Below, in pieces: positions 1-64,000 of a DNA stretch of 64,000 nucleotides. A model generated the notes under the pieces. It searched no databases. It was not told the origin of the DNA and worked only from the letters and a program-made list of their open reading frames with translations. Every line of letters begins with the position of its first letter. The first letter of the stretch is position 1. The stretch is from Anadara kagoshimensis. Taxonomy: Eukaryota; Mollusca; Bivalvia; Arcoida; Arcidae. The stretch is taken from the NCBI GenBank assembly GCA_021292105.1, contig CM037869.1, forward strand, positions 36,769,835 to 36,833,834. The letters run 5' to 3'. A program made the translations under genes and the position numbers.

Positions 1-920
1 GCAAACTGCTTACTTCTAAGATAATGATGCAAGAATATTGCAAATCTAAAATTATCAAGTCCCTCAAAATGATTTATGGCTCTCATCACAATATTTGTTG
101 ATAAGAATGATGCCTCTGTATCCATAAATATATTTGCTATATTTGACGTTCCATTTATTCCCAGTTTAAACTACGCGTACGCGGGTGTAGTTACCTAAGC
201 AGGGGGTGCATACTTCCGGGGCATCCAGCTTACTTCCTATGATATGTTAAATATCTCCAACATAATGATACAGAAATAATTGAAGATTGAAAAGAAAATG
301 GTACTATGCGTGTAAAATATATCCAAGCTTATGGTACAGAAATAATTGAATATAGATTAGAAAGACATGGTACTATGTGTGTTAAATATATCCAAGCTTA
401 TGGTACAGAAAAAATTAAATATAGATTAGAAGGACATGGTACTATGTGTGTTAAATATATCCAAGCTTATGGTACAGAAATAATTAAATATAGATTAAAA
501 GGACATGGTACTATGTGTGTTAAATATATCCAAGCTTATGGTACAGAAATAATTAAATATAGATTAGAAGGACATGGTACTATGTGTGTTAAATATATCC
601 AAGCTTATGGTACAGAAATAATTAAATATAGATTAGAAGGACATGGTACTATGATATGTCGAATATATTGAAGTTTTCGATACTGAGACATCATATTCTC
701 CAATGTACTTTTTATGTTGATTTGTAGAACAAAGGTGTTCGCCAATACAACGAAAATCAAGACACCAATATGGTGCCCTTCCGGAGCACACGGTCTCACT
801 TTCCTGGTGGAAGTTCACGTGTCTACCTTAACTTGTCAGTGCCAAAGTTTTCACTTTGCTTCTATATTGTTATTTGGACATGGATTAGTATTATACATGT
901 GGCAAACTGCTTACTTCTAA
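1..920 (-). repeat. REP interspersed repeat, reverse copy split by a minisatellite
   Basis: Positions 1-235 and about 700-920 match the reverse complement of the abundant REP repeat: the fragments ending in a CTTCCGG-type motif, the TGGAAGTTCACGTG block and the CAAAGTTTT/ACTTTGCTTCT block. A 69-bp minisatellite separates the two halves. The next copy starts at 902 with the same first 150 bases, so two reverse copies lie in tandem. REP has no coding capacity and its transposon class is not recognised. Confidence 0.7.
243..672 (+). repeat. 69-bp minisatellite, about 5.5 units
   Basis: Units of 69 bp, each holding AATATATCCAAGCTTATGG, GTACAGAAATAATT and GGACATGGTACTATG, repeat about five and a half times with few substitutions. 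The first unit is degenerate. Because 69 is a multiple of three and the unit lacks a stop in one frame, 306-671 reads open as five near-identical 23-residue repeats. This is judged a by-product of the period, not a gene. Confidence 0.9.
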
Positions 921-1058
921 GATAATGATGCAAAAATATTGCAAGTCTAAAATTATCAAGTCCCTCAAAATGATTTATGGCTCTCATCACAATATTTGTT
1001 AATAAGTATGATGCATCTGTATGCTATATTTGACGTTTCATTCATTCCCAGTTTTGAC
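902..1058 (-). repeat. REP, reverse copy, 5' part
   Basis: Near duplicate of positions 1-160. The copy is cut at 1059-1067 by a foldback insertion and resumes at 2182. Confidence 0.7.
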
Positions 1059-1067
1059 TACGGTGGG

Positions 1068-2181
1068 AGATAGGTAAAGTTAGCTACTAGTAACTAGCTA
1101 CCAGTAGCTGGCTACTTGTAGAAAAAAAATTAGCTACTAGTAGCCAGTTACTTGTGGAAGAAAAGTTAGCTACTAGTAGCCAGTTACTTGTTAGAAAAGC
1201 AGTTGATTACTTTGAAAAAATATCATCTATTTACTACACATAGCAACCTACTAACGAATTTAATTTTATGGATCAAAACTTCCGCAAAACTACGAACAAT
1301 TTCTTGTACCACGAATGTAGTCCCGATATTTTTGAATGTAAATAATCATGATGAAGTATATTCAATTCTGCATCCATTGATACCAAATTATCAAACATTC
1401 AAGCTTCAATACGCACAGATACGCTTCCACAAACGGGACGAGAGGATGCAAAAACGGGTAGGTTCAAGTGTAATTTCCATGATTTTTCACATTCAGGACG
1501 AGTAGCTGGGTATTTATTTTTAAGATATTCAAAATCCAAGCATATCATGACGAAGTATATTCAATTCTGCATCCATTAATACCAAATATTCTAACTTTCA
1601 AGCTTCAATACGCACAGATACGCTTCCACAAACGGGACGGGGGGATGCTAAAACGGGTAGGTTCAAGTGTATTTTCCATGATTTTTCACAACCAGGACGA
1701 GTAGCTGGGTATTTATTTTTAAGATATTCAAATTTCAAATATATCATGATGAAGTATATTCAATTCTGCATCCATTGATACCAAATACGCTCAAATACGC
1801 TATCAATGGATGCGTATTTGAGCGTATTGAAGCTTGAATGTTTGAATATTTGATATCAATGGATGCAGAATTGAATATACTTCATCATGATATGCTTGAA
1901 TTTTGAATATCTTAAATATAAATACCCAGCTACTCGTCTGGAATGTTATTTACATTAAAAAATACCGGGACTACATTCGTGGTACAAGAAATTGTTCGTA
2001 GTTTTGCGGACGTTTTGATCCATAAAATCTAATTCAAAATAATCAACTACTTTTCTAACAAGTAACTGGCTACTAGTAGTTAACTTTTCTTCCACAAGTA
2101 ACTGGCTACTAGTAGCTAACTTTTCTTCTACAAGTAGCCAGCTACTAATAGCCAGTTACTAGTAGCTAACTTTACCTATCT
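1068..2181. mobile_element. Foldback/MITE element with long inverted arms and 9-bp target duplication
   Basis: The element starts AGATAGGTAAAGTTAGCTAC and ends in its exact reverse complement. It is flanked by the 9-bp direct repeat TACGGTGGG at 1059-1067 and 2182-2190, and it interrupts a REP copy, which proves insertion. Each arm opens with several degenerate units built on TAGCTACTAGTAGCCAG. The left arm then carries a roughly 205-bp direct repeat (about 1345-1755) containing ATGATGAAGTATATTCAATT. The centre at about 1790-1830 folds back on the inverted right arm. There is no transposase. A 9-bp target duplication is usual for Mutator-like elements and close to the 8 bp of hAT, so the class is open. 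Confidence 0.88.
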
Positions 2182-2485
2182 TACGGTGGGTGTAGTTACC
2201 TAAATAGGGGGTGCATATTTCCGGAGCATCCGGCTTTTGATAAGCCACGTGTTAAACCTAATTTACCAGCTTCAAAGTTTTGACTTTGCGTTGAGATTGT
2301 GAATTCGTATGTTTGTTTTTTATTTAATATTCTAGGTATTTTATGTAATGTATGATATGCAAAAACAGTCGAGATTGTTAAATCTAATTTGCCAGCTTCA
2401 AAGTTTTAATTTTGCTTTGAAATAGTGGTTTGGACTTGAATTAGTATATTTTTTGACTTAACATCCGCAGTATTTTATGATATGC
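2182..2485 (-). repeat. REP, reverse copy, 3' part
   Basis: Continuation of the copy interrupted at 1058, with two successive AGCTTCAAAGTTTT/ACTTTGC-like blocks at about 2265 and 2393, so its tail is partly duplicated. Confidence 0.6.
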
Positions 2486-3009
2486 AAATAAAAGTGAGAT
2501 AAATCATTTTTTCATAAATGTTTATTTTTCATGATAATATTTATCAAATTTATAATTGTTAAGTATACAAACATGGTCAGAGTTTTGAAACATAAAGAGA
2601 GTCATGTAATTATGTATATTATACACAACGATCTGCACCAAAAAGACATAATCTAATATTTGAATTATAAATGATAGATGAAACAATTTATGTGTTGCAA
2701 TTGGTAAACTATTTTTTACACTAGTGTGACAATTTGACATAACATTATATAAATTGGTGTATATTTGAAAATTTAGAGATTATACATGTAAGGATATAAA
2801 TCAAGGATAAACCTAATAAATGAACTAAGAAATGTATAAAGATAAATAGGGTATTTTACGCCATTGCTTGGTATAATTATCAAGTTTCTATTTTAAAGCA
2901 AATTCGATTGCACTTATAAATGAAGAGTAACACCTATACAAACGGTAAACTAATAGGACTGAGAAAATTAAATTTTACATTATGTCGGACATTAATGATA
3001 TATACATTA
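2486..3009. other. AT-rich intergenic stretch
   Basis: No convincing coding region, RNA gene or repeat family member was seen here. The reading frame on the minus strand at 2522-2740 has no recognisable domain and is probably chance. Confidence 0.5.
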
Positions 3010-3670
3010 TACAGTATAGACCTGTCGAAAGATCTACACTAAGCTTATGAATAAAGACCAGCTCTTCTCGGCTCTCCTCAACTACAGTACAGACATGTCG
3101 AAACTTTAACCTTGTGTTAGCAAAAGGCAAACGACAATCGACTTTTTATTGGTCAAAATTGTTTATCTAATGGCCAAAAAACGGACATAGACGATAGCTA
3201 CCGAGATACATATAGGTAACGAGGGGTCAATGGCCGAAAAAACTGGGAAATAGACAATAGCTACCGAGATATATATAAGTAACGAGGGGTCAAGAAGAAT
3301 TGCTGATTTTGCACAAAACTGTAATCAAAGTGTTAAACAGCTGCTATGAATCTCTTTTTGGCCATATCTTGCCGATTCTTGTTTGTAAGCTACAGTACAG
3401 ACCAGTCGAAAGTTTAACACTAAGCTTACGTTAAGGAGTCGTTATTCGGATGCTGAGTGGCAAACATGTGGATAGCTAGTGGCCAAAATGGTGTCGAAAA
3501 AGAAAGATAACAAGGGGCCAATCTGAGCTGACGACTTTGTACTAGGCTTATTTGTAATATAGCTCAGTGTAAACTTTCGACAGGTCTGTACTGTAAGTGT
3601 TTAGACAGGTCTGTACTGTAAGTGTTTAGACAGGTCTGTACTGTAAATGTTTAGACAGGTCTGTACTGTA
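3010..3670. mobile_element. Non-autonomous TIR element with 25-bp tandem terminal repeats
   Basis: TACAGTACAGACCTGTCGAAA-like termini occur in forward orientation at 3010, 3083 and 3391 and inverted at 3571-3595. The inverted end is followed by exactly three 25-bp copies (3596-3670) of a unit ending in GACAGGTCTGTACTGTA. The interior holds two similar segments around GATAGCTACCGAGATA (3193 and 3257). No transposase is present. The element stops 14 bp from the stop codon of LRR1, so it forms the immediate 3' flank of that gene. A decayed relative lies at 48003-48130. Confidence 0.75.
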
Positions 3671-3683
3671 AGGCTACTTGTAC

Positions 3684-5105
3684 TTATCCGATAAGCTTTT
3701 TAGCATAACAGTTTCTATGATAGGTCGGGCAGGTTGGAAGAAAATTCGTTATATAGGACTGGATATTGGTTTCTATAGTTGAACATTCACCAAGAAAAGT
3801 CAAATCCATTGTGTTGTCTTGTATCCAGTGGTCAATCCATTTAATGTCGCAGTTACATTCGACTTTAGTACCCGTGAAGTCTATCAGTGCACGATCCTGT
3901 TTGATTCCCCCAACAGCGCATGGTATATCTGTCAAATTTGTATTCCCGATATACAGCGCTCTAAGTCTAAATAAATACGCAAACACGTCTCTATTCAAAT
4001 ATAAAATTGGATTGTCGTTAAGCCAGAGCACTTCTAAATTATCCAGACCACTTAAATCATTTCTCTCCAAACTGTGGATATTGTTTCCCGAGAGATCAAG
4101 AAACCGCAAAGACGACATTGCATGCAAGGAACCGGGGATTCGCGATATGTTGGAGTTTCTCATCGATAAGGAGGTTACGGATTTTATATTTTTCGCCGAT
4201 TGGTCGCTGACAAATTCTAAATCATTTCCTGAAACGTCGAGGTTTTTAAGTTTTTCAAAATACAAAAGGCTTTCCGGGAGAGTATGAGCATTGTCGTCTT
4301 GTAAGGAAACATTTGCCAAATAAGGCAAAAGTCCAGAAATTGCAGGAATACGAAGACCAACATCACCAACTTTGGTGTTGTGATCAAAGTTCAATGTGTC
4401 GAGAAACGTCAGTCTGCCTATTGCTAGAGGAATGGATACTAAGTTGGTTTTTTGAATCACAAGTTGTCTCAACGTTCCTTCGAAACCATAAAAAGCCCTT
4501 TCAGGAAGAATAAAAAACGACCCTTCACTAACATTTAATTTTTTCAACATTTGCAAATGTTTCAGATGCTGAGGCCACGTGGACAATCTTGGATGCCCAA
4601 TAGTCAATTCCTCAAGTGTGTCCCCGAGTGACCTAAAGACATCCTCAGTAAATTGCGATTCAGGAATCGGATTACCGGAAATGTCTAAAGATTGTAAAAC
4701 CTCCAAATCGGATATGATTTCGGAAGGAATTACAGTCAATCCGTTATTCGCCAAGTTGAGAGCTTTAACATTCTTCTTCAATGTGTCAGTGAGAAAAACC
4801 TTCGTGTTTGTAACGCTAATTGTCAATTTATTATTGGGAATACTCAATTCTGTGATGTTAAGATTATGAAACGTGTTGTCATTAAGTGTTATAGTACTGT
4901 TGCTAATCTCAAGAGTCTTGTATTTTGTGTTTGGGTTGAATGGCCTGATCTGGCTTAGTCCTCTGCATAGAACCTTTTCATCCACACATCCACAGGATCC
5001 AGCCGATCCACTAATCGCCCATGGCGGTGTACATGTATGTCCAATGTTCAAACTTGCACCTTGTGTTCCAATAATAATGTTCCCAACCAGCAACACCAGG
5101 AATAT
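3684..5105 (-). CDS. LRR1: secreted leucine-rich-repeat protein, main exon
   Basis: This single large exon encodes 473 residues. On the minus strand the acceptor is TTAATTAATTTTAG at 5106, and the exon opens with a hydrophobic signal segment (IFLVLLVGNIIIGTQG). No in-frame ATG serves the signal peptide, so the start lies in an upstream exon; the best candidate is 6011-6022 (MDIK), giving about 477 residues. An N-terminal cap follows (CTPP..GSCGCVDEKVLC), then about 14 LRRs with the family motifs NTNLVSIPL and FDHNTKVGD, then a C-terminal cap (CNCDIKW...C...C). A short tail, YHRNCYAKKLIG, adds one extra cysteine. With no membrane segment or GPI-like tail the product should be extracellular. 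The ligand is unknown. Closest in layout to LRR2/LRR7. Confidence 0.88.
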   Translation of the reverse strand: MFLVLLVGNIIIGTQGASLNIGHTCTPPWAISGSAGSCGCVDEKVLCRGLSQIRPFNPNTKYKTLEISNSTITLNDNTFHNLNITELSIPNNKLTISVTNTKVFLTDTLKKNVKALNLANNGLTVIPSEIISDLEVLQSLDISGNPIPESQFTEDVFRSLGDTLEELTIGHPRLSTWPQHLKHLQMLKKLNVSEGSFFILPERAFYGFEGTLRQLVIQKTNLVSIPLAIGRLTFLDTLNFDHNTKVGDVGLRIPAISGLLPYLANVSLQDDNAHTLPESLLYFEKLKNLDVSGNDLEFVSDQSAKNIKSVTSLSMRNSNISRIPGSLHAMSSLRFLDLSGNNIHSLERNDLSGLDNLEVLWLNDNPILYLNRDVFAYLFRLRALYIGNTNLTDIPCAVGGIKQDRALIDFTGTKVECNCDIKWIDHWIQDNTMDLTFLGECSTIETNIQSYITNFLPTCPTYHRNCYAKKLIG

Positions 5106-5164
5106 CTAAAATTAATTAAAAACGTGTATTCAGAGCATAACATATTCATCCGCATACCAAAGGA

Positions 5165-5535
5165 AAGGGGTTGTAGCCTAATGAATAAGACGTCAGTCTA
5201 CAAAACCAGGGTCTCTCACCGCTGTTAGTTCAAGACCCGCTTAATTATATGTAGGGGAAATGATTTTTCCTTGCCATTAGCCTTTGCTTGTTCACCCGAT
5301 GTCAGTATAATGTGACTGGGGGAGTGGAACACTTGTCTGCGGCATACTGACTCGGTGAAATAGCACTTTAAAGTCTACCTGAGTTCGGCTGCTACAAGGC
5401 AGACTATAAAACACACTTGCACTTCACATGCATACACGAACTTGCTCATAGATTAATCCACAGGGACTAATAAAGTAGTTTTCGTTGCGAATAGCTAAAA
5501 AAAATGCTGATGCAACGTTTAGCAATATTCAATAG
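5165..5535 (+). repeat. SINE family A (tRNA-Arg-like head), in the LRR1 intron
   Basis: The head (GTTGTAGCCTAATGAATAAG and GTTCAAGACCCGC) resembles tRNA-Arg with degenerate pol III boxes A and B. The body runs through CTTGCCATTAGCC, GGGGGAGTGGAACAC, CACTTCACATGCATAC and a tail with TTGCGAATAGCT and GCTGATGCAACGTTTAGC. The same order is found at 16518 and 54768. It lies antisense within the proposed LRR1 intron. Confidence 0.8.
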
Positions 5536-5684
5536 CATTTCAATTTAAGAATCAAAGATATGTGTTAAAAAAGCAAATATTCTTTTGAGATATTTGTGAA
5601 GTTTTTAAATAAATAAATATTCATATCTCTGGGATTATTAATGCTCTTATTCTAGGTATATCAGTGGTTGTGAAATAATCAAAA

Positions 5685-5830
5685 ACAAACATACTGATCC
5701 ATGTCCGAATCCAGATGCAAAGTAAAGACTTTGAAACTGACAAGTTAGGTTAGACACGTGAACTTCCACCAGGGAAGTGAGGCCGGGTGCTCTGGAAGGG
5801 TAAGCAAAATAAGCTGTAAACAAAATCTAC
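5685..5830 (+). repeat. REP fragment, forward
   Basis: Contains ATCCATGTCCGAATC, AGCAAAGTAAAGACTTTG, CACGTGAACTTCCACC and GGGAAGTGAGGCCGG in the usual order. It stops after GGAAGGGTAAGCA. Confidence 0.75.
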
Positions 5831-6460
5831 CGTGTCCACACCACTGATTATCAGTTGTGCCATTATGTTCAGTGCACGTACACAGTCGGGGTTTTAAAAA
5901 CACTGGTTTATTGATCGTATTTCATGTTTCAATGTCCTCGATATGAGTTAAATAATCTTAACTGGTGTAAACACAATTCTATCCACTACACTTATCATAA
6001 TTAGTATTACCTTTATGTCCATGACTTAAATCTTCTAGATTTACCTTACTTCCTAAAAAAAATGAAAGAGGAAAGATAAATAATATTACATTTTTTGAAA
6101 TGAATGATAAAAGCAAAGCCGAACAAGCGGGATCTGACTATCACATTACTTGGAACACTTTTAAAACACCATCTTTGGAATGACAATGTAGTACTGTATA
6201 AAAACAAAAAAAAACCACTGAAAAATATTCGCGATATTAACTGGGACACTTTTACCGCGATTATATCTGTTCGGGGAAAGTTTCGTATTTCCTGGAACAT
6301 TTTTTCGTGAAAAATTCTTACCGTGAAGTAGTTTAATAAGATCACACCTCAAATCTTTTCTAGGTATTATTATTGGTTGATCGAACCGATTTACATCTCC
6401 TATTGTTTTTACCCATTGGCCCATGAATACGCCAATTTAAAAAAGGTGTATATTACCAAA
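5831..6460. other. LRR1 5' region, no separate gene seen
   Basis: AT-rich sequence around the proposed LRR1 first exon. Several short open frames overlap on both strands at 6046-6424 without domain character. The promoter could lie here, but no distinct motif was found. Confidence 0.4.
6011..6022 (-). CDS. LRR1 proposed first coding exon (MDIK)
   Basis: On the minus strand ATGGACATAAAG is followed directly by GTAATA. Splicing in phase 0 to 5105 gives MDIK-IFLVLLVGNIIIG, a well-formed signal peptide. This follows the micro-exon start seen in the other family members. The donor is not perfect and no transcript supports it here, so it remains a proposal. Confidence 0.5.
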
Positions 6461-6725
6461 CAAAAACCCTTTTATGTATATATGTTGGATGTCGCTAATT
6501 TGTCTATAATATTTCATGATTATCATTGCTTATGATTTTGTCGCGGTGGACTATATATGCATTCATATTTAAAAAGAAGTCTTTTAACCAAAAAAACCCT
6601 TCCATGAATATATGTTGGATGTCGCTAATGTGTTTATAATATTTCATAAGTATCATTCTTAATGATTTGCCGCGGTGGACCATAGATATTCACATTTAAA
6701 AATAAGTATTTTAACCAATAATTGA
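6461..6725. repeat. Two-copy tandem duplication, unit about 129 bp
   Basis: The block starting near 6461 with ATATGTTGGATGTCGCTAAT and ending TTTTAACC recurs at about 6590-6718 with roughly 85-90 percent identity by eye. It contains GCGGTGGAC...ATAGAT-like sequence and no coding frame. Confidence 0.8.
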
Positions 6726-7149
6726 AAAAACAATCCCTAAAACGGCATTGCTTTGCGAAAAAAAAAACACTTGGTGAGAATTGATAAAATGAAAATAGAG
6801 TGGTAGGTACAGGTATCAGTTATATTGCAATTTAAGGGGCGCTATAAATTTTGCTTGTGATCGGTATATATTTTTCAAAATAAATGCGTTATAATTCGTT
6901 ACTTCCGGAACACCCGACCTCACTTTCTTTTAGAAACAACCGTGTTTTACCTATTTTAGTAGCTTCCACTTTCCTTTCGGGTGATTTGAACATGGATGGG
7001 TATGTTTGTGGTCGATCTAGTAATTTTTCTTACATGCAAGGGTTGTTTCTAGCTAGACAGGCAGTGGGCAAATCTCCAGAGCATGTAGGACTCACTTCCC
7101 TGATGGGAGTTAAAATGGTTAACTTAATTATCAAGCTGGCTACATCTGC

Positions 7150-7495
7150 CACTGCGTTATCTCAGTTGGTAGAGTGCTCGCTCTGTATGTGGGAGGTCGT
7201 GGGTTCGATCCCCAGCCAGGTCTGACCCAAGACTTGAAAGTGGGTAGTGACTGTTCTTTCGCCAAGCACTCGGCATTACGAAATGAAAATCACGATTCTT
7301 TCGGATGGGAACTTAAAATAAACGAGGTCCCGTGTCACGGTAGGCTTAGCACGTTAAAGAACGCTGCTGTATAATGCCATCAGAGCAACGCACAGGCAAA
7401 ATTTCTGCACCTTCGCCTATAGCTGGCGACGTCTCGATATAAATGAAATATTCTTGACTGGGACGTTAAACACCTTTACTCAACTCAACTCTGCC
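7150..7495 (+). repeat. SINE family B (tRNA-Lys-like head)
   Basis: The head has box A-like ATCTCAGTTGGTAGAGTGCT and box B GGGTTCGATCCCC in tRNA-Lys-like arrangement. The body contains GACTTGAAAGTGGGTAGTGA and TCACGGTAGGCTTAGCACG. The 3' end carries the tail CGTCTCGATATAAATGAAAT and GACTGGGACGTTAAACACC, also found in other SINEs of the window. It ends in a CAACTC-type repeat. This is the best preserved copy here. Confidence 0.85.
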
Positions 7496-7499
7496 ATGC

Positions 7500-8070
7500 G
7501 TGGAATGTTTGATTTTGAGTATGAAGCTTATAAATGTATATGTACTCTGACATACATACATTTTAAAATATTAATTAAACAAATTTGATTCCTAATTCCG
7601 AGAACTGTCTTAAACATTTATATGTGACTTAGACTTACCTGATAAACTGTATACCTTCATACAATGGTATCTTGTATGTTAGTTTTATTATATTACAATC
7701 TCTCTTATACCGGGAAGTTTAAAAAAATTGACTTGCGACCGGGTACATCTCAGACAAGATGTTTACACAGCCTTTGAAAACTTTATCATTAATCTTGAAG
7801 AAAAAGATAAACTTTACGACAACGTAAATATTCAGGTGTTTATTGTAGCGTTTTATCACATCTAATGACACCGAGTTGTCTCTTTTGAGATAACTAACTT
7901 GGGATTTGAATTGTAAACAAATTAATTTTAACAACTTTAGACATTTGATGCAAACATGACTTACAGCCATTAACCTCCGTAAAAAAACACGTAAGCGTCT
8001 TTAAAAAGTTTTTGATTACGGCAACCAAGTCGTCAAAAGCGAACGCTGACACATCACTGTTAATTATGTA
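7500..8070. other. Intergenic, nothing recognised
   Basis: Short overlapping frames on the minus strand (7719-8154) show no domain, signal peptide or splice context. No repeat family seen elsewhere in the window was recognised. Confidence 0.4.
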
Positions 8071-8074
8071 AAAA

Positions 8075-8500
8075 CAGTGGCCATTCATTTTTAGATATAC
8101 CAAAAGTTTTGAAGCAAAGTAAAAACTTTGGAACTGACAAGATAGGTTATACACGTGAACTTTTACCAGGGAAGTGAGGCCGGGTGCTCCGGAAGGGTAA
8201 GCACCTCCTGTTTAGCTAGCTACACCCGCCACGTGTGTAATCAAAATTGTGTGAAAGTAACATGGAACTATGAAACGTCAAAAATATCCAGGGCAATCCT
8301 GGACACAGAGACATCAAACTTGTCAACAATACTGGGATGACGGCCATAAAACTTTTTGAGGGCCTTGATAAGCCCAGGCTTGCAATATCCCTGAGTCAAC
8401 AATTTAATTGCAAGCAGCCTACTTCGTTGTACAAAGTCCCCGTAGTGGGAACAAGTTATTAATTGGGAAACAAATACACCATAAACATATAATTTTAACA
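8075..8500 (+). repeat. REP, near full-length forward copy
   Basis: One of the most complete copies: AGCAAAGTAAAAACTTTGG, CACGTGAAC, GGGAAGTGAGGCCGG, a hairpin-capable GGTGCT...AGCACC block, TTTAGCTAGCTACACCC, GTCAACAATACTGGGATGAC, AGGCTTGCAATATCCC and GTAGTGGGAACAAG. The total is about 430 bp. A hairpin followed by a CTAG 10 nt later recalls Helitron 3' ends, but similarity continues past that point, so REP stays unclassified. Confidence 0.8.
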
Positions 8501-8589
8501 GTTCATAATTTTTTAACAATATTTTTTTATTTCCTAAGTGGTTAAAATATTGATCTTATAGTCCCATATTATGTTTATTCTCAATTTTT

Positions 8590-8745
8590 ACTTCAAACGT
8601 GGCGCATGCGGCTAGCTTAAGTGGAGGTGTGTAATACCGGCATTACATCAATAAAAAAAAAATTTACGCGTTTTACTCAATTTGCCAACTTTAAAGTTTT
8701 TACTTTGATTTCGACATGAATTTGTAGGTTTCTTTTTATCAAGTA
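8590..8745 (-). repeat. REP, decayed reverse fragment
   Basis: ACGTGGCGCATGCGGCTAGC, CAATTTGCCAACTTTAAAG and TTTTTACTTTG follow the reverse REP order but with many changes. Confidence 0.5.
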
Positions 8746-9290
8746 AGAAAACGGATATTTTTAAAACGGTTACAAATTTAAGTGTTTCTGTAAAATTTTA
8801 AAATGACAATAAATTAATGTATAATACTGACGTACCAAATACAAATACGTTAACTAAGCCGAATACTTCAAATTGTGTGGCAAACAGTGTCCAAATTACA
8901 CAAGCATCGCTCGGACCAAAACCGACAATACTTTATAAAATTAACCATAGCAAAGCTCACGAGGTAACAAACTAATCTCGTGCTTAATCTTATTTTACAT
9001 TGCACAGTTGGTAGTGAGCTCTATCCGTATGTTAGATAACAGGATTTGACGGAAACTTTAGCACACATATATGTTGTCTCCTATGTTGCAAACTACACGC
9101 AGAATGAAGAAAAAAAGTCAAAAGTCCTTTAAACGATGTCTTGAGTCATAGTAGACGTGTCATCAAACTAAAAGCACTCCCTCATATTGCCTTGAGAGTA
9201 ATCAACTTCAACTTTCAACTTCGTATTATTGTCAGAAATATACTATAATTGTCTAAATTTCCTGCAAGTTAAAAATTGAAATTTCTCAAA
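8746..9290. other. AT-rich intergenic, nothing recognised
   Basis: No reading frame, tRNA or repeat seen. Confidence 0.4.
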
Positions 9291-9490
9291 AACTAAGGTA
9301 TACTCCCTCATGCAAAGTATTTCCTTAGCTTATTTGGTAAAATATATTTTGGTCCTTTGGGTAGCTATTCAACATCTTCAAAATAATTTCGGTTGCATAA
9401 ATTTGGTCCAAGCACTACTGATGAGGAATTGTATTCCGAAACGGCCGTCTAGTGCTGTAAAATTAAAACTGGTATAATATGTAATTATGT
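9290..9490 (+). mobile_element. Hammerhead-bearing repeat, solitary copy
   Basis: The roughly 110 bp upstream of the ribozyme (GTATTTCCTTAGCTTATTTG, AAATATATTTTGGTC) and about 25 bp downstream (GTGCTGTAAAATTAAAACTG) match the flanks of the minus-strand ribozymes near 20128-20386 and, downstream only, 16275 and 40231. So this is a repeat family and not a lone motif. No reverse transcriptase is present. It resembles non-autonomous hammerhead retroelements (retrozymes), which depend on enzymes supplied elsewhere. Confidence 0.7.
9412..9455 (+). ncRNA. Hammerhead self-cleaving ribozyme (consensus-perfect core)
   Basis: Read as RNA, the strands pair as follows. Stem I is GCACUA (9412-9417) with UAGUGC (9450-9455), six perfect pairs extendable by A-U at 9411/9456. 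The core CUGAUGA (9418-9424) follows. Stem II is GGAAU-UGU-AUUCC (9425-9437). Then comes GAAA (9438-9441), a two-pair stem III closed by a GGCC loop (9442-9447 plus the A-U pair), and the cleavage triplet GUC, with the predicted cut after C9449. All invariant catalytic positions of the hammerhead family are present. A very short stem III is known in animal and Penelope-associated hammerheads, which may work as dimers. The GGCC loop is self-complementary, which would suit dimerisation. Confidence 0.9.
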
Positions 9491-10125
9491 TTAGCTCTTG
9501 TCGACACGATATAAGTTAAATATGTTTGACTTCAACATAAAACAAACTCAATATTGATTTTATCAAAAGCGGCATATAAAATTACAGACATATGATTGTC
9601 AAAATAATCATAAACATTGCAGATAGATGCAATGTTTGTCAATTTCATTCGAGTAGTTTTGCAAAGAAAAGTACTGAATAGCTGCTTTTATTCATTTGGA
9701 TTTTATTTCGCTATATTTACGGCGCCAAATTAAATACAAAGTAAATAGACTTTATTAAACGTAGACTGAGAATCCGTACAGAAAATTGTTAACACTGGCA
9801 ACTGCACCGTGAAAGTTTATACCCGTAAATAAGTTCCAGTGTCTGAACCGTAAAATTGATTCCCCGCAGAATTGAACGACACAGTATATAAATATCGTAG
9901 GACCGAAACGTTGAATTTAAATATCTTAAATGTCTTACAATGCGATAGCGTATTAGTAATTTTCATCGTACGCATTTGAAGTTTCATACATTCAGACAGA
10001 CACTGGACACTATCGCTTTACCCGTTGCTTAACTCAATCTGCCGACGGGTATTTTTCAATGTCATTTTTAGCGAGCTTAAAATAAAAGATACGACTGATT
10101 CCCCAAATGTATTTGTTTTCCAATT
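9491..10125. other. AT-rich intergenic, nothing recognised
   Basis: No gene, RNA or repeat family was identified in this stretch. Confidence 0.4.
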
Positions 10126-10127
10126 TA

Positions 10128-10310
10128 TATGCTATAGTAGAGCTTGTTCCCGCTATTGGAATCATAAACAATTAACCAAACTGCTTACAATAATTTGTTG
10201 ATCTAGGTATATTGCAAGACTAGGCTCCAAAGTTTTTACTTTGCTTCTGGATTGTGTTTTGGACATGGATTAGTATGTTTGTTTTTGATTAATTAGAAAT
10301 TCCAAAACTC
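10128..10310 (-). repeat. REP, reverse, internally deleted
   Basis: Contains GAGCTTGTTCCCGCTATTGG, then GTATATTGCAAGACTAGGC, then jumps to CAAAGTTTTTACTTTGCTTC and GGACATGGATTAGTATGTTT. The middle of REP is missing. Confidence 0.65.
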
Positions 10311-10359
10311 GTAGCGTTTAATGATAAAATCTTTCGCGGGGAAACTTTATACAACGGAA

Positions 10360-10690
10360 TGACTTGGTTACAATTAAGTTCACTCAAGAATACCGCAAAC
10401 ATAAGCCTATCATGGCCTTCAAAAAGTAATAGCGTAATCACAATATTGTTGATCAGTGTGATGTCGCTGAAACCAAAATTTTTTTTTTTTTCAAAATTAT
10501 CCTGGACTTTTCATAGGTCCATGTCCCTCGGCTTGCTTTAACAGGTAGTGGGTGTATTCACCGGCTTTAGCAGGAAGTGGGGTAACCCAGCCTCACTGCT
10601 CAATTTAATATGCCATTTTTAATTTGCTTTTGGAATTGTAATTTTAGCATAGATCGGTGTATGTTTGTGGCTGATTACCAAACAAAAAAC
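10360..10690 (-). repeat. REP, reverse, diverged
   Basis: Starts with ATGGCCTTCAAAAAGT and CACAATATTGTTGATCAG, followed by degraded ATAGGTCCATG and GCAGGAAGTGGGG-like blocks and GCTTTTGGAATTGTA. Confidence 0.55.
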
Positions 10691-10974
10691 ACAATAAAAA
10701 TAACACAATCCAGTCATATGAATCGTTTTGGATTTTAACAAAAATAAGTGAAATACGTTTTCACCACGAGAGACGTGGCAAAAAATACAGGTTACAACTC
10801 ATCTAACCAGTTAGGTGAATTTAAACCAAACATACCAATATATGGCTAATGCTTAATCCGAAAACAAAATACAAACTTGGAATCTTGCAAATTAAGTAAT
10901 TAAACACGTAAACCTCCACCAAGGAAGTGAGGCAGGTTGAAACAAGATGAACATTTCTTTAACAATTTTGGCTG

Positions 10975-11185
10975 ATTAGCCTGCAGCGCATGCAATGGAT
11001 GACAGTGCCTCGCCTTCGAGATTCGAACCCCACTCGGGACAGATTCTAGTATTAGAATGTTTGTCAATTCGAAAGCCGGTGGTTTCCTTCGGTTTCTCCA
11101 TCGTTCTTGAACTGATCTCCGTGGTGATATAAGTAAAAGATTCCTGACCGGGGCGTAAAACCCCATTACTCTACTCCCTTCAATT
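10975..11185 (+). repeat. SINE family C (Leu/Ser-like head), single copy
   Basis: The head GGCTGATTAGCCTGCAGCGC with box B-like GATTCGAACCCCACTCGGG is followed by a body AGATTCTAGTATTAGAATG, CGGTGGTTTCCTTCGGTTTC, then the shared tail GTGATATAAGTAAAAGATTC and GACCGGGGCGTAAAACCCC. It shows what a normal monomer of the 86-bp array family at 44.8 kb looks like. Confidence 0.75.
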
Positions 11186-11384
11186 CTTAAACACGAAACT
11201 TTTTTTCGTGTCACGGAAAACTTGTTTTATATTTGTTGAATAGATAAACATCTTGGCTTTTTTGTACATCAACAAATTGACATTATTTTATTTTGCCTTC
11301 CTTTGATCAAATTGACTTAGTGTGCCGGGGGTTGGGCAGTGTGCCGAGGGTTGGTGGTTTTTCGGGGTCATTTGGTCTCATCCA

Positions 11385-11480
11385 CCTCCATAATGACGTT
11401 TACTCAAAAGTCAAGATTATTTCACGTATAACGAGTTAGTTATTTCTTATATAGTAGACCAGAGAAAACCATTGCACTTC
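11385..11480 (-). repeat. SINE tail fragment, reverse
   Basis: GACGTTTACTCAAAAGTCAAG and TTATTTCACGTAT are the reverse complement of the SINE tail shared by families B and C. The head is missing. Confidence 0.55.
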
Positions 11481-12057
11481 GTAAGGAAAACATTAGGGTT
11501 TGTGATCCATATGTCGGATTGACTTTTAGACATCAACATCAAACTATTTTTTTTACATTTAGTAGGTCATATTACAGGCATTTTTGCATGGAAGCTTACG
11601 TTATTGACTAAAATTGTCAGTTTTCATTTTACTTTTGCAGTGATTTGCATTTAGATTGGCATGTTTGAGTACACTATTAGACGTCACCTAAACTCACAAG
11701 GAAAAAAAGCTTTCTGACCAAATGGATATCATTTGTCATGCTGACCTTAATTCAAAATGTAACGTATATGTGGAATATATTTGATCTTTGAAAGTCCTGC
11801 TTAACCAAAGTTAATATAGGACATTTGTATTAAATCTAAATTTGGGACACTGTGGTTGTTGTTAAGCCGTTTATTCTGCACAACGACTTTATGTTTGAAA
11901 ATAAGAATACTCTTCTGTTCTGAATAAGAATTTACTCCATATATTTAAACGGCCAATCTTCTTTGTCTGCAGTGTTTGACCAGAAAATTTTGATCCAATT
12001 TAAAATGAATCTCAATTCTAAATTTTGATTTAACACTTTTATGGTAAAGACAGTTGA

Positions 12058-12180
12058 ACAGGAGGTGTTGCTTACCCTTCCGGAGTATCCGGTCGGATTT
12101 CCCTGCGCAATTTGCCAGTTTCAAAGTGTAAATTTTGCTTTGAAATTGTGATTCGGACATGGGTTTGTCTGTTTTATTTT
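12058..12180 (-). repeat. REP fragment, reverse, 3' of LRR2
   Basis: AGGAGGTGTTGCTTACCCTTCCGGAG, CAATTTGCCAGTTTCAAAG and TTCGGACATGGGTTTGTCTG follow REP order. The counterpart is at 49968-50095. Confidence 0.7.
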
Positions 12181-12808
12181 ATTTCAGACTATCAAAGATA
12201 TCTATCATGAGTTTGTTTAGGCTTTCTTCAGAGAAAGTAAGAACTCAAATATCTTAAGATATACAATGGTACAGACACAAATGAATAATTAATTTACTTA
12301 TTAGTTTAAAATGGTAAATGTATTTTTTTAAAATCGTAAATTTTAGTTTTTATACAAAATGGCAAGATAGATATTTTGAGTTCTTGCTTTTTCTAAAATA
12401 GCCTAAAACAATTGATGTGTTTTTCTCCACAATTTCCTTTTTCTATTTCGTGCAAAAATTTAGGAACAACAATGGTTCCCAAAATAGTACAAAACAATTA
12501 AAGTTAATGATTATAATAATTTTAATAATTCGTAATCAGATACTAAAAGCAAACTAGGAATTTTGTTGTTCTTTCGTACAATTAAAATTGCTACATTGTC
12601 AAGTAATGCTAAACATCAGGTACGTACTTTAGATTTTGCAAATCAAATAATGACAACAGGAAATTAAACATTGATATACAAGTATATATTTATGAAAAGA
12701 AATTCATCATAAAATAAAAAGATGTTGATATTAAAAGCTGAAGATTTTCTAGAGATCGACGGCTGTCTCTTGATTTTATAAATTTTGCACGATTATTTGA
12801 GCCACCGT

Positions 12809-14191
12809 TTATGGGCATAACGGTAAAGTGTTTTGAATATAATCGTTAATGGATGAAACTATGGTTTCACATTCTCCTCTAATGTCAAGAGTTTTGTGGT
12901 GAGAAGTCTTCCAGGTCAGTAGCCATTTCAGTTCACATGTACATTCGATTTGATCACCGGTAAGATCTAACGTTATGTGCGTAGCGCTCAAATCTCGGAT
13001 TGCAGTTGGAATCTGTTTTATCTCCGTGTTGCGTAGATCAATAACGTTTAGGCTGGAATGTAAACCGGAAAAGGCGTACGGAGAAACATACAGGATAGGA
13101 TTAAAACTGACGTTCAACATCTGTAAGTTTGTTAGATTTGCTAAGTCATTTTGTTCAATTCCATGAATCGTGTTATTTGACATGTCAAGTTTCTGCATTG
13201 ACGTCATAAACTGTAGCGCTCCAGGTATTCGATTAATACCAGAGTTCCTCAAGCTAAGAAAGGTAACTCTTGATACGGTCTTTGCCGACAGATCACTTAC
13301 GAAATTCAACGCGTTGGCATCTAAATTTAGATTTTTCAGATGGTCAAATTTCCCCAATATCAACGGGAACACGTTAATTCCGTCATCGCGCAATGATGCG
13401 TTTTGTAGGAAAGGTAAAAGTCCGGTTACCAGAGGTACGTTCATACCTGCATCCCCAACTTGTTTATTGTGGTCAAAGTGCAATGTGTCCAGAAAATTGA
13501 GAGTAACTACAGCTAAAGGTACAGAGACTAAATTAGTATTTTGGATGGTCAATTTCCGTAAAGTACCCTCGAATCCATAAAATGCTCGTTGTGGTATGGT
13601 ATTAAAAGCTGCGCCGTCGACCTCCAAAACTTTCAGCATCTGCAAATGTTTCATAGTGGCAGGCCATTTTGATAATTCTATTTTATTACCAAAATGAAAT
13701 TCCAATAATGTTTTTCCTATGTGTCGCATTACTTCTTCATCATACGAATCAAAATCCATCGGGTTATCGACAACATTTAGCCTTTCTATCTTCGTAAGGT
13801 CTAGTAAGGCGTTTGGAAGTTTAGACAAGTAATTCTGTGCTAGGTTTAAAGTTTTTAGTTTATCTTTCAAAGGTTCAAACGCATGGTCGTTCATGTATGA
13901 ATTGCGGAGATTATTACCATGTAAATCTAGTTGTTCAACATCTAAGCCGTTAAAGGAATTATTATTCAGAGATGTAATAGTACTGCCTGTTATTTCTACT
14001 CTGAAATAACGTCGTGTTCCGACAAATGACGGTAACCCAACTAGTTGTGAACAGTGCACTATGTCATCGATACAGCTACATCGCCCGGAACCAGTATGTC
14101 CTGGTGGGGTACATGTACTCGCCGCCCGTTTCATTGGATGCCCAGTTACCCCTATAACATCCATCGTAAGGAGGACCGCCAGCAGAAGAAA
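12809..14191 (-). CDS. LRR2: secreted leucine-rich-repeat protein, main exon
   Basis: The exon encodes 460 residues and begins after the acceptor TTGTTCTATTATTCACAG. Joined to MFQ from 15306-15314 it gives 463 residues starting with a clear signal peptide (MFQ-FLLLAVLLTMDVIGVTG). Next come the N-terminal cap CTPPGHTGSGRCSCIDDIVHC, about 14 LRRs, and a C-terminal cap with CTCELKWLLTW and two further cysteines. The protein ends at the last cap cysteine (TLPLCP), with no anchor, so it should be secreted. Family hallmarks are FEGTLRKLTIQNTNLVSVPL and FDHNKQVGDAG, the latter in an over-long repeat 8. It is head-to-head with LRR3. Its duplicate LRR7 differs at about 34 residues, mostly near the N-terminus. 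Confidence 0.92.
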   Translation of the reverse strand, partial: FLLLAVLLTMDVIGVTGHPMKRAASTCTPPGHTGSGRCSCIDDIVHCSQLVGLPSFVGTRRYFRVEITGSTITSLNNNSFNGLDVEQLDLHGNNLRNSYMNDHAFEPLKDKLKTLNLAQNYLSKLPNALLDLTKIERLNVVDNPMDFDSYDEEVMRHIGKTLLEFHFGNKIELSKWPATMKHLQMLKVLEVDGAAFNTIPQRAFYGFEGTLRKLTIQNTNLVSVPLAVVTLNFLDTLHFDHNKQVGDAGMNVPLVTGLLPFLQNASLRDDGINVFPLILGKFDHLKNLNLDANALNFVSDLSAKTVSRVTFLSLRNSGINRIPGALQFMTSMQKLDMSNNTIHGIEQNDLANLTNLQMLNVSFNPILYVSPYAFSGLHSSLNVIDLRNTEIKQIPTAIRDLSATHITLDLTGDQIECTCELKWLLTWKTSHHKTLDIRGECETIVSSINDYIQNTLPLCP

Positions 14192-14889
14192 CTGTGAATA
14201 ATAGAACAAAGTAATTTGTACATCAAAGCATGTACTTATCGTCAAGAACAGGCAATATGTTTATACAGGAAAAATTACAAGTCCAACAATGAATTCAAAA
14301 CTTGAATTTTTGGAAAGATTCTTTATCTTTACCCAAGATTTAGTTCAATGTTTTCAAAATTCAATGAAAACTTAAAATGTAGCTGAAATATATGTACTTA
14401 ACAATTGATTAGCAAACTAAACCACGATGCTACAAATAAACGTACACACGTGTATAAAACACGTTTTCATCACGAAAGATACGGGAATAAAAATGAATAC
14501 TCATTATTTCAGCCGGGTCTAATTGATAGACAACGACAGACAAAAAAAAAAAACCAAGCTTCAACTTTTGGTAAAGAAAACGAACGAAAAAATCTTGAAG
14601 TAAATTTAATTTATTAAGTGAAACAATTCAAAAAATAATAATAAATAAATTCATAAAGATAGATATATGAAAAACAATAAACACGAGTTGAATGGAAAAA
14701 TCCAAGATTATTTTGCATGTAACGAAGCGGAACCATTTTTGGGATTGATAGTTGAGACTACAATTTACTAAGAAGACTGAAAATTTCAAAGAATCATTTG
14801 AATCATTTTGAATCAAAATGAGATTCAAATCTAGGTGAAAGATGGCTTTTTGACCCGTAAATCCGTATAACATTTGGGAAAATACATTA

Positions 14890-15245
14890 TATAAAAGTCC
14901 TCAAAGAGTTTTATGGCCGCCATAATTTGATAAGCATGATGTCTCTACATCGAAAAAAGCATAAGATATATTTGACGTGTCATAGTTATATGTTTTTTCT
15001 TTCTCAATTTTGATTAACCACGTAACGAGTGTAGCCAGCTAAAAAAGATGCTTTCCATTCCGGAGAAACTGCTCTCACTTGTGGAAGTTCACATGATTAT
15101 CTTACTTTTTAGTGAAAAAACAATTCTAGGATCTTTTAAATAACATAAGGTTAATTATTAAATGGTGTTGCTTAACCTTCCGGACCACCCGACTTTACCT
15201 TTCTGGTGGAAGTTCACGTGATTAACTTTTAACTTTGAGTAGTAT
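14890..15245 (-). repeat. REP, reverse, in the LRR2 intron
   Basis: GTTTTATGGCCGCCATAATTTG, TATATTTGACGTGTCATAGT, GTAGCCAGCTAAAAA and TGGAAGTTCACATG follow the reverse REP order. A second TTCCGGACCACCCGACTTTAC/TGGAAGTTCACGTG block at about 15178 shows a partial duplication. Confidence 0.7.
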
Positions 15246-15305
15246 GTTTGTATTATAATATGTTATTGTGAAAAACTAGAAACATAAGTTAAACAGTTAC
15301 AATAC

Positions 15306-15314
15306 CTGAAACAT
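15306..15314 (-). CDS. LRR2 first coding exon (MFQ)
   Basis: ATGTTTCAG is followed by donor GTATTG on the minus strand and preceded by an acceptor-like pyrimidine run (CTTTTTTGTAG) at 15339, so the exon would be 15306-15338 with a 24-nt leader. Splicing in phase 0 to 14191 completes the signal peptide. The LRR7 counterpart at 53594-53602 keeps the structure (ATGTATCAG, coding MYQ). Confidence 0.72.
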
Positions 15315-15681
15315 GGTCGAACACTTTCTTGTAACAACCTACAAAAAAGAAAAATAATTATCTTTGACATTATAACGAACAATAATCGAGATATCTTATA
15401 GCTCATAAAAGGCATTTTAAGATCTATTTTTTAAGATATTAAAATTAAAAGAAATTAAAGGACCCAGAGTTTATTTCACTAAATATATTTTTCGCCAAGT
15501 GACAAAAAATAATTTTTAAAAAAATCAGGCAAATAAGACACAATTAATTTTTAATTTTGTCGCTGTTTTTCTAAATTAAATACCTAATAGGAAATTCTGA
15601 AAAAATGATAACTGTAATTTTTCTTCTTCATGTTAATTTTACTTTTTTAAAAATTTAAAATCAAATAAAATCTCTCCTTAC

Positions 15682-15760
15682 CTTGATTAATAAATATCTT
15701 GTTCCCTCTGATATGTTAAGATAGAACTGTTATCGTAATATATTCATCGTATGTGGTAAG
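15682..15760 (-). promoter_or_regulatory. LRR2 5' untranslated exon and promoter-proximal GATA-like sites
   Basis: On the minus strand AATCAAG is followed by a strong donor GTAAGG (exon edge at 15682), suggesting a non-coding first exon. The 50 bp just upstream contain GATAACAG, CTATCTTA and TATCAG, that is several GATA-factor-like motifs in both orientations. The transcription start is not visible. The arrangement is conserved at 53969 onward. Confidence 0.45.
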
Positions 15761-16274
15761 TTTAAATTTTTATGACATGCGCAATATTACTGTAATGATT
15801 CTGATGAATAAACATATACACTGCCATGGCAACCTTGGTGTTTAGTGTTATACATGCAGACCTAGTGTGAATTCAGAATCAAAGGTACATTTTTGAATAA
15901 CGATGGTTGATGATCGTTAGACCGAAAGAATTATTTAGATTGATTTTTTTTCTAATTAAAAAATAAACGTACTTATTAATTTTCAGATTCATTATATTTT
16001 GATAAAATACTTTTCTTGCTCTTTATATTAATCTTTTTCTCAGAAGAAAAACATAGTATTGTTGTTAGATAATCATTGTTTATAAAAATTCATGCTTACT
16101 GAATCCTCAAATAACTAATTACTAGTATAATTAATCGTTCAAAGAATAAGTTAGCTATAGTTAATTGTTCAAAAAGTTTTCTTAGGTAGATTTGGAAACA
16201 TAAATTTTGGTTCTTCAGGTTTTTTTTTCATTTCAACACCTAAAATTGTTTGGATTTTCACAATTTCGGTCCGA

Positions 16275-16317
16275 GCACTAATGATAATGAATTGTATTCC
16301 GAAATGGTCATTAAGTG
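16275..16317 (+). ncRNA. Decayed hammerhead ribozyme relic
   Basis: Aligns with the intact ribozyme at 9412 over its whole length, including GCACTA and ATTGTATTCCGAAA, and over the downstream TTGCAAAATTAAA. The catalytic core no longer fits the consensus, so it is presumed inactive. Confidence 0.65.
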
Positions 16318-16517
16318 TTGCAAAATTAAAAAAAAATTTTATTGATAATTTTTAACAAACACAGACATGCACAAAAATATCTTTTTAAACACTATTTAGA
16401 TTTACTTGCAATATTAACCAAAATTGTGGAAATTTTAAGGTTTAGAAATCACAAAAAAATGTAAATTATATGGTTATGAGCATACATAAGTTTATCAGAG
16501 ATAACTTGTAATATTAG

Positions 16518-16895
16518 AGGCCGCAGTTGCCTAATGGATAAGACGTCAGTCCAGGGTCACTCATCGCTGTAAGTTCGAGTCCCGCTCAGACCACACGTAA
16601 GGAAGTGAATTTTCCTTGCCATTGGCCTTTACTAGTTTACATGGTATCAGTGAAATGGATTGGGGAGTGGTACGCTTTTCTGCGGCGTACTGACGTGAGC
16701 TAGCACCTTAAAGTCGCCCGGAGTACGCCCTAGTACAAAGCAGAACATTCAACACACTCGCACGTCACATGCATACTCGAAATTGTTCATAGATTAATCC
16801 ATAGAGATTAATAAAAAGTCCTCGTCGCGAATAGCTGAAAAATTGCTGATGCGACGTTAAGACGTTAAGCAACATTCAACCACCCATCCACCAAA
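16518..16895 (+). repeat. SINE family A (tRNA-Arg-like head)
   Basis: The head GGCCGCAGTTGCCTAATGG with ATAAGACGTC and box B GTTCGAGTCCCGC is close to tRNA-Arg. The body continues through TTTTCCTTGCCATTGGCC, GATTGGGGAGTGGTACG and CACGTCACATGCATAC to the tail TCGTCGCGAATAGCTG/GCTGATGCGACGTTAAGACG. It lies between LRR2 and LRR3. Confidence 0.85.
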
Positions 16896-17039
16896 ATTTC
16901 ATCCAGGAGTCAATCAGTTAATAAGAACAAATATTATCTGTTTGCTCATCGCAATTTTACTACTTATATATATTTTTTTAAATATTAAATTTAAGACCAT
17001 TATTATATTGCATTATAACTTAATTGTTTTAATTTGAAA

Positions 17040-17087
17040 CCCTAGACGGCCGTTTTGCAATAATATAATTCATCAGCAATGTGTGTG
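17040..17087 (-). ncRNA. Decayed hammerhead ribozyme relic, reverse
   Basis: The minus strand retains GCTGATGA and ACGGCCGTCTAGGG in ribozyme order, but stem II and the adjoining core no longer fit. It is opposite in orientation to the relic at 16275. Confidence 0.55.
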
Positions 17088-17271
17088 AACCAATTTTTAA
17101 ATTTTTACAAACAAACCTTTAACCTTTAACGTATTCGAAAAAAAGTTATCGTCTTTTTTCAACATAATAAACGTTATGAAATCTTCAATACCTATATATA
17201 ATTAAAAAATTCAGAATAACCCTTGCAAGAAAAATATATTTGAGACAAAAAATATCACACATACACCATAC

Positions 17272-17354
17272 ACGTACAGTCAATCGTCTATAAAGGACAC
17301 TTTTACCTGTTCTCTTCGGTGACTTTTATTGACAGGTTTGACTGAACGTGGTCG
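17272..17354. repeat. Short inverted-repeat element
   Basis: ACGTACAGTCAA...CGTCTATAA at the left and TTATTGACAGGTTTGACTG at the right are near inverted repeats around CACTTTTACCTGTTCTC. A related segment occurs near 38485-38555 (AAGGCCACTTTTCCTGG...ACACAGGTTTGACC). Confidence 0.5.
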
Positions 17355-17653
17355 GTAGCCTTTATATAAAGGTTAAATATATGAATAAAGAACAATTAAA
17401 ATTGTGATACGATTCTACTGTCTTTTTTAAGCAGGCGGCCCTGATACAGACATGGGCTTTAAGGCAGGTTATAATGTGCATTCGTAAACCACGTGAACGT
17501 AGAATAGAAAAAAAATGATGAAACGGGATGTGTTAGACAATGCGCGTCTGGTAAAGAAAATCTCCAATGTTTACACAGTGAATACTGCTGTTGTTGTGAT
17601 ATCCCTGAGATAAAAAGATCTATTTACAACAGAATATTTACGGTATTAAACTG

Positions 17654-17666
17654 AGATAAGGTTATC
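17654..17666. promoter_or_regulatory. Paired GATA motif upstream of LRR3
   Basis: AGATAAGGTTATC is an inverted pair of GATA-factor consensus sites about 67 bp before the LRR3 start codon, and it is identical at 55903-55915 upstream of LRR8. Function is inferred from the consensus only. Confidence 0.4.
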
Positions 17667-17732
17667 AATTCTTCATACCGATCTCGGACACCGTCAGTCA
17701 CTCATTCCTGCTTCTTTGCATACACAAGGAAA

Positions 17733-17747
17733 ATGGTGCTGAAACTG
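17733..17747 (+). CDS. LRR3 first coding exon (MVLKL)
   Basis: ATGGTGCTGAAACTG is followed by donor GTATGT at 17748. Splicing in phase 0 to 18452 removes 704 nt and gives MVLKL-ILCIYLIGLANYTKA, an excellent signal peptide. The main exon has no ATG before its signal segment, which supports this start. It is conserved at 55982-55996. Confidence 0.82.
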
Positions 17748-17914
17748 GTATGTAACTTATTGTTGTTAAATTTTCATTCATTTGTATATTTCATAATAAG
17801 TGTTTAATTAAGTTATTTGTTTTAAGAATTTTAGTCCGTTTTCAGTATTTTTCTCTGAGTTTTCTTAATATCCGATAAAGCATAAGTGAAAGGCATGGTG
17901 GACTAAAAGTGTTT

Positions 17915-18110
17915 ACTCTCCGTCAAGATTTTTTCGCCTATGTTGAGGCGACGGTTCAACGATTATAAAAAAAACACCGATCGCCCGCAAGCGAATTGAC
18001 CAATTTTCTCGCACTGGTTTTGCCCGAGTACGATTGTTCCAAGGCGATAGGAGATTGATCTGCAAGAGCTCCTCAGACAACTTGGCTACCGAAGCCCATC
18101 ATAAGAAAGA
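17915..18110 (+). other. GC-richer structured segment inside the LRR3 intron
   Basis: Within an AT-rich intron, this stretch is notably GC-richer and includes a short hairpin (CGCCTATGTTGAGGCG) and CACCGATCGCCCGCAAGCG. It is preserved at about 56150-56340 with few changes. It is not coding in any convincing frame and was not recognised as a known RNA. It could be an old repeat or a conserved regulatory element. Confidence 0.35.
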
Positions 18111-18451
18111 GAATTAATATATACGTTTTGCTTGAATTCATGTTTTTGCATACATTATATGTTGATCATAGTGTTTAAAAGTTAGTTTGTTTGTGGAGGA
18201 TGACCTTTTCTAGGTGGATTTATTCTACCAATCAAGCAATGGCGACATCTTCTAAAACTGAAATGAAATAACTGTGATGGCTAAGCCTTTTCTTCTATCC
18301 CATTCATGTAATTTTTTATCTCTTGTGCGATCACATGCTTTTTCAGTCCTAATGTGTTTAACGTTTTTCACTATTTTTGCGTTTTCTGATGTTATCTTTT
18401 TAAATTGTCTTAATCTGCAGAAAAATAACTTCTACATATTATTTTTTGCAG

Positions 18452-19900
18452 ATATTATGCATCTATCTTATTGGTCTTGCCAATTATACAAAGGCAGAGA
18501 ACTGTAATCCAATTACACTTTCGGGTACATTATGCAGTTGTACAGCTAACGTAATTTCCTGTGAAAACCGAGGTCTTCATGCTGTTCCAACTTTTCCCCA
18601 ACCGGTATCTGCTGATATATTGAATTTGATGAGGAATGATATACATAATCTTACAACAGACATCTTCAAGAATGTAAGGGTTAAAATAATAAACCTTAGC
18701 GGAAACAAAATAAACAAAATACAAAGTGGGGCATTCAATAACGTAAAAGATAATTTGATTGAACTTATTCTGAAAGATAATGCATTAACGAAACTTCCTG
18801 AAGAAATTTCTAACCTGGGTAAGATACAGTCGTTAGATGTCCGCGGAAATCCGATTGAGGACCCAAATTTTACAGATTCAGTGATGTATCAAATCGGAGA
18901 TTCCATCACCGATTTCAAGTTCGGCAGTGCTGAACTTGATAAATGGCCACAAAGTTTAAGCCATTTTCAAGAGTTAAACTCGTTAATGTTGGATACAACT
19001 TCGTCTAGCATGCAAGTAATACCAGCCGAAGCTTTCCATTCGTTTGAAACCACCCTTACCCAGATGACAATTCAGAATACTGAGCTACTAGTGGTTCCCA
19101 TCGGCGTCAGTACCCTACGTAACCTTAAAACTTTCCATTTTGATCACAACCACAAGGTTGGTGATAAAGGCGTGCTACTACAGTCATTTGTTAATCAACA
19201 CTCAAGTCTTCAAACACTTTCCCTCATTGATGATAGGTTAACAAAATTTCCAAGAGTTCTAAGATACCTGTCAAGCTTAAAGAATCTGACAATGGACCAG
19301 AATACACTTGCCTTTGTAAATGACGAGGCAATCGGATTACTTGGCAATGTAAAAATTCTCTCCCTGAAGAACTGTTCTCTTGACAGGGTACCCGGAGCGT
19401 TATCCAATCTAGTAGGACTGACAAATCTTGATTTGTCGGACAACAAGATTGCAAGCATAGAGAGGAATGATATGGAACAACTGACTCTTTTGGAGAAAAT
19501 TTATTTTAATAATAATCCACTGACATATGTATCCAACGAGACCTTTAGAGATTTACACTCCCTGGAAACCCTGGACTTGTCAAATACCAAAATTACACTT
19601 GTCCCTGAAGCCATACGTAATGTATATCGTTATCGAAACCACTGTTTGATAAACCTCATCATCTTGGAAAACAAGTTGGACTGTATGTGTGAACTGGTAT
19701 GGCTCAAGGAACTTAAAACATCATGTCCAGCAATGAACATAAAAGGCAATTGTGACACGATTCATGTGAACCTAGAACAGTATATTCACGATTTTGTTCC
19801 ACGATGTCCCGCATGGATGCTGAAGCAGAATCAGGCCATTTACCCGTATTATTTACCAGGCAGAAAGCGGAGATCCATTAGAACATTTTACAAGAAATGA
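18452..19900 (+). CDS. LRR3: secreted leucine-rich-repeat protein, main exon
   Basis: The exon starts after acceptor ATTTTTTGCAG and encodes 482 residues, or 487 with MVLKL. After the signal peptide comes an N-terminal cap (CNPITLSGTLCSCTANVISC). Fourteen LRRs follow; repeats 4 and 8 are long, and the latter carries FDHNHKVGDKG. The C-terminal cap is CMCELVW...C...C. Potential N-glycosylation sites include NLT, NFT and NET. Unlike its neighbours it has a basic tail after the cap, ending LPGRKRRSIRTFYKK, in which RKRR fits a furin-type cleavage site. There is no membrane segment, so it should be secreted. It forms a head-to-head pair with LRR2. Its duplicate LRR8 differs at about 13 residues. 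Confidence 0.93.
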   Translation: MLCIYLIGLANYTKAENCNPITLSGTLCSCTANVISCENRGLHAVPTFPQPVSADILNLMRNDIHNLTTDIFKNVRVKIINLSGNKINKIQSGAFNNVKDNLIELILKDNALTKLPEEISNLGKIQSLDVRGNPIEDPNFTDSVMYQIGDSITDFKFGSAELDKWPQSLSHFQELNSLMLDTTSSSMQVIPAEAFHSFETTLTQMTIQNTELLVVPIGVSTLRNLKTFHFDHNHKVGDKGVLLQSFVNQHSSLQTLSLIDDRLTKFPRVLRYLSSLKNLTMDQNTLAFVNDEAIGLLGNVKILSLKNCSLDRVPGALSNLVGLTNLDLSDNKIASIERNDMEQLTLLEKIYFNNNPLTYVSNETFRDLHSLETLDLSNTKITLVPEAIRNVYRYRNHCLINLIILENKLDCMCELVWLKELKTSCPAMNIKGNCDTIHVNLEQYIHDFVPRCPAWMLKQNQAIYPYYLPGRKRRSIRTFYKK

Positions 19901-20056
19901 AATACTAGACTGTAATCCATGTTGCCAGTTTATTGAAAAAAAAGAAAACAAAAACATCAATGTTTCAATTTTCATAAATGTAATAGAGTTTTTGTATTAA
20001 GTTGTCTTGGATTTTTAACAAAAAATAGTAGATAATATAATGATTTTGATATCATT

Positions 20057-20062
20057 AATAAA
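20057..20062 (+). terminator. LRR3 polyadenylation signal
   Basis: AATAAA lies 157 nt after the stop codon and is conserved downstream of LRR8 (58304-58309). Confidence 0.6.
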
Positions 20063-20127
20063 ACCTTTATATTATATTTTGCTGTTTTGTTTACTTTACT
20101 TTACTTAATATACAAGTGTTCTTTTAC

Positions 20128-20173
20128 AGCACTAGACTACCATTTCGCAACACAATTTCTCATCAGTAGTACT
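20128..20173 (-). ncRNA. Hammerhead ribozyme, core intact, downstream member of a tandem pair
   Basis: On the minus strand AGUACUA pairs with UAGUGCU (stem I, seven pairs with one wobble). CUGAUGAG, a weaker stem II with a UGU loop, GAAA, a two-pair stem III with a GGUA loop and the GUC cleavage triplet are all present. All catalytic positions are kept. It lies just past the LRR3 polyadenylation signal in antisense orientation. An identical copy is at 58370-58415. Confidence 0.8.
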
Positions 20174-20346
20174 TAGACCAAAATTGTGAAACCAAAATTT
20201 ATTTAAGTGTCCAAAAGACCAAAATACATATTGAACCAAATTAAGCTTAGCAAATACTGCTTGAATGAAGTTTTCTTAGATCTTAACTAGCATCAAATGT
20301 AGACAATAGTATTTCATACTATACCAGTGTTCATTTTACAGCACCA
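20135..20346 (-). mobile_element. Hammerhead-bounded monomer of about 212 nt (retrozyme-like)
   Basis: The predicted cleavage sites of two same-strand hammerheads are 212 nt apart. The interior (ACACTGGTATAGTATG..., AGCAGTATTTGCTAAGC, ATATGTATTTTGGTC) matches both flanks of the solitary ribozyme at 9412, as expected for a head-to-tail dimer of one repeat. In known animal retrozymes such dimers are transcribed and self-cleave to small circular RNAs. The upstream ribozyme is now degraded, so this copy probably no longer does so. Confidence 0.6.
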
Positions 20347-20386
20347 GACGGCCGTTTCGGAATACTATTTCTAGTTAAGTAGTGCT
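20341..20386 (-). ncRNA. Decayed hammerhead ribozyme, upstream member of a tandem pair
   Basis: Stem I halves, AGTATTCCGAAAC and GGCCGTC remain in order, but the first core block no longer matches the consensus. Together with 20128-20173 it brackets the 212-nt monomer. Confidence 0.7.
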
Positions 20387-21314
20387 TCGACCATAGAATA
20401 TTGGATGACTTCTACTGTGAAAGTTTAAGATCAATCGATTTTTTTATCTTTTCTTTTTTGATATTACTCCATTGTTGTGTCGGATTCTTGATAACGAAAG
20501 TTTTTGTTTTTCAACATCATACGTTTTTGAAGAATACGGAAGAATATAAACGTCGATTTTAGTTTTGTTTTTCAAATCCTACCGTTTGTTCTTTTAGTCA
20601 TTCATAACGTGATCTAATCTGCACCTGAAAATGTACTTTCCAACAGGAACACGACACAACACAAGTAATTGAGAGTCAAACAAGACAAGCACAAAATCCC
20701 AATTTCAGACAGGTTCTCGAATACATGTCCAGTGACTTGACTACAGCAATATTTTTGGATCTTAACAATATTTATAGGTGTCAGTATTTTCCCAACATTT
20801 TATTTACAGTTAGAATTTACAAATTCAGTCAACCATGTCAAGATTTAAACGCGCATACTTATCCACAAAACTTGTTACTCAAAAATTAAGAGTTGCGACA
20901 CGTGGGATGGATAAGTGTTGAAAGCCCACGCCAAGATTTCACTTCTGACAAGGTGGTCAATTTTGTGACCGTACAGTAACCGGAGCTGTCTAGATAAAAG
21001 ATGCTAAATTTACCATTTGGGATTTGCCTTTATTAATTAAGGCTAGTCGAACCTAGCCGGGACTATGACCATTCGTCAACTTAGCCTAGGCCTCACAACA
21101 TCAGCATCAAATGAAAAAACGCATTTATGGGCTATCAATATATCCAAGTTAAGAGTCGACATTTATTTGTAAGCAGTTAGCTTTGTTTCTGTCATGGGAA
21201 CAAGCTCTGCTATAGTGTTATTGGCTGTGAAACAACTACACCTAAAGCAGGAGAAGCAGGTATGTTGTTGCAAAGAAAAGGAAAAAAATTCAATAGAATA
21301 TCAAAAACAAATAT

Positions 21315-21535
21315 ACTGGTTAATGTCCGAATCACAATCCAGAAGCAAAGTAAAAACTTTTAAACTGACTAGTTAGGTTAAACCAAAGAAGTGAGACCGG
21401 GTGCTCCGGAAGGGTTAGCACCTCCTGTTTAGCTAGATACACTCGCCACGCGTGTAATCAAAATTGAGTGAAAAGAAGATGTAACTATTGGATGTCAAAT
21501 ATATCCAGGACAATCCTAGGTTATTACGTTTGTCA
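21315..21535 (+). repeat. REP, forward, 3' truncated
   Basis: AATGTCCGAATCACAATCC, AGCAAAGTAAAAAC, GTGAGACCGGGTGCTCCGG and TTTAGCTAGATACACTCG are in REP order. It ends near CAATCCTAGGTTATTACG. Confidence 0.75.
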
Positions 21536-21769
21536 TATAGCTTCACATTTGGTCTCGTGACATTCTATCTACAAATAATTCTAAATTTGAAAATTATGTG
21601 CATGCCATTTATTTCAGTGAGCTTGAAATAAAAGTATTATAAAAAACAAATAACACGATTCTTCAAGTTCTACTTGTTTATTCTTATACCTTAATTATGA
21701 CACTAACAAAAGGTCACAATTGAAGCTGTTTGGCAAACGCCATGACTATTCTATGCAGCAATTTACTTG

Positions 21770-22175
21770 TTTATCGTTTATTTGTTTCATAATTAATATA
21801 CCTTGTTCCCATTATGGGAAACATATGAAACGACACCAGCTGCTGACGCCGAGATATTGCAGGCCTGGGCTTATCAAGACTCTCAAAACGTTTAATTGTC
21901 GTTATTACAAATTTGTTAAAAAAAATAGTGTGTCTCTGTATCCAAAATTACTCTGGATATGTCTGACGTCCCGTAGTTCCATTTTCCTTACATCATTTCC
22001 AGTTTCGATTACAGGCGTGGCGGGTGTAGCTAGACAAACAGGAGGTGATGACCCTTCCGGAACACCAGACCTCAATTCCCAAGTGTTTAACCTTATTTGT
22101 CAGGTTCAATGTTTTTACTTTGCTGTGCGATTTGGTTTGGACATAGATTGGTATTGGATTTTTATTATAACTGGA
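21770..22175 (-). repeat. REP, reverse, near full-length
   Basis: CTTGTTCCCATTATGGG, GATATTGCAGGCCTGGGC, CTGACGTCCCGTAGTTCC, GGCGGGTGTAGCTAG and GTTTTTACTTTGCTGTG follow reverse REP order. With the forward copy at 21315 it forms an inverted pair, also present in duplication copy 2. The open frame at 21720-22283 is a translation of this repeat. Confidence 0.75.
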
Positions 22176-22646
22176 AACAATATGTTTGCAATATTAATAA
22201 TATTAATTGCTGTATATATAATTATCTCCTTTTATACTATTCATACACATAGACCATCTGTTCTCTTGTACAAATATTTGTGAATGAAAATATATTAAGC
22301 GCTTGTCATTTTTTTATCCAACACTTCATATGGGATTTCGACGTTACTTCTGAATCTGTAAAATATGGTGATAAAATATCAGATTTTCGGCGATTGTCAC
22401 TTGATAATGCATTTAATAAAATTAGATGTTATTCTTAGGAAAGCATTTTTTAGTTTCAAAATTTTTTTTTTGCTTTTGTATTGTGCTTTGGAAATGGATT
22501 AGTATGTTTCTTTTTTATTACCATTTTTACAGACAAAGTGTATTCTTGAATGAAATTATTAAAACTAGATTGCGGCAGGATTAATATAATATAACGATAT
22601 TTGAATATTTCAAGAGTGGTAGTATAGTATTATATTTTACGTTAGA

Positions 22647-22648
<2 letters not shown>

Positions 22649-22683
<35 letters not shown>
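22649..22683 (+). repeat. (GT)n microsatellite
   Basis: About 17 GT units; the counterpart at 61331 has about 23. Confidence 0.95.
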
Positions 22684-22684
<1 letters not shown>

Positions 22685-23384
22685 CACGTTAGTTCGTTAA
22701 AAATCTCTTTTTTTTTTTCTAATTTCAAAAGATAGTTAAATGAATAATATCAAACTAAAGGTGCGTGTAAATTCAAAGGTGAATAGACAAGATAAAACGT
22801 GACATTTGGCGTGTTCGTTCCATCATTGCTCAATCACTTCTCTGTTCCCAATAGCGTACATCCGCTGACCTCTTAATAAAGTAAACCAATACAACATGAA
22901 AATTATTGTGTTGTTTCAATGAGTGTAAGCAAACCTTATTTGATAAGAAGCAGCAAGTTCTCGGAAAACTTTGTTACATAAAGGAAGTTAGAGAGTTTAA
23001 TCAGTCCATGCCCGATTAAATGAAATTTAACACCTCAATTAAGCTAGATCGTTTATTCAAGTTTGTTCAATGAACTTCAACCTATTAAGAATTACTCGTT
23101 ATACCAATTCGGGCAACATGGTGATATATTTATATTAGCGATATGCACTGTACAAATTGTTGTTCACTTGCAATGCGAAAAAAGTGTAAATGGTTTTAAT
23201 GGTAATTTTCTGCAGAATAGATGTTTTCAAAAAGTTTATGAAATAGAAAAATGAAAAATACTAGCATCATATTACCGGTATTTTATATAAAAAAACTGAC
23301 AGATCTCTTAATTATATCAAATACTTTTTCAAATATTCGGCATTTGTTCTAATTTTGAATCGTCCACTTATCAAAAACAAACGT

Positions 23385-23505
23385 ATCAATCCCTGCCAAT
23401 TCCAACACCCAAAGCCAAGTAAACACGTGAACTACATCAGGGAAGTGAGGCCAGGTGCTCCATAAGGGTAAGAATATCCTGTTTAGCTAGGTTAAATCTA
23501 TATTA
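23385..23505 (+). repeat. REP fragment, forward
   Basis: AAGCCAAGTAAACACGTGAAC, GGGAAGTGAGGCCAGGTGC and TTTAGCTAGG follow REP order with internal loss. Confidence 0.6.
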
Positions 23506-23700
23506 AATAATTCAAAGCCTTCTTGCCGTCAACTGAAAGTCACGTATATCAAGTGATTGTGTATCGATTCTTCTGAAATGTATCTGTGCTTCCAGCAGGT
23601 TATTATTCCGATAGATTTGAGCTATAAATTCAATTTTATTATTGCAGCACACGAAATGTCTATTGTGGTAACTTAGTACTTAACCTGTTCTAATGTTGCG

Positions 23701-23745
23701 GCAGTAAACGACAGTTTCGGAATCAAATTCCCTATTAGTAGTGCT
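23701..23745 (-). ncRNA. Decayed hammerhead ribozyme relic
   Basis: The minus strand keeps AGCACTACT, GGGAATTTGATTCC and GAAAC in order with the usual flank TTTTTGGTTCA. The core is degraded. The counterpart is at 62404-62448. Confidence 0.6.
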
Positions 23746-23919
23746 TGAACCAAAAATGTGGATATTCAATTTCTTTTAAGATGTTAAATTCTTAGATTAA
23801 GATGTAACAATTTGAGCTTTACCAAATGCATAAATGCACTTTGCGCCAAATTGAAGACTTTATTATGGCGGTCGAAATCAATACCTCTAATCAAACCAGA
23901 TATGATGAAAGTTTTCTCT

Positions 23920-23998
23920 TATGCATGTGGAACCCTTTTTACTAAATTCACTTTTACAGAACACTTTCTCAAAAATTTTTTCTTTCTGTCATTTATTA

Positions 23999-24049
<51 letters not shown>

Positions 24050-24164
24050 GTAGCTATTTGACAAGTGATAAAAGTTGTTACTGGTGTTTATGGAACCCTT
24101 TTGCTCAATTCACTTTTTCAGAACACTTTCTCAAAAAACTTTTTTCTTTCTGTCATTTATTAAA

Positions 24165-24200
<36 letters not shown>

Positions 24201-24675
24201 TTCTCTCTCATTAGTAGCTATTGGACAAGTAATAAAAATTGTTACTGATGTTTATGGAACCCTTTTTGCTCAATTCACTTTTTCAGAACACTTTCTCAAA
24301 AACCTTTTTTCTTGTCATTTATTAAATATCCTCTCTCTCTCTTTCTCTCTCTCTCTCCTCTCTTTCTCTCATTAGTAGCTATTAGACAAGTGATAAAAGT
24401 TGTTACTGATGTTTATGGAATCCTTTTTGCTCAATTAACTTTTTCAGAACAATTTTTCAAAACCTTTTTTCTTGTCATTTATTAAATCTCTCTCTCTCTC
24501 TCTCCCTCTCTCTCTCTCTCATTAGTAGCTATTGGACAAGTGATAGAAGTTGTTACTGATGTTTATGGAATCCTTTTTGCTCAATTCACGTTTTCAGAAC
24601 ATTTTCTTACGACCTTTTCTTTCTCTGTCATTTAGTTACTCTCCTCTCTCTCTCTCCTATCTCATTAGTATCTAT
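23920..24675 (+). repeat. Compound satellite: about 150-bp unit with (TC)n, 5 units
   Basis: Each unit contains TTAGTAGCTATTGGACAAG, GTTGTTACTGATGTTTATGG, TGCTCAATTCACTTTTTCAG and CATTTATTAAA followed by a (TC)n run of variable length. Five units are present here and six at 62623-63605, so it expanded or contracted after the duplication. Long serine/leucine-rich open frames across it are artefacts of the TC runs. Confidence 0.9.
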
Positions 24676-25750
24676 CGTGGATTCAAGTCTGAAACTTCAG
24701 AAACCTTATCGGAATTTAATATCGTGACACTACCATTGTTAAATAAAATTAGATTACCTTGTACAGGTTTTATTAGTGCAGATTTTACGTTCGGTCAAGT
24801 ACACAAACAAGATAGAACGCAATTCAATTATGCAATATAAATGACACAAAGATACATCTAGAAGAAAGGTTATCTGTCATTTTGAAAATTTCACAAGACA
24901 TTTTACCCCTAGAGTTTATATTCCTGTCATAAAGGTCAGCCGTTCTTGTTTAGACAGGTGCAATTAAGTAATCCTCCTAGTCCTCTAAACCGAATTTCTG
25001 AGTAGAATGATGATAAAATACACGAAAATACCGCGACTTCTATTTAGGACTGATAAGGATATGTCCTTCAAGACGGTTAGTTCCTTGTTCGGGATGTAGG
25101 TGTCTGACCTACATAGATATCTTTACTTCGACAACATTTGTTTGTTAATCCTGTGGTTTTCGGAGAATCTCTCGAGTTCGTGGAAGTTTAAAATTAGGAC
25201 CTTATTAAACATGAATTCGTGGAAGGACCGAATAATGTCTTTGAACACGTGTTACTTCCATGACAAATTATTTTGAAACTTACAACAACGTTATCTTTTC
25301 TTCAGGCTTAAAGAAATAAAATAAAAATAGAACTGACATTTATTTAACAGTCTAAATTTTAATTTTATAAATTTTCAAATAAAATATGATCTGTGCAACA
25401 AAACAAAACAAAACACTAAAAGTTAAAAGGTCAACGAAAAAAGCTACCACTAAGACAAATATATAAACATAATTTGACCACCTATTATTAAATGCAATAC
25501 TTTTATGCATGCCATCAGCAATTATAAATAGTCATTAACTTTATCATATCACTCTCTGATAGAGCATCAGTTGAACGTAGTTTTGACATTTTTATTATAA
25601 TTGTCAATTGTTTGACCATATATATATTTGCATTTCGTCTTCAACTGTTTGTCGTTCTGTTGAAATAAAAACTCATTTTCGTGTTTTTATATTAATATCA
25701 GTATTAATTAAAGCATGAACGGCGATTATCAAACCACTTTTAATAAAACC
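24676..25750. other. Intergenic; end of comparable duplication, nothing recognised after
   Basis: No gene or RNA was recognised. Similarity to the second duplication copy is seen to 25066, where the window end stops the comparison. Confidence 0.45.
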
Positions 25751-25754
25751 GGCA

Positions 25755-26010
25755 AAATAAGCATGTCAATGTCCACAAGAGAAGTGATGTGGGGTACTCG
25801 GAATGTTAAGTACCTGCTTTCTAGCTAGCTAAACCCATCACTTGTAAATTCGCAATTGAAAATGAAAGAAACTATCGGACCTGGAATATATCCAGGATAG
25901 TTTAAGATACAAAGACGGTCATACAAATTTTCAGGGCCTTTATAAGTTATGGTTTGCAACATGCCCGAAGCAACAATTCCTAAGAAACTGTTGTTGAAAT
26001 AATATGCTGT
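25755..26010 (+). repeat. REP, forward, diverged
   Basis: GTCCACAAGAGAAGTGATG, TTCTAGCTAGCTAAACCC, AACTATCGGACCTGG and GGTTTGCAACATGCCCG follow REP order with considerable decay. Confidence 0.6.
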
Positions 26011-26640
26011 TTTCTATAGTCAAAATACATGTATATCACATTATCTGGTGATGTACGTCGACTCAATTCTATTGATAACTATGACATCTGGCAAAGTTAA
26101 ACTCGTGGAATTCCACAAAAACATTGAGTCCGGGTGTTTTGCATGGATAAACAGCTGCTATTTAATTACCTACATCAACCATTTCAAGATTAAAACACAA
26201 AGATTACATTTTTACAAACCGCTGTGAATTGACATTGTGATTGTTGCTTCAATGATGGCAGCTTCATGCATTAAGATCATATTTAAAAAATAACACAAAA
26301 GTGATTCATTGTAAAGCGTCATGTTACTGTCAATAATATTAAACTTAAACCGGGACGCCACCAGTTATAAGTGAAAATGGAAAATCTTACTATATGTATG
26401 TTTTTCGCAAAATGCAATTTGTAATGTCGAGAGTTCTTTAGAGTGCATCGCCTACCGTGACACAAAGCATAGGTTTTTAATGTATATGCATTGACTTGTT
26501 TTTATAAATGTGGTGGCTTTACACAAAATAACCCACGGACATCGTCATCAATCTCCAAAGTTGGTATTGTAAAGCTGGAGATTTTCGACATAGATTACTA
26601 TTCTATCAATCAAAATTTAACATACCAATACATATCTAAA
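26011..26640. other. Intergenic, nothing recognised
   Basis: A poor REP-like echo is visible near 26095-26170 (TCGTGGAATTCCAC, GCTATTTAATTACC). No gene or RNA was seen. Confidence 0.35.
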
Positions 26641-27165
26641 TCAAAATCCAAAAGTAATCAAAAACAAACATACTAATCCATATCCAAATCATTATCCAGA
26701 AGCAAAGTAAAAACTTTGGAACTGACAAGTTAGGTTATACACGTGAACTTTCACCAGGGAAGTGAGGCCGGATGCTCCGGAAGGGTAAGCACCTCCTGTT
26801 TAGCTAGCTTCACCCGCCACGTGTGTAATCAAATTTTGTGTGAAAGGAACATGGAACTATGAGACATCAAAAATATCAAGGGCAAACCTGGACACAGAGA
26901 CATCAAACTTGTCAACAATACTGAGGTGACGGCCATATAACTTTTTGAGGGCCTTGATAAGCCTAGGCTTGCAATATCCCTGAGTCGACAATTTATTTCC
27001 AAGCAGCCTACTTCGTTGTCCCAGTAGTGGGAACAAGCTCTACCATAGCAAAGTATATAAAAACTTTGAAAATAGAGAATTGTTGTAACCACATGAACTT
27101 CAACCAAGGAAGCGCGGCCGGAACTCAGAAAGCATAAGCACCTCCTTTTTAGCTAGTTAAGTTAG
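26640..27165 (+). repeat. REP, full-length forward copy plus partial second head
   Basis: Complete from ATCCATATCCAAATC to GTAGTGGGAACAAGCTC at 27035, followed by a second AACTTCAACCAAGGAAG/AGCACCTCC block at about 27095-27160. It lies just downstream of LRR4. Confidence 0.8.
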
Positions 27166-27273
27166 TAACCGTAGTTGTATAAATACCGTTCATTCTAAAA
27201 CTATTCACATAGAAACAAAAACAAATGTTCAATTTAATTTACTTCTCTTATTCCATATACATTCATGAATTGA

Positions 27274-28661
27274 TTAGCCAATAATAGGAATTGTTGTTGA
27301 AGAATTATAATCTGGACAATGAACCACAAAATTGTCAAGATAATGTCTGATATTTGAGAATATTGTAGCACAGTTTCCAAGTATCTGACCATTTCTTAAG
27401 GGCGTTTTATCAACTCGAATCTTGAACTGCACTAGATCACATGTACATTCAATATTGTCGTTCTCTAAGTTAAGGTATTTCAGATTCAGAACGTTCTTAA
27501 GCGCATTCGGTATGGTTTGTATGCGAGTATTGGAGAGGTCGATGGATGTAAGATTAAAAAGGTTTGATAATGCACTGTCAGAAACATATTGAAGATTTTT
27601 ATTTCCAGCAAGAGACAGAGTTTGCAGGCTGTGGAGATTCTGCAGGTCATTTCTGTCAAAACTTTTGATGTTGTTGTAGGACAAATCAAGTAATTGTAGA
27701 TGTTGAAGGTTTCCGTTCCGTCCGGTTATAGCTCCGGGAATTCTGTCCAGGGAACAGTTGACAAGTCTCAGATTATGTATTTTGCTGTTGTTGATAAACT
27801 TAACAGCTTCATCGCTGATAACAAGTAGCTTATTATCATCCAAACTCAGATCGTTCAACTCGACCAAAGGTTCAAGTACAAATGGGAATCTATTTAAATT
27901 GTTATCTCTAAGGCTTAGTGTACGAAGCTTTGAAAGTCCCACAAACGATTGCTCTATAATGCCATTATCGCCAGCGTTAATGTTATGATCAAAATGGAAT
28001 TCAACCAGTCTTGGAAGATGAGATAATCCGAGCGGTACGGTCGTCATTTGAGTGTTTTGTATTGTCAAATTTGTAAGCGTGGTTTCAAAAGAATGAAATG
28101 AATTTTGTGGAAGGTAAAAAATAAATGCTCCATCTAATTCTAAGTTAGTCAAACGTGGAAAATGGCTAATTCCCGAGGGCCATTTTTGAAGAGCCGTTAA
28201 GTGACCGAAAGAAAACTTTTTAAGTGTATCACCAATCGCTCTAGTAACCGAATCCGAAAAACCGCTTGCAGGGATGGGATTGTCTCTGACATCCAATGAA
28301 GAAAGAACATTCAAATAGCGGAAAGCAGTCGGCAATGATGCTATCGTATTATGACTGATGTCAAGACCTTCTAATTTGTCCTCCAAGCCTCTAAATGCAT
28401 GGTCGTCAATATAAAATATACTGTTGTTGCTGATCAAAATCTCTTTACAAAGAAATTTGCTAAGGCGTCTGATGATATTATTGAAATTTGGTTGTTGCTT
28501 AGGTCCAGCTTATCATAGTTATATAATTTAAAAGATTGTGGAACAATGGTCAGTCCTTGACCGTTGCAGTTTATCTCCTTGTTGGCACAATGGCAGCTTG
28601 CTGGGCATTGAGCAGATGTACTTGCTAACAAAAGTGTTAGGAAAATTAGTAAGCTTGACAA
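27274..28661 (-). pseudogene. LRR4: secreted leucine-rich-repeat gene with one frameshift
   Basis: The main exon starts after acceptor TTTTTTCTCTTGCAG with signal segment LSSLLIFLTLLLASTSA and a classic N-terminal cap CPASCHCANKEINC. A frame break lies at about 28440-28450: compared with LRR5 (GVKEILLSNN), one G appears missing in GTAAAGAGATTTTG. Downstream, 27274-28437 is open for 387 residues. It covers the remaining LRRs, the NTQMTTVPL and FDHNINAGD hallmarks, a C-terminal cap (CTCDLVQFK...C...C) and the tail YNSSTTIPIIG. Everything else is clean, so it is either a very young pseudogene or a sequence error; if the base were present the protein would be about 463 residues. It is head-to-head with LRR5, its closest relative here. 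Confidence 0.85.
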
Positions 28662-28769
28662 CTGCAAGAGAAAAAAAATACAAATTGCTTATGAACAACC
28701 CCAAAGTCTATCTAAATTCAGTTTTCTATGTTTCTTATGTGAAACAGAAATGTGTACCTGATGATATTT

Positions 28770-30100
28770 AAAACAAACACGACAAAATAGAAGTTATTGA
28801 AAGAAACAGCAATACGTTACAAGGAAACACCCGACACATATATACTATATAAGAAAAAACACTCACAGGGAAGAAATATTCGCCACTTTCACGGCGATTT
28901 TTGAACTGCGGATATGGCAAAATCATAGTCAGTTTGGTAATTTGCATGGCGGCCATATTGGATTCATGATATGGTTAAAATACAAATGACTTTATATAGA
29001 CCAGTGATGATAAATTGGTCCTGTACAAGTTTTCTCACAAGTAGAAAAAAAATTGCTGATACATACTTTGACTGTACACCGCCTGATATTGTTTGGGTGG
29101 ATCAACATAAATTTACTTAATTAAAAGACCGGCCTTTCCAAATTAAAAATCCGAAGCGTGTTATCATTGAATTCTCATTATAAAACATGTTAATTTAATT
29201 CAAAATCTACATTTTCTGCGAATTCGAAGCACAATTTTAATTCTAATACTAAAGATCTTACTCGATTTGCTGATGACGCAAGTGACCACGGAAATTCTTC
29301 AACTAGAATATAATGTCCTTCTCCCGTGAAGACTTGACAATTTTCGGCCCGGGTAAGTTAAAAAATGGATAATTTGCGTGACCGGCATCACGTTTGAATG
29401 GCGGCGCGTTCAAAACTTTGCTCATGAATATTAATGAATCACGGTCACGTGATTGTTAGCTCATGAATAAATTGATCACCATTGTGCCATATGGAATATG
29501 TCCTCTCGGAAAACTTTCTTATTTTTCCTTGTATACTTTCCCTACAGTCAAAACCGTTTAATTTCTCACCGCAAAATAGTTTAGAAGATCAAATCTGCGA
29601 ATGTTTTCTACTGCTAGAGTTTTTTCTTGTAAAGTAAAGAGACAAATTCCAACTTATTAGGTATAAGTATGTATAGCAATATATATAAATATAAGAACAA
29701 ATAACACTGAATTTTGAATCAACACATGTTGAATTTTATTGCAAAATTGTCATCTAATGCTTTAAAATTTAAACATGTTTAGTAATAAATAAATAATAAT
29801 GAATTACAGTAGTATTTTTTCTTGATGACAGAATTTTGTATTTTGCATGGTTTGAATTGACACCCCACGTAACCAATGTATAAATGTATATTTTAACATC
29901 AAATGTCAAACTAACTTTTTGACTACTGTTTCGAGTCATGTGACAACAAAAACAAAACAAAAAAGTACAGATAATAATTTTTACGATATCTCTTATGAAT
30001 GTCACGTGGACGTTTCTGTATATGTAAAATACAGGTAGCTCGTTACCTAGAACACAAATATATTCTATTTCAAAACTTATTTCATTTTTTTATTTCTTAC
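28770..30100. other. LRR4 intron region, nothing else recognised
   Basis: The proposed intron (28662-30104) is mostly AT-rich. The stretch 29270-29470 is GC-richer, with GGCCCGGG and two CTCATGAAT repeats. A segment at 29508-29560 (TCTCGGAAAACTTTCTTATT...CTTGTATACTTTCCCTACAGTC) recurs at 31622-31675 upstream of LRR5. No separate gene was seen. Confidence 0.4.
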
Positions 30101-30104
30101 TTAC

Positions 30105-30107
30105 CAT
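30105..30107 (-). CDS. LRR4 proposed start codon exon (ATG alone)
   Basis: On the minus strand ATG is followed at once by the strong donor GTAAGTAAG. Joined in phase 0 to 28661 it gives M-LSSLLIFLTLLLASTSAQ. The same arrangement is found in LRR5, which makes a chance match unlikely. Confidence 0.62.
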
Positions 30108-30619
30108 ATTGAAAATATAATTTTCGTTCTTTCTCCACTTACAGTCCTATCAACAATTCACCTATAACTACCAAGAAGAAAAGATAAGTGATAGTCAAAG
30201 TTATTTATAAGAACCTTTAATGTATAAACATGTTACAATATGATGAATAATGTGTTTAACATAAATCGGGGTATATAAACCTTCAATATCTCAACAAAAA
30301 ATTTATTCAAATAGGTCAATGTAAATATGTGTTTAACATTGTAAATTGCCATTAATCAGGTAAATAAATTTTTAGTGTTTATAAATAAACCATGTTCAAA
30401 TGGGTTGACGGAAACTGATTTACATTATAAATTGTCTTCGACCAAAAAAACATTATCTTCAAAGTTTTAACGAATATCGCATGTACAATTATCAAAAATT
30501 GAAGCTTCAAAGTTCAAAATATCAATAAATTAAAATCTATGTAACATTTTACCTTCATTGCTTTTAAAAATGTATTTTAGTATATAGAATTATATTCACT
30601 TATGGCATTTCAGCATAAT

Positions 30620-30770
30620 AAATAATAACAAACATACTTATCCATGTTTAAATCAAAATCCAAAAGCAAAGTAAAAACGTTGAAACTGAAAATTAAACAC
30701 GTGAACTTCCATCAGGGAAGTAAGGTTAGGTGCTCTGGAAAGGTAACCACTTATATACACATAAATGTAT
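30620..30770 (+). repeat. REP fragment, forward, upstream of LRR4
   Basis: ATCCATGTTTAAATCAAAATCC, AGCAAAGTAAAAACG, CACGTGAACTTCCATC and GTGCTCTGGAAAGG follow REP order. Confidence 0.65.
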
Positions 30771-30924
30771 CAATAGCTAATGGTATAGAAATAAATGCCT
30801 TCTGCAAATAGATATTTAAACATCGGATCCCTAACATAAATTTGTTCAATTAGGCGATGTTATTTAATCTTCCAATTAGACATTTGTCACTGATTTCTTT
30901 AAATTTTTAATTCATTATTATCGG

Positions 30925-31050
30925 TTGTAGGTAGCTAGAGCTTTCAGATCACCATGTCTCTCTTTTTCCCCTAATTTGCCAGTTCTCAATTATTTTGCTT
31001 AGCTTTTGGGGTAGTGATTTGGATATGAACCCGTATGTTCAAACACTACT
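30925..31050 (-). repeat. REP fragment, reverse, decayed
   Basis: GGTAGCTAGAGC, TAATTTGCCAGTTCTCAA and GGGGTAGTGATTTGGATATG resemble reverse REP. Confidence 0.45.
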
Positions 31051-31244
31051 TGTACCAAAGTTTTTTTTATCAGAAGTAAAATATATTTTTAATTTTCTGC
31101 TTATGATAACAGATATGCATGTGTCAGTAACATAGAATATATTCAAATGGTAAATTGTTTTAAACTTGTATTGATTAAAATGTTAAATTATATAAATTGT
31201 AATAATATGTTTCTAGGTTACTATAAAGTTCACTCAAAATTCAT

Positions 31245-31575
31245 TTTGCGGTAAGTTAGTTGATAGAGTGCTCGTTTCATAAGTGGGAGAACGTGGGTTC
31301 GAACGGGTCTGACCCAAGACTTGAAACTGGGTGGTGACTTTTCTTTCACAAGAACTCGTCATTAAAAAATGAAAGTCACGATTCATCAAGAAAGGAACCT
31401 AAAATAAACGTGGTTCCATGTCACGGTAGGCTTGGTACGATAAAGAACCCGACTGTATAATGCCATCAGCGCAATATACAGGCGAAATTTCTGCATCTTC
31501 ACTTATAACTGGCAACGTCTCGATATAAGTGAAATATTCTTGACTGGTACGTTAAACATCATTACACAACTCAAC
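31245..31575 (+). repeat. SINE family B, upstream of LRR5
   Basis: Diverged tRNA-Lys-like head (GTAAGTTAGTTGATAGAGTG, GGGTTCGAACGGG), body TCACGGTAGGCTTGG and TGCCATCAGCGCAA, tail CGTCTCGATATAAGTGAAAT and TTGACTGGTACGTTAAACA. Same order as 7150-7495. Confidence 0.8.
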
Positions 31576-31908
31576 TCTTTTGGCTTACTAGGAAGTTCGC
31601 TCTAAATTCAGTTTGATTAATTCTTTCTTCTCGGAAAAATGTCTTATTTTCTCTTGTATACTTTCCTTACAGTCAGCCTTTATCGGGATTATTCTTATGC
31701 CCAATCAATAAAACACGCCTAAGAGGAGTAGTTTTAAAATTTTGTCAATCAATTTTCAAATCAATATGTGTCTATATATTTCATTTATCTCTTAAAGTCA
31801 AACATATAGGTTATTTGAAGTTCTGATTGACGCTTATCTTTTACTAGTTACCTGTGTCGTGTGTTAACTCAACAGCACTTTTAGTGAAAGGAAAGAATCA
31901 CAGGCACG

Positions 31909-31911
31909 ATG
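31909..31911 (+). CDS. LRR5 proposed start codon exon (ATG alone)
   Basis: GCACGATG is followed immediately by donor GTAAGTAAT. Joined in phase 0 to 34302 (intron 2390 nt) it adds one Met before MFPVLFTISLLLASSYA. Translation could also begin at the exon-2 ATG itself. A GATA-like motif (GCTTATCTTT) lies about 75 bp upstream. Confidence 0.6.
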
Positions 31912-31924
31912 GTAAGTAATATAC

Positions 31925-32345
31925 TAGTAAACGAATAAATCTATTTTAACACATTAAATGAGAGGTGTTAATAGTATTTATATTTTGTACGTACAATCAG
32001 GTAAATTTCATGAGAAACAAAATTGACTGTAAATTGTTATTAAAAGTGTATCAAATTTCGGTGTATCTCCATTTTTGTTGTTAGATATTTTAATATTCTT
32101 TATATATTATACGTAAAATCAGTTTGTAAATATCATCAGACACAAATTGACTTTCAATTGTTATTTGAAATGTATCAAATTCGGTATCAAAAGTAAATAT
32201 AGGAATAAATCTATTTTAACACATTAAATGAGAGGTGTTTATATTTATATTTTATATGTAAAATCAATTAGTAAATATCATGATACACAAAATTGACTGT
32301 CAATTGTTATTTTGTAATGTATCAAAATAATATCAAAATCTGCTG
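31925..32345 (+). repeat. Three-unit tandem repeat in the LRR5 intron
   Basis: GAATAAATCTATTTTAACAC, ACATTAAATGAGAGGTGTT, AAATTGACTGTAAATTGTTA and ATGTATCAAAT recur, with complete units at about 31930 and 32210 and a partial unit at about 32080. The unit is about 135-140 bp. Confidence 0.7.
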
Positions 32346-32349
32346 ACTG

Positions 32350-33910
32350 TCCATTGTTGTTGGTTTTGTTTTTTATTTACCAGTTTGACCCAAAGCAAAA
32401 CAATTAAATGCAAATGAGTTCGATTATAAATAAAAAATTATTTAATGTTTTTATTCATTTTATTTATTTACTTTATTTTCTTAATTGATTAATTAATTTA
32501 TTTATTTATTTGTTTGCTTTTTAGAAATTAAGAAAATATCAATAAATAATAATAATAATCATAATAAAATCCACTCAATCAAAAATAAACAAACCCATGT
32601 CATTACTCAACTAGGGAAAAACAAAACGATACAAATGATGTCTTAATTTCAACTTTAATATAAATATGATGTATAATTTCTAAGGGAAGATGAATTGAAG
32701 CATAAATCAAATTATTGTTAAGATCTAATAATATGTCATCCTATTGGTTTAGAAACCGACAAACATATGCAAAAAATAAATAAATATTAAATATTAAAAC
32801 TTGACACCGGGAAAAAATTAATACCCAAATTGCAATTGACCGGAGATTTGATGTTAATTATTATAGTTAAGGACTTTTTAGTGGGTGTATATTTTCCGAC
32901 GTTGACTAGAAAAATAAATATTGACTCGAGTGATATTATTCAACAAAATATACAGTAAACTTAAAACATTATTATATAACGTAAATATTACTAGATTTGT
33001 TTTAACTTTGCACAACACTGCCGTTTCAGAACAAGTATTATCTGGGGTTTTTTTGGTAGGAGAATCATCTGTTAAACTGGCCACACCGGTAACATGTTAA
33101 AAATTCGGATAAATAGCCAAAATTGTCAAAGCGTTATTACAATCGTTGAACGTAGAATTTAATAAAGTTTGGGAAAGATTGTACATTTCAGATGATGTAA
33201 TTTATGATACTTACACTTTTAAAATTGTGTTTATGCCCCGTAATCCATAATAAATTGAAAGTTATTTCTTATATTTACGATATTTACCGTTTATATTCTT
33301 GCTTAGAATTTACAGAATATCAATTGTTTATTTTGAAAAATACTGCTTTTTATTCATTTCCACTTGTTTTGTGAGTGAAAGAACGGGGCCATTCATCCTT
33401 TAAGAGCAATCTAGCTTGGGGAGAGATTGACAAGGCAATCTTATTTGTGGTTTTCAATAAGTTTATGTAAAACTAAACACCATTGATTTTAAATAATTTA
33501 TTAAATAAAACATATTTAAGTTTTAGAGAGTATATTAGAAAAAACCACCCGACTTTTTTTTTATTTATCTAAACGTATAGTTTAAACAATACTTACAAGA
33601 CATTAATTAAAGAAACTCAGAAAGGAAATCTTGTTTTTTTAGTTTCTTTTGAAATTTTACAAGTATCGTCTATGCGTGTGACAATAATATCTTACCGTCA
33701 TTTAATAGATTATAATGTGTGAAGTCAAACAAGAGTAAACAGTAGGGTAAACATGTAACTTACTTGTGTAATCTTAAACTCCAGATTCAGTGTTTCTAGG
33801 TTTAATATTAGCGAGGCCATTTCTTACCTTTTGAGGGGGTACCGGTAAGGTAGGAATCTCCAAACCCCTCGGAAGAAGATGATTATATATTAATATACCC
33901 TACAATAAAT
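32350..33910. other. LRR5 intron, AT-rich, nothing else recognised
   Basis: Long ATT/TAA-rich stretches and no coding or repeat signal that could be supported. Confidence 0.4.
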
Positions 33911-33914
33911 GTTC

Positions 33915-34055
33915 TAAATTGCAAACGTGGTGAGTGCAGCTAGCTAAACAGGAGGTGCTTAGCTTCCGCAGCAACCGGCCACACTTCCCTGGTGCAAAAT
34001 ATTTTCTTTGCTTCTGGATTTTTATTCGGACATATTAGTATGTTCGTTTTTATGA
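33915..34055 (-). repeat. REP fragment, reverse
   Basis: GTGGTGAGTGCAGCTAGC, AGGAGGTGCTTAGCTTCCG, CTTTGCTTCTGGAT and GGACATATTAGTATGTT are in reverse REP order. Confidence 0.65.
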
Positions 34056-34301
34056 TTACATAGCATCTTGAAGTTGTTCTTTAAATGAAATATAAATTTG
34101 TTTTCCCTGAAAAAGTTCTCTTATTAAACATATCGAGTGATTCATTTCAACGTTTAATCGTGCAAAGAATTTGTTTTTACTGGTGTTGTTTTGTTCGATT
34201 TTCAAACAAATGAGTATGATGCGCTTAGGATAATGAACAGAGTGTTGTTATTTAAAAGAACATTGCAAAATTTAACTTCATTTGGTTTTTTTCCTTTTCA
34301 G

Positions 34302-35678
34302 ATGTTTCCTGTACTATTTACCATTTCCCTTCTATTAGCGAGCTCGTATGCCCAGTGTCCATCAGTTTGCCAGTGCGCAAACAGGGAAATAAACTGCAAT
34401 GGTCTAAGACTGACCAGTGTTCCATCAACCTTACAACTATATAATTTTGATAAGCTGGATTTAAGTAATAACCAGCTTACAGTCATTGGACCAGATGCTT
34501 TTGCTCCGTTTGGTGTTAAAGAAATTTTACTCAGCAACAACTTTATAACTTATATGAACGAAACTGCCTTTAGAGGACTAGAAGACATCATTGAAAAGCT
34601 TGATATTAGCAATAATCGGCTTACGTCGTTATTGCCTGCGTTCAGCCACTTAAATACATTATATTTCCTAGACGTTAGCGGTAATCCTATTCCAGACAGG
34701 GGTTTTACAGATTCAATCATGAGGGCGATTGGCAATACGCTAACAAAATTTGTCTTTGGACATCAACAAGTTCTTACAAGATGGCCTACAAGTACAAGCC
34801 ATTTTCCACGTTTGACTGACTTAGAATTAAATGGAGCGGTCATCAATTACCTTCCACAAAATTCCTTCCATTCTTTTGAAAGCACGCTTACAAACTTGAC
34901 AATAAAAAACACGAAAATGGCGACCGTACCGCTCGGTTTATCTCGCCTTCCAAGACTGGTTGAATTCCATTTTGATCACAACCACGAATCTGGCGATTAT
35001 GGTATCATAGAACAATCGTTTGTTGGACTTTCAAAGCTTCGTACATTGAGTCTTCGAGATAACAATTTAAATAGATTCCCATTCGTACTTAAACCTTTGG
35101 TCGAGTTGAACGATCTGAGTTTGGATGATAATAGACTTCTCGTTATCAGCGACGAAGCTGTCAAGTTTATCAACAACAGCAAAATACACAATCTGAGACT
35201 TGTCAACTGTTCCCTAGACAGAATTCCCGGAGCTATAACCGGACGGAACGGAAACCTTCAACATCTACAATTACTCGATTTCTCTAAAAATAACATCAAA
35301 AGTCTTGACAGGAGTGACCTGCAGAATCTCCACAGCCTCCAAACTCTGTCTCTTGCTGGAAATAAAGAACTTCAATACGTATCTGACAGCGCGTTATCAA
35401 ACCTGCCAAACCTTGAAAGGATCGATCTCTCGGACACACATCTTCAAACCGTACCGGATGCGCTTAAAAACATTCCAAGATTGAATTACCTTAACCTTCA
35501 AAACGACGACATTGAATGCACTTGTGATCTTGTAGATTTTAAAATTCGAGTCGATTCGACACCATTAGGAAATGGTGAGATACTGGGGAACTGTGCTACA
35601 ATTTTTTCAAACATTCGAAATTATATCGATAGATTTGTTGTCAATTGTCCAGAGTATATAAGGAAACATGGCCGTTAA
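34302..35678 (+). CDS. LRR5: secreted leucine-rich-repeat protein, main exon
   Basis: The exon begins after acceptor TTTTTCCTTTTCAG with MFPVLFTISLLLASSYAQ, a strong signal peptide, so the open frame upstream to 34191 is judged intronic. It encodes 458 residues (459 with the upstream Met). The N-terminal cap CPSVCQCANREINC is of the classic type. About 14 LRRs follow with IKNTKMATVPLGL and FDHNHESGDYG. The C-terminal cap is CTCDLVDFK...C...C, and the protein ends YIRKHGR with no anchor. It is predicted secreted with unknown ligand. A central stretch of over 120 residues is almost identical to LRR4, whereas both flanks are clearly more diverged. Confidence 0.93.
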   Translation: MFPVLFTISLLLASSYAQCPSVCQCANREINCNGLRLTSVPSTLQLYNFDKLDLSNNQLTVIGPDAFAPFGVKEILLSNNFITYMNETAFRGLEDIIEKLDISNNRLTSLLPAFSHLNTLYFLDVSGNPIPDRGFTDSIMRAIGNTLTKFVFGHQQVLTRWPTSTSHFPRLTDLELNGAVINYLPQNSFHSFESTLTNLTIKNTKMATVPLGLSRLPRLVEFHFDHNHESGDYGIIEQSFVGLSKLRTLSLRDNNLNRFPFVLKPLVELNDLSLDDNRLLVISDEAVKFINNSKIHNLRLVNCSLDRIPGAITGRNGNLQHLQLLDFSKNNIKSLDRSDLQNLHSLQTLSLAGNKELQYVSDSALSNLPNLERIDLSDTHLQTVPDALKNIPRLNYLNLQNDDIECTCDLVDFKIRVDSTPLGNGEILGNCATIFSNIRNYIDRFVVNCPEYIRKHGR

Positions 35679-35757
35679 TTGCTACTTTTAATCAATGTTT
35701 TCCAATTATTACAATTGCAGACAGTGACTTAAGTCATTGAAAAGAATTTACTATATC

Positions 35758-35763
35758 AATAAA
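35758..35763 (+). terminator. LRR5 polyadenylation signal
   Basis: AATAAA 80 nt after the stop codon. Further AATAAA copies occur at about 35848 and 35874. Confidence 0.5.
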
Positions 35764-36023
35764 AAATCTTTTAATTTTTCATAATTCATTGTTGTAAGAT
35801 GTCAATTTATTTGATTGTACATTTTGCATTAGCCATTTACTATGTCAATAAAAATGCGTTTGATTATTTTCCCAATAAATGTAAATTAAACTTATTCGTG
35901 TTTTGTTAATCAATGGCCAGTGTTGCAGTGACTAAAGTACTTTAACCAATACGTCTATAAAAGGTCAAAAATGTATAGCATTATAGATTTTTTGGTGAAG
36001 GCGCATTTACGGTCTATTTTCAG

Positions 36024-36125
36024 ATGGTTGAGTTAATTAATGGTGTTAACGTCCCTGTCAAGATAATTTCACCTAGGACGAGAGGTCGCTATAGTCGAAG
36101 GTGTAGGAATACTAAATGGTCCATT
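36024..36125 (-). repeat. SINE tail fragment, reverse
   Basis: GGTGTTAACGTCCCTGTCAAG, ATAATTTCACC and GTCGCTATAGTCGAAGGTG are the reverse complement of the family B body and tail. Confidence 0.6.
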
Positions 36126-36534
36126 CACTCTACGGTTTGGCCTCCAACTAATTGCAACAGAATTTTTTTACTGAATATGTTTTTGTATACATAAAATGTT
36201 TATGGTAAAATTCTAAAAAGAATCTAATAGTGGAAAGCAGTTTTTAGGAATTTAAATCCTTTTTTTTTGGGGGGGGGGTATGGTATTGAAAAAGATAACT
36301 CTTGTAAAACAGGTGGGATTTCAGTCCCATTATATTGTGGTTGATATAAGGCTCAAAGTACAGAGTTATCTCCCTTTTCTATAGAAAAGTCTTTTCAATT
36401 TGACAAATTTAATTGAAAAAGCAAAGTTCCCCTGAATTATAATCGTTTGAATTTTTATGCTGAATAATACTTTTCCCGAAAACAACCGCATAAAAATATT
36501 TTCTGTTGCAATTACTTTGAGGTTTGACCCTATT

Positions 36535-36910
36535 TATCGCAAGTAGCAATAAGTTCGCCAGTTAGTGGAAGTGGCCTCCCACCTCCAAGTTCAAATCTAG
36601 TGTGAGAAAAGTTCCCTTACCGAAGATTTAACGATAATTTATACTAGAAAATAGCAATAAGAACTTCTCAAATTAGAAGAGGTCACCTCTCGCGGCATGA
36701 GCTCGACCTCCACTCGGGAACAGCATAGTTTTATAAAATTAGTCAGTTTGCTAGACGAAGAATCATTAGCTTTTCTTTTAGCAATGATATATAATAGACA
36801 ATAGCAATTATAAGTTCAAAAAAAAGAAGTAGCCTCTCACACCCAAGTTCGAATCCCACTCGAACACAGCGAGAAAATGTGTCAGTTCTCTTGTCGGAGA
36901 TCAGTGAATT
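36535..36910 (+). repeat. Degenerate tRNA-like tandem array, 3 units
   Basis: AATAGCAATAAG-like starts followed by GTGGCCTCCCACCTCC-like and box B-like blocks (AAGTTCAAATCTAG, GAGCTCGACCTCC, AAGTTCGAATCCCACTCG) recur at about 36540, 36650 and 36790. The spacing is uneven (about 110-145 bp) and the units are old. It appears to be tandem copies of a SINE head. Confidence 0.5.
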
Positions 36911-37019
36911 AGTAGTTTTAAACTATGTATTGACAATTTCAAATAAAAACGGGTACATTAAGCAAATTAAAAAAACAAACAGTACAGAGCAATACTAGGG
37001 CCACTAATAATTAAAATAA

Positions 37020-37310
37020 TGACTACTAAGACCAGTCTCTGATTTCAATGGTGTTCAGGTGGATGGTCCTGAATTCAATGAGAAATTTCGATTGTTACCC
37101 AGTCGTATTCAGGCGAACGGTCTCTGAAATCAATGACAAAATGGTTCCCAGTGATATCTAAGTAAACGGTCTCTTAATTCAATGACAAAATAGTGCCTAG
37201 CGGTATCCAAACCGACGGTCTCTGATTTCAATAACAAAATGGCACCAAGCGGTATACATTCTCTGATTTCAGTGACAAAATGGTACCAAGCCGTATCCAG
37301 ACGGACGATC
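37020..37310 (+). repeat. Minisatellite, unit about 55-60 bp, abutting the mariner remnant
   Basis: GGTCTCTGATTTCAATGACA, AAATGGTACCAAGC and GGTATCCAGACGGACG-like blocks recur about five to six times. The right end meets the truncated transposase near 37300. Confidence 0.75.
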
Positions 37311-38004
37311 TCATTAGATCAGCATAGTAAGCCCCAGTGATTGAGATTTCAGTAGGTTTATAATTGTTTAACAGAACATCCTTAGAATCCTAAAACACAG
37401 TGGTCATGACTTTGCCAGCTGATGGTTGGGTTTTGAATTTCTTTGGTGGGGGTGAGCCAGGGTGCTTCCATTGCATTGACTCTTTTTTGGTTTCTGGGTC
37501 CCAATGATGTATCCATGTTTCATCACCAGTTACTAAACGTAAATGGAAGTTTTCCGGGTTATCATTATAAATGCCAAGAAGCTCCCGACTTGGATGGAGT
37601 CTTTGGAAGCGATTCTGCACATTAAGGTTTCTGGGGACCCATCTTGCGGATACTTTTGACATCCCAAGATTCTCGTTAATAACCTTGTATACACTTCCAT
37701 GTGAAATGTCACACTCCCTAGCTATGTCATCAATCCTAATTCGACGATCATTCATGATGAGGGTCTCCACAGACGTGACAATTTCCTTTGTGATGGCATC
37801 AGCTGGTCGACCTGACCGTGGGTCATCCATCGGTGAGGTGCGCCCACGTTTAAATTCAGCTGACATTTTTGCCACTGTGGAATAGGCAGGACCACTGTCA
37901 CCGTACACCTCGGTCATTCGCCGGTGAGTTTCTTTGGCATTTGATCCCTATACTGTGAGGAACTTTATTACTGCCCTAAACTCAACATTTTGATTTTCCA
38001 TCAT
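37300..38004 (-). pseudogene. mariner-type transposase, 5' half, inactivated
   Basis: The minus strand reads MMENQNVEFRAVIKFL at 38004. It continues through a helix-turn-helix region (RPADAITKEIVTSVETL, DISHGSVYKVINENLG), the mariner signatures WVPRNL and VTGDETWIHHWDPETKKESM, and GAYYADLM near 37310. Two in-frame TAG codons interrupt it, at codon 19 and after VMTTVF (37387-37389). The C-terminal half, with the second and third catalytic Asp residues, is absent where the minisatellite begins. The minus-strand leader up to about 38180 probably belongs to the element. As a plain mariner remnant it cannot make an active transposase. Confidence 0.92.
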
Positions 38005-38179
38005 TGCTTGATGGTTACCAACTTTGAATGCTTTTGAGAATTACACAAATATGTTGTGACAAATAAACTTGATATGTTTAAAATGGCAGAATGTCGTGTT
38101 GTCTAAATAAGTAAAGAAAATGTGGGTTACGCTTGGCTGAATACGCTGTTCTATGAACTTTCTGACTTCCCTTCGTAGT

Positions 38180-38650
38180 AGGGGAAAAGTATTCAGGCCA
38201 AAATGTACCTCTGTAGACCTTTAGACTGTTATCCATGCCATTGAACACTATTTGTCAGGGTACGTCATGTGCGCGGAATAGTGCATCTAGGATCTAAGTT
38301 TGACAAAAGTGCGGTTTCAAAGATGTCAACACACACCACCGAGTTAAATTGCAAAGAAAAACACAAGAATTGAGTGCTAAAATTAGGTAACTAGTTTGCC
38401 CCCAATAGTTTTAAAAGTTTTAAATGCCAGTGGAATTTATCCCTTTTGCTCTTTATTCATGTTATTTGATTCTTTGTATAAAACCAGCTGATCATAAAGG
38501 CCACTTTTCCTGGTTCCCTGGGTGGCTATTTTACACAGGTTTGACCATAGTTCTAAAATATTTGTTAATAATGAAATCCAATTCAATTACTCTCTCGTTT
38601 CGTTTAGGAAGCATAATGAACACATAATACCGTTGAATGTATTTTATTCT
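38180..38650. other. Intergenic with a short repeat echo
   Basis: Positions 38485-38555 resemble the small inverted-repeat element at 17272-17354. No gene was recognised. Confidence 0.4.
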
Positions 38651-38654
38651 TAAT

Positions 38655-39480
38655 GACGTTTTGTCATTGGCCGCGGTGGCCTTGTGCTCAAGATTTTGGC
38701 TTTCAAAATTAAGTCGTCTCATTGCTGTGCGTTAGATATCAGTCAACTGCAAGTGACGTAAAAAAAAACATTCAGTCAACCAATCATCTTATTACCTTGG
38801 GTCGCCGTGACATAGTGGTTTACACATTAGCCTTCAGACCAAATACGTTCAACATTCAAACAAACAAATTCTTTATCGTGAGCAGCGGAGTGGAAAAAAC
38901 GTTGTCGGTCAAACACAATACGGCTCATTGCTGTTGGTTCGACCCCGGACGACCGCATGTGACATTTAGCCAACCACCTGCCTAGTGGTAAAGACGTAAA
39001 GCCGCTGATACCAAGGTATCTTAACGTCGTGTATTCGATACCGGTCAAGGTCGATCGCAAGTGACACAAAACATAACCAAACAACCATTTTTTTAATCTT
39101 GGGCTGTGATGGCCTAGCGTAAAAATATAAAGCATTCAAACTCAACAAAGGCAACTCGACGCTATGGGTTCGATCTCGGTCAACGGCAATTAACAAAAAA
39201 CAACATTCAACCAATCTGATTATTTTATATTTAGTCGCGATAGCTTAGTGGTAAAGACGTTAACAATATAACCTATGACATGTCAGCGCTGCGAGGCCGA
39301 TCTCAAGTAGTGTAAAATAAAATTTGACCAACAAATTTTTGTTATCTTGGGCCGCTGTGTCCTAGTAGTTAAGACGTGAGTCTGAAAAATAAAGCGTCTT
39401 ACATTGTGGGTTCGAAATCAAGTGACATTTAATTAAACAGCACGCAACCAACCAACATTTAATCTTGAATCAAAAGCTTT
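38655..39480 (+). repeat. Degenerate tRNA-like tandem array, about 6 units
   Basis: Units beginning TTGGGCCGCGGTGGCCTAGTG-like, with TTAAGACGT-like and GGGTTCGA-like blocks and ending in GTGACATTTAACCAACCAACC-like sequence, recur at about 38660, 38797, 38975, 39100, 39232 and 39346. Units are 115-180 bp. The head resembles a tRNA with box A-like GGCCTAGTGGTTAAG. The units are strongly diverged, so this array is older than the 86-bp one at 44.8 kb. Confidence 0.7.
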
Positions 39481-39960
39481 ACTGCGTATAGTATTTGACT
39501 TCCAACAAAACATTGATAACTGTCTTATCTTATCTGAGTTTAAGAACGGTAAACTTCAACAGGAGTGACAAGGAACTACAGAGAAATTAACCCAAAGTCC
39601 AAAATCAAAAGGATTCCAGCGAGGTATATATTTTCAAGCTTTTTTCTCGCTTTCCAATAATTTTTAGAACTCTTTCATTATTTTTTTTCATTCTGTTATA
39701 TACAAAATGAAATACATATTTATGAACATGAGCAACTTCAGCTCAGAATTTCAAAAAGTTATAACAAGGTACTTATTAAATTGATAATATTATATTATCA
39801 ATGCGTCTTAACATTTGGTTCATGGTTGTATATATAGCTTTTTATTTTGCATTTTTATTTCTACATCTTTGTATTAATAGTATGTAACCATTCATGTTGG
39901 AAGGACCTTGTGTAAGATTGATTCAATCCAAACAAGCAACCCTCGAAATATAAAGTCGTA

Positions 39961-39982
39961 AATATTATTATAACTATTATTA

Positions 39983-40031
<49 letters not shown>

Positions 40032-40043
40032 CATCATCATCAT
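39961..40043 (+). repeat. (ATT)n/(TCA)n microsatellite
   Basis: About 20 ATT units followed by a few TCA units. The poly-isoleucine open frame on the minus strand across it is an artefact. Confidence 0.95.
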
Positions 40044-40230
40044 TTAATGTATTGACTAGTCCATTGTTTGGTATAATATGTTCTTTGTAATATTGAAATG
40101 TAGTGATGGACAGGCCACTGGTTTCAAAACACCTAAAATCACAAATGTTCGTGTGAGGTTTAACTTGGTATAATAAATTTAAGTCTCAATTTTTCTCATT
40201 TGGATTTCCACTATGTCGGTACCAGCATTA

Positions 40231-40275
40231 GTACTACTGATGAGGACTTTTATTCCCAAACGGTCGTCTAGTGCT
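40231..40275 (+). ncRNA. Decayed hammerhead ribozyme relic
   Basis: Retains GTACTA, CTGATGAG, the stem II position and the GTCGTCTAGTGC end with downstream GCAAAATTAAAACAG. The second core block is no longer consensus, so activity is unlikely. Confidence 0.7.
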
Positions 40276-40359
40276 GCAAAATTAAAACAGATTTTATGGT
40301 AAATTCATCTATTTTCATAAACACTTCATAGTTCATAAACAACGCTTTATTTGACTTGG

Positions 40360-40735
40360 CCTAATAAAAAACAAACATACTAATCCATGTCCGAATCACA
40401 ATCCAGAAACAATGTAAAAACTTTAGAACTGACATGTTAGGTTAGACACGTGAACTTCCACAAGGGTGCTCCGGAAGGCTAAGCACCTCCTGTTTAGCTA
40501 GCTACAGCCGCCACGTGTGTAATCAAAATTGTGTGAAAGGAACATGGAACTATGGGACGTCAAATAAATCCCAGGCAATCCTGGACACAGAGACGTCAAA
40601 CTTATCAACAATACTGTGAAGACGGCCATAAAACTTTTTGGGGGCCTTCATAAGCCGAGGCTTGCAATATCACTGAGATAACCATTTATTTGCCAGCAGC
40701 CTGCTTCGTTGTGCAACGGATTTTACCTATCCCAA
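40360..40735 (+). repeat. REP, near full-length forward, small deletion
   Basis: ATCCATGTCCGAATCACAATCC through CTGCTTCGTTGTGCAACG in standard order. The GGGAAGTGAGGCCGG block is missing. Confidence 0.78.
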
Positions 40736-40858
40736 GGACATCAGATAAGTAGGATGGCTCGGGTGATCCAATATGTAGAACTCACACCCCTCCAATAGAT
40801 ACCATATTGCCATTAAATTAAAGAAATTTGTGTTTTCTCCTTATTTATAGTTCTAGAC

Positions 40859-41098
40859 CCAGTTGTTCAAAGCTTGATTAGTTTAATCAATGATTAATAA
40901 AAATTAATAACATCGATAAAAATCTAGACATCGGTATGTAACTGATACTTTTATTACAATGTTCTTGAGTTTGATGATATTTTATTAATTTTCGATAATT
41001 TCAGCATTACATTTACGGTACATGTTTATCTGAAATTTTACAAAATTTCCAATTATGACTAATCAACTGATTAAACTAATCAAGCTTCGAACAACTGG
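40859..41098. mobile_element. 240-bp MITE upstream of LRR6
   Basis: CCAGTTGTTCAAAGCTTGAT at the left and the inverse ATCAAGCTTCGAACAACTGG at the right give terminal inverted repeats of roughly 30 bp around an AT-rich core. There is no coding content. A target duplication could not be defined. Confidence 0.8.
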
Positions 41099-41410
41099 TC
41101 CCTGTTTTCTTAGTTGCAATAAGCTGTTTATACACGCGTGTCTTTATAAGCTGTAGGACAAGGAAAATGAATTAACGAAAATTAAGGAAAATGAACCCAA
41201 TTTTCTTTTAGATTTAGGAAATTTCTAGAAACATTTTTTTAAGTTTCAACTTTAATTTGCTTTGGGGTTGTGATTCAAACTTGGGCTGTATGCTTATGTT
41301 AGATTACGTACACTTAAGCTATCTACAAAGGGTATTCAATAGAATCTTCTAACGAATTTCTTACTTTAACGTTGCATCAATAATTAAATAATTGTCGATA
41401 TCTATTTCAG

Positions 41411-42775
41411 ATGGGGATGTTTGTGGTCATAACACTACTGGCTGTACATTGTATTACTAACTCTGTGTTAGCTATATGCCCTCTGGGATCACATAGCAAA
41501 TGTTTCTGTATCCATGACGTCATCGACTATACACGCCACAATGTAACCACCATTGAACGATTCCTACCTGGATCCACCAATGAGTATTCAACGCTCTCTT
41601 TATCTGGCAATTCTTTAAGAATTGTGACGAACAGTAGCTTTAAGAATCTTAAAGTTGCAAACATATTTTTGGATAACAATATCATAAGTGACATAGAGTT
41701 TGACGCATTCAACGACCTGTCCGTCTTGTTAAAAGTCCTGAATTTAGAGAATAACATGTTGACAACAATTCCTAAGGCTTTGATAAACCTGGACGTTTTG
41801 GCAACCCTGAATTTGAAGAAAAACCCTATAACATCAGTAGGTTTCATGAATGGTGATGCCGTTTTCAGACACCTCGGTATAAGCATGCGTGAGTTCCATT
41901 TCGGGGATGAAAGTCAGAATTTTTGGCCGAGCACCATCAGGCATTTCCAACAACTTCGAGTATTGTACATTTACGGGACCAACGTACAAGTAGCGCCACC
42001 TCATGCTTTTCATAGTTTCGAAAGAACACTTCGCGAACTGCATATTACCAATACCAAGCTGTCGATTGTTCCGAACTCCATCGGTGAGCTAAGCGCGTTG
42101 GAAGAATTGTATTTCGACGATAATGTTAACGTTGGTGACCAGAACATCATAAGTGCGTCGTTTAAAAGTCTAGCAGGAACACTTCATACGTTGAGTCTGC
42201 AAAATAATAGTTTAACAACGTTTCCGAATATTCTCTACGATCTCACGAGTCTACATAATTTCACGATGGACAGAAATAAACTTTGGTACATCAGCGATGA
42301 CGCGGTGTCAACTTTAAACAGCAACATAACGTATTTGAGTTTCAAACAATGCAATTTGGACCGAATACCGCAGTCGTTATTGAGAATTACCCCCCTTATG
42401 TTTCTTGATTTGACGGAAAATAACATTCACAGTATTGAACGAGATGATTTAGGGTATCTTAGACATTTGAAAACATTAATTGCACGTAAAAATCCACTAA
42501 AATACGTATCTACAGAAGTTTTGAAAGGAATGAATTCCCTGACAACCCTTGACTTCTCATATACGAAACTTCCGGCAATACCGACTGCCATTGTGCATGC
42601 GCCGACATTGCGGACATTAAAATTTAACAACGCGCCGATAGCTTGCACCTGTGATCTTAAATGGTATCTGTCAAGCCCATTCCATGACAAAACGATGCAT
42701 ATTGAAGGACTCTGTGAGACCATTAACCAATCAATCCAACAATACTTGACCACCCGCGTACCAAGATGTCCTTAA
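41411..42775 (+). CDS. LRR6: secreted leucine-rich-repeat protein
   Basis: 454 residues starting at ATG 41411, directly after an acceptor-like TATCTATTTCAG, so a non-coding or start-codon exon probably lies upstream; none was identified. The signal peptide is MGMFVVITLLAVHCITNSVLA. The N-terminal cap CPLGSHSKCFCIHDVIDY lacks the last cysteine that all other members have (Tyr in its place). About 14 LRRs follow, with ITNTKLSIVPNSI and an FDDNVNVGD variant of the FDHN hallmark. The C-terminal cap is CTCDLKWYL...C...C, ending VPRCP. There is no anchor, so it is predicted secreted. It is the most diverged member and has no partner gene nearby. Confidence 0.92.
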   Translation: MGMFVVITLLAVHCITNSVLAICPLGSHSKCFCIHDVIDYTRHNVTTIERFLPGSTNEYSTLSLSGNSLRIVTNSSFKNLKVANIFLDNNIISDIEFDAFNDLSVLLKVLNLENNMLTTIPKALINLDVLATLNLKKNPITSVGFMNGDAVFRHLGISMREFHFGDESQNFWPSTIRHFQQLRVLYIYGTNVQVAPPHAFHSFERTLRELHITNTKLSIVPNSIGELSALEELYFDDNVNVGDQNIISASFKSLAGTLHTLSLQNNSLTTFPNILYDLTSLHNFTMDRNKLWYISDDAVSTLNSNITYLSFKQCNLDRIPQSLLRITPLMFLDLTENNIHSIERDDLGYLRHLKTLIARKNPLKYVSTEVLKGMNSLTTLDFSYTKLPAIPTAIVHAPTLRTLKFNNAPIACTCDLKWYLSSPFHDKTMHIEGLCETINQSIQQYLTTRVPRCP

Positions 42776-42900
42776 CGGAATGCCGATACAATTAAACTTT
42801 CTTAGCTTTATTTACAGAAGAGTTCTTCAAACTTTAGTCTCTTGTAAGCTTGTGTGTATGTAATATTTGATAATTTAACCAGAATATAAAGAAACCATGT

Positions 42901-43110
42901 TCCTGTTTCACAATCATTTCTTAAGGGCATTCTAAATCTTATCTGACAAAATAAAAACCTCTATAATTTTGTTAAGAAATCGAGATATTATGGTGTCATT
43001 TCAAAGTATACATCATGCATTTAGTTTTGACAAAAATATTAATTCCTAGCTCCAAAAAAGCGCTTGCTAAAATTTGCTTTTAAGTTCAGGAATGATTATG
43101 AAACCGGGAC
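42901..43110. mobile_element. MITE in the LRR6 3' flank, copy 1
   Basis: TCCTGTTTCACAATCATTTC and the inverse GAATGATTATGAAACCGGGA bound about 210 bp that include TTTTGACAAAAATATT. The LRR6 AATAAA at 42950-42955 lies inside it, so the element may supply the polyadenylation signal. Confidence 0.7.
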
Positions 43111-43373
43111 AAGGACCCCTTTGTTGAAAGCTCCGTTAACTTAACCAAATGGTTAGTGAAAAATCAAAATGTTATTAAATTAATGAATAATTTATAATTA
43201 TTATTGACATATATTTGGGACTTAAATCGCGTCTCTTTTTTTATTATATCAATTGAATGTACATGTATATATTTACTCTTGATAAAAAATCAAAAAATAT
43301 TATTACTACGAAAGATACAAAATTTCACTTACCAATACGTTAAGATAATGGAGTTTAAAAAAACTGAGTCTTG

Positions 43374-43601
43374 GCCCCGGTTTCACAAACATTTCTTAAC
43401 TAAAATTTTACCTAAATATGACAACTTAAAAACCTTTTGGTATTGTTAACTGTTAAGAAATTGTGGAATTTAAAATTCAATCCAGCATATGACATCTACA
43501 TTTAGCTTTGACAAAAATATTTTCCGTAGTTTCAAAAAGAATTACCAAATTTTTTAAGATATGGAAAATCTTAGTTGTGGAATGATTGTGAAACCGGACC
43601 C
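43374..43601. mobile_element. MITE in the LRR6 3' flank, copy 2
   Basis: CCCCGGTTTCACAAACATTT and the inverse GGAATGATTGTGAAACCGGA bound a second copy of the same family, sharing TTTGACAAAAATATTTTCCG. Confidence 0.75.
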
Positions 43602-43969
43602 AAACTCTATATTGAAATATATGTCTTATCGATTAATAAAAATTAAAAGTGTAACGAGTGGACTTAAAATAAATAAATTTGGTCTGATGAATACTATTGA
43701 TACAGTTTTATGATAAAGCCTAGTTCGTTAAAGAATACTGTAGATCACTTTTTTCGCAAGAAGAAAATTTCGCGTCAAGACCAGCTTGGCTTTATTCGCT
43801 TGATATTTGAATTCGCTTTTGGAATCTAATTGAATACAATATATGTATGTCAATATAGAAATATCTGTGCTGGAAATATTTGCGTGATATTTGAATTCAC
43901 GAATAGGATAAGTCGCGAATTTTCGCGAAAATAAATCTCTCACGAAATAAAAGTGTTCTATAGTATGAT

Positions 43970-44110
43970 GTTTACGAGAGTCAAGATCATTTCACTTATA
44001 TTCGGGTAACAAGTTCTTGGATGGTAGAGGAAACCAAACACTTAGACAATCCGACCTTAAGAAAAAGTGGGAATCGAATCTATGCAATGAAAACTCTACC
44101 ATTTATAAGT
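43970..44110 (-). repeat. SINE family C fragment, reverse
   Basis: GAGTCAAGATCATTTCACTT (reverse of the SINE tail), AGAGGAAACCAAACAC and GGGAATCGAATCTATGC (reverse box B) in the expected order. Confidence 0.55.
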
Positions 44111-44287
44111 TTTTGTATGATAACGAAGTCTTGTACGAAACCTAAGTCTTTAACACGTCCTTTTGTGTACCACAAATTACCGTAACATAGTCCTTGCCAT
44201 GACATATCAAAACACGCATCGTGTACCACTATTGCCCAACACGAACTTTGTCCGGCCACTTTATATCGTAACAGCGCTCTTGTGTCC

Positions 44288-44505
44288 ACCCTACATTAGT
44301 AGCATGACAATTGACGTATCGCCGGCCATGCCTTTTATATTCCGACACCGACCGCCATCATGGTACTGATGTCAGTGACGTCAATAAATGACGCAATTCA
44401 GGTCGAGTTTTCATTCGTTTTGATTGTAATTCAAGCATGCCGGGCCTTTGTCGGAACATTGTGGGCGTGGCCAGCCATCCGATATCGTAGCACGGGCCTT
44501 GTGCC
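44288..44505. mobile_element. Palindromic MITE, left of the tRNA-like array
   Basis: GACGTATCGCCGGCCATGCC at the left and GGAACATTGTGGGCGTGGCC...CGATATCG at the right form inverted ends. The interior (TGATGTCAGTGACGTCA, TTCATTCGTTTTGATTG) matches the reverse complement of 48310-48450. Confidence 0.7.
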
Positions 44506-44749
44506 ACCATTATCTTACAGCATATATACAGTGACAGTGCCTTTGTCGTGCCACACCTATATCGTGACACGGGCTATATGTTTTAAGGTCTCGTACGTAA
44601 CTACCAAGATGATGACGTAAGGATATGCACATTGTTCTGTAATTTTCGGGTATAAACCGCCAGGGTATCCGACTAAGACTTCCATTCTTAGAGTAACGTT
44701 AATAGCGGATAATAACGTCCATTGTTTGTAATTTTAACAGCCTTTTAAG

Positions 44750-47190
44750 AAGTGTGGGCTTGGTGGCCGAGTGCGTTACAGCGCGCTCTTACATACCACA
44801 GCGCCTCTAGCCCTCTAGGTTCGAATCCTACTCGGGTTTGTCTATTCATTGGTCGAGTGCGTTAAAGCGTGTCCTTACATACCACAGCGCCTCTAGCCCT
44901 CTAGGTTCGAATCCTACTCGGGTTTGTCTATTCAATGGTCGAGTGCGTTAAAGCGTGTCCTTACATACCACAGCGCCTCTAGCCCTCTAGGTTCGAATCC
45001 TACTCGGGTTTGTCTATTCATTGGTCGAGTGCGTTAAAGCGTGCCCTTACATACCACAGCGCCTCTAGCCCTCTAGGTTCGAATCCTACTCGGGTTTGTC
45101 TATTCAGTGGTCAAGTGCGTTACAACGCGCTCTTACATACCACAGCGCATCTTGCCCTCTAGGTTCGAATCCTACTCGGGTTTGTCTATTCAGTGACCGA
45201 GTGCGTTAAAGCGTGCCCTTACAAACCACAGCGCATCTAGCCCTCTAGGTTCGAATCCTACTCGGGTTTGTCTATTCATTGGCCAAGTGCGTTACAACGC
45301 CCCCTTACATACCACAGCGCATTTTGCCCTCTAGGTTCGAATCCTACTCGGGTTTGTCTATTCAATGGCCGAGTGCGTTACAACGCCCCCTTACATACCA
45401 CAGCGCATTTTGCCCTCTAGGTTCGAATCCTACTCGGGTTTGTCTATTCAGTGGCCGAGTGCGTTACAACGCGCCCTTACATACCACAGCGCCTCTAGCC
45501 TTCTAGGTTCGAATCCTACTCGGGTTTGTCTATTCAGTGGCCGAGTGCGTTAAAGCGCGCTCTTTCATACCACAGCGCCTGTAGCCATCTAGGTTCGAAT
45601 CCTACTCGGGTTTGTCTATTCAGTGGCCGAGTGCGTTACAGCGCGCTCTTACATACCACAGCGCCTCTAGCCCTCTAGGTTCGAATCCAACTCGGGTTTG
45701 TCTATTTATTGGCCGAGTGCGTTACAGCGCGCTCTTACATACTACAGCGCCTCTAGCCTTCTATGTTCGAATCCTACTCGGGTTTGTCTATTCAGTGGCC
45801 AAGTGCGTTAAAGCGTGCCCTTACATACCACAGCGCCTCTAGCCCTCTAGGTTCGAATCCTACTCGGGTTTGTCTATTCAGTGACCGAGTGCGTTAAAGC
45901 GTGCCCTTACATACCACAGCGCATCTAGCCCTCTAGGTTCGAATCCTACTCGGGTTTGTCTATTCAATGGTCGAGTGCGTTAAAGCGTGTCCTTACATAC
46001 CACAGCGCATCTTGCCCTCTAGGTTCGAATCCTACTCGGGTTTGTCTATTCAGTGACCGAGTGCGTTAAAGCGTGCCCTTACAAACCACAGCGCATCTAG
46101 CCCTCTAGGTTCGAATCCTACTCGGGTTTGTCTATTCATTGGCCAAGTGCGTTACAACGCCCCCTTACATACCACAGCGCATTTTGCCCTCTAGGTTCGA
46201 ATCCTACTCGGGTTTGTCTATTCAATGCCCGAGTGCGTTACAACGCCCCCTTACATACCACAGCGCATTTTGCCCTCTAGGTTCGAATCCTACTCGGGTT
46301 TGTCTATTCAGTGGCCGAGTGCGTTACAACGCGCCCTTACATACCACAGCGCCTCTAGCCTTCTAGGTTCGAATCCTACTCGGGTTTGTCTATTCAGTGG
46401 CCGAGTGCGTTAAAGCGCGCTCTTACATACCACAGCGCCTCTACCCATCTAGGTTCGAATCCTACTCGGGTTTGTCTATTCAGTGGCCGAGTGCGTTACA
46501 GCGCGCTCTTACATACCACAGCGCCTCTAGCCCTCTAGGTTCGAATCCAACTCGGGTTTGTCTATTTATTGGCCGAGTGCGTTACAGCGCGCTCTTACAT
46601 ACTACAGCGCCTCTAGCCTTCTATGTTCGAATCCTACTCGGGTTTGTCTATTCAGTGGCCAAGTGCGTTAAAGCGTGCCCTTACATACCACAGCGCCTCT
46701 AGCCCTCTAGGTTCGAATCCTACTCGGGTTTGTCTATTCAGTGACCGAGTGCGTTAAAACGTGCCCTTACATACCACAGCGCATCTAGCCCTCTAGGTTC
46801 GAATCCTACTCGGGTTGGTCTATTCAGTGGCCGAGTGCGTTAAAGCGTGTCCTTACATACCACAGCGCCTCTAGCCCTCTAGGTTCGAATCCTACTCGGG
46901 TTTATCTATTTATTGACCGTGTGCGTTACAGCGCGTTCTTACATACTACAGCGCCTCTAGCCCTCTAGGTTCGAATCCTACTCGGGTTTGTCTATTCAGT
47001 GGCCGAGTGCGTTACAACGCGCTCTTACATACCACAGCGCCTCTAGCCCTCTAGGTTCGAATCCTATTCGGGTTTGTCTATTCAGTGGCCGAGTGCGTTA
47101 CAACGCGCTCTTACATACCACAGCGCCTCTCGCCGTCTAGGTTCGAATCCTACTTGGGAAAGATCCTAGTGCAAAATGATTTGTCTATTC
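44750..47190 (+). repeat. 28-unit tRNA-like tandem array, exact 86-bp period
   Basis: The box B sequence GGTTCGAATCC (two units read ATGTTCGAATCC) recurs from 44818 to 47140 at exactly 86-bp spacing, 28 units with no length change. Each unit has box A-like TGGCCGAGTGCGTTA, a CTTACATACCACAGCGCCTC middle, box B with CTACTCGGG, and TTTGTCTATTCA. A higher-order duplication is visible: units from about 45190 to 45960 recur 860 bp (10 units) later. No acceptor stem can be paired, so these are not tRNA genes. The last unit runs into a SINE C body, showing that the unit is an amplified SINE head with a shortened spacer. Confidence 0.93.
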
Positions 47191-47330
47191 ATTTGACGAA
47201 GATCGGCGTTTTTCTCCAATCTTACATGTTTCTTCAATAATCCAGGAACTGACAGCCTCGATATAAGGAGTGAAATATACTATATTTGGGCGTAATCTTC
47301 TATTACTTCACTGCGCTTCCACTTTAGAAT
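47145..47330 (+). repeat. SINE C body and tail closing the array
   Basis: After the 28th box B, AAGATCCTAGTGCAAAATG, ATTTGTCTATTCATTTGACG, GCGTTTTTCTCCAATC and CCTCGATATAAGGAGTGAAA/GGGCGTAATCTTCTATTAC align with the body and tail of the single SINE C at 10975-11185. Confidence 0.7.
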
Positions 47331-47454
47331 GACACAAAATGCCAGTAAAAGTCGACCGTGGGTTGTGGGAAATAATCTGCGCAATTTTTAGAGGTTTGTT
47401 ATTTATGCACGACTTTAGTGGAAGAGGAATAACTCTATTAAGAAAAATAAATCG

Positions 47455-47850
47455 AAAATTTTTAGCCTACAGTTAGTAGGCAGAGTGCTCGCTTCGTATG
47501 TAGGAAGCTGGGGTTCGAACACCAGCAGGGTCTGACCAGGACTAGAAAATAGGTAGTGACTGTTTTTGTTTTTGATTTTTTTTTAAATTTATTTATTATT
47601 ATTATTTTTTTTTTTTTTGCTAAGCATTCGTCATTCAGAAATGGAAGTCATGGAATCTTTCGGGGGATGTATAAAAAATTATATATGCCCCACCTCACGG
47701 CAGGCATGGGACGTTTACACCCCCGCCCCCGCCCCCACCCCCACCCCGCCTGCACCTTGTCCTGAATTCACTTCAAAGGTACATGTACAGTATACATATA
47801 ATTGGAATATATTCTTGACTGAGACATAAAACTTCCTGCTGAATCAATTG
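47455..47850 (+). repeat. SINE family B with T-rich and C-rich insertions
   Basis: Head GTTAGTAGGCAGAGTGCTCG and GGGGTTCGAACACC, body GGTAGTGACTG, CACGGCAGGCATGGGACG, tail GGAATATATTCTTGACTGAG. A roughly 55-bp T-rich run (47563-47619) and a C-rich run (47718-47750) interrupt it. Confidence 0.7.
47718..47750 (-). repeat. C-rich tract, G-quadruplex-prone on the minus strand
   Basis: Five consecutive runs of four to five C (CCCCCGCCCCC and CCCCCACCCC patterns) give five G-runs with one-base loops on the minus strand. Confidence 0.8.
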
Positions 47851-48002
47851 AATCTAGATTATATCACTGCGTTGATATCGGGACAGTTTCGACTTTTGGT
47901 GGATTTAAATGAATCTATATCTTTAATTTACCGTGAATAAAGAGTGATATTAGCGTCAAGCCAGGAATTGGTGCGCTAGAATGGGTGGTAAATATGTTGT
48001 AA

Positions 48003-48130
48003 TCACGTATATAGAGTACAGATCTGTCGAAAGTTAAACATCGAGTTAACGAAAATCATCTAAATGACCAAGATGAAGATGGTCGTGAAGCTACCAAGAG
48101 ATAGAAAACCGGGTAATGAGGTTGGGCTCG
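48003..48130 (+). mobile_element. Remnant of the 3010-3670 TIR family
   Basis: GAGTACAGATCTGTCGAAAG, AAACATCGAGTTAACG and GCTACCAAGAGATAG...GGTAATGAGG echo the family order. No right end was found. Confidence 0.5.
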
Positions 48131-48302
48131 TCGAACTCATCCGTTAGCTTATTAAGTTATTATTATTTTTTATTAATTAATATTAACTTTTGACATATCT
48201 GCACTAAATCTTTTAAAAAACACGAATTGTGTTAATGTAAACTATCTGCTTTGTACTCGTTTCGTCTGTCTCCGATAAATAGTGTGGCTATTTGACATTG
48301 GA

Positions 48303-48520
48303 GATAATTGACGGATCGTCGGCCACGCCCACTATGTTCCGACAAAGGGTCGACATGCTTGAATTACACGCAAAAAGAATGAAAACTCTACCTGAATTGT
48401 TCGGTTTAATGACGTCACTGACACTAGAACGCCATAAGTTGCCGTGACGCTGCTTTGGTACCGTGATGGCGGCCAATGAAGAACATTGTGGGCGTGGCCG
48501 GCGAAACGTCAAATTGGTAG
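48303..48520. mobile_element. Palindromic MITE, right of the tRNA-like array
   Basis: TCGGCCACGCCCACTATGTT near 48315 and GAACATTGTGGGCGTGGCCG near 48481 are inverted ends. It is inverted relative to the relative at 44288-44505, so the array is bracketed by an inverted pair. Confidence 0.75.
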
Positions 48521-48689
48521 ACATAACACCATGACATTTATTTCCAAGACTGTAGAACCCTTTTCTTACTATATGATGTCGGTAGAAATAAAATTTCTAG
48601 TTTGAAATTTGTTACAACATGCCATGGGTATAAATCTAGTTCCCTTGTTGGACACTAACCACATAGATTGCAATTATATTTTACAACTG

Positions 48690-48945
48690 GTGACCCCAGT
48701 TAATTTTGGCGGGCCTCGGAGATGCGTATACGGATCAGAGTTCTTTTATCCACCAAGGCTCGAATTTCATTCGTAACAGACTCTAGTGTGGTAAAGTTTG
48801 ACAGTTTACTTGTCACTGGGGTCGGATTTTCTCTGGACACTCCGGGTTCCTTCACCATCCGAGAACTGAAAGCCTCAATACCGGTGAAAGAAACTTGATT
48901 TGGGCATACAACTTCATTACTATGCCAAACTAGCAAGTCGGATTC
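48690..48945 (+). repeat. SINE family C, diverged copy
   Basis: GGCTCGAATTTCATTCG, AGACTCTAGTGTGGTAAAG, GTCGGATTTTCTCTGGACAC, GAGAACTGAAAGCCTCAATA and TTTGGGCATACAACTTCATTAC follow the family C order from box B to the tail. Confidence 0.6.
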
Positions 48946-49240
48946 AAAGAACAAAAAAGGTACTCCATAATAATGGCGTAGTATTATGACGCCACACAAA
49001 TCCCACACTGCAACTAGAATTCACCACAATATTATTGGGACTTGCATAAAAAATTGACCTATTAACACACCATTACTACTCAATTAAGATGCTGGTTCTT
49101 AGAAAATAGAAGAACGTGTAATAAAAAAAAAAATCTTTAAAAGATAATTAATAATAAATTCATCCGTTTATTAATTATTCTGTCCAGTGCAAGAGCATAC
49201 CTGGGCTAGAAAAAGTCCCATGAACATTATTCGAAGCCGT
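48946..49240. other. Intergenic, nothing recognised
   Basis: No gene, RNA or repeat seen. Confidence 0.4.
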
Positions 49241-49241
49241 T

Positions 49242-49490
49242 AGCGTATAATCTCAATAGAGTGGTCTCCCTTAATACGGGCTTTTTATTATCTTGTTCAG
49301 GTTAGGCAAGTCTCGTGTACACAGCGTATAATACCTGGAGAGTCGTCTCCCTTTATTACATTACAGATTGAGCAACGTGCTTTCGAAAGACACATGTACA
49401 AAACGTATAGTCTCTGAAGAGTTGTTTCCCCTAATTCTGTCTTCTTTAAATTGAGGAAATATGTTTTCATCGCCTGTATTAAACGGAGAT
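49242..49490 (+). repeat. Three-unit tandem repeat, unit about 80 bp
   Basis: AGCGTATAATCTCAATAGAG, AGCGTATAATACCTGGAGAG and AACGTATAGTCTCTGAAGAG at 49242, 49323 and 49402 start similar units, each with GTCTCCCTTA-like sequence. Confidence 0.6.
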
Positions 49491-49967
49491 TAAGTTGAAA
49501 GAACGCATTGTTCTAAGAAATCAATATTTATCAAAATGATGACATCGGAAAAGAAATGGTATACCAGCTACATCGTAGTAAAGATAAAACCGTGTATATC
49601 GAGGACGAAAATGGTGCCGTATATAAAAACTAAATCTGTTTTCCCTTGTCTTTTCTTCTCGGCTAATAATATGAACACTTGTTTATTAAGGTGCCTAAAA
49701 ATACCCGAATGATACCCTTGAATACATGGCATAAAACGATATAAAGATATATATTAAATCTAAATTTGGGACACTGGTTGTTGTTAAGCCAAATATTCTG
49801 CACAGCGACTTTATTTTTGAAAAAATGAATAATCTTTTGTTCTTAATAAGAATTACTCTATATATTTAAACGGCCAATCTTCCTTGTCTGCAGCGTTTGA
49901 CGAGAAAATTTTGGTCCAATTTAAAATGAGTCATTCTCAATTTTGATTTAACACTAGTATGGTAAAG

Positions 49968-50095
49968 ATAGTTCAACAGGAGATATTGCTTATCCTTCCG
50001 AAATATCCGGTCGCATTTCCCTAGCGCAATTTGCCAATTTCAAAGCGTTAATTTTGCTTTGAAATTGTGATTCGGACATGGGTTGGTCTGTTTAT
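49968..50095 (-). repeat. REP fragment, reverse, 3' of LRR7
   Basis: Counterpart of 12058-12180, with CAATTTGCCAATTTCAAAG and TTCGGACATGGGTTGGTCTG. Confidence 0.7.
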
Positions 50096-50724
50096 TTTAT
50101 TTCAGACTATCGAGGATATCTATCATGAGTTTGTTTAGGCTTTTTTTAGAGAAAGTAAGAACTCAAATATACAATGGTACGGACACAAATAAATAATTAA
50201 TTTACTTATTAGTTTAAAATGGTAAATGTATTTTTTTACAATCGTAAATTTTGGATTTTATACAAAATGGCAAGATAGATATTTTGAGTTCTTGCTTTTT
50301 CTGAAATAGCTTAAAACAATTGATGTGTTCTTTTCCACAATTTTCTTTTTCTATTTCGTGCAAAAATTGAGGTGCTAGCAACAACAATGGTTCCCAAAAT
50401 AGTACAAAACAATTAAAGTTAATGATTATAATAATTTTAATAATTTGTAATCACATACTAAAAGCAAACTAGGAATTTTGTTGTTCTTTCGTACAATTAA
50501 AATTGATGCATCGTCAAGTAATGGCAATCACTAGGTACGTACTTTAGATTTTGCAAATTAAATAATGACAACAGGAAATTATAACATTGATATACAAGAA
50601 TATATATATGAAAAGAAATTCATCATAAAATTAAAAGATGTTGATATTAAAAGCTGAAGATTTTCTGAAGATCGACGGCTGTCTCTTGAATTTATAAATT
50701 CTGCACGATTATTTGAGCCACCGC

Positions 50725-52104
50725 TTATGGGCATAATGGTAAAGTTTTTTGAATATAATCGTTAATGGATGAAACAATGGTTTCGCATTCTCCTCTGATG
50801 TCAAGAGTTTTGTGGTGAGAATCCTTCCAGATCAGTAGCCATTTCAGTTCACATGTACATTCGATTTGATCACCGGTAAGATCTAACGTTATGTGCGAAG
50901 CGCTCAAATCCCGGATTGCAGTTGGAATCTGTTTTATCTCCGTATTGCGTAGATCAATAACGTTTAGGCTGGAATGTAAACCGGAAAAGGCGTACGGAGA
51001 AACATACAGGATAGGATTAAAACTGACGTTCAACATCTGTAAGTTTGTTAGATTTGCTAAGTCATTTTGTTCAATTCCATGAATCGTGTTATTAGACATG
51101 TCAAGTTTCTGCATTGACGTCATAAACTGTAGCGCTCCAGGTATTCGATTTATACCAGAGTTCCTCAAACTAAGAAAAGTAACTCTTGAAACGGTTTTTG
51201 CCGACAGATCACTCACAAAATTCAACGCGTTGGCATCCAAATTTAGATTTTTCAGATTGTCAAATTTCCCCAAAATCAACGGGAAGACGTTAATTCCGTC
51301 ATCGCGCAGGGATGCGTTCTGTAGGTAAGGTAAAAGTCCGGTTACCAGAGGTACGTTCATACCTGCATCTCCAACTCGTTTATTGTGGTCAAAGTGCAAT
51401 GTGTCCAGAAAATTGAGAGTAACTACAGCTAAAGGTACAGAGACTAAATTAGTATTTTGGATGGTCAATTTTCTTAAAGTTCCTTCGAATCCATAAAATG
51501 CTCGTTGTGGTATGGTGTTAAAATCTGCACCGTTAACTTCCAAAACTTTTAGCATCTGCAAATGTTTCATGGTTTCAGGCCATTTAAATAAATCGTTTTT
51601 AGAACCAAAATGAAATTCTAATAACGTTTTTCCTATGTGTCGCATTACTTCTTCATCATACGAATCATAATCCATCGGGTTATCGACAACATTAAGTCTT
51701 TCTAATTTCGTAAGGTCTAGTAAGGCGTTTGGAAGTTTAGACAAGTAATTCTGAGCTAGGTTTAAAGTTTTAAGTTTATCTTTCAAAGGTTCAAACGCAT
51801 GGTCGTTCATGCTTCGATCGCGGAGAATATTACCATGTAAATCTAGTTGTTCAACATCTAGGCCTTTAAAAGAATTATTATTCAGAAAATTAATAGTACC
51901 GTCTACTATTTCTACTCTGATATAACGTGGTGTTCCGACAAATATCGGTAACACATGTAGTTGTGAACAGTGCACTATGTCATCGATACAGCTACATCGC
52001 CCGGAACCAGTATGTCCTGGTGGGGTACATGTACTCGCCCGTTTCATTGGATGCCCAGTTACCCCTTTAACATCCATCGTAAGGAGGACCGCCAGCAGAA
52101 GAAA
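50725..52104 (-). CDS. LRR7: secreted leucine-rich-repeat protein, main exon (duplicate of LRR2)
   Basis: 459 residues after acceptor TTGTTCTATTATTTACAG, plus MYQ from 53594-53602, giving 462. Signal peptide, N-terminal cap CTPPGHTGSGRCSCIDDIVHC, about 14 LRRs and C-terminal cap CTCELKWLLIW...C...C all match LRR2; the end is TLPLCP with no anchor. About 18 of some 34 differences from LRR2 fall in the first 108 residues, for example LVGLPSF against LHVLPIF and EITGSTITSL against EIVDGTINFL. The C-terminal half is nearly identical. It is head-to-head with LRR8. Both copies are intact, so both are probably functional. Confidence 0.92.
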   Translation of the reverse strand, partial: FLLLAVLLTMDVKGVTGHPMKRASTCTPPGHTGSGRCSCIDDIVHCSQLHVLPIFVGTPRYIRVEIVDGTINFLNNNSFKGLDVEQLDLHGNILRDRSMNDHAFEPLKDKLKTLNLAQNYLSKLPNALLDLTKLERLNVVDNPMDYDSYDEEVMRHIGKTLLEFHFGSKNDLFKWPETMKHLQMLKVLEVNGADFNTIPQRAFYGFEGTLRKLTIQNTNLVSVPLAVVTLNFLDTLHFDHNKRVGDAGMNVPLVTGLLPYLQNASLRDDGINVFPLILGKFDNLKNLNLDANALNFVSDLSAKTVSRVTFLSLRNSGINRIPGALQFMTSMQKLDMSNNTIHGIEQNDLANLTNLQMLNVSFNPILYVSPYAFSGLHSSLNVIDLRNTEIKQIPTAIRDLSASHITLDLTGDQIECTCELKWLLIWKDSHHKTLDIRGECETIVSSINDYIQKTLPLCP

Positions 52105-52779
52105 CTGTAAATAATAGAACAAAGTAAGTTGTACATCAAAGCATGTACTTATAGTCAAGAACAGGCAATATGTTTATACAGGAAAAATTACAAGTCCAAC
52201 AATAAGTTCAAAACAAGAATTTTTGGAAAGAATCTTTATCTTTACCAAAGATTTAGTTCAATGTTTTCAAAATTCAATGAAAACTTAAAATGTAGCTGAA
52301 AAATATGTATTTAACAATTGATTAGCAAACTAAACCACGATGCTACAAAAAAATGTACACACGTGTATAAAACATGTTTTCATCACGAAAGGTGCGGGAA
52401 ATAAAATGAATACTCATTATTTCAGCCGGGTCTAATTGATAGACAAAGACAGACAAAATAAAACCAAGCTTCAACTTTTGGTAAAGAAAACGAACGAAAA
52501 AATCTTGAAGTAAATTTAATTTATTAAGTGAAACAATTCAAAATCAATATTAAAATAAATTCATAAAGATAGATATATGAAAAACAATAAACACGAGTTG
52601 AATGGAAAAACCCAAGATTATTTTGCATGTAACGAAGCGGAGCCATTTCTGGGATTGATAGTTGAAACCACAATTTACGAAGGAGACTAAAAAATTCGGA
52701 GATGAAGCAAAATGAGATTCAAATCTAGTAAAAAGATGGCTTTATAATCCGTAAATCCATATAACATTTGCAAAAAAGG

Positions 52780-53055
52780 CATTATATAAAAACCCTCGAA
52801 GAGTTTTATGGCCGGCATAATTTGATAGTCATGATGTCTTTACATCGAAAATAACATAAGATATATTTGACGTGTCATAGTTATATGTTTTTTCTTTCTC
52901 AATTTTGATTAACCACGTGACGAGTGTAGCCAGCTAAAAAGCATGCTTTCCATTCCGGAGAAACTGCTCTCACTTGTGGAAGTTCACATGATTATCTTAC
53001 TTTTTAGTGAAAACACAATACTAGGATCTTTAAAATAACATAATGTTAATTATTA
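52780..53055 (-). repeat. REP, reverse, counterpart of 14890
   Basis: TTTTATGGCCGGCATAATTTG, TATATTTGACGTGTCATAG and TGGAAGTTCACATGATT as in copy 1. Confidence 0.65.
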
Positions 53056-53464
53056 GTTGGTGTCGTGTATTTGTTTCCCATTTAATACGCTATAATAGAG
53101 CTTGTTCCCACTACGGAGACTTTGTACAACGAAGTAGGCTGCTTGCAAATAAATTGTTGCCACAGGGATATTGCAAGCCTAAGCTTATCAAGGCCCTTAA
53201 AAGTTTTATGGCCGTCATCACAGTATTGTATTCTGCCCTGGATATATTTGACGTCTCATAGTTCCATGTTCTTTTCACACAATTTTGATTACACACGGGA
53301 CGGGTGTAGCTAGCTAAACAGGAGGTGCTTACCCATCCGGAGCATTCGGCCTCACTTCCATGGTGGAAGTTCACGTGTCTAACCTAACTTGTCAGTTCCA
53401 AAGGTTTTACTTTGCTTCTGGATTGTAAATCGGATATGGATTAGTATGTTAGTTTTTGATTGAC
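53056..53464 (-). repeat. REP, near full-length reverse copy present only in duplication copy 2
   Basis: GAGCTTGTTCCCACTACGG, GGGATATTGCAAGCCTAAGC, GACGTCTCATAGTTCCATG, GGACGGGTGTAGCTAGC and TGGAAGTTCACGTGTC in full reverse order. Copy 1 goes directly from TTAATTATTA to CTTCCGGACCACCC, so this copy was gained here after the duplication or lost from copy 1. Confidence 0.8.
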
Positions 53465-53593
53465 TTTCCGGACCACCCGGCTTTACCTTTCTGGTGGAAG
53501 TTCACGTGATTAACTTTAAACTTTGAGTAGTATGTTTGTATTTTAATATGTTATTGTGAAAAACTAGAAACATAAGTTAAACAGTTACAATAC

Positions 53594-53602
53594 CTGATAC
53601 AT
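53594..53602 (-). CDS. LRR7 first coding exon (MYQ)
   Basis: ATGTATCAG followed by GTATTG; the acceptor-like run ends at 53627. Phase 0 to 52104. Structure as in LRR2. Confidence 0.7.
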
Positions 53603-53968
53603 GGTCGAACACTTTCTTGTAACAACCTACAAAAAAGAAAAATAATTACCTTTGACATTATAACGAACAATAATCGAGATATCTTATAGCTCATAAAAGG
53701 CATTTTAAGATCTATTTTTAAGATACTGAAAATTAAAAGAAATTAAACTATTAAATTATTTTACTAAATATATTTTTCGCGAAGTGACAAAAAAAATTTT
53801 GAAAAAAATCAGGCAAGTAAGATACAATTATTTTTTTAATTTTGTCGCTGTTTTTCTAAATTAAATACCTAATAGGAAATTCTGAAAAAAATGATAACTG
53901 TAATTTTATTTCTTCATGTTAATTTTACATTTTTTAAAAATTTAAAATCAAATAAAATCTCTCCTTAC

Positions 53969-54050
53969 CTTGATTTATAAATATCTTGTTCCCTCTGATA
54001 TGTTAAGATAGAACTGTTATCGTAATATATTCATCGTATGTGGTAAGTTT
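53969..54050 (-). promoter_or_regulatory. LRR7 5' untranslated exon and GATA-like sites
   Basis: Donor GTAAGG at the exon edge with GATAACAG and CTATCTTA motifs just upstream, as in LRR2. Confidence 0.42.
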
Positions 54051-54524
54051 AAATTTTTATGACATGCGCAATATTACTGTAATGATTCTGATGAATAAAC
54101 ATATACTCTGCCATGGCAACCTTGGTGTTTAGTGTTATACATGCAGACCCAGTGTGAATTCAGAATCAAAGGTACATTTTTTAATAACGATGGTTGAAGA
54201 TCGTTAGACCGAAAGAATTATTTAGATTGATTTTTTTCTAATTAAAAAATAAACGTACTTATTAAATTTCAGATTCATTATGTTTTGATAAAATACTTTT
54301 CTTGCTCTTTATATTAATCGTTTACCCAGAACAAAAATAGATAATCATTGTTTATAAAAAATTACATGCTAATTGAGTTTAAAAAATTCCTCAAATAACT
54401 AATTACTAGTATAATTAATCGTTCAAAGAGTTGTCTTAGGTATGTTTGGAAACATCAATTTTGGTTCTTCATTTTTTTCATTTTAACACCTAAAATTATT
54501 TGGATTTTCACAATTTCGATCCGA

Positions 54525-54567
54525 GCACTAATGATAATGAATTGTATTCCGAAATGGTCATTAAGTG
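54525..54567 (+). ncRNA. Decayed hammerhead ribozyme relic
   Basis: Counterpart of 16275-16317, degraded in the same way, so the decay predates the duplication. Confidence 0.62.
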
Positions 54568-54767
54568 TTGCAAAATTAAATAAAGATTTTATTGATAATT
54601 TTTAACAAACATAGACATGTACAAAAATATCTTTTTAAACACTATTTAGATTTACTTGCAATATTAACCAAAATTGTGGAAATTTTAAGGTTTAGAAATC
54701 ACAAAAACAATGTAAGTAATATGGTTATGAGCATACATAAGTTTATCAGAGATAACTTGTTATATTA

Positions 54768-55145
54768 GAGGCCGCAGTTGCCTAATGAATAAGACGTCAG
54801 TCCAGGGTCACTCATCGCTGTAAGTTCGAGTCCCGCTCAGACCACACGTAGGGAAGTGAATTTTCCTTGCCATTGGTCTTTACTAGTTTACATGGTATCA
54901 GTGAAATGGATTGGGGAGTGGTACGCTGCGGCGTACTGACGTGAGCTAGCACCTTAAAGTCGCCCGGAGTACGCCCTAGTACAAAGCAGAACATTCAACA
55001 CACTCGCACGTCACATGTATACACGAAATTGTTCATAGATTAATCCATAGAGATTAATAAAAAGTTTTCGTCGCGAATAGCTGAAAAATTGCTGATGCGA
55101 CGTTAAGACGTTAAGCAACATTCAACCACCCATCCACCAAAATTT
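54768..55145 (+). repeat. SINE family A
   Basis: Counterpart of 16518-16895: tRNA-Arg-like head and tail TTCGTCGCGAATAGCTG. Inherited through the duplication. Confidence 0.85.
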
Positions 55146-55287
55146 CATCCAGGAGTCAATCAGTTAATAAGAACAAATATTATCTGTTTGCTCATCGCAA
55201 TTTTACTACTTATATATATTTTTTTTAAATATTAACTTTAAGACCATTATTATATTGCATTATAACTTAATTGTTTTAATTTGAAAC

Positions 55288-55334
55288 CCTAGACGGCCGT
55301 TTTGCAATAATATAATTCATCAGCAATGTGTGTG
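55288..55334 (-). ncRNA. Decayed hammerhead ribozyme relic, reverse
   Basis: Counterpart of 17040-17087. Confidence 0.52.
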
Positions 55335-55902
55335 AACCAATTATTTAAATGTTTACAAACAAACCTTTTAACCTTTAACGTATTCGAAAAAAGTTATCGT
55401 CTTTTTTCAACATAATAAACTTTATGAAATCTTCAATATCTATATATAATTAAAAAATTCAGAATAACCCTTGCAAGAAAAATATATTTGAGACAAAAAA
55501 TATCACACATACACCATACACGTACAGTCAAACTCGTCTATAAAGGACACTTTTACCTGTTCTCTTGGGTGACTTTTATTGACAGGTTTGACTGAACGTG
55601 GTCGGTAGCCTTTATATAAAGGTTAAATATATGAATAAAGAACAATTAAAATTGTGATACGATTCTACTGTCTTTTTTAAGCAGGCGGCCCTGATACAGA
55701 GATGGGCTTTAAGGCAGGTTATAATGTGCATTCGTAAACCACGTGAACGTAGAATAGAAAAAAATGATGAAACGGGATGTGTTAGACAATGCGCGTCTGG
55801 TAAAGAAAATCTCCAATGTTTACACAGTGAATACTGCTGTTGTTGTGAAATCCCTGAGATAAAAAGATCTATTTACAACAGAATATTTACGGTATTAAAC
55901 TG

Positions 55903-55915
55903 AGATAAGGTTATC
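55903..55915. promoter_or_regulatory. Paired GATA motif upstream of LRR8
   Basis: AGATAAGGTTATC, identical in sequence and distance to the start as in LRR3. Confidence 0.4.
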
Positions 55916-55981
55916 AATTCTTCATAACGATCTCGGACACCGTCAGTCACTCATTCCTGCTTCTTTGCATACACAAGGAAA

Positions 55982-55996
55982 ATGGTGCTGAAACTG
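55982..55996 (+). CDS. LRR8 first coding exon (MVLKL)
   Basis: Identical to the LRR3 first exon, with donor GTATGT at 55997; the intron runs to 56698. Confidence 0.82.
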
Positions 55997-56698
55997 GTAT
56001 GTAACTCTTTGTTGTTAAATTTTCATTCATTTGTATATTTCATAATAAGTGTTTTATTAAGTTATTTGTTTTAAGAATTTTAGTCCGTTTTCAGTATTTT
56101 TCTCCGAGTTTTCTTAATATCCGATAAAGCATAAGTGAAAGGCATGGTGGACTAAAAGTGTTTACTCCCCGTCAAGATTTTTTCGCCTATGTTGAGGCGA
56201 CGGTTTAACGATTATGGAAAAAACACCGATCGCCCGCAAGCGAATTGACAAACTTTCTCGCACTGGTTTTGCCCGAGTACGATTGTTCCAAGGCGATAGG
56301 AGATTGATCTGCAAGAGCTCCTCAGACAACTTGGCTACCGAAGCCCATCATAAGAAAGAGAATTAATATATACGTTTTGCTTGAATTCATGTTTTTGCAT
56401 ACATTATATGTTGATCATAGTGTTAAAAAGTTAGTTTGTTTGTGGAGGATGACCTTTTCCAGGTGGATTTATTCTACCAATCAAGCATTGGCGACATCTT
56501 CTAAAACTGAAATGAAATAACTGTGATGTGATAAGCCTTTTCTTCTATCCCATTCATGTAATTATTTTATCTCTTGTGCAATCACATGATTTTTCAGTCC
56601 TAATGTGTTTAACTTTTTTCACTATTTTTGCGTTTTCTGATTTTTTTTAAATTCTCTTAATCTCAAGAAAAATAACTTCTACATATTATTTTTTGCAG

Positions 56699-58147
56699 AT
56701 ATTATGCATCTATCTTATTGGTCTTGCCAATTATACAAAGGCAGAGAACTGTAATCCAATTACACTTTTGGGTACATTATGCAGTTGTACAGCTAACGTA
56801 ATTTCCTGTGAAAACCGAGGTCTTCACACTGTTCCAACTTTTCCCCAACCAGTATCTGCTGATATATTGAATTTGATGAGGAATGATATACATAATCTTA
56901 CAACGGACATCTTCAAGAATGTAAGGGTTAAAATAATAAACCTTAGCGGAAACAAAATAAACAAAATACAAAGTGGGGCATTCAATAACGTAAAAGATAA
57001 TTTGATTGAACTTATTCTGAAAGATAATGCATTAACAAAACTTCCTGAAGAAATTTCTAACCTGGGTAAGATACAGTCGTTAGATGTCCGCGGAAATCCG
57101 ATTGAGGACCCAAATTTTACAGATTCGGTGATGTATCAAATCGGAGATTCCATCACCGATTTCAAGTTCGGTAGTGCTGAACTAGATAAATGGCCACAAA
57201 GTTTAAGCCATTTTCAAGAGTTAAACTCGTTAATGTTGGATACAACTTCGTCTAACATGCAAGTAATACCAGCCGAAGCTTTCCATTCGTTTCAAACTAC
57301 CCTTACTCAGATGACAATTCAGAATACTGAGCTACTAGTGGTTCCCATCGGCGTCAGTACCCTACGTAACCTTAAAACTTTCCATTTTGATCACAACCAC
57401 AAGGTTGGTGATAAAGGCGTGCTACTACAGTCATTTGTTAATCAACACTCAAGTCTTCAAACACTTTCCCTCATTGATGATAAGTTAACAAAATTTCCAA
57501 GAGTTCTACGATACCTGTCAAGCTTAAAGAATCTGACAATGGACCAGAATGCACTTGACTTTGTAAATGACGAGGCAATCGGATTACTTGGCAATGTAAA
57601 AATTCTCTCCCTGAAGAACTGTTCTCTTGACAGGGTACCCGGAGCGTTATCCAATCTAGTAGGACTGACAAATCTTGATTTGTCGGACAACAAGATTGGA
57701 AGCATAGAGAGGAATGATATGGAACAACTGACTGTTTTGGAGAAAATTTATTTTAATAATAATCCACTTACATATGTTTCCAACGAGACCTTTAGAGATT
57801 TACACTCCCTGGAAACCCTGGACTTGTCAAATACCAAAATCACACTTGTCCCTGAAGCCATACGTAATGTATATCGTTATCGAAACCACTGTTTGATAAA
57901 CCTCATCATCTTGGAAAACAAGTTGGACTGTATGTGTGAACTGGTATGGCTCAAGGAACTTAAAACAGCATGTCCAGCAATGAACATAAAAGGCAATTGT
58001 GACACGATTCATGTAAACCTAGAACAGTATATTCACGATTTCGTTCCACGATGTCCCGCATGGATGCTCAAGCACCATCAGGCCATTTACCCGTATTATT
58101 TACCAGGCAGAAAGCGGAGATCCATGAGAACATTTTACAAGAAATGA
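56699..58147 (+). CDS. LRR8: secreted leucine-rich-repeat protein, main exon (duplicate of LRR3)
   Basis: 482 residues after acceptor ATTTTTTGCAG, 487 with MVLKL. Signal peptide, N-terminal cap, 14 LRRs, C-terminal cap and basic tail GRKRRSMRTFYKK as in LRR3. About 13 residues differ, spread along the protein (for example Leu for Ser in the N-cap, Asp for Ala in DQNALDFVND, Lys for Arg in IDDKLTKF). The RKRR furin-type motif is kept. Both copies are open and spliced alike, so both are probably functional. Head-to-head with LRR7. Confidence 0.93.
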   Translation: MLCIYLIGLANYTKAENCNPITLLGTLCSCTANVISCENRGLHTVPTFPQPVSADILNLMRNDIHNLTTDIFKNVRVKIINLSGNKINKIQSGAFNNVKDNLIELILKDNALTKLPEEISNLGKIQSLDVRGNPIEDPNFTDSVMYQIGDSITDFKFGSAELDKWPQSLSHFQELNSLMLDTTSSNMQVIPAEAFHSFQTTLTQMTIQNTELLVVPIGVSTLRNLKTFHFDHNHKVGDKGVLLQSFVNQHSSLQTLSLIDDKLTKFPRVLRYLSSLKNLTMDQNALDFVNDEAIGLLGNVKILSLKNCSLDRVPGALSNLVGLTNLDLSDNKIGSIERNDMEQLTVLEKIYFNNNPLTYVSNETFRDLHSLETLDLSNTKITLVPEAIRNVYRYRNHCLINLIILENKLDCMCELVWLKELKTACPAMNIKGNCDTIHVNLEQYIHDFVPRCPAWMLKHHQAIYPYYLPGRKRRSMRTFYKK

Positions 58148-58303
58148 AATACTAGACTGTAATCCATGTTGCCAGTTGATTCAAATAAAAGAAAACAAAA
58201 ACATCATTGTTTCGATTTCCATAAATGTAATGGAGTTTTTGTATTGAGTTGTCTTGGATTTTTAACAAAAAATAGTAGATAATATAATGATTTTGATATC
58301 ATT

Positions 58304-58309
58304 AATAAA
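58304..58309 (+). terminator. LRR8 polyadenylation signal
   Basis: AATAAA 157 nt after the stop codon, as in LRR3. Confidence 0.6.
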
Positions 58310-58369
58310 ACCTTTATATTATATTTTGCTGTTTTGTTTACTTTACTTAATATACAAGTGTTCTTTTAC

Positions 58370-58415
58370 AGCACTAGACTACCATTTCGCAACACAATTT
58401 CTCATCAGTAGTACT
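58370..58415 (-). ncRNA. Hammerhead ribozyme, core intact
   Basis: Identical to 20128-20173, including CUGAUGAG, GAAA and the GUC triplet. Antisense, just downstream of LRR8. Confidence 0.8.
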
Positions 58416-58599
58416 TAGACCAAAATTGTGAAACTAAAATTTATTTCAATGGTTAAAAAATGTCCAAAAGACCAAAATACATATTGAACCAAATTAAGCT
58501 TAGGAAATACTGCTTGAATGAAGTTTTCTTAGATCTTAACTAGCATCAAATGTAGACAATAGTATTTCATACTATACCAGTGTTCATTTTACAGCAGCA
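58377..58599 (-). mobile_element. Hammerhead-bounded monomer of about 223 nt
   Basis: Counterpart of 20135-20346. The two predicted cleavage sites are 223 nt apart because of a short internal length difference near 58450. Confidence 0.58.
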
Positions 58600-58639
58600 G
58601 ACGGCCGTTTCGGAATACTATTTCTAGTTAAGTAGTGCT
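58594..58639 (-). ncRNA. Decayed hammerhead ribozyme, upstream member
   Basis: Counterpart of 20341-20386. Confidence 0.65.
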
Positions 58640-59479
58640 TGGACCATAGAATGTTGGATGACTTCTACTGTGAAAGTTTAAGATCAATCGATTTCTTTAT
58701 CTTTTCTTTTTTGATATTACTTCATTGTTGTGTCGTATTCTTGATAACGAAAGTTTTTGTTTTTCAACATCATACGTTTTTGAAGAATACAGAAGAATAT
58801 AAAAAGGTCGATTTTAGTTTTGTTTTTCAAATCCTACCGTTTGTTAGTTTATTCATAACGTGATCTAATCTGCACCTGAAAAATGTACTTTCCAACAAGA
58901 ACACGACACAACACAAGGTATTGAAAGTCAAACAAGACAAGCACAAAAAATCTCAGTTTCAAACAGGTACTCGAATACATGTCCAGTGACTTGACTACAG
59001 CAATATTTTCGGACCTTAACAATGTTTATAGGAGTCAGTATTTTCCCAACATTTTATATACATTTAGAGTTTACAAATTCAGTCAACCATGTCAAGATTT
59101 AAACGCGCATACTTGTCCACAAGAAACTTGTAACTCTAAAATTAAGAGTACCAACACATGGGATGGATAAGTGTTGAGAGTCCAAGCCAAGATTCTTTCA
59201 CTTGTAAAAAGGTGGTCAATTTTGTGACCGTACAGCAACCGGAGTTGTCTAGATTAAAAATGCTACATTGACCATCTGGGATTTGCCTTTATTGAATTAA
59301 AGCTGGTGAAACCTAGCCGGGACTATGACCATTCGTCCACTTAGCCTAGGCCTCAAGACATCAGCATCAAACATAAAAAAACATGAAAACAAGCTCTGCT
59401 ATAGCGTTATTGGCTGTGAAACATTTATACCTATAGCAGGAGAAGCATGCTGTTGCAAAGAAAAGGAAAACATTACAAT

Positions 59480-59905
59480 AGAATATAAAAAACAAATATA
59501 CTGATTAATGTCCGAATCACAACCCAGAAGCAAAGTAAAAACGTTGAAACTGACTAGTTAGGTTAAACACGTGAACTTCGACCAAGGAAGTGAGACCTTG
59601 TGCTCCGTTAGGTTAGCACCTCCTGTTTAGGAAGCTACACTTCCGATGTTTGTAATCTAAACAAAAACAAACATATCAATCCAGAAGCAAAGTAAAAACT
59701 TTGAAACTGACAAGTTAGGTTAAACACGTGAACTTCCACCAAGGAAGTGAGGCCGGGTGCTCCGAAAGAGCTAGAACCCGCTGTTTAGCCAGCTACACTC
59801 CCGATGTTAGTAATCTAAATTGAGTGAAGGGAACATGTTACTGTGGGACCTCAAATATATCCAATACAATCCTAGGTTATTACGTTTTCCATATAGCTTA
59901 ACATT
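59480..59905 (+). repeat. REP, two consecutive forward heads
   Basis: AATGTCCGAATCAC...CACGTGAACTTCGACC at about 59510 and again AGCAAAGTAAAAACTTTG...CACGTGAACTTCCACC at about 59690. Copy 1 of the duplication has only one head here. Confidence 0.72.
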
Positions 59906-59924
59906 TGGTTTTTTTGTGATGCCA

Positions 59925-60400
59925 TAACTGAGCTATAAGTCCAAGCAGAACTTGAAGAATCAATGGCATCTTGTATTTAAACCCCATTAAGATATAACTA
60001 TCAAAATTTATGAAAACAAGAATGTACATGTATAAAATACCACGGTATAACTGTATTATTATATGCAGGACTAATATATATTAGTCAAGAAGAAACTCAG
60101 CAATGGTTAAATATATGTACAGATCCAATCCAAAAATTAAGAGATACTCTTCTATATGATTTGTTTAACTTGTTAAACTTAGAGAGTTTTATGTCACTAA
60201 TTCATTCAACTCAACATACATAAAGATGACATTCTATCTACAAATAATCCTAAATTTGAAAATTATGTGCATGCCATTTCTCTCAGTGAGCTTGAAATGA
60301 AAAATATTGTTAAAACAAATAATACTGATTCTTCAAGTTCTGCTTCATGTTTTTACCTATACCTTAATTCTGACACCAACAAAAGGTCACAATTGAAGCT
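59925..60400 (+). other. Copy-2-specific segment with protein-like short open frames
   Basis: Positions 59925-60228 are absent from copy 1. In one plus frame about 60020-60222 is open (LYAGLIYISQEETQQWLN, CTDPIQKLRDTLLYDLF), and in another frame 60233-60410 is open (NPKFENYVHAISLSELEM, NNTDSSSSASCFYLYLN). The composition looks more like real protein than random AT-rich translation. No family was recognised, so it may be a worn exon of a host gene or of an unidentified element. Confidence 0.3.
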
Positions 60401-60469
60401 GTTTGGCAAACGCCATGACTATTCTATGCAGCAATTTACTTGTTTATCGTTTATTTGTTTCATAATTAA

Positions 60470-60855
60470 TATACCTTGTTCCCACTATGGGAAACATATG
60501 AAACGACACCAGCTGCTGACGCCGAGATATTGCAGGCCTGGGCTTATCAAGACTCTCAAAACGTTTAATTGTCGTTATTACAAATTTGTTAAAAAATATT
60601 GTTTCTCTGTATCCAAAATTACTCTGGATATGTCTGACGTCCCGTAGTTCCATTTTCCTTACATCATTTCCAGTTTCGATTACACGCGTGGCGGGTGTAG
60701 CTAGACAAACAGGAGCTGATGACCCTTTTGGAACACCAGACCTCAATTCCCAAGTGTTTAACCTTATTTGTCAGGTTCAATGTTTTTACTTTGCTGTGCG
60801 ATTTGGTTTGGACATAGATTGGTATTGGATTTTTATTATAACTGGAAACAATATG
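60470..60855 (-). repeat. REP, reverse, near full-length
   Basis: Counterpart of 21770-22175 with CTTGTTCCCACTATGGG, GATATTGCAGGCCTGGGC and GGCGGGTGTAGCTAG. Confidence 0.75.
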
Positions 60856-61330
60856 TTTGCAATATTAATAATATTAATTGCTGTATATATAATTATCTCC
60901 TTTATACTATTCATACAAAAGACCATCTGTTCTCTTGTACCAATATGTGAAAGAATGAGAATATATTAAGCGCTTGAATTTTTTTATTATTTGAAATCCA
61001 ACACTTCATACGGGATTCCGACGTTACTTCTGAATCTGTGAAATATGGTGATAAAATATCAGATTTTCGCCGATTGTCACTTGATAATGCATTTAATAAA
61101 ATTAGATGTTATTCTTTGGAAAGCATTTTTTAGTTTCAAAATTTTTCATTTTGCTTTTGTATTGTGCTTTGGAAATGGATTAGTATGTTTCTTCTTTATT
61201 ACCATTTTTACAGACAAAGTGTTTTCTTGAATGAAATTATTAAAACTAGATTGCGGCAGGATTGTTATAATAAAACGATATTTGAATATTTCAAGAGTGG
61301 TAGTATAGTATTATATTTTACGTTAGATCG

Positions 61331-61377
<47 letters not shown>
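61331..61377 (+). repeat. (GT)n microsatellite
   Basis: About 23 GT units, longer than the counterpart at 22649. Confidence 0.95.
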
Positions 61378-61378
<1 letters not shown>

Positions 61379-62084
61379 CACGTTCGTTTGTTAAAAATCT
61401 CTTTTATTTTTTTCTAATTTCAAAAGATAGTTAAATGAATAATATCAAATTAAAGGTGCGTGTAAATTGAAAGGTGAATAGACAAGATAAAACGTGACAT
61501 TTCGCGTGTTTGTTCCATCATTGCTCAAACACTTCTCTGTTCCTAATAGCGTACATCCGCTAACCTCTTAATAAAGTAAACCAATTACAACATCAAAATT
61601 ATTGTGTTGTTCCAATGAGTGTAAGCAAACCTTATTTGATAAGAAGCAGCAAGTTCTCGGAAAAACTTTGTTACATACATAAAGGAAGTTAGAGAGTTCA
61701 ATCAGTCCATGTACAATTAAATGAAATTTAACACCTCAATTAAGCTAGATCGTTTGTTTCAAGTTTGATGGAATGAACTTCAACCTATTAAGAATTACTC
61801 GTTATACCAATATGGGTAACATGTTGATATATTTATATTAGCGATATGCACTGTACAAATTATTGTTTACTTGCAGTGCGAAAAAAGTGTAAATGGTTTT
61901 AATGGTAATTTTCTGCAGAATAGATGTTTTTAAAAAGTTTTTGAAATAGACAAATGCAAAAACTAGCATCATATTATCGGTATTTTATAAACAAAAACTG
62001 ACAGATCTCTAAATTATATCAAATACTTTTTTCAAATATTCGGCATTTTGTTCTAATTTTGAATCGTCCACTTATCAACAACAA

Positions 62085-62205
62085 ACGTACCAATCCCTGC
62101 CAATTCCAACACCCAAAGCCAAGTAAACACGTGAACTACATCAGGGAAGTGAGGCCAGGTGCTCCTTAAGGATAATAATATCCTGCTTAGCTAGGTTAAA
62201 TCTAT
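62085..62205 (+). repeat. REP fragment, forward
   Basis: Counterpart of 23385-23505 with CACGTGAACTACATCAGGG. Confidence 0.6.
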
Positions 62206-62403
62206 ATTAAATAACTCAAAGCCTTCTTGCCGTCAACTGAAAGTCACGTATATCAAGTGATTGTGTATCGATTCTTCTGAAATGTATCTGTGCTTTCAGC
62301 AGGTTATTATTCCGATAGATTTGAGTATAAATTCAATTTTATTATTGCAGCACACGAAATGTCTATTGTGGTAACTTAGTACTTAACCTGTTCTAATTTT
62401 GCG

Positions 62404-62448
62404 GCAGTAAACGACAGTTTCGGAATCAAATTCCCTATTAGTAGTGCT
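62404..62448 (-). ncRNA. Decayed hammerhead ribozyme relic
   Basis: Counterpart of 23701-23745. Confidence 0.58.
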
Positions 62449-62622
62449 TGAACCAAAAATGTGGATATTCAATTTCTTTTAAGATGTTAAATTCTTAGAT
62501 TAAGATGTAACAATTTGTGTTTTACCAAATGCATAAACGCACTTTGCGCCCAATTGAAGACTTTATTATGGCGGTCGAAATCAATACCTCCAATCAAACC
62601 AGATATGATGAAAGTTTTCTCT

Positions 62623-62705
62623 TATGCATGTGGAACCCTTTTTACTAAATTCACTTTTACAGAACACTTTCTCAAAAATCTTTTTTCTTTCTGTCATTTA
62701 TTAAA

Positions 62706-62776
<71 letters not shown>

Positions 62777-63366
62777 GTAGCTATGACAAATGATAAAAGT
62801 TGTTACTGATGTTTATGGAACCCTTTTTGCTCAATTCACTTTTTCAGAACACTTTCTCAAAAACCTTTTTTCTTTGAAATTTATTAAATCTCTCTCTCTC
62901 TTTCTCTCATTAGTAGCTATTAGACAAGTGATAAAAGTTGTTACTGATGTTTATGGAACCCTTTTTGCTCAATTTACTTTTTCAGAACACTTTCTCAAAA
63001 ACCTTTTTTCTTTCTGTCATTTATTAAAGCTCTCTCTCTCCCTCTCTCCCTCTCTCTCTCTCTCTTTCTCTCATTAGTAGCTATTTGACAAGTGATAAAA
63101 GTTGTTACTGGTGTTTATGGAACCCTTTTGCTCAATTTACTTTTTCAGAACACTTTCTCAAAAACCTTTTTTCTTTCTGTCATTTATTAAATCTCCTCTC
63201 TCTTTCTCTCTCTCCTCTCCTCTCCTCTCGTCTCCTTCTCTCATTAGTAGTCATTAGTAGCTATTGGACAAGTGATAAAAGTTGTTACTGATGTTTATGG
63301 AATCCTTTTTGCTCAATTCACTTTTTCAAAACACTTTCTCAAAACGTTTTATTTCTCTGTCATTTA

Positions 63367-63417
<51 letters not shown>

Positions 63418-63539
63418 GTAGCTATTGGACAAGTGATAGAAGTTGTTACTGATGTTTATGGAATCCTTTTTGCTCAATTCACGTTTTCAGAACATTTTCT
63501 TACGACCTTTTCTTTCTCTGTCATTTAGTTACTCTCCTC

Positions 63540-63601
<62 letters not shown>

Positions 63602-63610
63602 GTATTTATC
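62623..63610 (+). repeat. Compound satellite with (TC)n, 6 units
   Basis: Same unit as 23920-24675. Six units and much longer TC runs (about 70 bp near 62710 and about 55 bp near 63545). Confidence 0.9.
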
Positions 63611-64000
63611 GTGGATTCAAGTCTGAAACTTCAGAAACCTTATCGGAATTTAATATCGTGACACTACCATTGTTAAATAAAATTAGATTATCTTGTACAG
63701 GTTTTATTAGTGCAGATTTTACGTTCGGTCAAGTACACAAACAAGATAGAACGCAATTCAATTATGCAATATAAATGACACAAAGATGCATCTAGAAGAA
63801 AGGTTATCTGTCATTTTGAAAATTTCACAAGACATGTTACCCCTAGAGTTTATATTCCTGTCATAAAGGCCAGTCGTTCTTGTTTAGACAGGTGCAATTG
63901 AGTACGTCTACTAGTCCTCTAAACCGAATTCCTGAGTAGAATGATGATAAAATACACGAAAATATCGCGACTTTTATTTAGGACAGATAAGGATATGTCC
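63611..64000. other. Unique-looking end of duplication copy 2
   Basis: Collinear with 24672-25066. No gene recognised; the duplication continues beyond the window. Confidence 0.5.

Follow-up and report, generated by a model that had tools for sequence, protein, structure and literature searches.

A minimal type I hammerhead within a dispersed 339-bp retrozyme-like repeat family of Anadara kagoshimensis

Hammerhead retroelements and the 339-bp unit

The non-LTR retrozymes of animals, described from Acropora, Mytilus and axolotl, are low-GC tandem repeats of ~170-400 nt that carry type I hammerheads, possess no LTR and reach thousands of copies (PMC7229834). In mussels the repeats are reported to measure 350-390 bp and to contain ~5000 hammerheads, in which most nucleotides of the loop-loop contact are missing (PMC7229834). 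Retrozymes are reported to be one source of circular RNA made by ribozymes in animals; the enzyme that inserts them is left open in these accounts (PMC7229834, PMC7761336). The retrozyme authors already named Penelope-like elements (PLEs) as a strong candidate driver (PMC7229834), and a 2020 review by the same group states that no motif in metazoan retrozymes points to their driver (PMC7761336). According to this review, many animal genomes contain thousands of minimal type I hammerheads (PMC7761336), and a stand-alone motif such as that at 9412-9455 of the DNA studied here is therefore ordinary. PLEs are described as having a 30-40 bp tail and a tandem or partial-tandem arrangement (PMC11167929). 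Reverse transcription of a PLE from Anolis is reported to start inside its own RNA, with a preference for 5'-ATT-3' (PMC11167929). In vitro, this element was inserted without need for ribozyme cleavage and no reads ended at the cleavage site (PMC11167929), results which speak against the ribozyme being indispensable.

The DNA analysed here (the window, 64,000 nucleotides; G000:C13:36769835-36833834) belongs to an assembly of 1.115 Gb in 36 contigs. Comparison with the genomic unit by blastn revealed a 5'-truncated monomer of a 339-bp retrozyme-like unit at 9217..9481 of the forward strand. This stretch corresponds to unit positions 72-337 and is 94.4% identical to the unit at G000:C1:310270-310608, the first of an array of 5.0 head-to-tail units of 339 bp (98% matching). 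An initial annotation, made from the letters of the window, had reported a ribozyme at 9412-9455. The ribozyme itself was retained; since 9217-9481 aligns to the unit, it is the ribozyme of a 5'-truncated element, and the repeating unit is not 44 nt but 339 bp, of which 265 bp are present here. The unit has a GC content of 34%, its longest stop-free run comprises 83 codons (in three joined units), and no reverse transcriptase or GIY-YIG frame was found in the 339 bp. Among the 114 open reading frames of at least 70 aa in the window, 20 were chosen outside the leucine-rich-repeat (LRR) genes for a domain test, and these 20 contained no reverse-transcriptase or GIY-YIG domain near the window copies. 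Another eight window frames were assigned to LRR (6), mariner (1) or nothing (1).

The spread of the family was assessed with the pattern CTGATGAN{6,20}GAAAN{4,10}GTC on both strands of the genome, using the reversed pattern as control. The pattern matched 11,281 times (5,681 + 5,600), whereas the control matched 1,098 times (728 + 370). Matches averaged one per 100 kb across the genome, and there were 0 matches each in viral contigs and in prokaryote contigs. The earlier description was right in seeing a mobile, dispersed family with affinity to animal retrozymes and PLEs. The position beside an LRR cluster, which had been offered as a new detail should the species be unstudied, is incidental, given that the pattern is found throughout the genome. 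A head-to-tail array of near-identical units would also suit a satellite DNA in which the hammerhead is a passenger and which spreads through rolling-circle DNA or unequal exchange. We regard this as highly improbable in view of the genome-wide density of matches and of the young copies described below, whose length of 0.8-5 units, ragged 5' ends and fixed 3' ends are as expected of reverse transcription.

The family resembles the animal retrozymes in its 339-bp tandem units with one type I hammerhead each, in having no LTR and in its thousands of copies. It differs from them in its minimal hammerhead variant with a palindromic stem III and in the fixed 3' end described here; RNA circles, which are reported for animal retrozymes, are a prediction for this family. 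With the LTR retrozymes of plants it would share a non-autonomous way of life as a hammerhead retroelement and the circular-RNA model, whereas the plant elements carry type III hammerheads inside their LTRs (PMC7229834).

The hammerhead at 9.4 kb and its relatives in the window

A minimal type I hammerhead, examined by descriptor, Rfam alignment and fold energies, lies at 9411..9456 (+), with predicted cleavage after C9449. All invariant nucleotides listed in the initial annotation are present in the stretch it gave, namely CTGATGA (9418-9424), GAAA (9438-9441) and GTC (9447-9449), and the copy shows zero departures from C3 U4 G5 A6 N7 G8 A9, G12 A13 A14, A15.1-U16.1 and H17. Its stem II of 5 bp, closed by a 3-nt loop, and its stem III of 2 bp with GGCC, which together make the 8-nt palindrome ACGGCCGT, agree with the earlier description, whereas stem I is a perfect, open-ended helix of 7 bp (9411-9417 pairing with 9450-9456) and not of 6 bp. 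In the descriptor the three helices measure 7, 5 and 2-4 bp. Contacts between loop 1 and loop 2 are absent from this hammerhead, and stem I has no internal loop. A reading frame running through the ribozyme into the tail was noticed by eye.

A strict type I descriptor (core plus at least 5, 4 and 2 pairs in stems I, II and III, both strands) gave a single match in the window, 9411-9456(+), and matched 0/500 dinucleotide shuffles. When one mismatch in stem II was allowed, the descriptor also accepted the 20.1-kb copy together with its 58.4-kb duplicate; a looser hammerhead pattern matched five times against 0.40 expected. The Rfam model Hammerhead_1 (RF00163) aligned end to end on 111 nt with 28.1 bits (E 1.7e-5), below its curated gathering cut-off of 34 bits; a scan of the whole window with E up to 5 listed no hammerhead, and the copies at 20.1 and 40.2 kb scored 14.8 and 15.9 bits. 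A sub-threshold Rfam score had been named in the initial annotation as speaking against the motif, and formally this is the score obtained. The hammerhead is nevertheless judged real because the shuffle test and the genome-wide family outweigh the score. It is predicted to self-cut.

Fold energies ignore tertiary contacts and are for this reason only a hint. The monomeric hammerhead of the 9.4-kb copy reached -7.8 kcal/mol, and the monomer MFE structure (-12.3) mispairs the core. The dimeric hammerhead, joined via the stem III palindrome, reached -34.5 kcal/mol and equals the dimer MFE. For the majority sequence of the window family the dimeric hammerhead (-26.2) is not the MFE structure (-32.9); the dimeric hammerhead of the 20.1-kb copy is unstable (+4.2). 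The term textbook hammerhead used earlier was thus overstated: the motif is a minimal type I form with no internal loop in stem I and a score under the Rfam cut-off, and the term is further weakened by the prediction of the correct fold for the dimer rather than for the monomer.

An iterative profile search of the window identified 13 copies, ten of which form five segmental-duplicate pairs. A model built from these 13 recovers them by construction and adds a weak 14th remnant at 32998..33067 (-) (33.0 kb; 18.6 bits, E 0.048). The relatives announced earlier at 16275, 17040, 20128, 20341, 23701 and 40231 all exist. Their claimed duplicates in a second segment were found for five of the six (at 54.5, 55.3, 58.4, 58.6 and 62.4 kb); neither the 40.2-kb copy nor the 9.4-kb copy has one. 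The core is fully intact in three of the 13 copies, at 9.4 kb, at 20.1 kb and in the 58.4-kb duplicate of the latter, so that the claim of a mobile family stands with the qualification that 10/13 window copies carry core changes. The other window copies are old, mostly with a broken core. The copy at 16166..16341 (+) is changed at C3 and G8 and is duplicated at 54420..54589 (+). In the copy at 17016..17113 (-), CTGATGA is present but shifted in the alignment and G12 is changed; its duplicate lies at 55263..55361 (-) and shows a weak match (65%) to a second unit. At 20 kb two hammerheads of the same orientation lie ~213 bp apart. The first, at 20311..20395 (-), has a one-base insertion and changes at G5 and G8, and the second, at 20101..20268 (-), has an intact core and one mismatch in stem II; their duplicates lie at 58564..58648 (-) and 58343..58521 (-), respectively. 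A 213-bp unit at 20.1-20.4 kb was an early model that was dropped, the genomic unit being 339 bp. The copy at 23681..23850 (-) is changed at G5, G8 and A9 and is duplicated at 62384..62553 (-), that at 40145..40294 (+) has G12 as its sole core change, and a remnant at 29715..29778 (+) has lost the 5' part of the core. On a larger scale, parts of the region from 11.8 to 24.7 kb are found again at 49.8-63.4 kb with 92-94% identity.

Across the 13 window copies the named pairs were kept in 87.2% of cells, compared with 84.4% in shuffles (4/500 reach the observed value). There were five doubly changed cells (2/500 shuffles) and three doubly changed pairs (32/500). The double change seen most often, from C-G to U-A in stem III, falls on two CpG steps and may, to judge by this position, reflect CpG decay; it is not counted as proof of selection for this reason. 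Likeness among the four long copies (9.4, 16, 58.4 and 62.4 kb) is 76% for the hammerhead and 59% for the part upstream of it (permutation p 0.003), a contrast that looser alignment upstream can exaggerate.

Changes were also counted in 55 young copies from 25 loci of the genome; units of an array are not independent, hence no p-value is given. Private changes, defined as alleles seen at most twice, amounted to 30/2,424 positions (1.24%) in the ribozyme and 80/8,869 (0.90%) in unit 63-258, and by this measure the ribozyme is no more conserved. This pattern is as expected of copies decaying after insertion. When all changes were counted, the ribozyme had 36/2,424 (1.49%), unit 63-258 had 248/8,869 (2.80%), the tail 34/1,350 (2.52%) and the 5' hairpin 49/2,265 (2.16%); fewer total changes in the ribozyme are as expected if source copies keep it. 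A look-alike or dead motif, with no copy able to cleave, would agree with the Rfam score under gathering, with the misfolded monomer MFE and with private changes that are not rarer in the hammerhead of young copies. It is disfavoured by the absence of matches in the 500 shuffles, by the genome-wide excess of the pattern, by the greater likeness of the hammerhead in the four long copies and by its fewer changes once shared ones are counted, and we consider it very unlikely.

Ends of the young copies and the proposed mode of copying

For a survey of element ends, unit 70-250, which lies upstream of the ribozyme, served as query, and the copies were not selected for an intact ribozyme. Of 980 candidates, 40 were scored and yielded 41 matches, of which 30 were fetched; five overlapping views were dropped, leaving 25 loci. 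Taking the best-scoring first, the survey favours young, long copies, and pieces of at least 93% identity were used; the 25 loci are not all independent, L039 and L040 having common flanks. In 23 of the 25 young loci the 3' end lies at unit 336-339; as cleavage is predicted after unit 304, this is ~33 nt beyond the cut. The 5' starts are ragged, from unit 1 to unit 293. The loci are 0.80 to 5.0 units long and 15/25 are longer than 1.1 units; an internal break interrupts the array in L055. The loci L046:1021-2059 and L047:343-1713 differ from the other 23: both arrays (3.06 and 4.04 units) begin at unit 269 and stop inside the ribozyme, at 290 and 283, respectively, and they have a common 5' flank.

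In the 9.4-kb copy, the end survey and blastn place the tail, from the predicted cleavage site to the fixed 3' end, at 9450..9481 (+). It is followed at the 3' junction by TAATT (9482..9486, +), a motif common to most tail ends, which may belong to the target or form the final bases of the element. By hand-reading, ATT or NAATT was found next to 19/23 fixed ends (in another register in L035), the exceptions being L038, L049, L053 and L055. Moreover, among the tail ends with a match to GTATA[AG]TATG (fetched loci plus window, with next-unit junctions left out), AATT comes directly after 29 of 46, compared with a background of 1.3% for AATT in the window. The tandem junctions read GAATTTAAACC or TAATTTAAACC, the base preceding AATT varying there too, and the next unit itself starts ATTTAAACC. 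Since the tandem junctions carry the same AATT and the next unit begins in this way, AATT may be encoded by the element, as the last bases copied from RNA, rather than by the target. For this reason the resemblance to the preference for ATT of the PLE from Anolis carries little weight, and AATT was dropped as proof of a target preference.

Target-site duplications beyond chance were not found around seven window copies, and there was no general duplication around 26 elements (the 25 loci and the 9.4-kb copy). Shared flank words that are rare in random pairs occurred in L029 (TTATATA, 0.03) and in L042 and L057 (TATGGAATT, 0.01 and 0.00, respectively), and were rejected as duplications given 26 tests. 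The tail of an older copy immediately precedes L038 and L042, and a short tail-like piece precedes L057; the word TATGGAATT is this older tail or tail-like piece on the 5' side.

A linear monomer cut at both ends (305 to 304) is excluded as a one-pass template because 23 ends pass the cleavage site, whereas a circle or an uncleaved multimer fits copies of 1.1-5 units with a partial first unit. The 9.4-kb element is probably an animal retrozyme of the non-autonomous kind, for which circular or multimeric RNA served as template and which was perhaps copied by Penelope-type machinery. Cleavage, dimer action, circularity and a PLE as driver, which we infer from the features above, would be connected as follows. 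Transcripts of tandem copies would self-cleave, probably as dimeric hammerheads joined via the palindromic stem III. The monomers would be circularised, or uncleaved multimers would be used as template. A trans-acting reverse transcriptase, most likely that of a PLE, would then start at a fixed place ~33 nt past the cleavage site and run for up to several units, halting at the ragged 5' ends.

Folded as a circle, the unit has 63% of its bases paired and is no stabler than shuffles (z -0.54; 57/200 shuffles equally stable), and its MFE structure mispairs the hammerhead core. The 5' part of the unit, positions 5-66 (L009:1275-1336), forms a predicted hairpin of -19.3 kcal/mol, with 23/500 shuffles as stable. 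This modelled hairpin could serve as a protein-binding or start element.

Penelope-like elements of the genome and other features of the window

A genome search for GIY-YIG, in which 150 of 248 candidates were scored, gave at least 50 matches, and 20 loci were read. Five open frames were tested. Those of L077 and L065 contain RVT_1 above the Pfam cut-off and that of L072 below it, each beside GIY-YIG, and those of L064 and L068 contain GIY-YIG alone. In 13 of the 20 loci, a sense-strand string CTGANGA...GAAAG[CT][AG]CTA occurs 51-114 nt past the frame. The first base of this string is changed in L072, and a comparable string in L076 carries a core change. The descriptor accepts the downstream motif in only two of the 20 PLE loci, L077 and L078, which belong to one family; the remaining strings have doubtful stems II, judged by eye. 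A different hammerhead-like string lies ~960 nt past the frame in L064, L065 and L066. Most of the 13 strings have the palindromic stem III AGCGCU, and their letters are unlike those of the 339-bp unit. The nine loci read further past the frame are TA-rich there, and the TA-rich run opens with AATT in L067, L073 and L076. No PLE with the unit's own hammerhead was found among the 20 loci read (of at least 50). Family sequence occurs near three of the 20 (L063, L074 and L077), always outside the PLE frame, with antisense copies ~1.1 kb downstream of the frame in L063 and L077. In L074, a 29-bp repeat fragment (L074:2198-2224; unit 295-323, 93%) lies ~430 nt downstream of the GIY-YIG frame in the same sense.

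The family resembles PLEs in its minimal hammerhead, in the suggested dimer action, in a 33-nt tail compared with 30-40 bp in PLEs, in its partial tandems and in the reverse transcription proposed to start inside the RNA. Unlike PLEs, the unit has no reverse transcriptase or GIY-YIG, and the letters of its hammerhead and tail differ from those of the PLEs read in this genome. The repeat could in principle derive from an autonomous PLE, as its 3' end or pseudo-LTR surviving in truncated copies; the unit would then be a deletion derivative and not an independent retrozyme. Minimal hammerheads are described as the PLE type (PMC7761336), the tail and the partial-tandem layout match those reported for PLEs (PMC11167929), and the genome has PLE-like frames followed by hammerhead-like strings. 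This origin is nonetheless unlikely, as 339-bp units follow one another head to tail and contain no long frame, and as family sequence accompanies only 3/20 GIY-YIG loci, each time outside the frame. On the favoured reading, the element is an ordinary but well-resolved animal retrozyme with a PLE-like minimal hammerhead. We propose only tentatively, and with some doubt, that animal retrozymes are mobilised by Penelope-type machinery, with the fixed tail, AATT and partial tandems as the signature linking a retrozyme to its driver. Being young and of high copy number, with a sharp 3' end and partial tandems, the family makes it possible to test both the suspected role of PLEs as drivers and a target-primed model with a circular template. 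Taken as a whole, the initial observation was confirmed and its interpretation is partly supported.

Other features were observed in the window. Long LRR open reading frames form a cluster at 3684-5105, 12809-14260, 18404-19900, 27274-28509, 34158-35678, 41384-42775, 50725-52173 and 56651-58147, where the assignment refers to domain tests of six of the eight. An 86-bp unit is repeated 28 times in tandem at 44763-47158; it is richer in GC than the DNA around it and contains GGTTCGAATCC, which we take to resemble a tRNA B box; no tRNA was detected in this tandem by ARAGORN, nor by Rfam in its first 228 bases. A near-perfect inverted repeat with arms of ~45 nt at 1743-1891, which gave an Rfam match to MIR5649 below the cut-off, looks like a small inverted-repeat transposon. 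A fragment of a Mos1-like mariner transposase lies at 37390-37947(-). Finally, a 69-bp tandem repeat of 6.3 copies at 237-668 is mostly open as a 23-residue protein repeat.
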